A stretch of 44,923 bases of DNA from a virus, in the IMG/VR virus record IMGVR_UViG_3300031884_000931, positions 1 through 44,923 of that record; one strand, given 5' to 3'. Below the pieces are notes generated by a model. That model saw nothing but the letters and a program-made list of their open reading frames with translations. It made no database searches and was not told the origin of the DNA. A program made the translations under genes and the position numbers. Of this stretch, positions 1-44,923 are shown in pieces; position 1 is the stretch's first letter; the number at the start of each line of letters is the position of its first letter.

Positions 1-1
1 A

Positions 2-517
2 GATGGATGGCGCCCCGACTATGTTGTGGGACTTACCCGCGGCGGCCTAATTCCTGCTAATATGTTAAGTCAATATTTAGATGTACCAATGGAAACCCTT
101 AAAGTTAGTTTCCGCGACGATAATGCTAACCCAGAGTCTAATCTATGGATGGCCGAAGAAGCATTCGGATATTTTCCAACAGAATATACAAGTGAAATAG
201 GACCAATTGCAGTTAATAATAGTGTACTTGGCGGCGACAATTCGTTTGATTATACTATATATGCTAAAAATATTCTTATTGTAGATGATATTAACGACAC
301 TGGTGCTACACTCAATTGGATCAAAGAAGATTGGCGTAGCGGTTGCTTACCCAATCATCCACGCTGGGAAAATGTTTTTGGTAACAATGTACGCTTTGCT
401 GTACTAATCAACAACGAAGCAAGTGACTTTAAGGATGTAGACTATGCGGGTATGTCCATAAACAAATTAGAAGATCCTATTTGGTGCGTATTTCCTTGGG
501 AGGAGTGGTGGCAATAA
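2..517 (+). CDS. Phosphoribosyltransferase (5'-truncated by window edge)
   Basis: Type I phosphoribosyltransferase-like protein, expected to join a nucleobase to PRPP or the reverse. The frame is open from base 2 and reads RPDYVVGLTRGGLIPA, the usual early strand and turn of xanthine/hypoxanthine-type enzymes, so the gene starts left of the window. The PRPP-binding loop is explicit: NILIVDDINDTGATL, two acidic residues followed by a small/Thr/Gly turn. The C-terminus ends in an aromatic stretch (PWEEWW), as in many XPRT-like proteins. The neighbouring MazG-like, QueD and QueE genes suggest nucleotide metabolism. The base it uses cannot be told from the sequence. Confidence 0.85.
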   Translation, partial: DGWRPDYVVGLTRGGLIPANMLSQYLDVPMETLKVSFRDDNANPESNLWMAEEAFGYFPTEYTSEIGPIAVNNSVLGGDNSFDYTIYAKNILIVDDINDTGATLNWIKEDWRSGCLPNHPRWENVFGNNVRFAVLINNEASDFKDVDYAGMSINKLEDPIWCVFPWEEWWQ

Positions 518-858
518 AGAAGTTTGAACTCGATGAATCTCTCGAATGGCACCTTGCTACTTATGAAGAATGGAATAGTTATCTAAACCAGGACGTTGTT
601 ACCGACGAAGATCTTGTTGAAGTCCTTAAAGGTAAGGGCAAGTGTAGTATGACCGGTAGCGATGATGGGCCAGAGTTTAAGGCATTACGTGAGCAATTAG
701 AAACCCTAGGTTATATTCGGATTCAACGTAGTTGGTGGAATGGTGATAGGGTATTAAAACCATTTATGTTAAACGGAATCACGTTTAGAAAAGATACCCA
801 GTTTTCGTCTGGAGCCGCTATGAAAATGCATTTAGAATTTGCCAGGAAATATAAATGA
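508..858 (+). CDS. Hypothetical protein, 116 aa
   Basis: Not recognised. A GTG start at 508 is chosen because a purine-rich GGGAGGAG lies just upstream (498-505) and the gene then overlaps the phosphoribosyltransferase stop by 10 bases; 505 GTG is also possible. The protein is acidic in its first half (EDLVEVLKGKGK) and has an aromatic/basic middle (RSWWNGDRVLKPF). There is no signal peptide or membrane segment. Its end overlaps the next gene by ATGA, so the three genes are probably translated together. Confidence 0.65.
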   Translation: MAIKKFELDESLEWHLATYEEWNSYLNQDVVTDEDLVEVLKGKGKCSMTGSDDGPEFKALREQLETLGYIRIQRSWWNGDRVLKPFMLNGITFRKDTQFSSGAAMKMHLEFARKYK

Positions 859-1040
859 TAGCCCTAACAGCCCTGATGTGTGCTTTACTTGGATACCAAG
901 TGACAATGCCTGCGGTTGACAATGCCAAATATACCTTTACAGTTCACGAAGGGCATATTGTACGCATGAATACCCAAAATGGTACATTTGAACTATGCGA
1001 TGATAAACTTAAATGCACCCAAATTGAACAAGATAAATAG
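855..1040 (+). CDS. Small exported or membrane-anchored protein, 61 aa
   Basis: Not recognised. It starts in an ATGA overlap with the preceding gene. The first 14 or so residues are hydrophobic (MIALTALMCALLGY), like a signal anchor or short signal peptide. The rest is polar, with two cysteines seven residues apart near the end (CDDKLKC) that could pair in the periplasm. Small exported proteins of this kind are common in phage accessory regions. Confidence 0.55.
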   Translation: MIALTALMCALLGYQVTMPAVDNAKYTFTVHEGHIVRMNTQNGTFELCDDKLKCTQIEQDK

Positions 1041-1080
1041 TTATATCCCCAAAAACATCGGTCTTATGGCGTCATCCCGA

Positions 1081-1109
1081 TTGATAAATTCTGCCGCCTA
1101 TGCTATAAT
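1081..1109 (+). promoter_or_regulatory. Sigma70-type promoter upstream of queD
   Basis: TTGATA at 1081-1086, a 17-base spacer, then TATAAT at 1104-1109 preceded by TGC (extended -10). Predicted transcription start is about 1116, directly before the AGGAG ribosome site (1116-1120) of the QueD gene. It is a near-consensus match, seen directly; activity is inferred. Confidence 0.7.
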
Positions 1110-1127
1110 TAACATAGGAGAATTATT

Positions 1128-1628
1128 ATGAATCAAGCAATACAATACAAGTACACCAGTACAAAAGAATATCATGACGCATTTCCGTGTGCATATCGCC
1201 AATGGAAATCCGATAGTCACTGTAACTTAATTCACGGTTATAGTTTTAGTATGAAATTTTACTTTGGTACAGATACATTAGATACCCGCCACTGGGCTGC
1301 CGATTATGGCGGACTTAAAGAGCTTAAAGGTATTTTAGAAAGTCAATTTGATCACACTTTATTAGTGGCAGAAGATGATCCTGAATTAGAAACATACAAA
1401 CTTTTACAAGAAAAAAATCTAGCTAAACTTACTATCCTTCCTAGGCTAGGGTGTGAAGGACTAGCAGATATGTTGTACAAATATGTCAATGGTGTTTATA
1501 TCCCTGACATGTGGGGTGAAGCTGAAGCAGATCGTCTATGGTGCTACAAAGTCGAAGTTAGAGAAACCCAAAGTAACATGGCGTTTCGTGAAGGACATCG
1601 TGAGTGGAATGAAGACCTGTTCGCCTAA
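1128..1628 (+). CDS. queD: 6-carboxy-tetrahydropterin synthase-like QueD
   Basis: Member of the 6-pyruvoyl/6-carboxytetrahydropterin synthase family, which makes the second intermediate of the 7-deazaguanine (preQ0/queuosine) pathway from dihydroneopterin triphosphate. The zinc and catalytic region is visible: CAYRQW, then HCNLIHGYSF (residues about 32-41, the C...HGH-type site, here HGY), FDHTLL (about 85-90), and CEGLADMLYKYV followed by VEVRET near the C-terminus. Length (166 aa) is somewhat over the usual 120-140. It has its own promoter and an AGGAG site. QueE lies 0.65 kb downstream, so the phage probably makes 7-carboxy-7-deazaguanine. The third metal His of the HGH motif is replaced by Tyr, as far as I can read, which is worth checking. 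Confidence 0.88.
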   Translation: MNQAIQYKYTSTKEYHDAFPCAYRQWKSDSHCNLIHGYSFSMKFYFGTDTLDTRHWAADYGGLKELKGILESQFDHTLLVAEDDPELETYKLLQEKNLAKLTILPRLGCEGLADMLYKYVNGVYIPDMWGEAEADRLWCYKVEVRETQSNMAFREGHREWNEDLFA

Positions 1629-1890
1629 GGTAAACAAAATCCTAGACATACTCCAAGAGGAGTGTGCGGAAGTAATTGTTGCTATCAGCAAGATTCGCCG
1701 CTTTGGCATAGACAATAGTTACAAAGATGGCGGCACTCAACGTGAGCACTTAGTACAAGAGTTGGGCGATGTTACTTTACTAATAGAATTACTTAAAGCA
1801 CACCAAGTATATACAGATAAAGAATTACATGTAGCACAAGTGAAAAAAAGTCAAAAACTAACCGAATGGTCAAACATATATGAAGATTAA
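1609..1890 (+). CDS. MazG-like nucleotide pyrophosphohydrolase
   Basis: All-alpha NTP pyrophosphohydrolase-like protein, expected to hydrolyse (d)NTPs or a related alarmone to the monophosphate. The diagnostic helices are ILQEECAEVIVAISKI (the ExxE metal motif) and LVQELGDVTLLIELL (the ExxD motif). The ATG at 1609 (MKTCSPKVNKIL) is chosen because it gives a normal 93-aa single-domain MazG; the frame is open from 1483 but that part only shadows queD. It overlaps queD by 20 bases. MazG proteins are common in phages and are thought to tune nucleotide pools or ppGpp. Confidence 0.82.
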   Translation: MKTCSPKVNKILDILQEECAEVIVAISKIRRFGIDNSYKDGGTQREHLVQELGDVTLLIELLKAHQVYTDKELHVAQVKKSQKLTEWSNIYED

Positions 1891-2194
1891 AAAAATGTCA
1901 AAGAAAAAAGTTGATGTTAGCTTTTTAGATCCAGTAACGTTTGAAGTGATATGTACGTTTAATCAATGTGTAGACAAATTTACCATTGAGGGGTCGGAAG
2001 TATTAGAAAAGCAACCTAAATGGGCAGGTGGAGAGGTTATATTACACGAAATGTTTTATCACGAATGCAACGAGTGTGGTAGGCGTGTATTTGCTAAAGG
2101 TGATAGAACTAAAGCATATCATAGCTATTTGTCCGGTGTAATGCAGAAATCTGCAAATAATAATTTAATTAATCCCGAAGACCCAACTCAATAA
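1880..2194 (+). CDS. Hypothetical protein with a CxxC zinc-ribbon-like motif
   Basis: Not recognised. Begins inside the end of the MazG-like gene; a second start at 1895 (MSKKKVDVS) is possible. It carries HECNECGRRVFAKGD (residues about 60-74), a C-x2-C pair with a nearby His that could be half of a zinc ribbon, though only one clear pair exists along with single Cys residues upstream. The N-terminus is Lys-rich. It sits between MazG-like and QueE genes on the same strand. Confidence 0.6.
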   Translation: MKIKKMSKKKVDVSFLDPVTFEVICTFNQCVDKFTIEGSEVLEKQPKWAGGEVILHEMFYHECNECGRRVFAKGDRTKAYHSYLSGVMQKSANNNLINPEDPTQ

Positions 2195-2282
2195 AAATTA
2201 AATGCGTAGGGTAGAAGAACACCAAAAGAATGGCGTGGCAAAACACCAAGAGAGTTAGGATTTGATATGTTAAAGGACAATA

Positions 2283-3146
2283 ATGGCAAAGATTAAAGTA
2301 AGTGAATTGTTTTATTCACTTCAGGGAGAAGGAAGATTTGTTGGCGTGCCATCAGTTTTTCTGCGGACGTATGGTTGCAATTTTACGTGTAGTTCATTTG
2401 GTTGCAAGCCCGGTGAAAAATCCACAGGTGCAGATGAAGTTGCTAAAGAAGTTAGCAAATATGATACTTTCTTAAGTTTACCCTTAGTTGAAACAGGTTG
2501 CGATAGTTACGCAAGTTGGCATCCTGCATTTAAACACCTAAGTCCAACATTAACTACAGAAGAACTTGTAGAACAAATGTTAGCATTAACTCCTAATAAC
2601 ATGTGGGCGCAGAATAACGGCAATGATGTACACCTGGTTATTACTGGCGGTGAACCATTGTTGGGTTGGCAACGTGCTTATGCTGAGTTGCTGAGTCATC
2701 CACGTATGGCAGACTTAAAGAACATTACATTTGAAACCAATGGTACCCAAGAGCTACATGAAGACTTTCGTGATTACTTAATCGATTGGGTTGATGAATT
2801 ACCCGGACGTGAAGTTACCTTTAGCGTAAGTGCCAAGTTAAGTGCTAGTGGGGAAACTTGGGAAGATGCTATCAAGCCCAAGGTTGTTAATATCTATCAA
2901 ACATATGGACACACATATCTTAAGTTTGTTGTGGAAACAACGGATCACGTTGACGAGGCAGTTCGGGCTGTAGATGCTTTCCGTGCAGGTGGATTTACTG
3001 GTGTTGTTTACTTGATGCCACAGGGCGGTGTTGTTGATCCATATGAATCAAACAAACTAAACATTGCCAATATCTGTTGCGAACGTGGATTTAATTATAG
3101 CCCACGCTTGCACGTAGACTTGTGGGGCAATGGTTGGGGCAAGTGA
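2283..3146 (+). CDS. queE: 7-carboxy-7-deazaguanine synthase QueE (radical SAM)
   Basis: Radical-SAM enzyme that converts carboxytetrahydropterin to 7-carboxy-7-deazaguanine. Visible motifs are the N-terminal SEFYSLQGEG-like start (SELFYSLQGEGRFVGVPSVF), the cluster-binding region GCNFTCSSFGC (Cys32, 36, 41), the glycine motif VITGGEPLLGW (about 123-133), and FETNGTQEL. The start is fixed by AAAGGAC just before ATG. The cysteine spacing is CX3CX4C rather than the usual CX3CX2C, and there is an insertion (residues 45-95) before the GGEP motif. Works with QueD; QueC and FolE are not in this window. The product may be used in DNA modification or tRNA queuosine, which cannot be decided here. Confidence 0.88.
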   Translation: MAKIKVSELFYSLQGEGRFVGVPSVFLRTYGCNFTCSSFGCKPGEKSTGADEVAKEVSKYDTFLSLPLVETGCDSYASWHPAFKHLSPTLTTEELVEQMLALTPNNMWAQNNGNDVHLVITGGEPLLGWQRAYAELLSHPRMADLKNITFETNGTQELHEDFRDYLIDWVDELPGREVTFSVSAKLSASGETWEDAIKPKVVNIYQTYGHTYLKFVVETTDHVDEAVRAVDAFRAGGFTGVVYLMPQGGVVDPYESNKLNIANICCERGFNYSPRLHVDLWGNGWGK

Positions 3147-3415
3147 AAGTAAGGTACGGAATGTTTCCGCAAGGCTTATACGGAATGAATATAACAGGAA
3201 TGTGGATGGACGAACAATACGATCCTTTTAATACTCGTGCAGAGTTTAAATTAGTTTATTTGCTATGGCCTAAGCGTTGCCATATAACTGGTCGGCGTCT
3301 TTGGCTAACCCATGCTTACAAAGGTACAGCAGTATGGACTGGGCCTGGAACTCCAGTTGAAGAACATCGTTACTACAACGAAGTAGAATACATTATACAG
3401 AAATTAAAACAGTGA
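3143..3415 (+). CDS. Hypothetical protein, 90 aa
   Basis: Not recognised. Start chosen at GTG 3143, which overlaps the QueE stop as GTGA; an internal ATG at 3161 (MFPQGLYGMN) is also possible. Rich in aromatic residues and basic in the middle (LLWPKRCHITGRRLW). Its tail (TGPGTPVEEHRYYNEVEYI) resembles in pattern the tail of the next gene product (TGVPVDYEYLSQVKYM), so the two may be distant relatives, though one is much shorter. Confidence 0.55.
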   Translation: MKVRYGMFPQGLYGMNITGMWMDEQYDPFNTRAEFKLVYLLWPKRCHITGRRLWLTHAYKGTAVWTGPGTPVEEHRYYNEVEYIIQKLKQ

Positions 3416-3873
3416 CTGATAAAAGGTCTAATGTCAGTGACGGGCGTACCAGCTTTGATATCACTGTGGGCAATGTCTTAATACCCTTCTTTAATAGAAA
3501 TGTTAGCACGTATCCTACAGAGTCTAGTGGTCCAAAGTTTGATCTTGTACCTGTCACTAAACAAAAAGACATAATGATCAATCATGCTAGGATGTATGCC
3601 CAGCAGGAGTATGATCGTATTATGGAACTAGTTGCAGTACTACAAAAGCAAGCAGAAGGTATTAAACGTCGGTTAGATATCACCGACATGGTGCATGCTG
3701 CCGAATACCAGTTTCAAGTAGTAATGGGTAACCTGTACTGGTTAGTATGGGACCGTAGAAAAGAACAAATGTTGTTGGTGCAAACAGGACCCACAGATTG
3801 GACTACTGGTGTACCAGTTGACTATGAGTACCTAAGTCAAGTAAAATACATGGTTAGAAATTCAGGAGAATGA
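3412..3873 (+). CDS. DUF2452-like protein, 153 aa
   Basis: Starts in a GTGA overlap with the preceding gene. The first 60 residues look poorly structured (Ser/Asp/Pro-rich). Then comes a long helix beginning NHARMYAQQEYDRIMELV, with a run of Gln/Lys/Glu, and a beta-rich end (GNLYWLVWDRRKEQMLLV, then LSQVKYM). This helix followed by a YWL...LL strand pair is the layout I recall for DUF2452 proteins, whose function is unknown. The name is by pattern memory only. Confidence 0.6.
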   Translation: MTDKRSNVSDGRTSFDITVGNVLIPFFNRNVSTYPTESSGPKFDLVPVTKQKDIMINHARMYAQQEYDRIMELVAVLQKQAEGIKRRLDITDMVHAAEYQFQVVMGNLYWLVWDRRKEQMLLVQTGPTDWTTGVPVDYEYLSQVKYMVRNSGE

Positions 3874-3875
3874 AA

Positions 3876-4355
3876 ATGGCAACTAAAAAGCCAGTAGCAA
3901 AGAAAACAGTAACTAAGAAAGTTGCAGTTAAAAAGCCAGTAGCAAAGAAAACAGTAACTAAGAAAGTTGCAGTTAAACAGCCAGTGGCTAAAGCAACTGC
4001 AACACCTAAAGTCAAGACAACCAAGAAGATTGATTTTACAGGAATGACTCCGCGACAAGCAGCTGACGCCAAAGGAGAACCTTGGGTTAGTGTAGTAGCA
4101 GTGGAATTAGATCCAGATAATATCGGCAATGGTGCGTTTGAATTAGACTGGAATGAAAAGTTCATCACAAACTTGGTACGTGCCGGATACAAAGGCAAAA
4201 CAGATAGTGACATGGTAGACCTATGGTTCCAAGACGTATGTAAGAACGTGGTAGCCGAAAACTTTGAACAATGGGAAGCCAATCAACCAATTAATGATCG
4301 TCCTAGAGAAATCAATCGTAGAGATATCGGTGATGGACGCACCGAGGTAAGTTAA
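3876..4355 (+). CDS. Basic Lys/Ala-repeat-tailed protein, 159 aa
   Basis: Residues 1-50 are a histone-H1-like tail of Lys, Ala, Val and Thr (KKPVAKKTVTKKVAV twice in tandem, then a degenerate third copy). Residues 50-159 are a separate acidic, probably globular domain (TPRQAADAKGEPWVSV, then ELDWNEKFITNLVRAGYKG) that I do not recognise. The ATG at 3876 is preferred over 3870 because AGGAG at 3864-3868 lies seven bases from it and only one from the other. The tail probably binds nucleic acid. The exact 45-base duplication beneath it points to recent expansion. Confidence 0.7.
   Translation: MATKKPVAKKTVTKKVAVKKPVAKKTVTKKVAVKQPVAKATATPKVKTTKKIDFTGMTPRQAADAKGEPWVSVVAVELDPDNIGNGAFELDWNEKFITNLVRAGYKGKTDSDMVDLWFQDVCKNVVAENFEQWEANQPINDRPREINRRDIGDGRTEVS
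3885..3974 (+). repeat. Two exact tandem copies of a 45-base repeat
   Basis: Bases 3885-3929 and 3930-3974 are identical over all 45 positions, coding for a 15-residue Lys/Ala/Val unit; a third, diverged copy follows from 3975. Perfect identity at the DNA level suggests slippage or recombination happened recently. Confidence 0.95.
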
Positions 4356-4366
4356 TATAGGTCAGT

Positions 4367-5116
4367 ATGATTGTATATGTAAATGGTGATAGCCATAGCG
4401 CAGGTGCTGAAGCAGTTAACCCACATGCTTTTGCAGAAGATGATCCCTTGTACTGGGCACTGGGCCGACAACCTCACCCAGACAATCTACGTGTTAGCTA
4501 TGGTTGCGAACTGGCCAATATGTTGTATGCTGTTCTAGAATGCGCTGCTGAAAGTGCTGCAAGCAATGACCGGATTCTAAGAACCACGCAGGAATATCTA
4601 GCAAACTTTCCAAACGACTCTAAACCAGATCTTGTTGTTATAGGATGGTCAACTTGGGAACGTGAAGAATGGCTTCACAATGGAATCTATTACCAAGTAA
4701 CTGCAAGTGGCACAGATACTGTTCCTCACGAATTGAAAACGCAATATAAAGAATGGGTCGTTATGCAGGACCAGCCATATCGAGAAAAACGCTTGCTGGA
4801 ATGGCACACACGTATACATAACTTCCATAAAGAATTGGATGAATTAAACATTCCGCATGTATTCTTTAATACCTATAGCCACTTTGCTCCTATACGTACA
4901 GGACAGATAACTGTATCCAGCATTCCACATAAAGAGCTCGACTGGGGCAATTCATATATTGACCCATATAATCCAGATCTTACCTACTACAATTGGTGCA
5001 TCCAAAAAGGATTTAAAACAGTTAACCCAACGTCTTACCATTTTGGTGTAGATGCCCATTGTGCATGGGCAGAGTTCTTATATCAACGCATAGTCGAAAA
5101 GAACTTGACAGCTTAA
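4367..5116 (+). CDS. SGNH/GDSL hydrolase-like protein, 249 aa
   Basis: The N-terminus YVNGDSHSAGAEA carries the GDS nucleophile block of SGNH hydrolases (Ser9 in GDSHS). Later blocks fit: PDLVVIGWSTWEREEW (the strand with the oxyanion-type residue) and VDAHCAWAEFLYQRI near the C-terminus, giving the D-x-H pair. The family removes or moves acyl groups on sugars, lipids or peptides. Three more genes of this fold are in the right-hand operon (33-37 kb), so the fold is used repeatedly here. No signal peptide, so it probably acts in the cytoplasm. Substrate unknown. Confidence 0.7.
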   Translation: MIVYVNGDSHSAGAEAVNPHAFAEDDPLYWALGRQPHPDNLRVSYGCELANMLYAVLECAAESAASNDRILRTTQEYLANFPNDSKPDLVVIGWSTWEREEWLHNGIYYQVTASGTDTVPHELKTQYKEWVVMQDQPYREKRLLEWHTRIHNFHKELDELNIPHVFFNTYSHFAPIRTGQITVSSIPHKELDWGNSYIDPYNPDLTYYNWCIQKGFKTVNPTSYHFGVDAHCAWAEFLYQRIVEKNLTA

Positions 5117-5133
5117 TCATTAAATGCTATTAT
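5105..5133 (+). promoter_or_regulatory. Strong sigma70-type promoter at the 5' nuclease start
   Basis: TTGACA at 5105-5110, a 17-base spacer and TATTAT at 5128-5133, again preceded by TGC. That is 11 of 12 consensus bases. The -10 ends only six bases before the ATG at 5140 and there is no ribosome site between, so the transcript would begin at or next to the start codon. Confidence 0.55.
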
Positions 5134-5139
5134 AACTCA

Positions 5140-6132
5140 ATGAGATACTTACTTGTAGATACCGCAAACACATTCTTCCGTGCTAGACACGCCGCTCACC
5201 GCCAAGCAGATACCTGGGATAAACTGGGTTTTGCTATACATACTACGCTAGGTAGTGTTAGTAAAAGTTGGAGAGATCAAAAAGCAGATCACGTTATTTT
5301 CTTCTTAGAAGGACGTAGCTGGCGCAAAGACTTTTATACACCATACAAGGCTAACCGTGCTGTGGCACGTGCGGCACTTACAGAAACAGAACAAGAGGAA
5401 GATAAACTCTTTTGGGAATCATTTGATAACCTTAAAGACTATCTTGCCAACAAGACCAACTGCACAGTACTGCAACACGAAAATTTAGAAGCAGATGACT
5501 TAATTGCAGGTTGGATTCAGAGTCACCCAACAGATCATCACACTATCGTATCAAGCGATAGTGACTTCCATCAACTACTAGCAGACAACGTAAATCAATA
5601 CAACGGGATCGCAGATGAGCTCCACACTATTCAAGGTATTTTCGACAAAAAGGGTAAAGCAGTCATCGATAAAAAAACTAAGGAAGCAAAGGTCATTCCG
5701 GATCCTAAGTGGATTCTTTTCGAAAAGTGTATGCGGGGAGACCCCACCGACAACGTATTTTCGGCTTACCCGGGAGTACGTCGGAAAGGAACTAAGACTA
5801 AAACTGGTCTTGAAGAAGCCTTTGCCGACAAAGATAAGAAGGGCTTTGCATGGAATAATCTAATGCTACAACGCTGGACTGATCATAATGAAGTAGAGCA
5901 TAAGGTTCTAGATGATTATAATCGCAATGTGGTCTTAGTCGACTTATCTGCACAACCGGACGATATTAAAGCCAAGATTACTACTACTATCGCCGAAGGA
6001 GCAGTTCTGTTAAATCGCCCTATGGTAGGAGCACACTTCTTAAAGTTCTGCGGCAAGTATGATCTTATTAAGATGTCAGAGATGGCTGATAGTTATGTTC
6101 GTTTCTTAGAAGCACCGTACCCGGAGAAATAA
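5140..6132 (+). CDS. 5'-3' exonuclease / flap endonuclease, T4 RNase H-like
   Basis: Structure-specific 5' nuclease that removes RNA primers and flaps at replication forks. Active-site signatures are clear: LLVDTANTFFRA (Asp7), FLEGRSWRKDFYTPYKANR (the arch region with basic residues), LEADDLIAGW (Glu117, Asp119, Asp120), VSSDSDFHQLL (Asp140, Asp142), and the helix-hairpin-helix entry MRGDPTDNVFSAYPGVRRKG. At 330 aa it is close to the T4 enzyme. Start is ATG 5140; the longer open frame from 5059 only shadows the preceding gene. No Shine-Dalgarno is visible, and a strong promoter sits immediately upstream. Confidence 0.9.
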   Translation: MRYLLVDTANTFFRARHAAHRQADTWDKLGFAIHTTLGSVSKSWRDQKADHVIFFLEGRSWRKDFYTPYKANRAVARAALTETEQEEDKLFWESFDNLKDYLANKTNCTVLQHENLEADDLIAGWIQSHPTDHHTIVSSDSDFHQLLADNVNQYNGIADELHTIQGIFDKKGKAVIDKKTKEAKVIPDPKWILFEKCMRGDPTDNVFSAYPGVRRKGTKTKTGLEEAFADKDKKGFAWNNLMLQRWTDHNEVEHKVLDDYNRNVVLVDLSAQPDDIKAKITTTIAEGAVLLNRPMVGAHFLKFCGKYDLIKMSEMADSYVRFLEAPYPEK

Positions 6133-6133
6133 T

Positions 6134-6310
6134 ATGTGGATAATGTATGCTGGATTATTCCTTGCTACTGGAATAGGTATTGGATTCTTCGGTGCTATGT
6201 TAGTAGCCACTGTTATGGATTGGCGTCAAGCTCGCCTGGCTAAAAAGAATCTTGTTTGGTCAGAATTACAACGTACCGATTATGAACGTAGACGTCCTGC
6301 GGCAAACTAA
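6134..6310 (+). CDS. Small single-pass membrane protein, 58 aa
   Basis: Begins one base after the nuclease stop (TAAT-ATG). Residues 3-28 are a glycine/alanine-rich hydrophobic segment (YAGLFLATGIGIGFFGAMLV) that looks transmembrane. The remainder is a basic cytoplasmic tail ending RRRPAAN. Function unknown. Close spacing suggests co-transcription with the nuclease. Confidence 0.6.
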   Translation: MWIMYAGLFLATGIGIGFFGAMLVATVMDWRQARLAKKNLVWSELQRTDYERRRPAAN

Positions 6311-6319
6311 GAAAAGTAA

Positions 6320-7066
6320 ATGAATAAATTATTAGTGTTATCCTGCTTATTAGTTAGTTCCGTGGTGTATGCACAGCATAACCCAAGTAATCCTGCAGAC
6401 TTTTCGTCTGCTACCTATGCACCAGACCAGTATGTAGATACTGCTCATTATGCCAATGGAGATAAAATTCCATATCTACTAACAGAATATCCAGGTGCGA
6501 AACCCAAGTATGCTGTTATTTTAATGCCCGGTGGCAATGGCACAATAGGATTACAAAAAGAAGCAGACGGTACAATCTTCTTTAATACCAAAGGTAACTT
6601 TTTAATTCGATCAAGAATACTGTTTGCCGACAAAGAAACTGTAACAGTAGTTATAGATCGGTTTAGTAGCGTTGACCGTATGCGTGGATTAATTGATGAT
6701 TTGCAACGTAGATATCCGGGAGTTAAAATATTTGTTGCTGGTACTAGTTATAGTACACCTGACACAATGTATCTAGCAACACACATAGATGGCGAAGTTG
6801 CAGGGTTTATACATACTTCAGCTGTGGGCAGTTTTGACAGCACTGGATTAAAGAGTAAAAATATTGTAGTCGGTCACATTGGCGATAGTTGTAAATGGAC
6901 CAACGGACCAGGCGCTGTTACCCACTCCAAGGCACTAGGTACAGATACTATCATGATGGATGGCGGTGATATCGGAGGTAATGAATGCTCGGGTATTTCA
7001 CATCACGGATTCCTTGGAATCGAAAAAGAAACCGTTGACAAAATTAAAGAATGGATGAAGAAATGA
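6320..7066 (+). CDS. Exported alpha/beta-hydrolase-like protein, 248 aa
   Basis: Residues 1-18 form a textbook signal peptide (Lys then LLVLSCLLVSSVVYA, cleaved before Gln). The mature part has an alpha/beta-hydrolase layout: AVILMPGGNG (oxyanion-loop type), then IFVAGTSYSTPDTMYLA with a GTSYS nucleophile elbow, a GHIGDSCKW segment after a strand (possible acid) and SHHGFLGIEKE near the end (possible catalytic His). It should act in the host periplasm or outside. Host surface hydrolases of this kind are unusual in phage genomes, so it may be a captured host gene. A lysis or envelope role is only a guess. Confidence 0.7.
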   Translation: MNKLLVLSCLLVSSVVYAQHNPSNPADFSSATYAPDQYVDTAHYANGDKIPYLLTEYPGAKPKYAVILMPGGNGTIGLQKEADGTIFFNTKGNFLIRSRILFADKETVTVVIDRFSSVDRMRGLIDDLQRRYPGVKIFVAGTSYSTPDTMYLATHIDGEVAGFIHTSAVGSFDSTGLKSKNIVVGHIGDSCKWTNGPGAVTHSKALGTDTIMMDGGDIGGNECSGISHHGFLGIEKETVDKIKEWMKK

Positions 7067-7230
7067 AAAAGTTTTTATATTGGTACGACCTGCACTTTAC
7101 ACAAATCAGTTGGTTCACAATCGGCTGGATGAGTATGTGCTTGCTAGTGGACTTTGGCAAGGGTGAGTGGACGAGTTGTGTACTTGATATTGCCCTTATT
7201 GCATTAAATTATGTATTTCAAAGAAAATGA
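7063..7230 (+). CDS. Small membrane protein, 55 aa
   Basis: ATGA overlap with the preceding gene and with the next one (7227-7230). Sequence starts MKKFLYWYDLHFTQISWFTI and contains two short hydrophobic stretches (SWFTIGWMSMCLLV and CVLDIALIALNYVF) separated by a charged turn (DFGKGEW), so it looks like a two-pass membrane protein. Function unknown. Confidence 0.6.
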   Translation: MKKFLYWYDLHFTQISWFTIGWMSMCLLVDFGKGEWTSCVLDIALIALNYVFQRK

Positions 7231-7415
7231 CTACTGCTAAAGAACACTTGTTAATGTGGCCTGCGCTGGCAACTTTGGCTATCCTGATGGGGTTACTATT
7301 CTATGGCATTAATAGTTCTATGTCAGGGCAGGTAATGATTAACTGTAGTATTGCGGAAATTAGTCCAGACTATACTCCTGCTATGAAAGAAGAATGTAGA
7401 AAGTTGCGTAAATGA
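7227..7415 (+). CDS. Small membrane protein, 62 aa
   Basis: Overlaps both neighbours by ATGA, so it belongs to the same translational unit. Residues 9-28 (LMWPALATLAILMGLLFYGI) are transmembrane. The following part is polar, with two cysteines about 17 residues apart that could pair in the periplasm. A holin- or spanin-like role is possible from size alone but unsupported by a specific motif. Confidence 0.6.
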   Translation: MTTAKEHLLMWPALATLAILMGLLFYGINSSMSGQVMINCSIAEISPDYTPAMKEECRKLRK

Positions 7416-7771
7416 CATTAACTTTATTATTGATTTGCTTGTTTACTAAACACTTCATTATAGACTTTCCCCTACAATGGGAATATCAGTGGAAGAACAA
7501 AGGCAAGTATGGACACCCAGGTGGCCTAATACATGCCACACTACATGGCATTGGCACATACCTTTGTTTCATCTGGTTTGATATTACTATAGCATTGGTA
7601 TTTGCCGTTGCAGATGCTGTAGTACACTATCATATTGACTGGGCAAAAATGAATCTAAATGCTCATTTTGGATGGAAGCCAGAGTCAAGTGAAAAGTTTT
7701 GGTGGTTATTGGGCCTTGACCAATACCTACACGCATTAACATATATAACAATGATAGGATTACTTGTATGA
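7412..7771 (+). CDS. DUF3307 family membrane protein
   Basis: Integral membrane protein with the DUF3307 pattern: FTKHFIIDFPLQ at the N-terminus, LIHATLHGIGTYL, FAVADAVVHYHIDWAKM, and FWWLLGLDQYLHALTYI at the C-terminus. Conserved His/Asp residues lie at the ends of three or four hydrophobic helices. The family occurs in bacteria and T4-like phages; function is unknown. ATGA overlaps on both sides place it in the small-membrane-protein cluster (6.1-7.8 kb). Confidence 0.8.
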   Translation: MTLTLLLICLFTKHFIIDFPLQWEYQWKNKGKYGHPGGLIHATLHGIGTYLCFIWFDITIALVFAVADAVVHYHIDWAKMNLNAHFGWKPESSEKFWWLLGLDQYLHALTYITMIGLLV

Positions 7772-8241
7772 CTGAAATGATTGCTAAACCGATTGTAAAG
7801 AATAAGATGTGGATTGTTGAGCGGTATGGCAACAAGGTAGGAAACATCATGGCCGTGGAAGAAGGCGGATTTGTATATGTACACGATAATCAACGTGAAC
7901 AATTTCCTAGCATTAAAATGATCAGTGCCAAGTACAATATTGAATTTGTCAAGGCCGAGAAGCCAAAGAAAGTTAAACAAGATACATACGATGTATATGG
8001 GTTTCCTACTAATACACAGCCCAATAATGAAGTACTAGATGTTCAACGTTACTTGCCTATCTACACCAAAGGCGCAAAGTCAAAGAGTTTCTTTTGTGCA
8101 GGCTATTATATCATTAAGTTTAGTAGCACATGGGTCCGTGCATACTGCCCTAAACTGATTACGTTAAATCGTTACGAATACCAAGGTCCATTTAAAACTC
8201 AAGAGCGCATGGTAGAATCAATGAAAGAAGCAAATGGATAA
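7768..8241 (+). CDS. Hypothetical protein, 157 aa
   Basis: Not recognised. Beta-rich start (KMWIVERYGNKVGNIMAVEEGGFVYVH), a Lys/Tyr linker (KAEKPKKVKQDTYDVYGFP), then a second domain with FFCAGYYIIKFSSTWVRAYCPKL. No signal or membrane segment. ATGA overlap upstream and eight-base overlap downstream. Confidence 0.65.
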   Translation: MTEMIAKPIVKNKMWIVERYGNKVGNIMAVEEGGFVYVHDNQREQFPSIKMISAKYNIEFVKAEKPKKVKQDTYDVYGFPTNTQPNNEVLDVQRYLPIYTKGAKSKSFFCAGYYIIKFSSTWVRAYCPKLITLNRYEYQGPFKTQERMVESMKEANG

Positions 8242-8452
8242 TAACGTATCACTACAAATTAAAAAGTTCAATGACAAAGTAAGAGCAATGAATCAAGCCA
8301 ACGCCAAGATTCTAACCTTAAATGCCGACGAAGCTCGCGGTTTACATGCTGAAATTTATGATTTGATGGCCACTATTGCCGGTTTAAGCAAGGATAGTAC
8401 TGTTGCCACAGAAGTTACGCAGATTACTATGGATGGCGGCGGTTTTAAATAA
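8234..8452 (+). CDS. Small helical protein, 72 aa
   Basis: Not recognised. Mainly helical (LQIKKFNDKVRAMNQANAKI, then ARGLHAEIYDLMATIAGL), ending in a glycine patch (MDGGGFK). Last gene before the homing endonuclease. Confidence 0.6.
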   Translation: MDNNVSLQIKKFNDKVRAMNQANAKILTLNADEARGLHAEIYDLMATIAGLSKDSTVATEVTQITMDGGGFK

Positions 8453-8500
8453 ACTGGGTATATATTGAGATAAATAAACTGTATATCAAGGATAGTTAAA

Positions 8501-9022
8501 ATGTCAGCATTCAAACCCACATGGTTATATATTAAGCAACATAATATCACCGGGTTACAGTATTTTGGTAAAACCACAAGGAAAGACCCAATTAAATATT
8601 CTGGGTCAGGAAATCGCTGGTTAAATCATCTAAAAGCACACGGATTTGATATAACTACACACTGGTGTCAATTGTTCGTAACTGAAGACTCGCTAGTTGA
8701 GTATGCTACTAAATTTTCCTCTGAAAACAATATTGTCGAGTCGGCCTCGTGGGCAAACTTAAAAATAGAAAATGGCCTTGATGGCGGTGGTCGAATTAAA
8801 GGACAATATACTCATTCTCCGGAAGTAAAACAAAAAATTAAAGAAGCAAGAGCAAAACAACTGAATCTCCGCACAGGACAGAAACATTCTAAAGAAACAA
8901 TAGATAAAATTAAAGACAAAAGATCTCAACAAATTAATATTGGTATGCGTGGTAAGAGTCACTCTGAAGAAACTAAGTTAAAGATATCACAAACAAAAAA
9001 GTTAAAAGGAACAACATCATGA
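8501..9022 (+). CDS. GIY-YIG homing endonuclease with NUMOD3 repeats
   Basis: Free-standing homing endonuclease of the T4 Seg type. The N-terminus has a GIY-YIG core variant, WLYIKQHNITGLQYFGKTT, then YSGSGNRW. The C-terminal half carries three DNA-binding NUMOD3 repeats with the HS.E...KI pattern: HSPEVKQKIKEAR, HSKETIDKIKDKR and HSEETKLKISQTKK. Preceded by AAGGA, and its stop overlaps the next gene as ATGA. Such genes promote their own spread between related phages and probably interrupted an older gene order here. Confidence 0.85.
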   Translation: MSAFKPTWLYIKQHNITGLQYFGKTTRKDPIKYSGSGNRWLNHLKAHGFDITTHWCQLFVTEDSLVEYATKFSSENNIVESASWANLKIENGLDGGGRIKGQYTHSPEVKQKIKEARAKQLNLRTGQKHSKETIDKIKDKRSQQINIGMRGKSHSEETKLKISQTKKLKGTTS

Positions 9023-9306
9023 GTCGACCTAAACCAACGGTGCTGTTGGATCATGTAAACAAGACAACATATAAAAGCGAACAGGTGTTAGCCTCTGAAG
9101 GCATCTGGGCAGTATTCTATGACAACCAACCCATCAATCTAAAGACACACAATATACTTGTGTCGTACCCTGGCCCGAAATATAAAAAAGTATCCTTCTC
9201 AAATAGCGGACATGCGATTAATCTTTGCAAAAAGCTCAATACCTTGTTTAAGAGCGATAAATTTTCGGTAGTACTTTTACGTGCCGGTGACAAAATCTTC
9301 CCCTAA
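9019..9306 (+). CDS. Hypothetical protein, 95 aa
   Basis: Not recognised. Begins in an ATGA overlap with the endonuclease, with AAAAGGAAC upstream as ribosome site. Basic beta/alpha protein (KKTVLLDHVNKTTYKS-like start; HAINLCKKLNTLFKSDKF near the end). No membrane segment. Confidence 0.6.
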   Translation: MSRPKPTVLLDHVNKTTYKSEQVLASEGIWAVFYDNQPINLKTHNILVSYPGPKYKKVSFSNSGHAINLCKKLNTLFKSDKFSVVLLRAGDKIFP

Positions 9307-9667
9307 GCGTTACACCCAACGTCAGCTTACTAAAATATTTGTAGACCAAGCTGGTATTCCTATTGGCATGACTACTGACATGCAACGGCGCTGGTGGAAA
9401 AATCCCACAGATGCAAACAGTCTCAGATTAAGTTTAGCCGGTCTACAGTTTGTTAAAGCTAATCTTAAAATGCAAAGTTATGAATTTGCACTTTCAGAAG
9501 AACTATCTAATCGCAATTTACTTCAACTCGAACGGTTGTTTAAGGGCATGTACTACTTGCTTAAACGACAAAAAATCATAGTATTTGAAGAAGAAGAAGC
9601 ACTGATGCTGACATTGCACGGAAACGATTTAGTGTCGTATTTAGACAACATAGAAACAAACGGTTGA
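9281..9667 (+). CDS. Hypothetical protein, 128 aa
   Basis: Not recognised. The frame opens with GTG 9281 and GTG 9287, with no clear ribosome site; it overlaps the preceding gene by 26 bases. Basic N-terminus, a possible helix-turn-helix-like stretch (QRQLTKIFVDQAGIPIGMTT), then long helices (SEELSNRNLLQLERLFKGMY) and an acidic EEEEA patch. DNA binding is possible but unproven. Confidence 0.55.
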   Translation: MPVTKSSPKRYTQRQLTKIFVDQAGIPIGMTTDMQRRWWKNPTDANSLRLSLAGLQFVKANLKMQSYEFALSEELSNRNLLQLERLFKGMYYLLKRQKIIVFEEEEALMLTLHGNDLVSYLDNIETNG

Positions 9668-9692
9668 CCCCTAATACTCATTAATATATAAT
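9664..9692 (+). promoter_or_regulatory. Sigma70-type promoter before the PD-(D/E)XK-like gene
   Basis: TTGACC at 9664-9669, 17 bases, TATAAT at 9687-9692. The TGA inside TTGACC is the stop codon of the preceding gene. Predicted start near 9699, giving a leader of about 25 bases. Confidence 0.65.
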
Positions 9693-9723
9693 TTACAGTT
9701 AGTTAACCGATTGGAATTATTAA

Positions 9724-10401
9724 ATGAAAAATATCAAAGAGATAACACGTAAGATTGCAGAAAACTCTGCAGAGATTAAGCGTCAAATGAAAAATAATTC
9801 CTTTGACCTTAAAAAATTCCACGGTGCGGATGCTCATGCAGGTGACCTATCTGCTTTTGTATTATCTGCAAAAGCATTTGATATTTTAGCAGCTGCACAT
9901 ATTGGTGCATTACCTTACCTTAAAGAAAAGCGCGGTGCAGATGGTATTTTTATTAAAAACGGAAAAATAACAGAAGTAGAATTCAAAACGTCGTCGAGAA
10001 CAATTAATACAGATAATTCATTTGTTACTAAACGTGGAGCAATTTATCTAACTAAAGAAGACAATAAACTGCTCGAGTGCGTTAAAAAAAGTGAATGTGT
10101 AAAGTTGGAATCGGCGTTTACTGCATCTTTTGGTGATATACAATATGAATCCAATTTGCAATCAAAATGTAGAGATACTTATCTGATTGCATTTGATGAA
10201 CATACAAATCAAATTATTGATTGCTTTATGCTCACCGGAGATATCGTTGTTGATTATTTACAAACAAGTAATTCGATTAAGTTAGGAACCTTTATCAAAC
10301 ATGGCAAACAAGTGGCACTTGAATCGGGACCAGTAATTGGATATGCACAGTGGAAGAAAGCACTCGGGGTTACATTGCCATTAAAAAATACCTGGCAATA
10401 A
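9724..10401 (+). CDS. PD-(D/E)XK-like nuclease domain protein, 225 aa
   Basis: The central stretch GADGIFIKNGKITEVEFKTS has the metal-site pattern of the PD-(D/E)XK nuclease fold: Asp in one strand, then E-V-E-F-K in the next, preceded by a helix (GDLSAFVLSAKAFDILAA) as in type II restriction-like enzymes. The flanking sequence is not one I recognise. It has its own promoter and sits alone between genes of unknown function, a placement typical of mobile endonucleases or defence genes. A restriction-like or homing role is inferred; no methylase lies beside it. Confidence 0.6.
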   Translation: MKNIKEITRKIAENSAEIKRQMKNNSFDLKKFHGADAHAGDLSAFVLSAKAFDILAAAHIGALPYLKEKRGADGIFIKNGKITEVEFKTSSRTINTDNSFVTKRGAIYLTKEDNKLLECVKKSECVKLESAFTASFGDIQYESNLQSKCRDTYLIAFDEHTNQIIDCFMLTGDIVVDYLQTSNSIKLGTFIKHGKQVALESGPVIGYAQWKKALGVTLPLKNTWQ

Positions 10402-10417
10402 TACAAAAATTATAATA

Positions 10418-10969
10418 ATGTTAAAAGAATCCTTATCAAAGTTTACTAAAGCAGACTACGCCAAGGTCAAACGCAGCAATATCACTCATGCAGAAAGTTT
10501 GATCATTGCAGTAGATGAACTTGATCGCTTAGTAGAACGTTACAATCGTAATGAACATACTGCACAAACTGGCCGACTACTTCGAGATAGCATGGACCAT
10601 TGGATACGTCGTTATCATGGATATGTAATTGAGGGCGGTATTGGAGCCCATTATACAGAAGTAGGAGTCGATTTAAAGAATTGTATTTTTGAACATGTTA
10701 TTCCTGCAGCTAAGGTCCGCGACATGTTAATACAAGGTATATTAACAACTGCCCAGGCGCTGAATACCCCCACTTGTTTTATTAGTAAATCCAACGATCG
10801 GTTATTACGTGAACATAAGCGAGTGAGTTCAAGTCCCGATTATTGGCAATTCTTTAAACGCTACAATGTCTTTGATACTACTACAAAGTTTACAACTCAC
10901 ACAGGTAAAGAGATTGATATTAACAAATGGACCTTGCAAGACCATTTTAACCTTTTTGGAATTGTATGA
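10418..10969 (+). CDS. Hypothetical protein, 183 aa
   Basis: Not recognised. Helical N-terminus with HAESLIIAVDELDRLVERYN, then a central stretch IFEHVIPAAKVRDML and a C-terminal DYWQFFKRYNVFDTTTKF. EHVIP resembles the first part of some HNH motifs, but I see no second His/Asn pair, so I do not call it a nuclease. Its stop overlaps the ATPase/GNAT gene by ATGA, suggesting they are expressed together. Confidence 0.6.
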   Translation: MLKESLSKFTKADYAKVKRSNITHAESLIIAVDELDRLVERYNRNEHTAQTGRLLRDSMDHWIRRYHGYVIEGGIGAHYTEVGVDLKNCIFEHVIPAAKVRDMLIQGILTTAQALNTPTCFISKSNDRLLREHKRVSSSPDYWQFFKRYNVFDTTTKFTTHTGKEIDINKWTLQDHFNLFGIV

Positions 10970-12018
10970 GCTACTTAGAAGAAATTAAAAAGAAGTACGA
11001 TATCACAGATCATAAAGAAGCTAAGGTTAAAATACCCGAGCTTCCTACTAATGGCATTGTACTCATAGTAGGTACTAGCGGCTCAGGTAAAAGCACGATC
11101 TTGAACACATTAGGCAATAGCAATCAGATTCAATTTGATCCACGTACCGCAGTTATTGAAAATTTCTCTACTGCTGAACGTGGAGAAGAACTATTGCTTG
11201 CCTGCGGCCTGCGTACTATCCCTGCTTGGTTCCGTACACCCAACACACTAAGCAATGGTGAGCATCACAGATTTGTTATGGCCCTATGCTTAGATCAAGG
11301 AATCAATACCGTTGATGAATTTACCTCCGTAGTTGACCGCGATACTGCTAAAAGTCTTGCATTAAGTATTCGCAAGTTTTATGATCGACGTGGCACAACA
11401 GATCCATTGTATATTGCCAGTTGCCATAGAGATATCATTGAATGGTTGGATCCTGAATACGTTTATGACACAGATCTCTGTGTCTTAGAAAACCGGAGGT
11501 CACTTCTTCGACTGGGGAGACGACCAGAACTTGCACTCACCATCAAAAGCTCAAGTGTCGACTATTGGAGATATTTCAGTAAGTATCACTATTTAGATAC
11601 TGCTATCAGCAAGTCAGCACACTACTATGTCTTGTTGTTAGGTGATAAACCAATTGGCTTTCATGCCGCCATACATTCAACCAACAGAGATATTCATTCG
11701 TACTGGCGCGGTCATCGTACAGTGATCCTGCCAGAGTTTCAGGGTATGGGTATAGGTACACGATTTAGTGATGCCGTTGCTGAAATATATGTTAGTCGTG
11801 GGCTACGCTACTTTAGCAAGACTGCACACCCTAGCTTTGGCGAGCATCGCGAAAATAGTCCACTTTGGAGACCTACGTCAATGAACAAGAAAAGCCGTGT
11901 GGGTAGCTATCTAAACAAGGATGGTACTGCTAGAAAGATGGCCGGATATGGTGGTACAACTACAGTCCGTGATGCTTACCGAGTATGCTACAGCCACGAA
12001 TATTTGGGCAAAAAATAG
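10966..12018 (+). CDS. ABC-type ATPase fused to a GNAT acetyltransferase-like domain
   Basis: Residues 1-185 form a compact ABC-type ATPase: Walker A GTSGSGKS (36-43), a signature-like LSNGEHHR (95-102), Walker B end VDEF with Asp117-Glu118, D-loop-like VVDRD and an H-loop His154 in IASCHRD. Residues about 190-350 resemble a GNAT domain, with motif A around ILPEFQGMGIGTRF (Q-G-M-G-I-G, 259-264) and a KPIGFHAA strand before it. There are no membrane segments, so this is not a transporter. Energy-coupled acylation or a signalling ATPase with an acetyltransferase output are possible. The fusion is the notable point. Confidence 0.75.
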   Translation: MSYLEEIKKKYDITDHKEAKVKIPELPTNGIVLIVGTSGSGKSTILNTLGNSNQIQFDPRTAVIENFSTAERGEELLLACGLRTIPAWFRTPNTLSNGEHHRFVMALCLDQGINTVDEFTSVVDRDTAKSLALSIRKFYDRRGTTDPLYIASCHRDIIEWLDPEYVYDTDLCVLENRRSLLRLGRRPELALTIKSSSVDYWRYFSKYHYLDTAISKSAHYYVLLLGDKPIGFHAAIHSTNRDIHSYWRGHRTVILPEFQGMGIGTRFSDAVAEIYVSRGLRYFSKTAHPSFGEHRENSPLWRPTSMNKKSRVGSYLNKDGTARKMAGYGGTTTVRDAYRVCYSHEYLGKK

Positions 12019-12019
12019 T

Positions 12020-12048
12020 TTGTTCTATTAATAGAAATACTATATAAT
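12020..12048 (+). promoter_or_regulatory. Probable promoter for the rubrerythrin gene
   Basis: TATAAT at 12043-12048 with a weak -35 (TTGTTC, 12020-12025) 17 bases upstream. Predicted start near 12055, leader about 22 bases including TTGGAGA. Confidence 0.5.
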
Positions 12049-12076
12049 GTTTTAACTTAATTAATTTGGAGACAAT

Positions 12077-12526
12077 ATGTCAATTACACTAGAAAACTTA
12101 AAATCGGCCTTTGCTGGAGAGTCACAAGCATTTACAAAGTATATGTATTTTGCCAAAATCGCTCGCGCAGAAGGCCACGAAGATATTGCAAAGCATTTTG
12201 AACACACCGCTGGACAGGAACTATTACATGCACACGGTCATTTAGAATTGTTAGTAGGTAAGCCAACCACTGCTGAATGTTTGCAAATGGCTATCGCCGG
12301 CGAAACAGAAGAATACACTCACATGTACCCAACAATGCTTAAAGAAGCAGTTGAAGAAGGTAATATCGTTGCTGCACTTGAAGCACAAACACAAATTGAC
12401 GAAAGCAAAGCTCACGCAAGTGAATTTACTGCTATTCTTGCCAAAGCAGAAAAACGTTTTGCAGCCTTGGCTCGAGTAGAGAAGCGTCATGCAGAAGCAT
12501 ATCAAACTAAATTGGAGACACTATAA
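12077..12526 (+). CDS. Rubrerythrin, di-iron domain only
   Basis: Non-haem di-iron peroxidase of the rubrerythrin family, reducing hydrogen peroxide. All ligands line up with family spacing: Glu15, Glu48 with His51 (GQELLHAHGH), Glu76 and Glu79 (GETEEY), Glu109 and His113 (DESKAHA). At 149 aa it lacks the C-terminal rubredoxin domain of classical rubrerythrin; the following gene supplies a separate rubredoxin. TTGGAGA before ATG is the ribosome site. Together they look like a complete small peroxide-detoxifying unit carried by the phage. Confidence 0.9.
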   Translation: MSITLENLKSAFAGESQAFTKYMYFAKIARAEGHEDIAKHFEHTAGQELLHAHGHLELLVGKPTTAECLQMAIAGETEEYTHMYPTMLKEAVEEGNIVAALEAQTQIDESKAHASEFTAILAKAEKRFAALARVEKRHAEAYQTKLETL

Positions 12527-12657
12527 TGGAACAGCATATTTGTATCGTATGTGGACATGTCCACGATGAAGCAGTAGAAGGCGCATGGGATTCATTGCCA
12601 GAAACATTTGAATGCCCAGAGTGTGGTTGCGGTAAAGAAGATTACACAACAATGTAA
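12526..12657 (+). CDS. Minimal rubredoxin, 43 aa
   Basis: Overlaps the rubrerythrin stop by one base (TAATG). The sequence has CIVCGHVHDE at the start and FECPECGCGKEDY at the end, the two C-x2-C knuckles (Cys6, 9, 30, 33) that hold one iron. The linker WDSLPETF is like the rubrerythrin rubredoxin tail. The usual Trp and Pro residues are present but the protein is shorter than free rubredoxins (50-54 aa). It probably donates electrons to the neighbouring rubrerythrin. Confidence 0.88.
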   Translation: MEQHICIVCGHVHDEAVEGAWDSLPETFECPECGCGKEDYTTM

Positions 12658-12682
12658 TCTGTAGCATAAAAACAACACCCTT

Positions 12683-12708
12683 AACCCCCTGTTTTTAGGG
12701 GGTTTTTT
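12683..12708 (+). terminator. Rho-independent terminator after rubrerythrin/rubredoxin
   Basis: AACCCCCT (12683-12690), loop GTTTTT, AGGGGGTT (12697-12704), then four further T residues. Perfect 8-base stem. The clearest terminator in the window. Confidence 0.9.
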
Positions 12709-12724
12709 GTACTTAAAATTTTGG

Positions 12725-12764
12725 TTTACCATTAATTACCAAAATGCTATACTGTTGTTATAGT
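12725..12764 (+). promoter_or_regulatory. Double-box promoter element, copy 1
   Basis: TTTACC at 12725-12730, 17 bases, TATACT at 12748-12753 (preceded by TGC), then a second box TATAGT at 12759-12764, exactly 11 bases after the first. The same layout recurs before three other genes. The surrounding CCATTAATT (12729-12737) is shared with the copy before 17110. Confidence 0.6.
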
Positions 12765-12783
12765 GAATAACAAGGAGCAGACC

Positions 12784-13062
12784 ATGCAAGTACAAGTAAA
12801 AGACATTATTCGTTCTTACGATTTCAAGCCAATGGTTAACAGAGAAGATTGCTTTGTTGAAGGCGAAGTATTGGATCGTAACGATAGCACTCGTGGTTAC
12901 CAAGCATATAAAATCCGTGTTACTAAAGATGTGTTTGATGGCAAAGAGTTTACTGAAGTTGGTTACAAAAATACAGGTAACCGTGTTGGTGAGATCGTGT
13001 TCGTTCCTTGGAAGGTTAGCTTTATGGAATACCAAGGTCGTATTATCAACTTGTCAAGATAA
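12784..13062 (+). CDS. Hypothetical beta-rich protein, 92 aa
   Basis: Not recognised. ATG 12784 is chosen because AAGGAGCAG lies just upstream; the open frame from 12763 is only leader. Sequence is beta-rich (CFVEGEVLDRND, KIRVTKDVFDGKEF, GEIVFVPWKVSF). First gene of a short unit led by the double-box promoter. Confidence 0.7.
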   Translation: MQVQVKDIIRSYDFKPMVNREDCFVEGEVLDRNDSTRGYQAYKIRVTKDVFDGKEFTEVGYKNTGNRVGEIVFVPWKVSFMEYQGRIINLSR

Positions 13063-13073
13063 GGAGAAGCAAA

Positions 13074-13271
13074 ATGGCTTACAACAGAAAAAATCATGTG
13101 ATCCAAACAGCAGATGCCATCTGCGAAGACATGGGTTACGACAACTACGCAGAATTTGAAGCCGACGACATTGAATACATTGGTATGGAATGTCAGTGCA
13201 ATTTCAAAGATGTTTGTGAAATACTCAACATTCCGTTGCCTGCATCGTTGGGCCCAGTAATGGCAGGATAA
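13074..13271 (+). CDS. Hypothetical protein, 65 aa
   Basis: Not recognised. AAGGAGAAGC ribosome site upstream. Acidic (DMGYDNYAEFEADDIEYIG), with two Cys near the centre (MECQCNF) and one later. Ends at the structured intergenic RNA. Confidence 0.65.
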   Translation: MAYNRKNHVIQTADAICEDMGYDNYAEFEADDIEYIGMECQCNFKDVCEILNIPLPASLGPVMAG

Positions 13272-13280
13272 GGCTGTAAT

Positions 13281-13380
13281 GGGGCCGTGCGGTCCCTGGG
13301 GAGCCTTGATACCCCAGAATACGAAGCGAGTCAATTTTTGCTGGTGGTTGCGACTCACAAACCTAAAACCAGCACTTTTT
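13281..13380 (+). ncRNA. Structured GC-rich intergenic RNA, pseudoknot-like
   Basis: Nested or crossing stems: GGGGCC/GGTCCC (13281-13286 with 13291-13296, one G-U), TGGGG/CCCCA (13297-13301 with 13312-13316), GAGTC/GACTC (13328-13332 with 13352-13356) and TGCTGGT/ACCAGCA (13339-13345 with 13368-13374) followed by CTTTTT. The last two cross, as in an H-type pseudoknot or two mutually exclusive folds. It is far more GC-rich than its surroundings. It could be a riboswitch-like leader, a small RNA or an attenuator; no known family is recognised. Confidence 0.5.
13339..13380 (+). terminator. Candidate attenuator-type terminator
   Basis: Seven-base perfect stem TGCTGGT/ACCAGCA, 22-base loop and a T-run (13376-13380). 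It competes with the GAGTC/GACTC stem, so it may be conditional. Confidence 0.45.
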
Positions 13381-13396
13381 AACTAAGGAGATGTTG

Positions 13397-13585
13397 ATGT
13401 CAAAATGTCAAACTATTGCCGAGTACAAAGAAATGGTACGCAACATGCCCGTGCAAGAATTAATGGGCTTAGCCGATACCTACAACGATTGTCAAAGCCC
13501 AGGGGTCAACGACGTTGTTATCCGCGACATTCTCAACAACGAAGTTGAGCGTCGTATTAATAACTGGGAAATCGCAGAAGTATGA
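13397..13585 (+). CDS. Hypothetical protein, 62 aa
   Basis: Not recognised. AAGGAG (13385-13390) lies six bases before ATG 13397, which is why that start is preferred over ATG 13391. Helical and acidic (QELMGLADTYND, NEVERRINNWEIAEV). Overlaps the next gene by ATGA. Confidence 0.65.
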   Translation: MSKCQTIAEYKEMVRNMPVQELMGLADTYNDCQSPGVNDVVIRDILNNEVERRINNWEIAEV

Positions 13586-13710
13586 ACTACGAGCTAACGA
13601 CTTGGGGCAACCGCGACACAGGCGAAATACACTATCTGGTAGATGGCGTAGAAGTTAGTAAAGCCGAATACGATCGCTGTTTTGCAGAGTACCAAAATGC
13701 AAGAGGGTAA
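13582..13710 (+). CDS. Hypothetical protein, 42 aa
   Basis: Not recognised. Starts in an ATGA overlap. Reads MNYELTTWGNRDTGEIHYLV and ends EYDRCFAEYQNARG: a small beta-hairpin plus helix. Its end is overlapped by 14 bases of the next gene. Confidence 0.55.
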   Translation: MNYELTTWGNRDTGEIHYLVDGVEVSKAEYDRCFAEYQNARG

Positions 13711-14038
13711 TCTGTTTATCATGGCCTGGGACTGCAATGGTCTTGAGGCTGTGGTTAATATTACAGATCTTGAAAAAGAAGCTACTTGGGCAACTCTGCA
13801 AGACAAGGAACCTTCAAAAAAAATTAGCCATATTGTAAATTACCTAATGACGCGAGCTCGTGCAAATAGTCAAAGACACTACGAAATCTATACTATGAAT
13901 GTTCAAGAAGGACTTACAGACGAAGATATTCGCGGTATGTTTGAAAACGATCCGCAAGGTAGTGCTGACTTAATTCGTGATCGTGGTAATAAGATATATA
14001 GCGATCGCAGAGATGCAACAGCGGTAAAGATTGTTTGA
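13697..14038 (+). CDS. Hypothetical protein, 113 aa
   Basis: Not recognised. ATG 13697 (MQEGNLFIMAWDCNG) is preferred to a TTG at 13682. Contains LEKEATWATLQDKEPSKK and a basic stretch (MTRARANSQRHYEIY), which suggests an alpha/beta protein. It ends at a stop that lies inside the -35 box of the next promoter. Confidence 0.6.
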   Translation: MQEGNLFIMAWDCNGLEAVVNITDLEKEATWATLQDKEPSKKISHIVNYLMTRARANSQRHYEIYTMNVQEGLTDEDIRGMFENDPQGSADLIRDRGNKIYSDRRDATAVKIV

Positions 14039-14074
14039 CCGTTAAAGATCAATATTGTATAATAGTTGTATAGT
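14035..14074 (+). promoter_or_regulatory. Double-box promoter element, copy 2 (upstream of MoxR gene)
   Basis: TTGACC (14035-14040), 17 bases, TATAAT (14058-14063), then TATAGT at 14069-14074, 11 bases on. The TGA in the -35 box is the stop codon of the preceding gene. Leader from about 14070 is roughly 50 bases. Confidence 0.7.
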
Positions 14075-14120
14075 AAGAAATAAGTTAAATTCCGTAGTTA
14101 AATTTTAATAGGAGTCGTAA

Positions 14121-15221
14121 ATGAGCGTTAGTGAAAATCGTACAGTTACCCCAAGTGAAACCCGTAGCCGTTTGTTACGTGCTTTCAAAGTAAAACGTCC
14201 AGTATTCTTGTGGGGTCCTCCAGGCGTAGGTAAATCAGAATTGGTAGCAGACTTGACTCAAGAATTAGGCGGCCTGTGCATTGACTTGCGTCTAGGTCAG
14301 ATGGAGCCGACAGATTTGCGTGGTATTCCGTTTTATAACAAAGACAACGGTAAGATGGATTGGGCTGAGCCTATCGACTTGCCAACTGCCGAAATGGCCA
14401 AAGAGTATCCAGTTATCACTTTGTTCTTGGACGAAATGAACGTAGCGGCACCTGCTGTTCAAGCTGCAGCGTATCAGTTGATTTTGAACCGTCGTCTAGG
14501 TAAGTATCATTTGCCAGACAATGTTGTAATTGTTGCGGCTGGTAACCGTGAATCAGATAAAGGTGTAAGTTTCCGTATGCCAATGCCTTTAGCAAATCGT
14601 TTCGTACACTTAGAAGTACGTGCAGACTACGATTCATGGAACGAGTGGGCAGTTAAGCATCGTGTACATAAAGACGTTGTAGGTTACATCGGCTTCGCTA
14701 AACAAGACTTGATGGACTTTAACCCACGTTCAAGTTCACGTGCTTTTGCTACACCACGCTCATGGAGCTTCGTATCAGAGTTCTTGTATGATGAAGATGC
14801 TACAGATGCAGAATTGAGTGATTTGATTGCCGGTACTGTAGGCGATGGTTTGGGTGTTAAGTTTATGGCACACCGTAAGGTAGCTGGACAAATGCCTAAC
14901 CCAAGCGATATTTTAGCTGGTAAAGTAAAAGAGTTGAAGGTTAAGGAAGTATCAGCAATGTACTCATTGACTGTTAGTATGTGCTACGAATTGCAGGATA
15001 GCTATGCCAAACTAGGCAAAGAAAAGATCGGCGAATGGCATGAACAAGCAGATAACTTCTTCAGATTTATGATGGATAATTTTACCACTGAGTTGGTTGT
15101 TATGGGAGCTCGCGTAGCTTTGACAACCTATAATCTTCCACTAGTACCAGGTAAGTTGAAGAACTTTGATGAGTTCCATAAGCGTTACGGCAAGTATATT
15201 ATTGCTGCAGGCGGTAAGTAA
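14121..15221 (+). CDS. MoxR-type AAA+ ATPase
   Basis: Phage member of the MoxR AAA+ family, remodelling chaperones that work with von Willebrand A proteins. Walker A GPPGVGKSE (residues 32-40), Walker B ITLFLDEMN (Asp104-Glu105), then the sensor region VVIVAAGNRESDKG and the arginine-finger-like ANRFVHLEV. The C-terminal half (about 190-366) is helical. AGGAG before ATG. Partner: the VWA/zincin-like protein at 17469-18734. Such pairs ripen metal centres or assemble complexes in bacteria; what they act on in phage is unknown. Confidence 0.88.
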   Translation: MSVSENRTVTPSETRSRLLRAFKVKRPVFLWGPPGVGKSELVADLTQELGGLCIDLRLGQMEPTDLRGIPFYNKDNGKMDWAEPIDLPTAEMAKEYPVITLFLDEMNVAAPAVQAAAYQLILNRRLGKYHLPDNVVIVAAGNRESDKGVSFRMPMPLANRFVHLEVRADYDSWNEWAVKHRVHKDVVGYIGFAKQDLMDFNPRSSSRAFATPRSWSFVSEFLYDEDATDAELSDLIAGTVGDGLGVKFMAHRKVAGQMPNPSDILAGKVKELKVKEVSAMYSLTVSMCYELQDSYAKLGKEKIGEWHEQADNFFRFMMDNFTTELVVMGARVALTTYNLPLVPGKLKNFDEFHKRYGKYIIAAGGK

Positions 15222-15252
15222 GATTCACTAGCATCATAAATGGGAGGCATTC

Positions 15253-15537
15253 GTGAGATATAAGACCTTCCTACTTTTAACGGCACTACTGCTAAACGGT
15301 TGTGCCGTTCCTATGTTTATAGCAGGTGTAGCCAGCGTAGGAGTAAATGAATCAACAGGTCGTACTGTGTCGGATCATGTAGTAAGTGGAGCGACGGGAC
15401 AGGATTGTAGAATAGCAAGATCGTTTGAAGGTCGAGATATTTGCCAAGGCAATACAGTTGCACCTACTTTATCGGTAACAGAGTCAAAGTATCAGTCATC
15501 GTCGACAGCAGAGATTACAGCAAGGTATAACAAGTGA
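15253..15537 (+). CDS. Small lipoprotein, 94 aa
   Basis: GTG start with GGGAGG upstream. Signal sequence RYKTFLLLTALLLNGC with lipobox L-N-G-C at about 14-17, then a Gly/Val/Ser-rich tail (FIAGVASVGVNES). The mature protein carries a possible Cys pair (DCRIARSFEGRDIC). Predicted lipid-anchored in the host membrane. Phage lipoproteins are often spanin or superinfection-immunity proteins; neither is shown here. Confidence 0.75.
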   Translation: MRYKTFLLLTALLLNGCAVPMFIAGVASVGVNESTGRTVSDHVVSGATGQDCRIARSFEGRDICQGNTVAPTLSVTESKYQSSSTAEITARYNK

Positions 15538-15578
15538 AGGTAACTCGGTTAGATCGGCGCCACACTTGCTATAATATT

Positions 15579-15851
15579 ATGAAGTATCACGTAGAAACTG
15601 AGTATGATTTTATGGGCGGGAGTGAACCCAGGATAGAAAAGTTTAAAGAATGGCGTAATTGGTGCCACGAAGTGTTTGGTCCAGGTTGCGAAACTAAGTG
15701 GATTGTAATCCGTGCAAAGCCAGCTGGCAATGAAGGTCAGTGCCGGATGGAATCAACGACTCGTTGGGCTTGGCATACAGAAAAAGATGAAATGCGTTTA
15801 TATTTTAAAGATGATGAAACGCTAAGTGCGTTTATGTTGCAGTGGGGGTAA
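15579..15851 (+). CDS. Small protein of the '-WG end' family, member 1
   Basis: Not recognised. Start at ATG 15579 (MKYHVETEYDF) parallels the starts of its neighbours (MEYKFIR, MIYKMPF); an alternative GTG at 15534 overlaps the lipoprotein gene. Aromatic/basic core (KEWRNWCHEVFGPG). The end SAFMLQWG plus stop reads TGG GGG TAA, and the G run provides the ribosome site for the next gene. TATAAT at 15570-15575 lies four bases before the ATG. Confidence 0.6.
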   Translation: MKYHVETEYDFMGGSEPRIEKFKEWRNWCHEVFGPGCETKWIVIRAKPAGNEGQCRMESTTRWAWHTEKDEMRLYFKDDETLSAFMLQWG

Positions 15852-15852
15852 T

Positions 15853-16308
15853 ATGGAATACAAATTTATAAGAAATGATACAGATAGAATTCGTGCAATA
15901 CATAACGGTAGGCCGCCTATGTTTGTACTCTTTTCTTTCCGTGACCAATGGTCAAAAGAACAGGTTAGAATTACCGAATCTAAAAATGGTTTCGAAGGAT
16001 ATTGGGTTAAGGTTAAAATTGATGATCCAGTAATCCAACAGGATTTTGAGGATACTGTATTAAAAAACTCAATTAATTGGGATCAAGTTGCCAATGATCG
16101 ACATAATAAAGAAAAACAACACCTATTAGATTCATATCCATTTGTAATGCAGGCAAGAAAACTATCAATAGACGAGTGTCAAGAGTTAAGTAAATGGATA
16201 TGTGCAAAATTTGGTAAGGAAGGACAACGGTGGGTAACTCATCGAGAAATTGGAATATTATTTAAAAATGAAGAAGATGCAATTTTATTTGCATTAAAGT
16301 GGGGGTAA
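15853..16308 (+). CDS. Small protein of the '-WG end' family, member 2, 151 aa
   Basis: Not recognised. Starts one base after the preceding stop (TAA-T-ATG). Middle part RQWSKEQVRITE-like; ends EEDAILFALKWG, the same closing pattern as its neighbours. Probably a duplicated small phage protein; the longer body may hold an extra domain. Confidence 0.65.
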   Translation: MEYKFIRNDTDRIRAIHNGRPPMFVLFSFRDQWSKEQVRITESKNGFEGYWVKVKIDDPVIQQDFEDTVLKNSINWDQVANDRHNKEKQHLLDSYPFVMQARKLSIDECQELSKWICAKFGKEGQRWVTHREIGILFKNEEDAILFALKWG

Positions 16309-16309
16309 T

Positions 16310-16558
16310 ATGATTTATAAAATGCCATTCCCGGTTTGGGAAAAGATTTCTGAATCATTTCCATTGATCGATAGTGGATATATAGACGAAGAAAGTATTA
16401 TAAAATATCTTAAAAATGATTGCGGGCTTGTAGATACTGGTAAGTGGGAACATCCTGAAAAAGATGAATTTGGTGAGTGGGAAGATGGTAAAGAACTATA
16501 CCATTATCGTGTTTCTAACAAGAAAAAGTTTGCATTATTTTTATTGAAGTGGGGGTAA
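16310..16558 (+). CDS. Small protein of the '-WG end' family, member 3, 82 aa
   Basis: Not recognised. Starts one base after the preceding stop. Acidic (DEFGEWEDGKELYHY), ends KKFALFLLKWG. Third in the series of tandem genes sharing this C-terminus and the GGGGGTAATATG junction. Confidence 0.65.
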   Translation: MIYKMPFPVWEKISESFPLIDSGYIDEESIIKYLKNDCGLVDTGKWEHPEKDEFGEWEDGKELYHYRVSNKKKFALFLLKWG

Positions 16559-16559
16559 T

Positions 16560-17018
16560 ATGGAAGAAGCAGAATTATTATTTAAAAGGTTCCCTGCAGA
16601 AAAGCAGGATCAAGTTCGTGGTTTAGTTGAATATGCTACTCTCATGGGCTTGACAGGCAAGGACCTTGTCAGCATCGGCGGCAAACTTGATCGTATCAAA
16701 GCGCAAAAAGAACGTGCTCGTAACATGGAGATTATCAAAAGTTTTAAGATAGACACTATCGGCGACGATAAACGGTACAAAGGTATCAATCGCGAGTCCG
16801 CATTAGATAATCGCTTTAAGATTCGTACTGCTACAGGTGCGTATAACTTCCAATACAGTTACTACGGCTGGGAAGTCCAGAGCTTGAAAACTGGTGTCGG
16901 AGTACGTCATAAGATCGATATCTACGCATACGAACTAGGTGATCGTAACTGGAGCCGCCTGTGTCGCTATGCTATGATGTTAGACGTTGCACATGGTAAA
17001 ATCCAGCTGAATTTCTAA
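16560..17018 (+). CDS. Hypothetical protein, 152 aa
   Basis: Not recognised. Starts at the third GGGGGTAATATG junction but does not share the '-WG' end. Helical first half (DQVRGLVEYATLMGLTGKD, then coiled RIKAQKERARNMEIIK), followed by a beta region (FQYSYYGWEVQSL). Followed by a weak terminator. Confidence 0.65.
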   Translation: MEEAELLFKRFPAEKQDQVRGLVEYATLMGLTGKDLVSIGGKLDRIKAQKERARNMEIIKSFKIDTIGDDKRYKGINRESALDNRFKIRTATGAYNFQYSYYGWEVQSLKTGVGVRHKIDIYAYELGDRNWSRLCRYAMMLDVAHGKIQLNF

Positions 17019-17020
17019 TT

Positions 17021-17048
17021 AGAGCCCCTGTTTATGGGGTTCTATTTT
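17021..17048 (+). terminator. Probable rho-independent terminator
   Basis: AGAGCCCC (17021-17028), loop TGTTTAT, GGGGTTCT (17036-17043), with one G-U pair, then ATTTT. Precedes the next double-box promoter. Confidence 0.6.
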
Positions 17049-17050
17049 GG

Positions 17051-17090
17051 TTGCCCATTAATTCCATTAAATGTATAATGTATGTATAGT
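17051..17090 (+). promoter_or_regulatory. Double-box promoter element, copy 3
   Basis: TTGCCC (17051-17056), 17 bases, TATAAT (17074-17079), then TATAGT (17085-17090), 11 bases on. Shares CCATTAATT and the ending ATAGTGAA with copy 1. Confidence 0.65.
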
Positions 17091-17109
17091 GAAATTAAAG
17101 GAGCGTTAA

Positions 17110-17391
17110 ATGTTTGAACTTATTGGTGAAATTACAGTCGGTTTAGTTGGTGTAGTTATCCTTGCTGTCGTTGCTTATAATTTGTTTGATATCGCCCGCA
17201 CCGCAGTATTGGGCACAGACTTTTTACGCTGGTATATTGCACAATCTAAAAAGACTAATCCTACTTACAAAATGAAGGTTAATATTTTTAGTGCATGGAT
17301 TGAAGCGTTTAAAACCATGTATGAGTACGGTGATGAAACTTCAATTACTCACAATAACGGTGCCAAATACAAACCATTTAGTCGAGTTTAA
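17110..17391 (+). CDS. Membrane protein, 93 aa
   Basis: Not recognised. Residues 6-26 (GEITVGLVGVVILAVVAYNL) are transmembrane; the remainder is basic/aromatic (KKTNPTYKMKVNIFSAWIEA). AAAGGAGCG upstream. Monocistronic: a promoter lies on each side. Confidence 0.65.
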   Translation: MFELIGEITVGLVGVVILAVVAYNLFDIARTAVLGTDFLRWYIAQSKKTNPTYKMKVNIFSAWIEAFKTMYEYGDETSITHNNGAKYKPFSRV

Positions 17392-17432
17392 ACCGTTGTT
17401 TTTAGACTACAGACCAACAAATCAGTTTAATG

Positions 17433-17449
17433 TATAATAGTTGTATAGT
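17433..17449 (+). promoter_or_regulatory. Double-box promoter element, copy 4 (upstream of VWA gene)
   Basis: TATAAT (17433-17438) and TATAGT (17444-17449), 11 bases apart. The -35 is weak: CAGACC at 17410-17415 shares only the GACC of the TTGACC seen at other copies. Confidence 0.5.
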
Positions 17450-17468
17450 AAAAATTTAGGAGCATTTA

Positions 17469-18734
17469 ATGACTACATTAGCAGAAAAAAGCAAAGTTAA
17501 AACAGTAACAGATCCCAAGGTAGATGCTAGTGCCCGTGAAAAATTGATCACTGCACGTATCGGCTTGCTGTTACGTCAGCCGTTCTTTGGTAACCTTGCT
17601 ACCCGCATGAACTTGATCAATGCTGACGAATGGTGTCCTACTGCCGCAACAGACGGACGTAGGTTTTATTACAACTCAGAATTCGTTAATTCGCTTCCGC
17701 TGAAGCAGTTGGAGTTCTTGGTAGGCCACGAAGTGTTACACGCTGTTTATGACCATATGGGACGTCGTGGCAATCGCGATCCTAAGTTATGGAACATTGC
17801 CGATGACTATTGTGTAAATTGGGACTTGGTAGAACAACGTGTTGGTGACAAGATTCCTGTTGCCTTATACGATTCTAAATACAAAGGTATGTGCGCCGAA
17901 GAAGTTTACGATGACTTGTATGCCAATGCAGACAAAATCAACGTTGATCAGTTGCTCAAGCAATTACTAGATGAGCACTTGGACGGTACCGGAGAAGAAG
18001 ATGGAGAAGGTGACGGTACTGAAAGCGACAAATCTGGTCAAGGCAACGGACGTCCTAAGCTCACAGAAGCTGAAAAGAAGGAAATCCGTGACGAGATCAA
18101 AGAAGCTGTCTTAGCCGCAGCAACCAGCGTAGGTGCAGGTAATGTACCAGGCGGTGTCAAGCGCATGATCAAGGACTTGATTGAGCCTGTAATGGATTGG
18201 CGTGAACTGTTACAACAACAGATCGAATCTACAGTTAAATCAGACTTTACTTGGGCACGTCCTTCACGTCGTAGCTGGCATATGGATGCAGTTATGCCAG
18301 GCATGAAACCGGGCGAACAGATTGATGTTGTCATCGGTATTGATACTTCTGGATCAATTACAGACCAAGACCTAAAGATCTTCTTGAGTGAAATCAAAGG
18401 TATCATGGAAGCCTACGATGAGTACAAGATCACAGTAATGGGTTGGGATACCGAAGTCGGCAATGTAGCTACATTTACATCAGACAACTTAGAAGATATC
18501 AGCAGTTTTGAACCAGGTGGTGGTGGTGGTACAGATCCACATTGTGTTTGGAACTACCTGCGTGAAAACGACATTGAACCTAAGAAACTGATCATGTTTA
18601 CTGACTTTTGCTTTTACGGTTGGAGTCCTGCAGAGGTAGAACTGTACTGTGATACTGTTTGGATTATCAAAGGTAACAAGTCAGCAGAACCAGAGTTTGG
18701 TGTTTGGGCTCACTACGAGGATGCAGACAAGTGA
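17469..18734 (+). CDS. VWA-like metallopeptidase-type protein (MoxR partner)
   Basis: Two-part protein of the VWA-like/DUF2201 kind. The N-terminal half has a zincin signature FLVGHEVLHAVYDHM, with HExxH at His87-Glu88-His91 and a further His96. A Gly/Asp/Glu-rich acidic linker (residues about 170-195) leads to a von Willebrand A domain with MIDAS IGIDTSGSITD (Asp292, Ser294, Ser296) and later FTSDNLED and MFTDFCF. Both metal sites appear intact. TTTAGGAGC upstream. Acts with the MoxR ATPase 2.2 kb upstream; the pair could process or assemble a phage or host complex, target unknown. Confidence 0.85.
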   Translation: MTTLAEKSKVKTVTDPKVDASAREKLITARIGLLLRQPFFGNLATRMNLINADEWCPTAATDGRRFYYNSEFVNSLPLKQLEFLVGHEVLHAVYDHMGRRGNRDPKLWNIADDYCVNWDLVEQRVGDKIPVALYDSKYKGMCAEEVYDDLYANADKINVDQLLKQLLDEHLDGTGEEDGEGDGTESDKSGQGNGRPKLTEAEKKEIRDEIKEAVLAAATSVGAGNVPGGVKRMIKDLIEPVMDWRELLQQQIESTVKSDFTWARPSRRSWHMDAVMPGMKPGEQIDVVIGIDTSGSITDQDLKIFLSEIKGIMEAYDEYKITVMGWDTEVGNVATFTSDNLEDISSFEPGGGGGTDPHCVWNYLRENDIEPKKLIMFTDFCFYGWSPAEVELYCDTVWIIKGNKSAEPEFGVWAHYEDADK

Positions 18735-18832
18735 TAGGAACTTGGTTAACCGAAGCACTTTGTATAGTAGCTATTGCTTTTATACTATGTACTTTGGTTA
18801 TCCATATTCTTAAACTAATAGATGAGGATTAA
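18731..18832 (+). CDS. Tiny membrane protein, 33 aa
   Basis: GTG start overlapping the VWA stop as GTGA. Sequence has one strongly hydrophobic segment (ALCIVAIAFILCTLVIHIL) and an acidic end (IDED). Too short for most ORF callers, but the tight overlap and composition support it. Confidence 0.5.
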   Translation: MIGTWLTEALCIVAIAFILCTLVIHILKLIDED

Positions 18833-18834
18833 AA

Positions 18835-18996
18835 ATGATTACACAGTTTGAAAAATGGTTATTCTTGGGCATAGGCTTTGTTATTGTTTCTATGATTGTG
18901 GCCGGCGGACTAGCAATGAAAAGTTCTAAAGAATGCAGATTAGAGTTAGCCAAGTCTGGTCGTAGCGCCGAAGAGATTGTAAAACTATGTCCATAA
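18835..18996 (+). CDS. Small membrane protein, 53 aa
   Basis: Starts two bases after the preceding stop. One transmembrane segment (LFLGIGFVIVSMIVAGGLA) and a basic tail with two Cys (KECRLELAKSGRSAEEIV, ending KLCP). Its end overlaps the next gene by ten bases. Confidence 0.6.
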   Translation: MITQFEKWLFLGIGFVIVSMIVAGGLAMKSSKECRLELAKSGRSAEEIVKLCP

Positions 18997-19226
18997 ATTT
19001 TACTGCTAGCGAAAGTCCGTGGGTTACCCTACGTCGAGGTGATCCAAGTTTTCAACTAAATGGACCTTATAGTTTAGCCAACCGTGCCGGTATTCAGATC
19101 AATCGAGATTGCCCAGGTAATATTGCTAACGATATCAATTGGGCGATACAACACGGTTTCATTGAAGCTGTAGCAACTGTACCAAAAGATGATCCTACTT
19201 ATATGTGGGAAACCTTAAAGAGATGA
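18987..19226 (+). CDS. Hypothetical protein, 79 aa
   Basis: Not recognised. Contains GPYSLANRAGIQINRDCPGN followed by an amphipathic helix and a VPKDDPTYMWE ending. The layout (short, soluble, ATGA-linked) matches neighbouring small genes. Function unknown. Confidence 0.65.
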   Translation: MSINFTASESPWVTLRRGDPSFQLNGPYSLANRAGIQINRDCPGNIANDINWAIQHGFIEAVATVPKDDPTYMWETLKR

Positions 19227-19396
19227 AACCGTTGCCCAATTTCCCGGATGACGAATTTCTAAAAGTGCGTTATAATTTTAATACTTGGAAACCAACAGTA
19301 AGAAGTCGTCAACTAAAAATGGTTAAGACTGGTACTTGGATGTTTGGCTTACTTGGCACTTATAAACTTGTTTACACAGATTGGACAGAGGAATAA
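19223..19396 (+). CDS. Hypothetical protein, 57 aa
   Basis: Not recognised. ATG 19223 overlaps the preceding stop as ATGA. Basic, aromatic (RYNFNTWKPTVRSRQLKMV). Overlaps the next start by one base (TAATG). Confidence 0.6.
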   Translation: MKPLPNFPDDEFLKVRYNFNTWKPTVRSRQLKMVKTGTWMFGLLGTYKLVYTDWTEE

Positions 19397-19575
19397 TGGA
19401 AACATCATTTAGAAGTAATAATGGAATTTTGTATAACCGATATTATGCATGGATTCCCACGCAAGTAACTAGCGGAGCATGGGTTTGGCTTACTATGTAC
19501 TATGCTCGCGAAAAGAAAGAATTAGGGTGGGTAACTATGACCCCGTTTGAATTTATACTCGACCATAAAATTTAA
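19396..19575 (+). CDS. Hypothetical protein, 59 aa
   Basis: Not recognised. Begins at TAATG. Aromatic-rich (YNRYYAWIPTQVTSGAWVWL). Reads like a relative of its neighbour by composition only. Confidence 0.6.
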   Translation: METSFRSNNGILYNRYYAWIPTQVTSGAWVWLTMYYAREKKELGWVTMTPFEFILDHKI

Positions 19576-19583
19576 GGACAATA

Positions 19584-19991
19584 ATGGAATTTAAAAACCC
19601 TAAAGATTTAAAACCCAAAGAAGCACGTCAGTTAGCACTGGACCTGCAGGTTCGTATGCTTGATATAGAAAACTGTTTAGATGACCTAATGAGAGCTGTA
19701 GAGATTTCACAATACACTAAACAGTTCAATGTTACTGAAGTGTTTATTCGCGACGCCGAGGCATTACTCAAAGATCGCATTGTTATTCCTGAAGTTGATC
19801 AAGGCGCTTATAAAGCTACTATTGTAGAATCATCTGAAGAAGGAATACAGCAGGGACTAGATATTTTACACGAAGATCCTACCATCGAAAAGCGTAAGCA
19901 CGGTGCTATTACCGGTATTGTAAACGAAAAGGGTGAGCATCAAGCGCCTAAGAAGCGTGGTAACATTCACGATACTGATGCTGAAGTATAA
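19584..19991 (+). CDS. Hypothetical protein, 135 aa
   Basis: Not recognised. Preceded by AAGGAC. Helical acidic N-terminus (KEARQLALDLQVRMLDIENC) and a basic linker near the end (KRKHGAITGIVNEKGEHQ). Overlaps the next gene by 14 bases. Confidence 0.65.
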   Translation: MEFKNPKDLKPKEARQLALDLQVRMLDIENCLDDLMRAVEISQYTKQFNVTEVFIRDAEALLKDRIVIPEVDQGAYKATIVESSEEGIQQGLDILHEDPTIEKRKHGAITGIVNEKGEHQAPKKRGNIHDTDAEV

Positions 19992-20268
19992 GGAAGCCAA
20001 TCCCTTGGTGGTGTTCGGGCTCCGCGAGCTCGAACATTGCCCTCCACATTTTGTTCGAGTTGAGTTTGATATCCGCTCAACAGACAAGCATATTACTGAT
20101 TGGATTTGGACCAACTTATCTGGACGTTTTTGGGTAGGGGATTGGTACAGCAAGGACAGCAATGATCACGTGATTTTTCGTAAATGTGCTGCATTTGAAA
20201 TCCCGGGTGAAGCTAGTATGTTTGCACTTATCTTGGATCAAATTAACAAGCACGATTACGATTTCTAA
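19978..20268 (+). CDS. Hypothetical protein, 96 aa
   Basis: Not recognised. ATG 19978 (MLKYKEANPLVVFGLREL) is preferred because AAGGAAGCC-like sequence does not precede the longer start. Contains HFVRVEFDIRSTDKHITDWI and WVGDWYSKD. Near the C-terminus ASMFALILDQ is reminiscent of the '-FALKWG' endings upstream. Confidence 0.65.
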   Translation: MLKYKEANPLVVFGLRELEHCPPHFVRVEFDIRSTDKHITDWIWTNLSGRFWVGDWYSKDSNDHVIFRKCAAFEIPGEASMFALILDQINKHDYDF

Positions 20269-20289
20269 ACGGTAAGAAAATATTTTCCG

Positions 20290-20338
20290 GTATCTCCATT
20301 GGTAGTAAATAACTGTATAGTTAATACAATGGAGATAC
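20290..20338 (+). promoter_or_regulatory. Hairpin that hides a ribosome site, with TATAGT in its loop
   Basis: GTATCTCCATTG (20290-20301) and CAATGGAGATAC (20327-20338) are a perfect 12-base inverted repeat around a 25-base loop. The 3' arm contains the GGAG ribosome site (20331-20334) of the gene starting at 20340, so any long transcript through the region would have that site paired. The loop carries TATAGT at 20315-20320, the second box of the double-box promoters; a transcript starting about 20327 would lack the 5' arm and stay open. This is the layout of T4 late genes such as e and soc. Confidence 0.75.
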
Positions 20339-20339
20339 T

Positions 20340-20633
20340 ATGTCAGACCAAACAACAGCAACACCAGAAGCAACAACAGACGCACCAGCAGTACAATTAC
20401 AATTACAAGACTTGCTATTAGCTGCTCAAGTAGTTCAACTTGCTAGTCAACGCGGTGCAATTAAAGCAGAAGAAATGGAAGCAGTAGGCGGATTATATAA
20501 TCGCCTAGTTACTTTCCTACAGGTAAGCGGTGCATTAACACCTGCTGAACCAACTACAGCAGAAACACCTGCTGAAACTACAGCCGATACTCCAGCAACA
20601 GATGCTCCAGCAACTGATGCTCCAGCGGCATAA
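20340..20633 (+). CDS. Pro/Thr/Ala-rich-tailed protein, 97 aa
   Basis: Not recognised. Low-complexity N-terminus (TTATPEATTDAP), a helical core (QLQLQDLLLAAQVVQLASQR and then MEAVGGLYNRLVTFL), and a Thr/Pro/Ala tail (ATDAPATDAPAA). The core could be a coiled coil. Its ribosome site lies in the hairpin described at 20290-20338, which suggests late-only translation and hints at a structural or assembly protein. Confidence 0.7.
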   Translation: MSDQTTATPEATTDAPAVQLQLQDLLLAAQVVQLASQRGAIKAEEMEAVGGLYNRLVTFLQVSGALTPAEPTTAETPAETTADTPATDAPATDAPAA

Positions 20634-20647
20634 TAAGGAAAATCAAA

Positions 20648-21349
20648 ATGATTAAGCACGTAGGCAAACACAATAGTAAAAAGATTGTGTTGTTATGGCG
20701 TAAAGTTCCAAATGAAACTCATATGGCTCTTTTACTTTATAGCGATACACTACCACGCATGATTCATGACGAAGTTATGAAAGCGTTGGAAAGCCCAATT
20801 GGACAAGAAGCTAAAGAATTTAGCGATGTATTGTTCCGCACAATTTTCTCTGATGGTCGTAATGCTCTTGAAGTATTGCACAGAGAAGGTTTTATTAAGA
20901 AAGTGCCTACTAGCCAAATCTTAATTACTCCAACTATGAAAAGTTCTGTTCGCTTAGATGAATTAAACAACATCCTAGACGAAATGGAAAAAGGAGATGA
21001 GGCTATCAAGCGTTTGTCAGACATCGACAAAGAAGCTGGTATGGTCAGTAAGAAAAAAGTTCGCGAAGGTCGTGAAGTGGGTATGCCACCAAACAACTCA
21101 AGTGTTAGTCGTACTAATTTAGATGTAGATGCTACAAATAGTGCTGCAGCATATATCAAAGGTGTTTTATCCGATGAAGATTTAGCCGCAGACCGTTTAC
21201 AACAAGCCTCTACAATGAAAGCACAAGCTGAGCAGTTGTTAGCCGAAGCCAAAAGATTAGAAACAGAAGCAAAACAACTTTCACCAGCGAAAAATGTCAA
21301 AACAACAAGAGCCAAAAAAGCCGCGCCGACAAAAAAGCAAGCGGCTTAA
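20648..21349 (+). CDS. Conserved phage protein with coiled-coil and basic tail, 233 aa
   Basis: Starts MIKHVGKHNSKKIVLLWRKV; I recall similar starts in large T4-like phage proteins of unknown function but cannot name the family with certainty. Residues 60-120 hold a helical core, residues 180-215 a coiled coil (LQQASTMKAQAEQLLAEAKR), and the end is a basic tail (KKAAPTKKQAA) resembling the 3.9-kb protein. TAAGGAAAATC upstream. Overlaps the next gene by 56 bases. Confidence 0.7.
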   Translation: MIKHVGKHNSKKIVLLWRKVPNETHMALLLYSDTLPRMIHDEVMKALESPIGQEAKEFSDVLFRTIFSDGRNALEVLHREGFIKKVPTSQILITPTMKSSVRLDELNNILDEMEKGDEAIKRLSDIDKEAGMVSKKKVREGREVGMPPNNSSVSRTNLDVDATNSAAAYIKGVLSDEDLAADRLQQASTMKAQAEQLLAEAKRLETEAKQLSPAKNVKTTRAKKAAPTKKQAA

Positions 21350-21641
21350 TTTAAACAAGAAGGACCAGTGGGAGAAGTTGCTCAAGGAAGTTTCTAAAGA
21401 GCAAGTCCCCATTGGAGTATTGCGATATATCACAGTTAATCTCACAGACGGAACTAGTGTTGATGTTGACATTGAACAAATGTTAGCCGACGGCGAAGAT
21501 CCAGGTCTGATAGAAAAACTAATTAACGCAAAACTAGACGCACTCGATGATGTCATTACAGACGTTGACTTTCATATTAGTGTGGATGCAGTATCAAAAG
21601 TAATTCAACCTTTCACCGACGAACTCTTAAAGAATTTATAA
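21294..21641 (+). CDS. Hypothetical protein, 115 aa
   Basis: Not recognised. The N-terminus is strongly basic (KKPRRQKSKRLNLNKKDQWE) and overlaps the preceding basic tail in another frame; the rest is acidic (DGTSVDVDIEQMLADGEDPG), a bipolar layout seen in scaffold- or nucleic-acid-associated proteins. The long overlap could mean the true start is later, but no better start codon with a ribosome site is visible. Confidence 0.6.
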   Translation: MSKQQEPKKPRRQKSKRLNLNKKDQWEKLLKEVSKEQVPIGVLRYITVNLTDGTSVDVDIEQMLADGEDPGLIEKLINAKLDALDDVITDVDFHISVDAVSKVIQPFTDELLKNL

Positions 21642-21642
21642 T

Positions 21643-22284
21643 ATGTTGGAATTTATTTCCCCTGGCGGAAAACTCAATATAAAAATTTTATACAAAAAAG
21701 AGTTAGATGGTGGTGGTACGGAATTTGGTCAAGATTATATCACAGTTATAAAAGAACGCTATTCTAACAGAACATTTAATAAGTGTTATGAATGGTGTTC
21801 TGGCCCTGGGTTCATAGGATTTAGTATTCTAGATCATGAACTATGTAATAGCTTATGCTTGTCAGATTTATACCTACCGGCTATAGAATATGCTAACAAA
21901 ACTAAAGCAACCTGTAGAAACGACATTTCTACGTATCATATTGATAGAGTTTCATTATTGCCCGATACAGAAATGTTTGATCTTGTAGTAGCCAATCCTC
22001 CGCATTATGCATCTATTGTATCGGAGGAAGATAATTACAACAGGATATGCACCGACCTTGATTGGCAAGCGCACAAAGAATTTTTTAATAATATTAAGTC
22101 ACATTTATCGCCAAACGGAATTATCCTACTGCAAGAAAATGCCAAGGGGTCAACTGTTGAGTCATTTAGTACACTTATTGATAATACAGGTTTAAAAATT
22201 ACAGATTCTTTTAGAAGTCGTGATTATTACAACGAAAACGACAACAGAAGAAAAATTTACTATATAGAAATACAACACTTATGA
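21643..22284 (+). CDS. SAM-dependent methyltransferase (NPPH/HemK-like), 213 aa
   Basis: Class I methyltransferase. Motif I is EWCSGPGFIGFSIL (a G-x-G type SAM loop) and motif IV is DLVVANPPHYAS, the NPP[YH] site used for amino-group methylation of glutamine (PrmC/HemK) or adenine. It is shorter than PrmC and has no N-terminal target domain, so it may act on a small molecule or protein. Overlaps DHFR by ATGA. Confidence 0.78.
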   Translation: MLEFISPGGKLNIKILYKKELDGGGTEFGQDYITVIKERYSNRTFNKCYEWCSGPGFIGFSILDHELCNSLCLSDLYLPAIEYANKTKATCRNDISTYHIDRVSLLPDTEMFDLVVANPPHYASIVSEEDNYNRICTDLDWQAHKEFFNNIKSHLSPNGIILLQENAKGSTVESFSTLIDNTGLKITDSFRSRDYYNENDNRRKIYYIEIQHL

Positions 22285-22787
22285 TTAATGCCATATTTGC
22301 CGTTGACTTTAACGGTGGTATGGGGTTTAACGGCACCTTGCCTTGGCCTCATAACACTGAAGATTTACAACATTTTAAAAACCTAACTACAGGTCATGTA
22401 GTGGTGTGCGGGCGCAAGACTTGGGATGATCCTAAGATGCCCAAGCCATTACCAAACAGAACTGTATACGTTGCTACACATAGACCAGTAACTTATGCTA
22501 TGCCCTTTAGTGGCGATATCAAAGAGAATTTATTGGCAATCGAACGTCAGCATACTGGACAAAATATATTTGTTATTGGTGGTGCAGAACTATTACAAGA
22601 AGCACATTCACTTTTGGATCGGATATATTTGACACACGTCAAGGGATCGTATAAAGTAGATACTAGGATATACGTAAAAGAATTCCTAACAGGATTTAGT
22701 CCCACTAAAGCTTCGGTAAGTAAAGATTTCCAATCAACATTCACAGTCTATGAACCATTATTTAAACGCATTAAAACAAGTCCTTGA
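22281..22787 (+). CDS. Dihydrofolate reductase
   Basis: Reduces dihydrofolate with NADPH for thymidylate synthesis. Motifs: IFAVDFNGGMGFNGTLPW (substrate/Trp22 loop), HVVVCGRKTW (cofactor loop), then IFVIGGAELL (NADPH-binding GG). 168 aa, standard DHFR size. The C-terminus overlaps the thymidylate synthase start by 38 bases, which ties the two enzymes into one unit. Confidence 0.93.
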   Translation: MINAIFAVDFNGGMGFNGTLPWPHNTEDLQHFKNLTTGHVVVCGRKTWDDPKMPKPLPNRTVYVATHRPVTYAMPFSGDIKENLLAIERQHTGQNIFVIGGAELLQEAHSLLDRIYLTHVKGSYKVDTRIYVKEFLTGFSPTKASVSKDFQSTFTVYEPLFKRIKTSP

Positions 22788-23661
22788 ACATGGTCAACAA
22801 CGAGACGATCGCACCGGTGTAGGCACCATCAGCATGTTTGGCATGCAACAACGCTACAACTTATCCGAATCATTCCCAGCAGTAACCACTAAACGATTAG
22901 CATGGAAAGCCTGTGTAGGCGAGTTACTATGGATGATTGAAGGATCTGGTAGTGAACGTCGTCTAGCAGAAATTACATATGGCACAGCAGATGGTAAGAC
23001 TACTATTTGGACTCCTAACGCACTAGCCAGTTACTGGAAACCCAAGGCCAACTATGAAGGTGACTTGGGTCGTGTATACGGAGTACAATGGCGTCACTGG
23101 CGTACTCCCGTAGAACACAAACAAGAAACATTTAAGAACGACGCTGGTACCTGGTTCAATCGTAAGGGTAGTACACATTTTAAAGAAGTTGATCAACTAA
23201 TGAATCTGATCAATGGGATCAAGCAAGATCCACATGGACGAAGACATATCATATCTGCATGGAACCCTGGTGAGTTAGACCAAATGGCCCTGCCCCCATG
23301 TCATGTTCTTGCACAGTTTTACGTTGGTAAGGATAATAAACTGTCCTGCCAGCTTTACCAAAGAAGTTGTGACATGTTTTTAGGTGTACCCTTCAATATC
23401 GCTAGTTATTCATTGCTCACGCATCTAATAGCTCAGGTGTGCAACTTGGAGGTGGGGGAGTTCGTTCACGTGCTCGGTGATGCACACATATACCTAAACC
23501 ATGTAGAGCAGGTTAAAGAACAACTGGATCGTGAACCATTACCTGCTCCACAACTTCTATTGAATCCGGACATTACAGACATCACCAAGTTTACCATGGC
23601 AGATATTCAGTTAGATGGATACACTAGTCACGCATCAATCAAAGCCGACATGGCAGTTTAA
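22750..23661 (+). CDS. thyA: Thymidylate synthase ThyA
   Basis: Makes dTMP from dUMP and methylene-tetrahydrofolate. Clear landmarks: DDRTGVGTISMFG (dUMP phosphate Arg), ALPPCHVLAQFYV with catalytic Cys184, QLYQRSCDMFLGVPFNIASY and HVLGDAHIYLNH. 303 aa, with a central insertion in the usual region. ATG at 22750 lies inside the DHFR end. Supplies dTTP for phage replication together with DHFR. Confidence 0.95.
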   Translation: MNHYLNALKQVLEHGQQRDDRTGVGTISMFGMQQRYNLSESFPAVTTKRLAWKACVGELLWMIEGSGSERRLAEITYGTADGKTTIWTPNALASYWKPKANYEGDLGRVYGVQWRHWRTPVEHKQETFKNDAGTWFNRKGSTHFKEVDQLMNLINGIKQDPHGRRHIISAWNPGELDQMALPPCHVLAQFYVGKDNKLSCQLYQRSCDMFLGVPFNIASYSLLTHLIAQVCNLEVGEFVHVLGDAHIYLNHVEQVKEQLDREPLPAPQLLLNPDITDITKFTMADIQLDGYTSHASIKADMAV

Positions 23662-23680
23662 GTATTAACCAAGGAGTAGT

Positions 23681-24652
23681 ATGAAGTTTATCATAACAGG
23701 CGGTAGTGGCTTTATTGGCCATAATGTAGTACGTCAGTTAGAACAAGAAGGTCACGAATGTTTTCTAATAGACAGCGTAACCGATTACGGATTTATCCCC
23801 AAGGATGAATTAACCTATTTGTATCGTGCCCGCAGAGACCGTATTCACGGCAATACACATCATATTGATTTACGAGAACACGATCGCGTACAAGCATTCT
23901 TTAGTAATTTTGCATTTGGTTGCGATGCAGTTATTCACTTAGCAAGTTTTCCCAGACAAAAAGTAGTTAGTGCTAATCCAGTATGGGGTGCAGAAGTTAT
24001 GGGCACTGGTTTAGTTAATCTATTGGAAGTATGCAATCGTCATTGTATTCCAAAGTTTGTTTATATTTCAAGTTCAATGGTCTACGGAGATTTTAAAAAC
24101 GATGTAGTGGAAGATGCTATATGTCGTCCGCAAGGGCAATACGGCATTATGAAACTAATGGGCGAAGACCTTGTTCGAGATTATACTCGTCGTGGGTGTT
24201 TTGACCATGTCATTATTCGTCCCAGTGCTGTCTACGGAGAATATGATGTTGAAGATCGTGTAGTTAGTAAGTTTATGCTTAGTGCTATGCGAGGACAAAC
24301 TCTTAAAGTCAATGGTGCAAACGAAACCTTAGACTTTACTTATGTAGAAGATGCAGCCCGGGGCATTATGCAGGCCACGCTAAGTCCCAATTCTGTTAAT
24401 AGCACTTATAATATCACAAAGAGTCATAGTACCACGTTACTAGAAGCCGCAGAGCTTGCTATCGGTATTGTAGGTAAAGGTAGTATAGAGTGCAGGGATA
24501 AAGATGCAGACTTTCCTTCACGTGGTGCATTAAATATCGATCGAGCACGTAGAGATTTCAATTTTGATCCTGTGGTTGATGTAGAAGAAGGCTTTGTACG
24601 ATATCATCGTTGGTTTAGTGACAGCGAGTTTTGGCAAGATAAATTAAAATGA
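23681..24652 (+). CDS. NAD-dependent epimerase/dehydratase (nucleotide-sugar type)
   Basis: Extended short-chain dehydrogenase that changes the sugar of an NDP-sugar. NAD motif TGGSGFIG (residues 6-13), catalytic region YISSSMVYGDF and Y154-x3-K158 (GQYGIMKLM). Downstream IIRPSAVYGEYD and FTYVEDAARG match the substrate-domain pattern. AAGGAG upstream. Overlaps a DegT-type aminotransferase gene by ATGA; together they could make an amino sugar, with the later right-hand genes attaching or decorating it. Confidence 0.9.
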   Translation: MKFIITGGSGFIGHNVVRQLEQEGHECFLIDSVTDYGFIPKDELTYLYRARRDRIHGNTHHIDLREHDRVQAFFSNFAFGCDAVIHLASFPRQKVVSANPVWGAEVMGTGLVNLLEVCNRHCIPKFVYISSSMVYGDFKNDVVEDAICRPQGQYGIMKLMGEDLVRDYTRRGCFDHVIIRPSAVYGEYDVEDRVVSKFMLSAMRGQTLKVNGANETLDFTYVEDAARGIMQATLSPNSVNSTYNITKSHSTTLLEAAELAIGIVGKGSIECRDKDADFPSRGALNIDRARRDFNFDPVVDVEEGFVRYHRWFSDSEFWQDKLK

Positions 24653-25755
24653 GTTACGATATCCCATTCATTGGCATAGCAAGACAATACAAGGAACTTA
24701 AAGACGAGATCCTTGATGCCAGTGATCGTGTATATCTAAGCGGACATGTGTTAGATGGTCCTTATACCCAGATGTTTGAACGACATATAGCTCAACGTTG
24801 TATGCGTCAATATGCAGTAGCAGTTAACTCCGGGACACAAGCTCTTGTGTTTGCCCAAATGGCTACATCACGTAGCGAAAACTTTGAAAACATAATGATT
24901 CCGGGTATTAGTTTTATTGCTACACTTAACTCTGTACTAATGGCTGGCAATAAACCTGTATACTGTGATGTAGATCACAATGCCCTATTAGATATTGACA
25001 GTATCGATTATGCATTAGATGGCAATGTTGATACTGTTATGTACGTTAATATATTTGGTAATGTATTAGATTACGATCGATTACTAAACGTAACCAAGTT
25101 CTTTAATGAAGATGTTATGATTATTGAAGATGCGGCACAATCTTTTGGTGCTACATATAACGGTATCCCTAGTGGTAAACTAGGCGATGTTAGTGTGCTT
25201 AGTTTTGATCCTACAAAGAACTTACCCAATTACGGATCAGGCGGCATGATATTAACCGACAATTACGATATCTATCAAGCATGTTTATCGTTACGTGATA
25301 ATGGTAAGATTGCAGGTCACGACTTTGCTGGAACCAACAGCAAGATGTCAGAATCTGATTGTGCTCAAATGTTAGTTAAGTTAAAATACTTTGATACATG
25401 GCAACGCCGTCGTGCAGAAATTGCCGATTACTATGCAGAACACTTAACTGATTGGGTAGATGTTATGTTGCCTAATCAAGATGTAGAACATGCCTGGCAC
25501 AAATTTGTTATGCGTACAGGCAATCGTAGTCAAATGCAAGGTTACTTAGCTAGTAAAGGTATCGAAACTAAGATACATTACGAGCAACCTTTATTTGAAC
25601 ATCCAGTGGGGTGGGATTATATTGATTACGCACGAGATTTAATGCGTGGTAGTAGTGCTCACGCACAAGAAGCATTAAGCCTTCCGATCTATCCCGAAAT
25701 GACCAACTACGAAGTAGAACATGTAGTTGACAGTATTACCGCTTACTTGAATTAA
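24649..25755 (+). CDS. DegT/DnrJ/EryC1/StrS sugar aminotransferase
   Basis: PLP enzyme that aminates a keto-sugar nucleotide. Motifs: VNSGTQALVFAQ (phosphate-binding), IIEDAAQSFGATY (cofactor Asp161 region) and LSFDPTKNLPNYGSGGM with the PLP lysine Lys190. 368 aa is a standard family length. ATGA overlap with the epimerase. Its 3' end overlaps the convergent repeat-protein gene by 20 bases. Product sugar unknown. Confidence 0.92.
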   Translation: MSYDIPFIGIARQYKELKDEILDASDRVYLSGHVLDGPYTQMFERHIAQRCMRQYAVAVNSGTQALVFAQMATSRSENFENIMIPGISFIATLNSVLMAGNKPVYCDVDHNALLDIDSIDYALDGNVDTVMYVNIFGNVLDYDRLLNVTKFFNEDVMIIEDAAQSFGATYNGIPSGKLGDVSVLSFDPTKNLPNYGSGGMILTDNYDIYQACLSLRDNGKIAGHDFAGTNSKMSESDCAQMLVKLKYFDTWQRRRAEIADYYAEHLTDWVDVMLPNQDVEHAWHKFVMRTGNRSQMQGYLASKGIETKIHYEQPLFEHPVGWDYIDYARDLMRGSSAHAQEALSLPIYPEMTNYEVEHVVDSITAYLN

Positions 25756-28700
25756 AACGTTGTTCCAACCAGGCCCATTCGAAACTCAGTTTTAACCGCT
25801 CGTAGTCTCCACCAACTTCATCATAGTAAGCAATAGCATCTAGTGCGCCACGCACACTCCACTCAGCAAATTCTGCATGTTTAAGATAATTCTCATCTGA
25901 CCATACACGTAAACGATGTTCTGTTTCTACGGTAGGGTCAGTTGCCATAAAGTGTTTTAACTTAACTACTTCGCGGAACGCAGTACGCCATGTCATCCAC
26001 TCACTTTGATTATAGTGTGCTATGCCACTTAGGATAGGAACTGATTCGTGTGGTTGACTTAGTGTAAAGTCAATGCCCGGGTTATTGTTTTCTAGCACTA
26101 GTCGCTTGTTATAACAAATTACTCCCTGATGCCCATACTCTAATCCATTTACAGGGTTACGACTGTTGAAGATATAATGTTTGGGCTCTTGGAAGTAATC
26201 TGGAGTCCAGTCGTACCAGGGGAATTGATTACCCAAAACTTCCAACTTGGCAAACACCGCAAAGAACCAGGGTGTTGAACTTTGACGTGCAGCTTCTTGA
26301 TAAGCGGCTGTACGCCCATTAACACCACGTACCCATTTTGCCCAATGGTTACTTTGATAGCATAAATGATCGTACCAACGTTCTTCATCTGGTTCGCCGT
26401 TACTAATGTATACTATGTCTAGGCCACCAACTTTGCGGCTGCCAAAGTAGTCGTTTAGTATAGGTTTCTTGTCACTAATGAAGGGGTAATCGTAGATTTG
26501 CGTCTTCAAATCAGCCTTGATATCTCTTGGTACTACACAGGTAGCTCCGGCACGCGATAACCGCTGAACTACGCGGTCTTTCTTGGTCCATAAGCAGGGT
26601 GCAATTACTATCTGTATATCTTTTTGGTTTGTAAATGTCACATAGGGAGTTTCAAACTTGTAGTTTTTAATTTCGGTTACAAGATCGTCTGTGTCGTAAT
26701 AATGCACAGGTGCATCAAATCGTTCCACCACTTGGTCATGACAATAATTGATAACATTAAACCAATCTAGTAGGTCTAATTCAATCATTTGTTTCTTAAA
26801 TGATTCTACGTGTATATAGAATGTGTCTCCACGATCTTCCATACCGCTAGGGAATACATGAATCATTTCTTTTTGCCAAGGCTCAGGTTGCCATGTAAAA
26901 TCAAATTGGGTGTAATCGCATACGCTGTTAACAATCCACACGTATTCCGTTTCCGCTGTTGTCATAATACGCTTAAACGTATCTAGATAATTGTCTACGA
27001 AACGTGTCATGACAATATCAGGGTGCTGAGTGCGTAAGTATTCATATTGGTGACGGCTAGTAGGATTACCGTGATCAACATAATAGATATTATGCAGGTT
27101 ATCCGGCTTGCTTACAGTTTGATCTGTTACAAAGTTCAAGTTAGGAAATTGTTCTAAGGTAGTTGCCCACTTGGTATGTCTGTTAAATTCAAATTTGTTT
27201 ATTAAGAATGTATCGGACCACTTCTGATGTTGGCTTGGAAATACATGAGTCATGTAGGTTTGCCAGGGTTCTGCATGCCATGCAAAATCAAAGTTGGTGT
27301 AGTTATATTCACTACTTACGATCCAGAACTTATTGGTCTTTGCACGGGTAACACAACGACTGATAGTATCCATTATGTTGTTGGCATAACGTACCTTGTG
27401 TATTTTAGGATACTTCTGTTTTAACAGTTCGAATCTGGTCTGTGCTGTAGCGTTATTCTTATCTATAAAGAAGATATCTAGCGCAGTAACCGCAGTCTTT
27501 TCTTTTTCTAATTTAGGAGGCTCGCTTTCAAACTTGGGCTCTGTTGCACCAGGGACTGTATACATGAGTCCGGTACTAATCTGATAGTCTGACCCAAAGT
27601 GATGTATGTAGGGTTCATCGTTAGGATGCGGACACCATGTAAAGTCTATATTAGTTTGATCAATTTCCTCGGGGACGGTCCATAGAGACATATCTGCTAT
27701 TAGCCGAGCAGGATTTACATCCATGTACTTGCGTTCAGTTGCCCCGGGTACAGTATATTCTACTGTGGGCATTACTTCTGCAGGGTACCACTGGTTACCA
27801 AACACATATATGTAAGGTGTATCGCCCGGATCTGGTAGCCAACTATAATCAAACTCACAATCTACTAGTGTATGCCAGTGATTATCATGTTTCTCTAATA
27901 GCCTAGCAGGTATATCCATGAACTTGGTTTCTGTTGCACCTATCATGGGATATTCTACCGTGGGCATAACTTCGCCAGGATACCACTGGTTACCAAACAC
28001 ATAATTGTAAGGAGGGCTTCCGGGATCAGGCTCCCACGAGTAATCGAACTCACAGAGATAATGTGTCTTAAACTTACCAGGATGGTCCATGCGTGTTGCT
28101 TTAGGTTCATCTAGGTATTTGTATTGTGTGGCTCCAGCTACCCGATATTGTAGTGCAGGACGTTGTTCAGGAGTTAGCCATTGATTACCAAATACATAAA
28201 TGTAAGGAGGCTCTGTAGGATCTGGTTTCCAACTATAATCAAATCCAGTGATATCGTCTAGGATTTCCCATCGTTCCATGTTGGGCTTAACAGTTACAAC
28301 AAAGTCATGCACGAACTTAGATTCTGTAGCGCCAGGAATACAATACGTAGCAGTAGGATCTATTGTGCCAGGATGCCATTGGTTACCAAACACATAATTG
28401 TAAGGAGGATCTGCTGGGTCCGGGCACCAACGCCAATCAATGCTTGCGGGATCCACGGTGTTGGGAATATTCCAGTAGGTAGGGTCCGGCAGTCTATGCA
28501 CACCTTGTTCACTATGGAAATGGAACTCGCCACTGTTGGTCTTTTGCGCTAGGTACACTTCTCCGTTGGGTTGATACTGATTGGGCCATACATGAATAAA
28601 TTGACTTTGCCACGGAACAGGAACATAATCAAAATCAAATCCTGTGTAATCATTGAGTCCATAAATATACCAGTAGTATGTTGTTCTACTCTTACTGGCC

Positions 28701-28777
28701 GCATCCTCAAGGCTAGTCGCAGGTTGTTCAAAAGCAAACAAGCCCGGTTTTGGTCCACAATAAAAAACATCAAACAT
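25736..28777 (-). CDS. Nine-repeat protein, glycosyltransferase-like segments, 1013 aa
   Basis: A long protein made of two related repeat types. Five short units of about 42 residues (cores 113-155, 178-220, 243-285, 308-352, 377-415) share FDYSWxPDP, PPYIYVFGNQW and PGATExK. Four longer units (2-78, 433-527, 563-656, 786-893) share a strand ending FWIV.S, an acidic/aromatic FDFxWxPEPWQ and a following HVFPS. The longer units resemble nucleotide-sugar-binding glycosyltransferase halves; I infer glycan binding or transfer. No signal peptide. It lies on the minus strand directly opposite a plus-strand glycosyltransferase-like gene. The family is not one I can name. Confidence 0.7.
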   Translation of the reverse strand: MFDVFYCGPKPGLFAFEQPATSLEDAASKSRTTYYWYIYGLNDYTGFDFDYVPVPWQSQFIHVWPNQYQPNGEVYLAQKTNSGEFHFHSEQGVHRLPDPTYWNIPNTVDPASIDWRWCPDPADPPYNYVFGNQWHPGTIDPTATYCIPGATESKFVHDFVVTVKPNMERWEILDDITGFDYSWKPDPTEPPYIYVFGNQWLTPEQRPALQYRVAGATQYKYLDEPKATRMDHPGKFKTHYLCEFDYSWEPDPGSPPYNYVFGNQWYPGEVMPTVEYPMIGATETKFMDIPARLLEKHDNHWHTLVDCEFDYSWLPDPGDTPYIYVFGNQWYPAEVMPTVEYTVPGATERKYMDVNPARLIADMSLWTVPEEIDQTNIDFTWCPHPNDEPYIHHFGSDYQISTGLMYTVPGATEPKFESEPPKLEKEKTAVTALDIFFIDKNNATAQTRFELLKQKYPKIHKVRYANNIMDTISRCVTRAKTNKFWIVSSEYNYTNFDFAWHAEPWQTYMTHVFPSQHQKWSDTFLINKFEFNRHTKWATTLEQFPNLNFVTDQTVSKPDNLHNIYYVDHGNPTSRHQYEYLRTQHPDIVMTRFVDNYLDTFKRIMTTAETEYVWIVNSVCDYTQFDFTWQPEPWQKEMIHVFPSGMEDRGDTFYIHVESFKKQMIELDLLDWFNVINYCHDQVVERFDAPVHYYDTDDLVTEIKNYKFETPYVTFTNQKDIQIVIAPCLWTKKDRVVQRLSRAGATCVVPRDIKADLKTQIYDYPFISDKKPILNDYFGSRKVGGLDIVYISNGEPDEERWYDHLCYQSNHWAKWVRGVNGRTAAYQEAARQSSTPWFFAVFAKLEVLGNQFPWYDWTPDYFQEPKHYIFNSRNPVNGLEYGHQGVICYNKRLVLENNNPGIDFTLSQPHESVPILSGIAHYNQSEWMTWRTAFREVVKLKHFMATDPTVETEHRLRVWSDENYLKHAEFAEWSVRGALDAIAYYDEVGGDYERLKLSFEWAWLEQRFNSSKR

Positions 28778-29927
28778 GTATAATATCCATAGTCATTACG
28801 AAAACATTTTCCTGCAATTAAAAAACATTGTAGCATATCGACGGCTAATTTACCTAACACCTTATGGTTCAACTCAACCAGAGAATGTAGAGCGCATATC
28901 CGACGATGTTCACCCATCGTTTGACCCATTTGATCCTGCTCAAACAGTATACAATAACCCAATGTTTATCTTCTACGACCAAGAACCAATTTATGGTGAA
29001 TATAATCACGGCTTGTTTGATTATATCCAAAACAACTATGCCGGCCCATTTGTTCTTGTTACGACCGAAAAAAATAGTGTACCATTAGATAAACTTAAAG
29101 AAAAATACAAATGGGAAACTGCCTACTACTTCCATCATGCATTTGCTGCACACGATTGGTTCCGCGGGTATCGCTATTGTGCCGACTTGGTAGCGCCGGC
29201 AGACCGTAAATTAACCAAAAAATATATTTCGTTTAATCGGTTAACCAGTAGCACACGAGTATATCGTACTATACTGATTAACGAACTATGCAAACGAGAT
29301 CTACTAGATCAAGGTTACGTTAGTTATAATGATGTATGTCCCGATGGTGGCACATATCAAGAAAACTTAGCACTGGCAGTTACCAACAAGTTAATTACGG
29401 CCGAACTTGCTACAGAAGCAGAAGCAAATATTGCAAATATATCATTGCCATTACGCATCGATTATCAAGACCAAGCATTTATTCCAAATCATAGTTTTGT
29501 ATTAAGTGCAGTAAAAGAAACCCAAGAAAGTTTTTGCTACTTGGTAACTGAAACCTGCTACTGGGAAAGTAAACACCATCTAACAGAAAAAATATTTAAA
29601 CCTATTATAAGTAAAATGCCTTTTGTATTAGTAGGGCCTGCACATAATTTAAAATACCTACGTGAGTATGGATTTAAAACATTTGATAAGTGGATCGACG
29701 AAAGTTATGACGATATAGAAGATCCCATTGAGCGCATGACTGCAATTGGTAATACTATGAATAAGATCTGTGCATATAGCTTAGAAGAATTGCAGGACAT
29801 GTTAATTGATATGCAAGAAGTACTAGATCACAATTATAATAGATTTTATAGTAACGAATTCTTAGATGACTGTTGGAACGAACTAGTTACTAATCTTAAA
29901 AATGCTATGCCTGAATATCTTAGGTAG
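28776..29927 (+). CDS. Glycosyltransferase-like protein, 383 aa
   Basis: Not named with certainty, but the C-terminal half has the pattern found in exostosin/fucosyltransferase-like sugar-transfer proteins: CYWESKHHLTEKIFKPII, then MPFVLVGPAHNLKYLREYG and FKTFDKWIDESYD. The same order occurs in the minus-strand protein at 37955-38968. No membrane segment. Its start codon overlaps the divergent repeat-protein start by two bases (CATG), and neither shows a ribosome site. The 3' end overlaps the APS-kinase-like gene by eight bases. Confidence 0.7.
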   Translation: MYNIHSHYENIFLQLKNIVAYRRLIYLTPYGSTQPENVERISDDVHPSFDPFDPAQTVYNNPMFIFYDQEPIYGEYNHGLFDYIQNNYAGPFVLVTTEKNSVPLDKLKEKYKWETAYYFHHAFAAHDWFRGYRYCADLVAPADRKLTKKYISFNRLTSSTRVYRTILINELCKRDLLDQGYVSYNDVCPDGGTYQENLALAVTNKLITAELATEAEANIANISLPLRIDYQDQAFIPNHSFVLSAVKETQESFCYLVTETCYWESKHHLTEKIFKPIISKMPFVLVGPAHNLKYLREYGFKTFDKWIDESYDDIEDPIERMTAIGNTMNKICAYSLEELQDMLIDMQEVLDHNYNRFYSNEFLDDCWNELVTNLKNAMPEYLR

Positions 29928-30543
29928 TTTTTCCAAATTTAATTTTATTCCATACACGCTCGTGGGCCCAGTACAAGAACATCTTGGTAAATACTTCCGT
30001 TCCGCCAATGGCCACAGCCAGTTTAACTTCGCCAGTAATTAACCAACTAAGCACAAAGGTATCAAACGTTCCAAGAGTACGCCAACTTATGGCTTTTACT
30101 ATACTGCGTAAATTGCTATCACTAGGTGCTTGTGTTAAGTCTGCGGCAATTGCTCGAACCCATTTATCAGACCAATCAGTTACGTGGTAAGTAGCACTAG
30201 TAGGTTTAACAAATACCTTGTTGGTATCTTCAAATCGACCTGCTTCAATTGTGTCCATCCAGATTAAAATATCTGCTTTAAATATTTTTCTCAGTTCTTC
30301 TGTAGGGCACACAAAGTCACATATAGCAAAGTCTGCATTGGATTCATCTGCTAACTTACTCATACGCTCAACTTGTCGTGTTCTTCCTTCTACACTAAAG
30401 TCCCAGTCGTTAAATTGTTCACGTACTGTATCTGCATTAAACCACGCAACTGTGTGGTTAAGCATCAACTTCTTAACTAGTTCTTGACTCAGTGTAGTTT
30501 TACCAGAGCCCGGTAGTCCCATCACAAGTATTTTTTTTGTCAT
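29920..30543 (-). CDS. APS-kinase-like P-loop domain fused to DUF2061, 207 aa
   Basis: N-terminal half is a CysC-like kinase: Walker A MGLPGSGKTTLSQ, then WFNADTVREQFNDWDFS and the Arg-rich GRTRQVERM helix. C-terminal half (about 145-207) matches DUF2061: SIVKAISWRTLGTFDTFVLS and GEVKLAVAIGGTEVF, two hydrophobic helices, then YWAHERVWNKI. The protein is therefore probably membrane-bound. Phosphorylation of a sugar, nucleotide or APS-like substrate is likely. Last gene of the long minus-strand operon. Confidence 0.8.
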   Translation of the reverse strand: MTKKILVMGLPGSGKTTLSQELVKKLMLNHTVAWFNADTVREQFNDWDFSVEGRTRQVERMSKLADESNADFAICDFVCPTEELRKIFKADILIWMDTIEAGRFEDTNKVFVKPTSATYHVTDWSDKWVRAIAADLTQAPSDSNLRSIVKAISWRTLGTFDTFVLSWLITGEVKLAVAIGGTEVFTKMFLYWAHERVWNKIKFGKTT

Positions 30544-30899
30544 TTGAGGCCCATCGACTTTCTAATATCGGTTGCTGAGATTGCGTGGGTATCTTCGTCG
30601 AATACTTCGTTTTCAATTTTATAACCAACATTACGACCATAAGTGATATTTGTAATGTTAGGAACAAATAAAATGCAATACTGTCCGTCATATTTTTCCT
30701 TTAAGTTTGCGTGTATAAAGTTTTCTACTTCTTCTTTTTTAAAAGGATTACTGTCATTCCATCCTTCACAGTCTCGAATCATAATACACACTTGTCCAGT
30801 TTTAGCAACGGCACGATCAAATAGCGCACGATGGCCTGCATGCCATGGTTGCCACCTCCCGAGTAGCATAGTTGTTGGTGCCTTCCAATCAAAACTCAT
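30540..30899 (-). CDS. Cytidylyltransferase-like nucleotidyltransferase, 119 aa
   Basis: Small HxGH-type nucleotidyltransferase: GRWQPWHAGHRALFDRA (H-x-G-H site in the first 25 residues) and the closing AISATDIRKSMG (the ISxTxIR motif). 119 aa is near the minimum for the fold. Couples ATP or CTP to a phosphate-bearing substrate. Overlaps the kinase-like gene by four bases, so it may use that product to make an activated donor. Confidence 0.82.
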   Translation of the reverse strand: MSFDWKAPTTMLLGRWQPWHAGHRALFDRAVAKTGQVCIMIRDCEGWNDSNPFKKEEVENFIHANLKEKYDGQYCILFVPNITNITYGRNVGYKIENEVFDEDTHAISATDIRKSMGLK

Positions 30900-31510
30900 A
30901 ATTTCTCCTTACAATTATCAAAATGATGTTTTTTCATACTCCCCGGGTATCTGCCTTCTGTTTTACAATGCGGGCATACTACGTTAGATTTTGATTTAAT
31001 AGTATTTGCAGATTTTTCCCGAGATTCTTTAGTAATAATTTGCTTTGTACGGGCTTGTCGTATTTTTTCTTTGGTCTCTGCGCTTACGGTTTTCCCTGTG
31101 TGCGTTTCGGTTATTCTTTTTCTATGTGCAGGGTCTTTCCATAGGGCAACCGATGCGTCTCTCAATTTTTTGATATATTCTGGGTTTTGATTTCTTTTTT
31201 TAGCAGATTTGCTTAATTTAGTTCTTACTTCATCGTCTAAATTAAACATTATATTATTTCTCTGGTTATAAATATCCTCTGACGTAATATCTAACTTATC
31301 TAATAGAGAACTTTCGTATTCCTGGCATTCTTTCATAGTACCTTTATATAATATTTCTCTCTGCCAAATATATTCGGGGTTATTAAAATCTTCCCAAAAT
31401 TTGTTCGACGCAGAGGAACATACATATCCATCGGTCTCTGTCCCTTTGTGAAATCCTACGTAAATCTTGTTTAATGTTTTATTTGTCCATTTATAAACGA
31501 ATGAGTCCAT
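30896..31510 (-). CDS. GIY-YIG homing endonuclease with C-terminal zinc-finger-like end
   Basis: Free-standing homing endonuclease. Start at ATG 31510 (MDSFVYKWTN) because GGAGAA precedes it; the longer frame from 31549 has no ribosome site. Core FVYKWTNKTLNKIYVGFHKG is the GIY-YIG type. A middle helical region carries NUMOD-like stretches (HTGKTVSAETKEKIRQAR), and the end CPHCKTEGRYPG with HHFDNC is a zinc-finger-like C2HC. Sits in a 70-base-gapped spot of an otherwise seamless operon, next to a duplicated 20-base sequence. Confidence 0.82.
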   Translation of the reverse strand: MDSFVYKWTNKTLNKIYVGFHKGTETDGYVCSSASNKFWEDFNNPEYIWQREILYKGTMKECQEYESSLLDKLDITSEDIYNQRNNIMFNLDDEVRTKLSKSAKKRNQNPEYIKKLRDASVALWKDPAHRKRITETHTGKTVSAETKEKIRQARTKQIITKESREKSANTIKSKSNVVCPHCKTEGRYPGSMKKHHFDNCKEKL

Positions 31511-31543
31511 ATCTTTTCTCCTGCATAGATATTTATCATTCTG

Positions 31544-31583
31544 TGCCATTAACCTAACATTTATGCCATTAACCTAACATTTA
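31544..31583 (+). repeat. Two exact 20-base tandem copies
   Basis: TGCCATTAACCTAACATTTA occupies 31544-31563 and again 31564-31583. The second copy contains the stop codon of the carbamoyltransferase gene. Direct duplications of this size beside a homing endonuclease may be scars of its insertion. Confidence 0.95.
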
Positions 31584-33071
31584 GGAATGTACTCTTACTC
31601 CATAATGTTTTTCAAATGCTTCAGCATCTGCACGGGTGTTTACTAATGGCTCGCCTTTGATGTTTAAGCTAGTGTTAAGTAACATAGGACAGCCTGTTAC
31701 CACATACCACTTTTCTAGTAGTTCGCGGATTCCCGAACCATCTTTTGGTACTGTCTGTATACGACTAGTCCCATCATAATGAACGATAGCAGGAAATAAG
31801 TCAGGATACCGACAAGTACCGATGACTTGCATATACCTAGTATTAACGAAGCTACGAGGCATATTAAAATAATCATTAACATGCTCCTCCAAAATAATTG
31901 GGGCGAAAGGTCTAAATTCTTGTCGTTTTTTAATTGCATTTACTCGATCCTTTATATCGGGTCCTCTTGGGTCGGCAAGGAGACTTCGGTTGCCGAGAGC
32001 TCTGGGTCCAAATTCTGCTCTTCCGGAAGCAACTCCAGTGATTTTATCGCTGAGTAAACTATCAAGGACGGCATTGACAGGGTACGGTCCGCTAATGTCT
32101 GTACCAAGAAATGCGTCTTTAAACTCAACTCGTCCGCCGTAAGCAAGCGCGGCTGCACCAAGGCTACTACCAGCATCGCCAGGATTAGGCATGATCCAAA
32201 TTTTTTCAAAATACTCACCGAGGTTTCTATTAGCTAAACAGTTAAGGGCAACACCGCCCATGTAACACAAGTTCGTGCTCCAGTTAAAATCCTTTGCACG
32301 ACGCATTACATTATATATCAAATTCTCACATAAATCCTGTGCAGAACTGGCAACGTCTTTGTCGTCAAAATGTCTGCCCCACTCGTAATTGGATCCGGTA
32401 TGTAAGTTTTCTCTGAATATCACTTCATTCTCATCGGCCACTAACCGCATCTTCATCCAGGCGCTTGCTACCCGACTACCATATGCGCTCATGCCCATTA
32501 AGATGTATTCATCTTCGTTGGGCTTTAGTCCTGCTTCTTGTGTCATTGCACTATAAAATAGCCCAATGCTATGCGGATATTTTTGCTTCCACAACACTTT
32601 ATATGTTGCACGACCATCAACATACTCTGCACCAATAATACTGATAGTGTCCCATTCACCTATAGCATCAATAACAACCACTGTAGCACGATCAAATGGG
32701 CTTGTTTGGAATCCTGCGGCCGCGTGACTTAAATGATGATTGCAAGTAATAACAGGAACCTTGTGTGTTAGCATTGAGTGTAGTTGATCCTGCACAATCC
32801 GACGAGCACTTAGTTTATTCCATTCAAAGCCTTGCCCGCTGTATAATTGTCGTAGTTGTTTCTTCCAGGGAGTTTCGTAGTAGGCAATCGATTCAATATC
32901 GTTATAACTACAGTAGCCGCGGATATCTACAATAAGTCCTGTGTCAATGTTGGGATCGTTCTTGATTCTGCTGTAGCGTTCTGAATGCCCAGCAAATAAG
33001 ATTTCACCTTGATTGTTTAATACTGTAGCGGCAGCATCATGGAAGCCAGCCGAGATTCCTAATATGTTCAT
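31581..33071 (-). CDS. NodU/CmcH-type carbamoyltransferase, 496 aa
   Basis: Transfers a carbamoyl group from carbamoyl phosphate/ATP to a hydroxyl, usually on a sugar or polyketide. N-terminal ISAGFHDAAATVL and HHLSHAAAGF (His112, 113, 116; metal and adenylate site), then MGGVALNC, NPGDAGSSLGAA and the C-terminal GRAEFGPRALGNRSLLADP, FRPFAPII and LNTSLNIKGEPLV. Size is close to the family norm of 500-600. The 3' half partly overlaps the SGNH-like gene upstream (33037-33071). Confidence 0.92.
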   Translation of the reverse strand: MNILGISAGFHDAAATVLNNQGEILFAGHSERYSRIKNDPNIDTGLIVDIRGYCSYNDIESIAYYETPWKKQLRQLYSGQGFEWNKLSARRIVQDQLHSMLTHKVPVITCNHHLSHAAAGFQTSPFDRATVVVIDAIGEWDTISIIGAEYVDGRATYKVLWKQKYPHSIGLFYSAMTQEAGLKPNEDEYILMGMSAYGSRVASAWMKMRLVADENEVIFRENLHTGSNYEWGRHFDDKDVASSAQDLCENLIYNVMRRAKDFNWSTNLCYMGGVALNCLANRNLGEYFEKIWIMPNPGDAGSSLGAAALAYGGRVEFKDAFLGTDISGPYPVNAVLDSLLSDKITGVASGRAEFGPRALGNRSLLADPRGPDIKDRVNAIKKRQEFRPFAPIILEEHVNDYFNMPRSFVNTRYMQVIGTCRYPDLFPAIVHYDGTSRIQTVPKDGSGIRELLEKWYVVTGCPMLLNTSLNIKGEPLVNTRADAEAFEKHYGVRVHS

Positions 33072-33663
33072 TGATTTTTTCTGCTATTCGTTCGTGTCCT
33101 AATTCTAGAGGATGACCGCCTGGACCTTTGGGACAATCGCCCTGAAACTCTAACATGCCATTAATTGGCCAACCTACATAATTTTCAACTTTATATTTGT
33201 CCCACAAGAACAAAAAATCATCTTTGTATAATTCAAAGTGACCTTGCAATCCTGCAACATTTACAAATAAATACGGTTGATTGATACTAATTAGATATTG
33301 TTGTAATACTAATACCTGCGTAAACCATGTGCGAAAACTAAACTTTTCATCATAGCTGTACTTGTAATATGCTGGTACCCACGGTATACCGCGACGGCCA
33401 TTGTGATTAATACAAATAGGCATACCGTTAGTCCACGTTTCAATTCTGCTAGTATCGCTCCACCCAATGATAACTAAATCAAACTTTTGTTTAGCAGTTT
33501 CTTCGATTACTGTGCGAACTATATATTGATTACTACCAGCACCTTTACCTAAGTTTAATACTTCATTGCTTAATAATCGAGACAATACATACGGCCATGC
33601 ATCCAAAGTTCTGTTAGTCAGTTCTTCACCATATGTAAAACTATCGCCTACTGTTAAGATCAT
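33037..33663 (-). CDS. SGNH/GDSL hydrolase-like protein, 208 aa
   Basis: GDS block TVGDSFTYGEEL (Ser8), then GxxN-like LGKGAGSN with a strand LVIIGWSDTSR and the C-terminal GGHPLELGHERIAEKI (D/G-H pair). Similar to the 4.4-kb, 33.7-kb and 36.7-kb proteins. Without a signal peptide it probably acts inside the cell on an acylated intermediate. Overlaps both neighbours, so it is embedded in the operon. Confidence 0.72.
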   Translation of the reverse strand: MILTVGDSFTYGEELTNRTLDAWPYVLSRLLSNEVLNLGKGAGSNQYIVRTVIEETAKQKFDLVIIGWSDTSRIETWTNGMPICINHNGRRGIPWVPAYYKYSYDEKFSFRTWFTQVLVLQQYLISINQPYLFVNVAGLQGHFELYKDDFLFLWDKYKVENYVGWPINGMLEFQGDCPKGPGGHPLELGHERIAEKINEHIRNLGWLP

Positions 33664-33761
33664 TTGTAGATAAAAGGATCTCTTTTACGCAACTCTTTTA
33701 ATTTCTTGCGATAGCTTATTTCTAACTTAATTCTGTTGTATATGCTTTTTAACCAATTCAT
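33660..33761 (-). CDS. Basic small peptide, 33 aa
   Basis: Minus-strand reading MNWLKSIYNRIKLEISYRK followed by a Lys/Arg/Glu run, ending RDPFIYK. GGAGAA lies seven bases before ATG, and its stop overlaps the SGNH start as ATGA, so it looks translated. It overlaps the end of the next gene by 35 bases in another frame. Amphipathic and very basic; whether it is an enzyme partner or a substrate cannot be told. Confidence 0.5.
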   Translation of the reverse strand: MNWLKSIYNRIKLEISYRKKLKELRKRDPFIYK

Positions 33762-34326
33762 TGAATTTCTCCTGCATCAATTTGGATGCGTCTATATGTG
33801 CTTGTTCTAAGGGGTGATCTTGCGGACCTACATCGTATTTATTCTCTACTGCCCACTGGTAAAAACCTCTTGGATCCATAGTTTCGTGCGGCATAATACC
33901 AGCCGGAAACATAAACCAATGTTCAAAATCTGAATTAGTTACTTTGTCTAATAGTGTTGGGTACGCACAGTTATCTGCACAAGTAAACATAAACGGTATG
34001 CCATGCTTCTGCAGATAAAACTGTAACCCAAAGATTTCGTCTATGGCATCAATCTTGTTATCACGACTAGGCCAAGTCCAGCATACAATAACAAATAACT
34101 CTCCTAGTAACAAAGGGTAATGTTCTCTCACGTTATCACAATAACCCTTAACCGATTCAACAATACCCTTATTACTCATCCCGGGATATGCAACACATAC
34201 GTATTCGTTATCTTCAGCTAACAAGGCAGTAAAGGTATTGCGACTGTAGCTTGTTTGTCTGCCGTCGGGTGAATCTGTTAATTCACTACCGAATATAAAG
34301 CTATCCCCGGCGCCTACTATAATCAT
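33727..34326 (-). CDS. SGNH/GDSL hydrolase-like protein, 199 aa
   Basis: GDS block VGAGDSFIFGSEL (Ser9), then VAYPGMSNKG, a VIVCWTWPSRDNK strand, and DHPLEQAHIDASKLM (the C-terminal D-H pair). Tail is Lys-rich (LVKKHIQQN). Sister of 33037-33663. ATGA overlap with the unknown gene behind it. Confidence 0.72.
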   Translation of the reverse strand: MIIVGAGDSFIFGSELTDSPDGRQTSYSRNTFTALLAEDNEYVCVAYPGMSNKGIVESVKGYCDNVREHYPLLLGELFVIVCWTWPSRDNKIDAIDEIFGLQFYLQKHGIPFMFTCADNCAYPTLLDKVTNSDFEHWFMFPAGIMPHETMDPRGFYQWAVENKYDVGPQDHPLEQAHIDASKLMQEKFNELVKKHIQQN

Positions 34327-35405
34327 CTGTTTTTGTAAATTATTTTAACTTGTTGATCTGTGTAATTTTTGTCTGACCAGTTATAGTTATACGTTGCTTT
34401 ACTATCGCTAGTTTCAATGCTGTACACGTTTAAGTGATTGCCCAGCAATGCCCATATATCTCGGTAGTCGGCAGAATTAAAGCTACGTGCTAAGTCTACT
34501 TGCCCAACCTGCGGATGACCAATGGTTAATGTTTTATCATCGGGATCAAATTTATTTGCAATTAACCATTCTTTAAATTCTGTTAGTTTTGTTTGTTGCC
34601 AATGGTATTCACCGGGATTGTTTGCCCATTCTATATCAAAGTCTCCAGCAGCTTCTGTCTGCCCACGTAAGGTAGTGGTTGTAAGTTCACCTATGCGACT
34701 ATCTCTACCTTCGTCTTGGAATACTTCATAATGATGTTTTCCTACCGCTTTGTTTACCCCAACAAACACACCGCCTAATGGTCTATTGATTGTATCTATA
34801 CCAAATAGTTCGTAATCTTCTTCGTCGAGCACAAAACGTGGTGCGTGTAACCAACACATTAGTTGACTAGGCCTGCGCCATTCGGGTGCGTGTACTGCCT
34901 TACGCATACTAAGCACAAGACTTTCGTATTCGTGGCATAATAAGTTTAGTTGACGTATATGCCAACGTATAGTGTTATCTGCTTTATCGTAAAAAGGAGA
35001 CATACTTCCACTAACACCTTGTAGATCTTCAAAATATCTATGTAACCGGTTTAACTTGTCATGTACTAGTGTTCCGCCCAAGGATTCCTCAGTGATCTCC
35101 CCAGGAACAATAGTATTGTCCACACTAAAGTAATCATCGATTTGATAGCCAAGCCCAGCTAGATTAATAGCAGATATACTATGGTTTACTTGATTCATTA
35201 TATACCCTGCGTTGCGAGTACTTTCAGTAAATCCTAAAAAGCAATAATTCTTTTCTAGATGATAGTTATTTTTAATTAGTTCGTTTAGTGCAGTAAGCCA
35301 TTTACGACTTAGACTGTTGTTGTGGACGTTGATATATACAGGTAGTAAATCGCCCGAGCGATCATCCTTTAATATCATTGTTATTTGATCAATTAATTGA
35401 GTCAT
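34323..35405 (-). CDS. Hypothetical protein in the radical-SAM operon, 360 aa
   Basis: Not recognised. ATG 35405 (MTQLIDQITMILKDDRS) is preferred over TTG 35414; no strong ribosome site is visible for either. Residues 60-130 read GYIMNQVNHSISAINLAGLG and then DNTIVPGEITEESLGG; the middle has RWHIRQLNLLCHEYESLV with HYEVFQDEGRDSRIGEL. No signal or membrane segment. Always within the operon between an SGNH and a twitch radical-SAM gene, so it may be their substrate or partner. Confidence 0.65.
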   Translation of the reverse strand: MTQLIDQITMILKDDRSGDLLPVYINVHNNSLSRKWLTALNELIKNNYHLEKNYCFLGFTESTRNAGYIMNQVNHSISAINLAGLGYQIDDYFSVDNTIVPGEITEESLGGTLVHDKLNRLHRYFEDLQGVSGSMSPFYDKADNTIRWHIRQLNLLCHEYESLVLSMRKAVHAPEWRRPSQLMCWLHAPRFVLDEEDYELFGIDTINRPLGGVFVGVNKAVGKHHYEVFQDEGRDSRIGELTTTTLRGQTEAAGDFDIEWANNPGEYHWQQTKLTEFKEWLIANKFDPDDKTLTIGHPQVGQVDLARSFNSADYRDIWALLGNHLNVYSIETSDSKATYNYNWSDKNYTDQQVKIIYKNR

Positions 35406-36681
35406 ACCATTCAAGTGCTTCGGGTCTTTCAGACATTATATCTCTAAAAGTATACACATCTTTTCGAATTTTTTCAAGTTCTAATACACGGGCTTTGCCC
35501 TTTTTGAGTCCTGCTTGGTATTCGTTGGGCCAGTGTTCGGCAAAAGTGGGTCTTGTTTTAAGTTGAACAAGTATGTCGTGTAGAGCACCTTTATCAATGG
35601 TGTGCAAGATTTCGTCTACCCAAGGATGTAATACGTCCCTAGGTAGTGCCAGCGGTGACATAATGATGTCCGGACTAAACGAGAACACCACTTTTGCTAA
35701 AACATCTACTCCGAGTTCTTGCGCGAGTTCTTGTATCTTTTGTACTTCAAAGAGTCCTGGTGTAGTAAGAGTGAAGTCCAAACGGACCTGGCGGCGGTGA
35801 GTGCTGTATGCAAGTCCTTCGCGGATGTTCTCAAGCCATGAAGTAAAATCAAGACCTGATCTAATATACTCTCCAATTCTGCCTGTACCATCGATGCTTG
35901 CACAGATTTGCCAGTCACGTAGCCCAGATAAAATATCCCTATACAGATTGATACCGCGATAATTGATGTGACTAAGATTTGTGTTATATCTAGCATAAAC
36001 ATTTTTTCCATCTCCAAGTTCTATAATCCGTTTCATGTAGCGCCAGTGTTGCTCGTACATTAGCGGCTCACCTCCCACCCAATACACCTCTTCCACTCGG
36101 TGTTCCTCAACAGCAGTAGCAAACTCTTGCTCTACCTGGGTGTCTTGAAACTTTTCAATTTCTACCTTGACTTCAGGACGCATCCAATTATTTTTTGGAT
36201 TTGTTAAGTCGATCATCCCGTGTTGCTTCTGCTCACTCTCCCAAGCACTTGACAACATGTCACCGCACATGCGGCATTTAAAATTACAAAGATTGCTAAA
36301 TCTGTAATCCCACGATACTGGTTTCATTGTCGTGTAGCCTGTCACATCAGTATGTTCCATAGCTTGTAAGTACTTATGACCAAACAGTTGGTTAAAATAA
36401 CTACGGTAAACGTCTGTGTTTAATAGCTTGTCATTACATACTTCGCACTCGGGTAAGGTTTCCCCGGCCATCATACGCTGACGTACCGATTTCATGTGGT
36501 CGCTGTTCCAATGTTCATCCAGAGTAATTGGTATATATCGGCCAGTGCCTGCCTTTGTATCTATGTACTGTTCAAAGTTTTGTGCTGGTTCGCGACTTGC
36601 ACAACACATACGACGTTCAGTCTGAGGACTTAGGTAAGTGTGTACCCACGGTGCCATGCATAGTGTTTCTGGTTTATTCAT
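35389..36681 (-). CDS. Twitch-domain radical-SAM protein, 430 aa
   Basis: N-terminal twitch (SPASM-like) half with Cys8, the CC pair 26-27 (TERRMCCAS), and C79-x2-C82. Radical-SAM core: LCNFKCRMCG (Cys132, 136, 139), then YWVGGEPLM and ARYNTNLSHINYRG. This cluster-first, SAM-second layout is the 'twitch radical SAM' type known from large phages and bacteria. The reaction is unknown. Overlaps its neighbours by 17 and 8 bases. Confidence 0.85.
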   Translation of the reverse strand: MNKPETLCMAPWVHTYLSPQTERRMCCASREPAQNFEQYIDTKAGTGRYIPITLDEHWNSDHMKSVRQRMMAGETLPECEVCNDKLLNTDVYRSYFNQLFGHKYLQAMEHTDVTGYTTMKPVSWDYRFSNLCNFKCRMCGDMLSSAWESEQKQHGMIDLTNPKNNWMRPEVKVEIEKFQDTQVEQEFATAVEEHRVEEVYWVGGEPLMYEQHWRYMKRIIELGDGKNVYARYNTNLSHINYRGINLYRDILSGLRDWQICASIDGTGRIGEYIRSGLDFTSWLENIREGLAYSTHRRQVRLDFTLTTPGLFEVQKIQELAQELGVDVLAKVVFSFSPDIIMSPLALPRDVLHPWVDEILHTIDKGALHDILVQLKTRPTFAEHWPNEYQAGLKKGKARVLELEKIRKDVYTFRDIMSERPEALEWYDSIN

Positions 36682-37291
36682 TAATGCGTTCTATTAGATT
36701 AGTATAGTATTCGGCTATCATAGTATGAGTTGCCAATTCTGTAATGTGGTAAAAAGGCCTAAATGTCTTTGTAACTGGATAGTCCCACAAGTTAATGTCG
36801 GCTATAAAATTTTGATACTGTTCAAAGTATTGAGCGCCAGCATTAGCAAATGATTTATGCTCAAATCCACCTTGATCAAATTTAAATGGAATATTGCTGT
36901 TGATTAATTTTTGTAAAGTATTTTCAATAATACACTTACTTTGGTATATAGATACTTCCAAGTCAAAAAACTCTGACACATAGTTGCGTAATAATTTCCG
37001 TTGTGGCATACTAAACTGTGTAGTATCATCTATAGAATGAATAGAGTATGATACTATTGTATTATTAAATCGTACCTCTTGTCTAGTACAACTTGTACCT
37101 AAACAGATAATGTAATCCGGGTCGTTTGCAATCGCTTGATCGACCTGCATAGAAATTAATAAGTTACTCGAACACACCCTGGCCAAATTAGTAATGTTAA
37201 ACTGGTTAGATAACATGTCAACCCAGCAAGGACCGTATTCTGGATCGCTTACTGCAAAACTATCACCACATATATAGACAGACTTAGACAT
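36674..37291 (-). CDS. SGNH/GDSL-like protein, 205 aa
   Basis: Starts MSKSVYICGDSFAVSDPEYG with the GDS block (Ser11). DYIICLGTSCTRQEVR is the strand with a possible oxyanion residue, and HITELATHTMIAEYY is a candidate terminal His block, though less canonical than its relatives. ATG 37291 is preferred over a TTG further up. Divergent in sequence from the other SGNH-like proteins here, so the assignment is weaker. Confidence 0.62.
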   Translation of the reverse strand: MSKSVYICGDSFAVSDPEYGPCWVDMLSNQFNITNLARVCSSNLLISMQVDQAIANDPDYIICLGTSCTRQEVRFNNTIVSYSIHSIDDTTQFSMPQRKLLRNYVSEFFDLEVSIYQSKCIIENTLQKLINSNIPFKFDQGGFEHKSFANAGAQYFEQYQNFIADINLWDYPVTKTFRPFYHITELATHTMIAEYYTNLIERINE

Positions 37292-37958
37292 GTAGATACT
37301 GCTCAATTGAATTAAAGATTTGATCTTTGGTGTACAAATACGGAGTCAATAGCGTAATGTTTTCTACCCGACTGTATGTTAAATTTAAGCTGGGGAAAAA
37401 TTTATCAACAATTTCTCTATTGGCAATTGGTTCCGATACTAAATTTTGTTCTCGTGTGCCGGAGTTGATCATGTTACTAATATCAAATTCTATGTTGGTT
37501 AAATCGTACCATTGTAGCGTATAATCTAGATTTATTTTATCGGTGTACACGTTATGCTTGAGATCATACAACGGGTTCTTTTTAAGGTCCTTGTGTATCA
37601 ATGAACTTAATCTTGGTATATACGAATTAAAATTGGATTTAACAAATTCCTCTAACCATAGTCTATTTTTACCGTAAGGTAAATTGGGACGCAAGATACT
37701 ATCTACTGTACCGATCAATATTACTGTGCCAATTTCTGTAGCTTTTAGTGCAGTAGCGAGATTCTGAATATTAACAAGATCAGCATTGGCATCAGCATTG
37801 GCCACTAGCCTGTTGCCTGTTGGGGCTGCTATATACACTTTATCAAATTTATAATCGGAAATCTGATTAATATTACTTGAATTAAACTCATGTGTATACG
37901 GAATTGTCTCTTTGAGATATCCGCCAATTAATCCATGTGTGCCAATGATTGCATTCAT
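37284..37958 (-). CDS. NAD(P)-binding Rossmann protein, RmlD-like, 224 aa
   Basis: Starts AIIGTHGLIGGYLKET (glycine-rich dinucleotide loop) followed by VYIAAPTGNR and a strand GTVILIGTVDS. PYGKNRLWLEEF puts Tyr-x3-Arg where SDRs have Tyr-x3-Lys, so the catalytic Lys may be missing or shifted. Shorter than dTDP-4-dehydrorhamnose reductases (about 290). Likely acts on a nucleotide sugar. Confidence 0.72.
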   Translation of the reverse strand: MNAIIGTHGLIGGYLKETIPYTHEFNSSNINQISDYKFDKVYIAAPTGNRLVANADANADLVNIQNLATALKATEIGTVILIGTVDSILRPNLPYGKNRLWLEEFVKSNFNSYIPRLSSLIHKDLKKNPLYDLKHNVYTDKINLDYTLQWYDLTNIEFDISNMINSGTREQNLVSEPIANREIVDKFFPSLNLTYSRVENITLLTPYLYTKDQIFNSIEQYLHV

Positions 37959-38968
37959 AGGGTATTTATAAACTCCAAAATAGGATCTAATATTTCTTTT
38001 TGTATTATGCCTGAGATAAATGTTTCACTATATAAATGATTAAAATTGTGCTCAATTATCTCTGCAGATAGACTATCCCCAAATAATGAAACGCTATTGC
38101 CCGAATCTGCGTATTCTCTATATAACTTATATAACTCTGCTACTACTTCTGTTACCGCAGTTATTCTTGATGTACCGTGATATGTTGAGCTGTAATAATA
38201 CGATTTGTCGATAAATTTCTTTTCTATTGTAACATCACTCGGGATAGTGTCATACGATTCATTTATTTTGTGACTAAATGTTGCAAATCCTAATTTTTTA
38301 AATCTATCCAGTATTCCGGTGTGCCCTAGTATAATCATTGGATGTTTGTATGCAAAAGGTTTAATACTTTTTTCACTTATAAACTCGTCGTCTTCCATGG
38401 TTGTTTCTGCTACTAAACTAAATTGTGTAGTAGAATACCAAGATTGATTTACGTAGGTTTGCCATTCGCCACTGGCATTATTGTATGCAATATCGTCGGG
38501 AATAAACACATTGCGAGATGCATAGCTTATCAATGAAGATGCATGATACTGTTTTATATTATCATATAATTGTGTTCTATGATCTCTTTCGGCATTCATA
38601 AGACATAACATAAACTTGGTCGGCTTTGTTGGAATAGGTATTATAGTATTGTTATCTCTTAATAGACTTTGATTGGCAATTATCCAATTTGGGGATTTTA
38701 AATTTAACACATTGTTGGTGGTTACTGGCGTACCAGAATGATCCCACAGATAATCATGAACTAGTTTGTATCCGTCATCAACTAAATCTTGATACCAATT
38801 TGATTCTTTCCACCACGCCCATAATACATAATCAACTTTGTTGTAGGTAGCAGTTACGTCATATGGTTCTATATTAAAATAGTCAAGCAAGTACGGATGC
38901 CACTTTTTGTTACAAACAAGAGATTGTAATCCAGTTACTGGATGATACAGAATTGTTTTTTTATTCAT
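37955..38968 (-). CDS. Glycosyltransferase-like protein, 337 aa
   Basis: Shares its C-terminal pattern with the plus-strand gene at 28776-29927: SLVAETTMEDDEFISEKSIK, then FAYKHPMIILG and FKKLGFATFSHKINESYD. The N-terminus begins with ILYHPVTGLQSLVCNKKWHP. Overlaps its neighbours by ATGA/8 bases. A sugar-transfer role is inferred from the pattern and the company of epimerase, aminotransferase and carbamoyltransferase genes. Confidence 0.68.
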   Translation of the reverse strand: MNKKTILYHPVTGLQSLVCNKKWHPYLLDYFNIEPYDVTATYNKVDYVLWAWWKESNWYQDLVDDGYKLVHDYLWDHSGTPVTTNNVLNLKSPNWIIANQSLLRDNNTIIPIPTKPTKFMLCLMNAERDHRTQLYDNIKQYHASSLISYASRNVFIPDDIAYNNASGEWQTYVNQSWYSTTQFSLVAETTMEDDEFISEKSIKPFAYKHPMIILGHTGILDRFKKLGFATFSHKINESYDTIPSDVTIEKKFIDKSYYYSSTYHGTSRITAVTEVVAELYKLYREYADSGNSVSLFGDSLSAEIIEHNFNHLYSETFISGIIQKEILDPILEFINTL

Positions 38969-40175
38969 ATCCCATAGCTCGAGCTATTTCAGGATGTGTA
39001 TCTGTAAAACATTGTTTGCGATGGGCATCTGTACGTTGCATTTTAAATAAGAACTCACTGCCGTCGCTACCTGTACCATTTTCAATAAACTTAATTACAT
39101 TGTTTATTTCTTGTTGATACTTGGCAGACGACCAGAAGGTTGTTTTCAGTTTGTTTAATACCAACTCCTGCGCGGTAGGAGTCATTTTTTGTATGCTCAT
39201 ATGATCTGGGCTGTGCATCATATTGAAGTAAATACTACCAAACGGTTTGGTATCTGCCCAAGCAAGTAGTTCATCTAGGTAATAAACGTTCTGTATGTTA
39301 ATAGTAAAGCATAACTGTGTAGTAATGTTTGGAGTATCTATACGGCGAGCTAGATGCACATCGTCAATAATTTTATTTGCTAGATCCCATTTAGCGCCAT
39401 AACGTTCGTACTCGAATCTTTTGCCCACGTTGTCGATACTAAATGCAATATCTACTCGTCCAAATTGATTCCATATCTGTGTGTTATCACTTAGCTCTTG
39501 TGTAGCATTAGTGTTGTAATGAATATCAATATGTTTACTATGTCCCATGGCTGCTGCATATTTTAATAAATCAAAATGTTCTTGTATCATCCATGGCTCA
39601 CCGCCGGTGAATTCAAAGTACTTGATGTTGGGCAACAGGTCTCGCATGTTATCCCAGAACGTTTCGGTCTTGCGCGGCCATGCTCCCGACTTTAACCAAG
39701 TATAAGCAATATGTTCTTTCTTATTGAAGTCCTTGGGCATATATGCAAGTTCTTCTGCGGCCCAGGTACTACTAGACCATGACCCACATATACGACATGC
39801 AAGATTACAAATATTACCTAGCTTTAAATCAACAAACCATAGTTGATCTGGGTCGTCGTTTTGCCAGTCAACTTGCTTGTATAGTTCTTTGAGTCTGACT
39901 TGACTGTGTATACGTTTACTATCACGGCCTGCATCTTCTTCTTCCCAACAACGACTACATGTTGCTGGTTTTTCACCTCGCCGGAATTGACGGCGAAGGT
40001 CTTGCATATACTCACTATGGTATGCAACTTCTAAGTTTGTTTCTTTGAGATCGTACTTTTTTCCGTTCTCATCTGTGATTTCATCGTGCGCCATACAACA
40101 AGGGCGTGTTGTTCCCATCGGGCTTGTTTCAATACTAACCCAGGGTAGCATACAGATTGTTTTTGGTAGTGTCAT
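38961..40175 (-). CDS. Twitch-domain radical-SAM protein, 404 aa
   Basis: Twitch half: Cys8, CC 26-27 (TTRPCCMAH), C73-x2-C76. Core: ICNLACRICGS (Cys123, 127, 130), FEFTGGEPWMI, HYNTNATQEL and later VDIAFSIDNVG. The core is followed by a helical C-terminal part. Close relative of 35389-36681 in layout but well diverged. Four-base overlaps on both sides. Confidence 0.86.
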   Translation of the reverse strand: MTLPKTICMLPWVSIETSPMGTTRPCCMAHDEITDENGKKYDLKETNLEVAYHSEYMQDLRRQFRRGEKPATCSRCWEEEDAGRDSKRIHSQVRLKELYKQVDWQNDDPDQLWFVDLKLGNICNLACRICGSWSSSTWAAEELAYMPKDFNKKEHIAYTWLKSGAWPRKTETFWDNMRDLLPNIKYFEFTGGEPWMIQEHFDLLKYAAAMGHSKHIDIHYNTNATQELSDNTQIWNQFGRVDIAFSIDNVGKRFEYERYGAKWDLANKIIDDVHLARRIDTPNITTQLCFTINIQNVYYLDELLAWADTKPFGSIYFNMMHSPDHMSIQKMTPTAQELVLNKLKTTFWSSAKYQQEINNVIKFIENGTGSDGSEFLFKMQRTDAHRKQCFTDTHPEIARAMGYE

Positions 40176-41170
40176 TCTTTAATTCCGCATTGTTCGTTAC
40201 AGGCAAATATTTTGCCTTCCGGCACACTTAGTTGCCATGTTGTTTCTATCTTATTAAACCATTTAATAGCATCTTCGATGCTGTATTCTAAAGCATTATT
40301 GTTTGATATCAATGGTTGTAATTGTGCATTACTAGATCTTCTAGTACTGTTAAGCGGATAAAATCCCAACCAGCAACAGGGATATACTTCTCCGTTAGCA
40401 CTTACATAAATTTCTTTATTCTTTATTGAGTAACAATCTATACGTCTATTACTTTTTTCATTACGGACTGCACCGCCGGGGTCTGTGAGATATGTGTGAC
40501 TATCATCCCATAATTCATCAAAGTCTGTTTTACCTTGATAGTTACCAACTATATGACTTAACCTTTTGTCTGAAGTAAACACAGGGAACGAGTTTCTTCC
40601 GTTATCCACTAACCAAAAGTTTTCAAATCCTAGTTGCTTACTCAACTCACGGCACTCTTCAACTTGATGTTGATTATGATCAAATACTATCATTGCCCAG
40701 GTTGCACGGCCGCCTGCTGTGATAAACTTAGTTGCGTTATCTATTATAAACTGCCAATCGGTATTTTGTCTATACAAATGATGTGTGTCAACAAGTCCAT
40801 CAATTCTAAAATCAATTTTAACTTGAGATAGTTGCCCTAGCTTGGCCCATATATTAGGTTTTGCGCTGCCATTGGTGCTGATTTCTATTTCAATATCAGG
40901 ATTAGCATCAATAAAATATTCAACAATGGCTAACCCATCACTTGCAGTAACAAAGTCACCGTGATTGCCATTTATCAATAGTTTGTTTAACTGACGAATA
41001 AAGGCCACAGAGAAAATCTTCTTTACCTGTTCTAACTTCATATCACATAAAGGATACGTGCCTTCTATTACATCAACTCCACGAAAATTACGAGGACAAT
41101 CTGGACAGGCAGCATTACATCGTGTGCTTATTTCTAAATGCACTTGCTGTATATCTTTATACTCAATCAT
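40172..41170 (-). CDS. Radical-SAM/SPASM protein, 332 aa
   Basis: Canonical CX3CX2C at STRCNAACPDCPRN (Cys18, 22, 25), then NGNHGDF (the GGEP site is degenerate), ISTNGSAKPNIW, and RIDGLVDTHHLYR. The C-terminal SPASM-like part has YVSANGEVYPCCWLGFYP and FACNEQCG. This is the only one in the operon with the radical-SAM core first. The absence of a clear GGEP is unusual. Confidence 0.85.
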   Translation of the reverse strand: MIEYKDIQQVHLEISTRCNAACPDCPRNFRGVDVIEGTYPLCDMKLEQVKKIFSVAFIRQLNKLLINGNHGDFVTASDGLAIVEYFIDANPDIEIEISTNGSAKPNIWAKLGQLSQVKIDFRIDGLVDTHHLYRQNTDWQFIIDNATKFITAGGRATWAMIVFDHNQHQVEECRELSKQLGFENFWLVDNGRNSFPVFTSDKRLSHIVGNYQGKTDFDELWDDSHTYLTDPGGAVRNEKSNRRIDCYSIKNKEIYVSANGEVYPCCWLGFYPLNSTRRSSNAQLQPLISNNNALEYSIEDAIKWFNKIETTWQLSVPEGKIFACNEQCGIKE

Positions 41171-42495
41171 TGCAATTCTTTAAACTCTGGAAATAAGTCC
41201 CAGAAACTTTCTTTTCGTAATTCATCTAATACACGTGTTTCTTCTACAAAACGTGGCCAGTGTTCCGTAGCATGATTGTCTTTCATTAGACTTAACAAAC
41301 TCTGATACCCAGTGGTTGCTCTACGTAACGTATCCTGTGGATCTAGCCAGGCAATATGTTCTTCATATGCAGGATAGATTACACGCTCTTTGAACTCCTG
41401 GGGAAATATATCACAACGATACCACTCGGGACTTTGGCAAATATTGATATTCCAATCCTTTGCTTGAATCAATCCCAACTTTGTCCATTCTTTGTGAAAG
41501 TCTAATACATGCATTATGTTCATGGAGCTAACTGTGGAGCTAACATAAAAGTCCACGTGCGGGACTTCCTTCATCATGCGTTCGCGGTTCTCTATTGTTT
41601 GCTTCCAGTCTGCACCCTTGCGTATTAATTCTGCTTGTGGGCCCATGCCATCTAAACTAGCACCAACACTTACGTTTTTAAAGTGTTTCCAGTATTCAAA
41701 TACGTGTTTATCTTTATAGCGCATTTCGCTAAAGTTTGTATTGTACTGTAAACGAATATCTGTTTTACCTGCGTCAATTAGCTTCTCTAGCAAGTAATAA
41801 TGCTCTTTCATAATCAGCGGCTCGCCACCAGCAAAGTACACTTGCTCTAGGTGGGGGATATGTTCTTCCATTTGTTCAAGCATGCCATCTTCTGTTCCTG
41901 TAGCATATTCCACTCGTGCCATGTCGCGACCAAGAACATCGGGTACACGCTTGTATAACTTAACATGATCGTTGTACCAGTTACTGCTGAAAATAGGACC
42001 GCAGGAACGGCAGCGGAAATTGCAGAGATTGCTAAAACGCACATCCCAATAACGAATCTTGAATTCTTCATGTGTGCCATCATCTTTGGTGTCCTTTATC
42101 TCTTTGATCATATGCCCGTAGTTACGGTTAGCATCGTTACGCATACTAAACGCACCGTGCTTCTCTTGCTCGTAGCACTTGGTACATTCAACACAAGGTT
42201 TATCCTGTAGCATATTGCTACGCATAGTCTTGTACTTGTCTTGATTCCATACTTCCTTCATTGTATTCTTACGCAGGTCTCCGACAGGGTGCCAGTAGTC
42301 TGCTAAACAGCAAGGATACACCCGACCATCCGGAAAGGCATGCATGTGCATCCATGGTAACATACAGAATGTGTCACTGTGTGTTAGTTTACGATATTCG
42401 TCTTCTGTTAATTCACTGCGTTCAATGAAATACGGAGCACGTGCATTATAGTCGTACCCTTTATCGTAAAATCCTGCTACTGTATTGTCTGTCAT
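41167..42495 (-). CDS. Twitch-domain radical-SAM protein, 442 aa
   Basis: ATG 42495 gives an ATGA overlap with the gene behind it and is preferred over a TTG at 42510. Twitch half: Cys44, CC 62-63 (RVYPCCLAD), C104-x2-C107 (preceded by C101). Core: LCNFRCRSCG (Cys158, 162, 165), YFAGGEPLI, LQYNTNFSEM. C-terminus is acidic/aromatic (WDLFPEFKELQ), as in the sister 43828 gene. Confidence 0.86.
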   Translation of the reverse strand: MTDNTVAGFYDKGYDYNARAPYFIERSELTEDEYRKLTHSDTFCMLPWMHMHAFPDGRVYPCCLADYWHPVGDLRKNTMKEVWNQDKYKTMRSNMLQDKPCVECTKCYEQEKHGAFSMRNDANRNYGHMIKEIKDTKDDGTHEEFKIRYWDVRFSNLCNFRCRSCGPIFSSNWYNDHVKLYKRVPDVLGRDMARVEYATGTEDGMLEQMEEHIPHLEQVYFAGGEPLIMKEHYYLLEKLIDAGKTDIRLQYNTNFSEMRYKDKHVFEYWKHFKNVSVGASLDGMGPQAELIRKGADWKQTIENRERMMKEVPHVDFYVSSTVSSMNIMHVLDFHKEWTKLGLIQAKDWNINICQSPEWYRCDIFPQEFKERVIYPAYEEHIAWLDPQDTLRRATTGYQSLLSLMKDNHATEHWPRFVEETRVLDELRKESFWDLFPEFKELQ

Positions 42496-43841
42496 ATTGA
42501 ATTGTACCAATTGGCTAATATAGGAAATGTGTCTGCAAAGTTCTTACCGCGACGCTGATCATATTGTATGTAAAATTGTTTAAAGTCTTGCTGTAGTACT
42601 GATTGTTCTGCTGCGCCCATGTGCGGTGTTTTAACCACATCAAGATAATCAATCAAGCGTTGCAATTGATTGCGTTCAAACTCGTGAAGCATAGGATCAT
42701 TGCAATTGGTATCGAGCCAATCTTGCAAACGAATTTTAAAGTGTGTACGAATATTATCTGGAAGAACTAATGGACTTTGAAAACTTGGAAAGCGTAATAT
42801 ATTTAGCGAAAATGTAGGGAAGTCTTTTCCATATTCGCGTTTCCAGTTCATCATGCATTCCAGGAAACTATCCAATGAATCTAAACACAATGCATTAATT
42901 GTACACATCACATGAAACCCACGCAATTTACCCGACGTCATTAATTTCTCAGCATTGTTTGCCCAATCATCAAATACTAGGCCATCACGTATATATTCTG
43001 CTTGCAGATTCATTGCTTCGTTACTGGTGTAAAGATCAAATACTACTCCATCAATGCTTGCTAGTAACCGATCAACATCAACATCTGTGCCTAAGTTACT
43101 GTTAAATGCCAAGCGTGTATTACTCTTACCCTTGTTGGTCTTAAACCAATCTAATAGCTTCCATGTATCACCGGACATGAGCGGTTCGCCGCCAGTGACA
43201 CGTAGTTCTTTTAATGTTTTGTGCAGGTCGGTTTCCCACCATTTGTGGAACGCTTCAACATACGGATTAACTTCTCCAAAGCGGTATAACTGACTGCTAT
43301 CATGTATGTGAGTAAAGTGATTACGACCGTCGCTAGTAAGATTAGTATAAGGACCATTCTGCTTGATATCTTTAACCCAAGTACTACTAAACGCCGGATT
43401 ACAGTAAGAGCAAGCAAACTGGCAGGTGCGGTCAAAGGCAATTTCAAGTGTTTGCAAATCCACGTCTGCATTGCTATCCAAGTTGAACGCATCATCTAAA
43501 TCCTTGTCTTCGTATATAACTGTTTTGTAAACACGATCACTAATGTTATCGCGGCCAATGTCTTCTATCTTCCAGCAGTACTCGCAACCTGCAGGGCGTT
43601 CGCCTTTTTGCATCATTGCACGTTCAGATTTCTTCTTAGCTGTGTTATGTAATGCTTTAGGATTTGCTTGAACATCTGCTATACTAACTTGGTGCGGTAA
43701 GGGATGATGACAACTAGTAGTCTGCCCTGATCCCAGCCATATAGTAGCGTTGTACCATTTGGCGCCACAGAAGCTTTCTGACTTGATGTCAATTACTCTG
43801 CGCTTGTATTCAAAATCTGTTTCGTTATTAATTCTGGGCAT
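42492..43841 (-). CDS. Twitch-domain radical-SAM protein with altered Cys pair, 449 aa
   Basis: Twitch half has Cys25, a single Cys44 followed by His-His where its relatives have Cys-Cys (TTSCHHPLP), and C86-x2-C89. Core: RTCQFACSYCNPAFSSTW (Cys140, 144, 147), LRVTGGEPLMS and LAFNSNLGT. The Cys-to-His swap could change the auxiliary cluster ligands. Overlaps the gene behind it by 14 bases. Confidence 0.85.
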   Translation of the reverse strand: MPRINNETDFEYKRRVIDIKSESFCGAKWYNATIWLGSGQTTSCHHPLPHQVSIADVQANPKALHNTAKKKSERAMMQKGERPAGCEYCWKIEDIGRDNISDRVYKTVIYEDKDLDDAFNLDSNADVDLQTLEIAFDRTCQFACSYCNPAFSSTWVKDIKQNGPYTNLTSDGRNHFTHIHDSSQLYRFGEVNPYVEAFHKWWETDLHKTLKELRVTGGEPLMSGDTWKLLDWFKTNKGKSNTRLAFNSNLGTDVDVDRLLASIDGVVFDLYTSNEAMNLQAEYIRDGLVFDDWANNAEKLMTSGKLRGFHVMCTINALCLDSLDSFLECMMNWKREYGKDFPTFSLNILRFPSFQSPLVLPDNIRTHFKIRLQDWLDTNCNDPMLHEFERNQLQRLIDYLDVVKTPHMGAAEQSVLQQDFKQFYIQYDQRRGKNFADTFPILANWYNSI

Positions 43842-44923
43842 GGTATTTACATTCGTTCCAAAACTCTTTCATTTCAGGAAAGGTTTCTAAAAAATTAGTC
43901 TTGCGACGTTTATCGTGTTCATTAAAGAAACGATAAAAATCTGCTCTTTGTAGTTTAACATAGTTTGGGTCTAAATTACGACCTTCTCGCATCCAGTCTA
44001 TGTCACGACGCATACGTTGTACTTCGTAATCTTTAAATCCTTGGAATGGTTTATCTGCGGTTTCTAAATTGAGTTCCATCCAGTCTGCTACACGCTCTAG
44101 TACACCTACATATACTTCAGGTAGTATCTGTATACTTTGCCATGTAGGTGTGCGTAGTAAGGGAGTATCGAACCAGACACGCTGATATGTTGTACTGTGT
44201 GTTCTACGTAGACTTAGTATATAATCTAGCTGACGTTGTATTCCTAATACACTTAAATTATTCATTGTAATAATAAATGTCAAACTATTGCGATATGGAA
44301 TTTCTGTTAAGAAACGTTCTACGTTGTCGACCACACGATTTGCATTCATCCCGTGCCTGATATATTCGGCATGTGCAGGAATTCCGGAATCCAAACTAAC
44401 AAACTGCATGAAGTGTTCAATTTGGGTATTACAAAGTTGCTTAACGTAACCTAAGTACTTCTCCATTAATGCTGGCTCCACACTAAAGTTACTGGTTACG
44501 TTTAAGTGTAGTTCGGGATTGGGTAATGCTAATACATAGTCAAATACTTTGTATGTATTCTTATCCATTAGCGGTTCACCACCGGTCATACGGAAATGTT
44601 TTAGTTTTGGGTACAGCTCGGGCCACCACTGCCAAAATGCATCAACATAGGGATTGGTGTCGCGACTAGGTATAGGACGGTTACGACCAGTAAAGTGACT
44701 GCTATCGTTATGAATAGTGCTTGTAGGATATCCTCCCCACTTATCAACTTCTGCTTGCCAAGTTGAACTAAACTGCGGGCTACAGTAACTACAAGACAAA
44801 TTGCAAGCGTGGTTAAAATTAACTTCCACATAACTAGGAATAACGTCATTTTCTTCTCCGGTACTGTTTATGATTGCATCGTAATCACTTGCTGCCCAGG
44901 GCTCACCGGATCTATAATGACGA
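43828..44923 (-). CDS. Twitch-domain radical-SAM protein (5' end beyond window)
   Basis: The frame is open to the right edge; the region just inside it reads RSGEPWAASDYDAI and then a linker before NFNHACNLSCSYCSPQFSST with the CX3CX2C site, FRMTGGEPLM, VTSNFSVEP and FVSLDSGIPAHAEY. Because no start is visible, a GTG at 44829 is not the true start. Sister of 42492-43841; both share the SPQF/NPAF-SSTW stretch after the cluster. It is the most upstream visible gene of the minus-strand operon. Confidence 0.85.
   Translation of the reverse strand, partial: RHYRSGEPWAASDYDAIINSTGEENDVIPSYVEVNFNHACNLSCSYCSPQFSSTWQAEVDKWGGYPTSTIHNDSSHFTGRNRPIPSRDTNPYVDAFWQWWPELYPKLKHFRMTGGEPLMDKNTYKVFDYVLALPNPELHLNVTSNFSVEPALMEKYLGYVKQLCNTQIEHFMQFVSLDSGIPAHAEYIRHGMNANRVVDNVERFLTEIPYRNSLTFIITMNNLSVLGIQRQLDYILSLRRTHSTTYQRVWFDTPLLRTPTWQSIQILPEVYVGVLERVADWMELNLETADKPFQGFKDYEVQRMRRDIDWMREGRNLDPNYVKLQRADFYRFFNEHDKRRKTNFLETFPEMKEFWNECKYHAQN

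Follow-up and report, generated by a model that had tools for sequence, protein, structure and literature searches.

The stretch of DNA analysed here, a window of 44,923 nucleotides (virus record IMGVR_UViG_3300031884_000931, positions 1 to 44,923), carries an island of radical-SAM genes that, with a probability of about one half, encodes a single conserved glycan-tailoring pathway of large tailed phages, whose acceptor is likely a tail or tail-fibre protein. More tentatively, five N-twitch radical-SAM (rSAM) enzymes, the protein Unk363 with its phage-only fold and the carbamoyltransferase CarbT may constitute an undescribed multi-step radical pathway whose product would be a new carbohydrate class on virions; the pathway would then belong to the core gene set of a large uncultured lineage of jumbo phages represented by hundreds of metagenomic contigs.

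All 13 genes named in the original prediction were found at 31581-44923 on the minus strand, and its count of five twitch-type and one SPASM-type rSAM proteins is correct. The rightmost gene, rSAM_F (43828..44923), has its 5' end beyond the window; the full-length protein of 461 aa is present in the 100%-identical contig IMGVR_UViG_3300032561_000021 (G002:41715-43100). It is followed by rSAM_E (42492..43841), rSAM_D (41167..42510), the accessory SPASM-type rSPASM_C (40172..41170; weak PF04055/PF13186 matches; 5/23 contigs) and rSAM_B (38961..40175). Three accessory genes precede rSAM_A (35389..36681): GTlike337 (37955..38968), a GT-B-type glycosyltransferase homolog in variable slot B^A, the SDR-like Red224 (37284..37958) and the SGNH-like SGNH3 (36674..37306; 2/23 contigs). 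The island-specific orphan Unk363 (34323..35414), SGNH2 (33727..34326; 20/23 contigs), SGNH1 (33037..33663) and CarbT (31581..33071) complete the series. One junction, from 33663 to 33727, is a gap of 63 nt, which corrects the earlier statement that no gap exists, while all other junctions overlap by 4-35 nt as described. The whole island may be one transcript; promoter-like and terminator-like sites were no more frequent in a scan than expected by chance. The T4-type late promoter TATAAATA was considered as a sign of late expression and dropped, as the motif is not enriched.

The rSAM proteins A, B, D, E and F are, by sequence, members of the N-twitch radical SAM family NF033640 (N_Twi_rSAM). 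They score 295, 333, 405, 285 and 221 bits, respectively (range 221-405), all above 170 bits, the curated threshold, whereas rSPASM_C, which has a partial C-terminal SPASM domain, scores 32 bits and is not a member. The CX3CX2C core is intact in 109/109 rSAM orthologs and the N-terminal twitch cysteines are kept in 108/109, and each of the five rSAM positions forms its own monophyletic clade. The family itself was named from sequence only; a literature search found neither a described function for it nor a description of a fixed five-member set. To our knowledge, none of its members has a known reaction, product or acceptor. A profile of rSAM_D gave no useful match in the PDB. A reading as viperin or another anti-phage defence was rejected, as the pVip matches are partial and reach ~20 bits against a cut-off of 180.

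The island extends both to the left and to the right of these 13 genes. In the identical contig it begins with two GT8-like proteins and one GT-A-like protein, and directly upstream of it lie baseplate and tail-fibre genes, including those for a baseplate wedge and a gp7-like protein. The order tail fibre-p104-GT272-GT285-p117-GTA298-rSAM F-E-D-B-A-Unk363 is constant across 38 large-phage contigs of up to 374 kb; it was seen in 37/37 contigs that reach the tail genes, and the 38th stops within the module. CarbT lies downstream of this core in 36 of the 38, and all contigs examined have the island genes within the tail module. The same order in 38 divergent contigs is an arrangement far beyond chance, and the genes thus recur as an ordered set rather than as scattered single genes. 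With Unk363 as the sole seed, at least 538 viral contigs were retrieved; rSAM_A is directly upstream in 73 of the 74 inspected and CarbT is present in 70, while the canonical F-E-D-B-A order holds in 61/68. In at least four divergent lineages rSAM_D and rSAM_B form one fused gene, and insertion of variable genes is restricted to four fixed slots. Together with the fixed order, these fusions and slot-limited insertions support well the single pathway that we infer, in agreement with the original prediction.

Median identities are 75% for rSAM_A, the most conserved protein of the island, 69% for rSAM_E and 66% for CarbT, which is close to the level of thymidylate synthase (71%). Shared ancestry within a single phage lineage could account for part of the constant gene order. 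An F-E fusion in contig G036, suggested by open-frame length, was discarded, as three stops separate the domains. Among 50,697 phage records, rSAM_E, Unk363 and three further island proteins tested had no match, and rSAM_D had distant matches only. No paper on such a cassette was found in the literature.

The predicted model of Unk363 is confident (pLDDT 85) and matches no PDB structure, so that the modelled fold is absent from the PDB; a profile search of the PDB likewise gave no useful match. Compared with viral models, the structure resembles uncharacterised phage proteins only, including one of Agrobacterium phage Atu_ph07, and its sequence profile has no match in Atu_ph07, K566 or KVP40. 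Unk363 has invariant His, Glu, Asp and Arg residues and would represent a new fold awaiting structure solution.

The remaining island proteins point to carbohydrate chemistry to differing degrees. CarbT (PF02543 and PF16861; phrog_1601) shares with the NodU/TobZ/GdmN O-carbamoyltransferases a two-domain architecture (Carbam_trans_N 131 bits, Carbam_trans_C 157 bits; cut-offs 24 and 27) and the motif GPRALGNRS, and its PDB relatives are GdmN, TobZ and a decarbamoylnovobiocin carbamoyltransferase; it differs from them in being phage-encoded within an rSAM island. Phage C48C1 was set aside as a relative, since it has only CarbT in common and matches NF033640 weakly (E 1.7e-6). SGNH1 matches DUF6071 above cut-off (PF19547, E 1.6e-10) and the GDSL families below cut-off. 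Both it and SGNH2 carry the block I GDS and block V His motifs (HPLExAH in SGNH2), while SGNH3 shows a GDSF motif only; orthologs of SGNH2 and SGNH3 have no match to Pfam GDSL, and both were assigned by motif. Orthologs of Red224 give weak SDR matches, such as NAD_binding_10 in L034 (E 0.0015, under cut-off). GTlike337 has a homolog in GT383 (E 2e-17), which, judging by its predicted model (pLDDT 88), is a GT-B glycosyltransferase: its best PDB matches are GT-B enzymes, with E values from 4.5e-4 and TM scores of 0.3-0.4. A profile of GT285 matches glycogenin (GT8) weakly (E 0.005) and GT272 is homologous to GT285 (E 1e-9); profiles of GT383 and GTA298 gave no useful PDB match.

GT383 (28776..29927, plus strand) belongs to a group of associated genes to the left in the window. 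Nearest the island is NTase119 (30540..30899, minus strand; 11/23 contigs), which resembles cytidylyltransferases just under cut-off (PF01467, E 8.5e-4), followed by an APS-kinase-like protein with a DUF2061 membrane domain (29920..30543, minus strand; PF01583 and PF09834; 21/23 contigs). Beyond GT383 lie the repeat protein P1013 (25736..28777, minus strand), which has no Pfam or PHROG match and whose C-terminus is homologous to GTA298 (E 1e-14), a DegT/DnrJ-type PLP sugar aminotransferase (24649..25755, plus strand; PF01041, E 1.5e-77) and an NAD-dependent epimerase/dehydratase (23681..24652, plus strand; PF01370, E 1.4e-41). The last two add a further link to glycans.

The original prediction proposed a sugar-based or polymer product. 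Its sugar part is favoured by the GT-B, GT8-like and GT-A-like proteins and by two contexts elsewhere; the polymer part found no support. In Vibrio phage K566, N-twitch rSAM genes are interleaved with GT8/GT4 genes, and on a Bdellovibrionales chromosome they are mixed with genes for CarbT, DegT and an ABC-2 permease/exporter. Counting against a glycan, eight arrayed N-twitch rSAM genes on a Bacteriovoracaceae chromosome adjoin ribosomal-protein genes, their only glycan-type neighbour being a putative sugar nucleotidyltransferase ~4 kb off. In the proposed pathway, DegT and the epimerase would help make an activated amino or deoxy sugar, and the GT8-like pair, the GT-A-like protein and the GT-B enzymes would assemble a short glycan. 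The five N-twitch enzymes could then introduce successive radical changes on the sugar or glycan, candidate reactions being dehydration, epimerisation, deoxygenation or C-C/C-N bond formation. CarbT would carbamoylate a hydroxyl, and the SGNH proteins may put on or take off acyl groups. Unk363 would be an indispensable partner that may act as an enzyme or as a carrier/scaffold. The outer part of the glycan would be varied by the swappable glycosyltransferases, SGNH proteins and epimerases in the four slots, and the glycan would probably be attached to a tail or tail-fibre protein of the phage.

The same pathway could instead act on the LPS core or O-antigen, so that late remodelling of the host envelope stops superinfection or re-adsorption of progeny. 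A role of this kind has been put forward for pelagimyophages (PMC7029224), whose tail-fibre region is rich in glycosyltransferases, also gains radical-SAM cassettes and has GT8 proteins linked to LPS. The Bdellovibrionales relative lies in a surface-polysaccharide-like cluster with its exporter, and PagP is encoded ~5 kb from the rSAM genes in K566. A search of 11 phage records (320-374 kb), however, turned up neither Wzx nor an ABC-2 exporter, and this result and the tail-module position make us lean towards the virion; a host-surface acceptor is judged the less likely of the two. A missing exporter is compatible with modification of the LPS core, as host flippases could serve. It is quite improbable that the rSAM enzymes act directly on side chains of a tail protein or of the P1013 repeats, with the sugar enzymes working separately. 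Peptides are the substrates of many SPASM/twitch rSAM enzymes, and P1013, with an aromatic repeat in variable copy number, adjoins the island. Yet P1013, which has a GT-like C-terminus, was detected in 19/23 contigs, the K566 relatives alternate with glycosyltransferases, and the intergenic space between the overlapping core genes fits no precursor-size gene for a RiPP.

Hypermodification of phage DNA, with sugars, carbamoyl groups and radical chemistry on bases, is very improbable. In its favour, a carbamoyltransferase from a metavirome, in the same Pfam family as CarbT, makes 5-carbamoyloxymethylcytosine in DNA (PMC8670742), T4 beta-glucosyltransferase is among the GT-B matches of the GT383 model, a neighbouring ThyA gene lies downstream and QueE/QueD-like genes are present in the window. 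ThyA, however, has Asn in the position-177 motif (PFNIAS or PFNVAS) in 20/20 contigs. Asn rather than Asp177 marks a true thymidylate synthase and not a dCMP hydroxymethylase, a partner that the island lacks. CarbT has GPRALGNRS, as in antibiotic and sugar carbamoyltransferases, while the 5hmC enzyme has GPRALCNTT at this motif, whose non-canonical residues reportedly mark DNA-modifying members; the reported marker positions presumably map onto TobZ numbering as assumed here. The island also lies in the tail module, apart from replication genes. DNA carbamoylation was dropped, as the ThyA and CarbT motifs do not fit it.

The island has partial parallels in known phages. Tail-fibre-adjacent regions of pelagimyophages and cyanomyophages also combine glycosyltransferases with radical-SAM cassettes, and O-chain modification was proposed there (PMC7029224); those regions are described as hypervariable, whereas here the core of five rSAM orthologs, Unk363 and CarbT is fixed and four slots vary. 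Vibrio phages K566, KVP40 and QD01 have distant N-twitch rSAM genes; in K566 and KVP40 these are few, divergent copies in another order, most below the NF033640 cut-off and accompanied by no Unk363 match. For moraphages, four core glycosyltransferases are reported (PMC12619734); the word 'radical' is absent from the text of that paper. A large phage, the TARA T4-like genome of Nishimura 2017 (PMC5332604), has 12 radical-SAM genes together with an A-type Fe-S carrier; these were reported as Fe-S metabolism, and the section concerned mentions no ordered cassette, partner genes or pathway.

A fixed five-rSAM set with constant partners in hundreds of viral contigs offers pathway-level context and a strong test case for the N-twitch family. 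If the product does lie on virions, phage tails would bear a carbohydrate chemistry new to them, which would affect how hosts are recognised and how receptors or defences are evaded. The presence in these phages of as many as 19 N-twitch rSAM genes and of Fe-S carriers of their own would then be explained as well; such carriers are encoded in 9 of the 11 near-full-size records (320-374 kb).

The linear IMG/VR record of 44,923 bases carries 13 genes on the minus strand from 31581 to the right edge, and curated models bear out the names that the original prediction had given to the radical-SAM (rSAM) proteins, the SPASM protein and the carbamoyltransferase. Five proteins, rSAM A, B, D, E and F, exceed the cut-off of the N-twitch model N_Twi_rSAM, and C is of the SPASM type with a score below it. 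CarbT (31581-33071, minus) is a two-domain carbamoyltransferase in curated models. Of the SGNH-like proteins, SGNH1 matches DUF6071 and SGNH2 and SGNH3 are assigned by motifs alone; a fourth, SGNH0, lies far from the island at 4367-5116 (+). Orthologs of Red224 give weak matches to SDR families. In the window, C sits between D and B, and GTlike337, Red224 and SGNH3 occupy the slot between B and A. The claim that no gap separates these genes fails at one junction, SGNH1/SGNH2, where they lie 63 nt apart; all other junctions overlap by 4-35 nt. We infer a single transcript; promoter and terminator scans of the island gave no signal above chance level.

The contig IMGVR_UViG_3300032561_000021 is 100% identical across the last 20 kb of the window and continues further upstream. 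It contains a full-length rSAM F, preceded by an overlapping chain of the GT-A-like GTA298, p117, the GT8-like GT285 and GT272, and p104. Immediately upstream of p104 are genes for tail fibres, for a gp7-like protein of 3433 aa and for a baseplate wedge protein. Isolate relatives of the wedge protein, at about 35% identity, occur in the roughly 350-kb phages of the RaK2, PBECO4, BF, Munch, XaC1 and SCTP-2 type. Amid the tail-fibre genes, at 31375-33482 of this contig, lie asparagine-synthase-like and 2OG-Fe(II)-oxygenase-like proteins that few relatives have.

This gene row recurs across viral metagenomes. A scan seeded with SGNH1 found 74 viral loci, the majority with the same row. In a set of 23 contigs (20 of these loci with 20 kb extra upstream, plus three whole contigs), p321, p104, GT272, GT285, p117, GTA298, F, E, D, B, A, the orphan protein Unk363 and SGNH1 are present in 23/23, CarbT in 21 and SGNH2 in 20. 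An independent scan seeded with Unk363 confirmed at least 538 contigs. Of the 74 inspected, 73 have rSAM A directly upstream of Unk363 and 70 have CarbT on its downstream side; F-E-D-B-A order is kept in 61 of the 68 with sufficient sequence. The order from tail to Unk363 is identical in 15 additional genomes with upstream DNA, and the 15-gene order from the gp7-like protein to Unk363 is strict in 37 of 38 contigs, the remaining one stopping inside the module. Within these 38, p104-GT272-GT285-p117-GTA298, E-D-B and A-Unk363 are nearly always contiguous, and insertions fall between GTA298 and F, F and E, B and A, or Unk363 and CarbT. The kept order is partly due to common ancestry of one lineage. 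The viral records are metagenomic.

Judged by sequence, the five N-twitch enzymes are five orthologs. A tree of 129 sequences places every position in a separate clade, with a single MAG sequence falling within a phage clade, and the cysteine motifs are intact in practically every member. At least four divergent lineages encode D and B as one fused frame of 840-870 aa. A (75%), E (69%), GTA298 (69%) and CarbT (66%) have median identities close to that of thymidylate synthase (71%) and higher than those of p117 (34%) and p321 (39%). Large records carry 7-17 N-twitch genes, and one viral contig of 155,922 bases (IMGVR_UViG_3300042402_001868) has 19 N_Twi_rSAM matches. Fe-S carriers of the A type (PF01521) gave 1-3 matches each in 9 of 11 island-bearing jumbo-phage records tested (G005, G008, G031, G053-G057 and G059). 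Two further SPASM-type genes of the rSPASM_C kind adjoin an SMC/SbcC-like gene at 1170-3058 of the identical contig.

Unk363 (34323-35414) matched no family in protein-family model searches. Its predicted model is confident (pLDDT 85, pTM 0.84) and matched nothing in the PDB at E 0.001, where the best-ranked hits all had a query-normalised TM below 0.25; a viral library returned uncharacterised phage proteins only. Its invariant positions are rich in Glu, His, Arg, Asp and Asn, a make-up that resembles an enzyme's.

The left flank encodes an APS-kinase-like/DUF2061 protein, a cytidylyltransferase-like protein, GT383, P1013, a DegT aminotransferase and an epimerase. GT383 is predicted to be a GT-B glycosyltransferase (pLDDT 88) and is homologous to GTlike337; GT285 weakly matches glycogenin (E 0.005). 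The C-terminal domain of P1013 (25736-28777, minus, 1013 aa) is homologous to glycosyltransferase-like GTA298 but lacks its DGD motif. P1013 also contains a repeated motif resembling FDYSWxPDPxxPPYIYVFGNQW...GATExKF, present in several copies whose number differs among phages. In the 374-kb record G008, ThyA-Epim-DegT-P1013-GT383, the block downstream of the island, is flipped with respect to the island itself. A GIY-YIG-like endonuclease gene (30896-31549, minus) between CarbT and the cytidylyltransferase-like gene is present in near-identical contigs only, so its insertion is probably recent.

In searches of 50,697 phage records with several of the island proteins, rSAM E, Unk363, GTA298, GT285 and p321 had no match, and rSAM D matched only Vibrio phages (about 22%) and one single-cell marine fragment. 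Vibrio phage K566 alternates GT8 and GT4 genes with N-twitch-like rSAM genes. In a Bacteriovoracaceae MAG (DIVA01000093.1), eight N-twitch genes form a chromosomal array at 6055-18051, close to ObgE and genes for ribosomal proteins. Relatives of the phage's E, A, B, D and F are among them, and the phage set may have been acquired from this array or passed on to it. A Bdellovibrionales cluster mixes N-twitch genes with CarbT-like, DegT-like and apparent glycosyltransferase genes and an ABC-2 permease. These independent contexts outside the island phages favour glycan chemistry.

The pathway would begin with nucleotide-sugar synthesis, followed by glycan assembly. F-E-D-B-A may perform radical tailoring in successive steps, D and B probably acting consecutively or in complex; the product would be carbamoylated and acyl-edited, and the outer enzymes may be exchangeable. 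Because the island lies within the tail module in every contig, and no Wzx or ABC-2 exporter was found in 11 phage records of 320-374 kb, a virion protein is favoured as the acceptor. The LPS core is a possible alternative target, since flippases of the host could stand in for an exporter. DNA is a less likely target, given that ThyA is of the Asn177 type in 20 of 20 and that the CarbT motif is canonical.

Pelagimyophages were noted before to have radical-SAM cassettes adjoining tail-fibre genes (PMC7029224), and a T4-like genome from TARA was reported to carry 12 rSAM genes (PMC5332604). A literature search that covered few subscription journals found no paper describing the conserved five-enzyme core, its partners or the pathway. 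Tail-linked phage glycan islands are thus known as a kind, and this core appears to be new. Elsewhere in the window, QueD-like and QueE-like genes (1128-1628 and 2283-3146, +) suggest that the phage may additionally make 7-deazaguanine derivatives.
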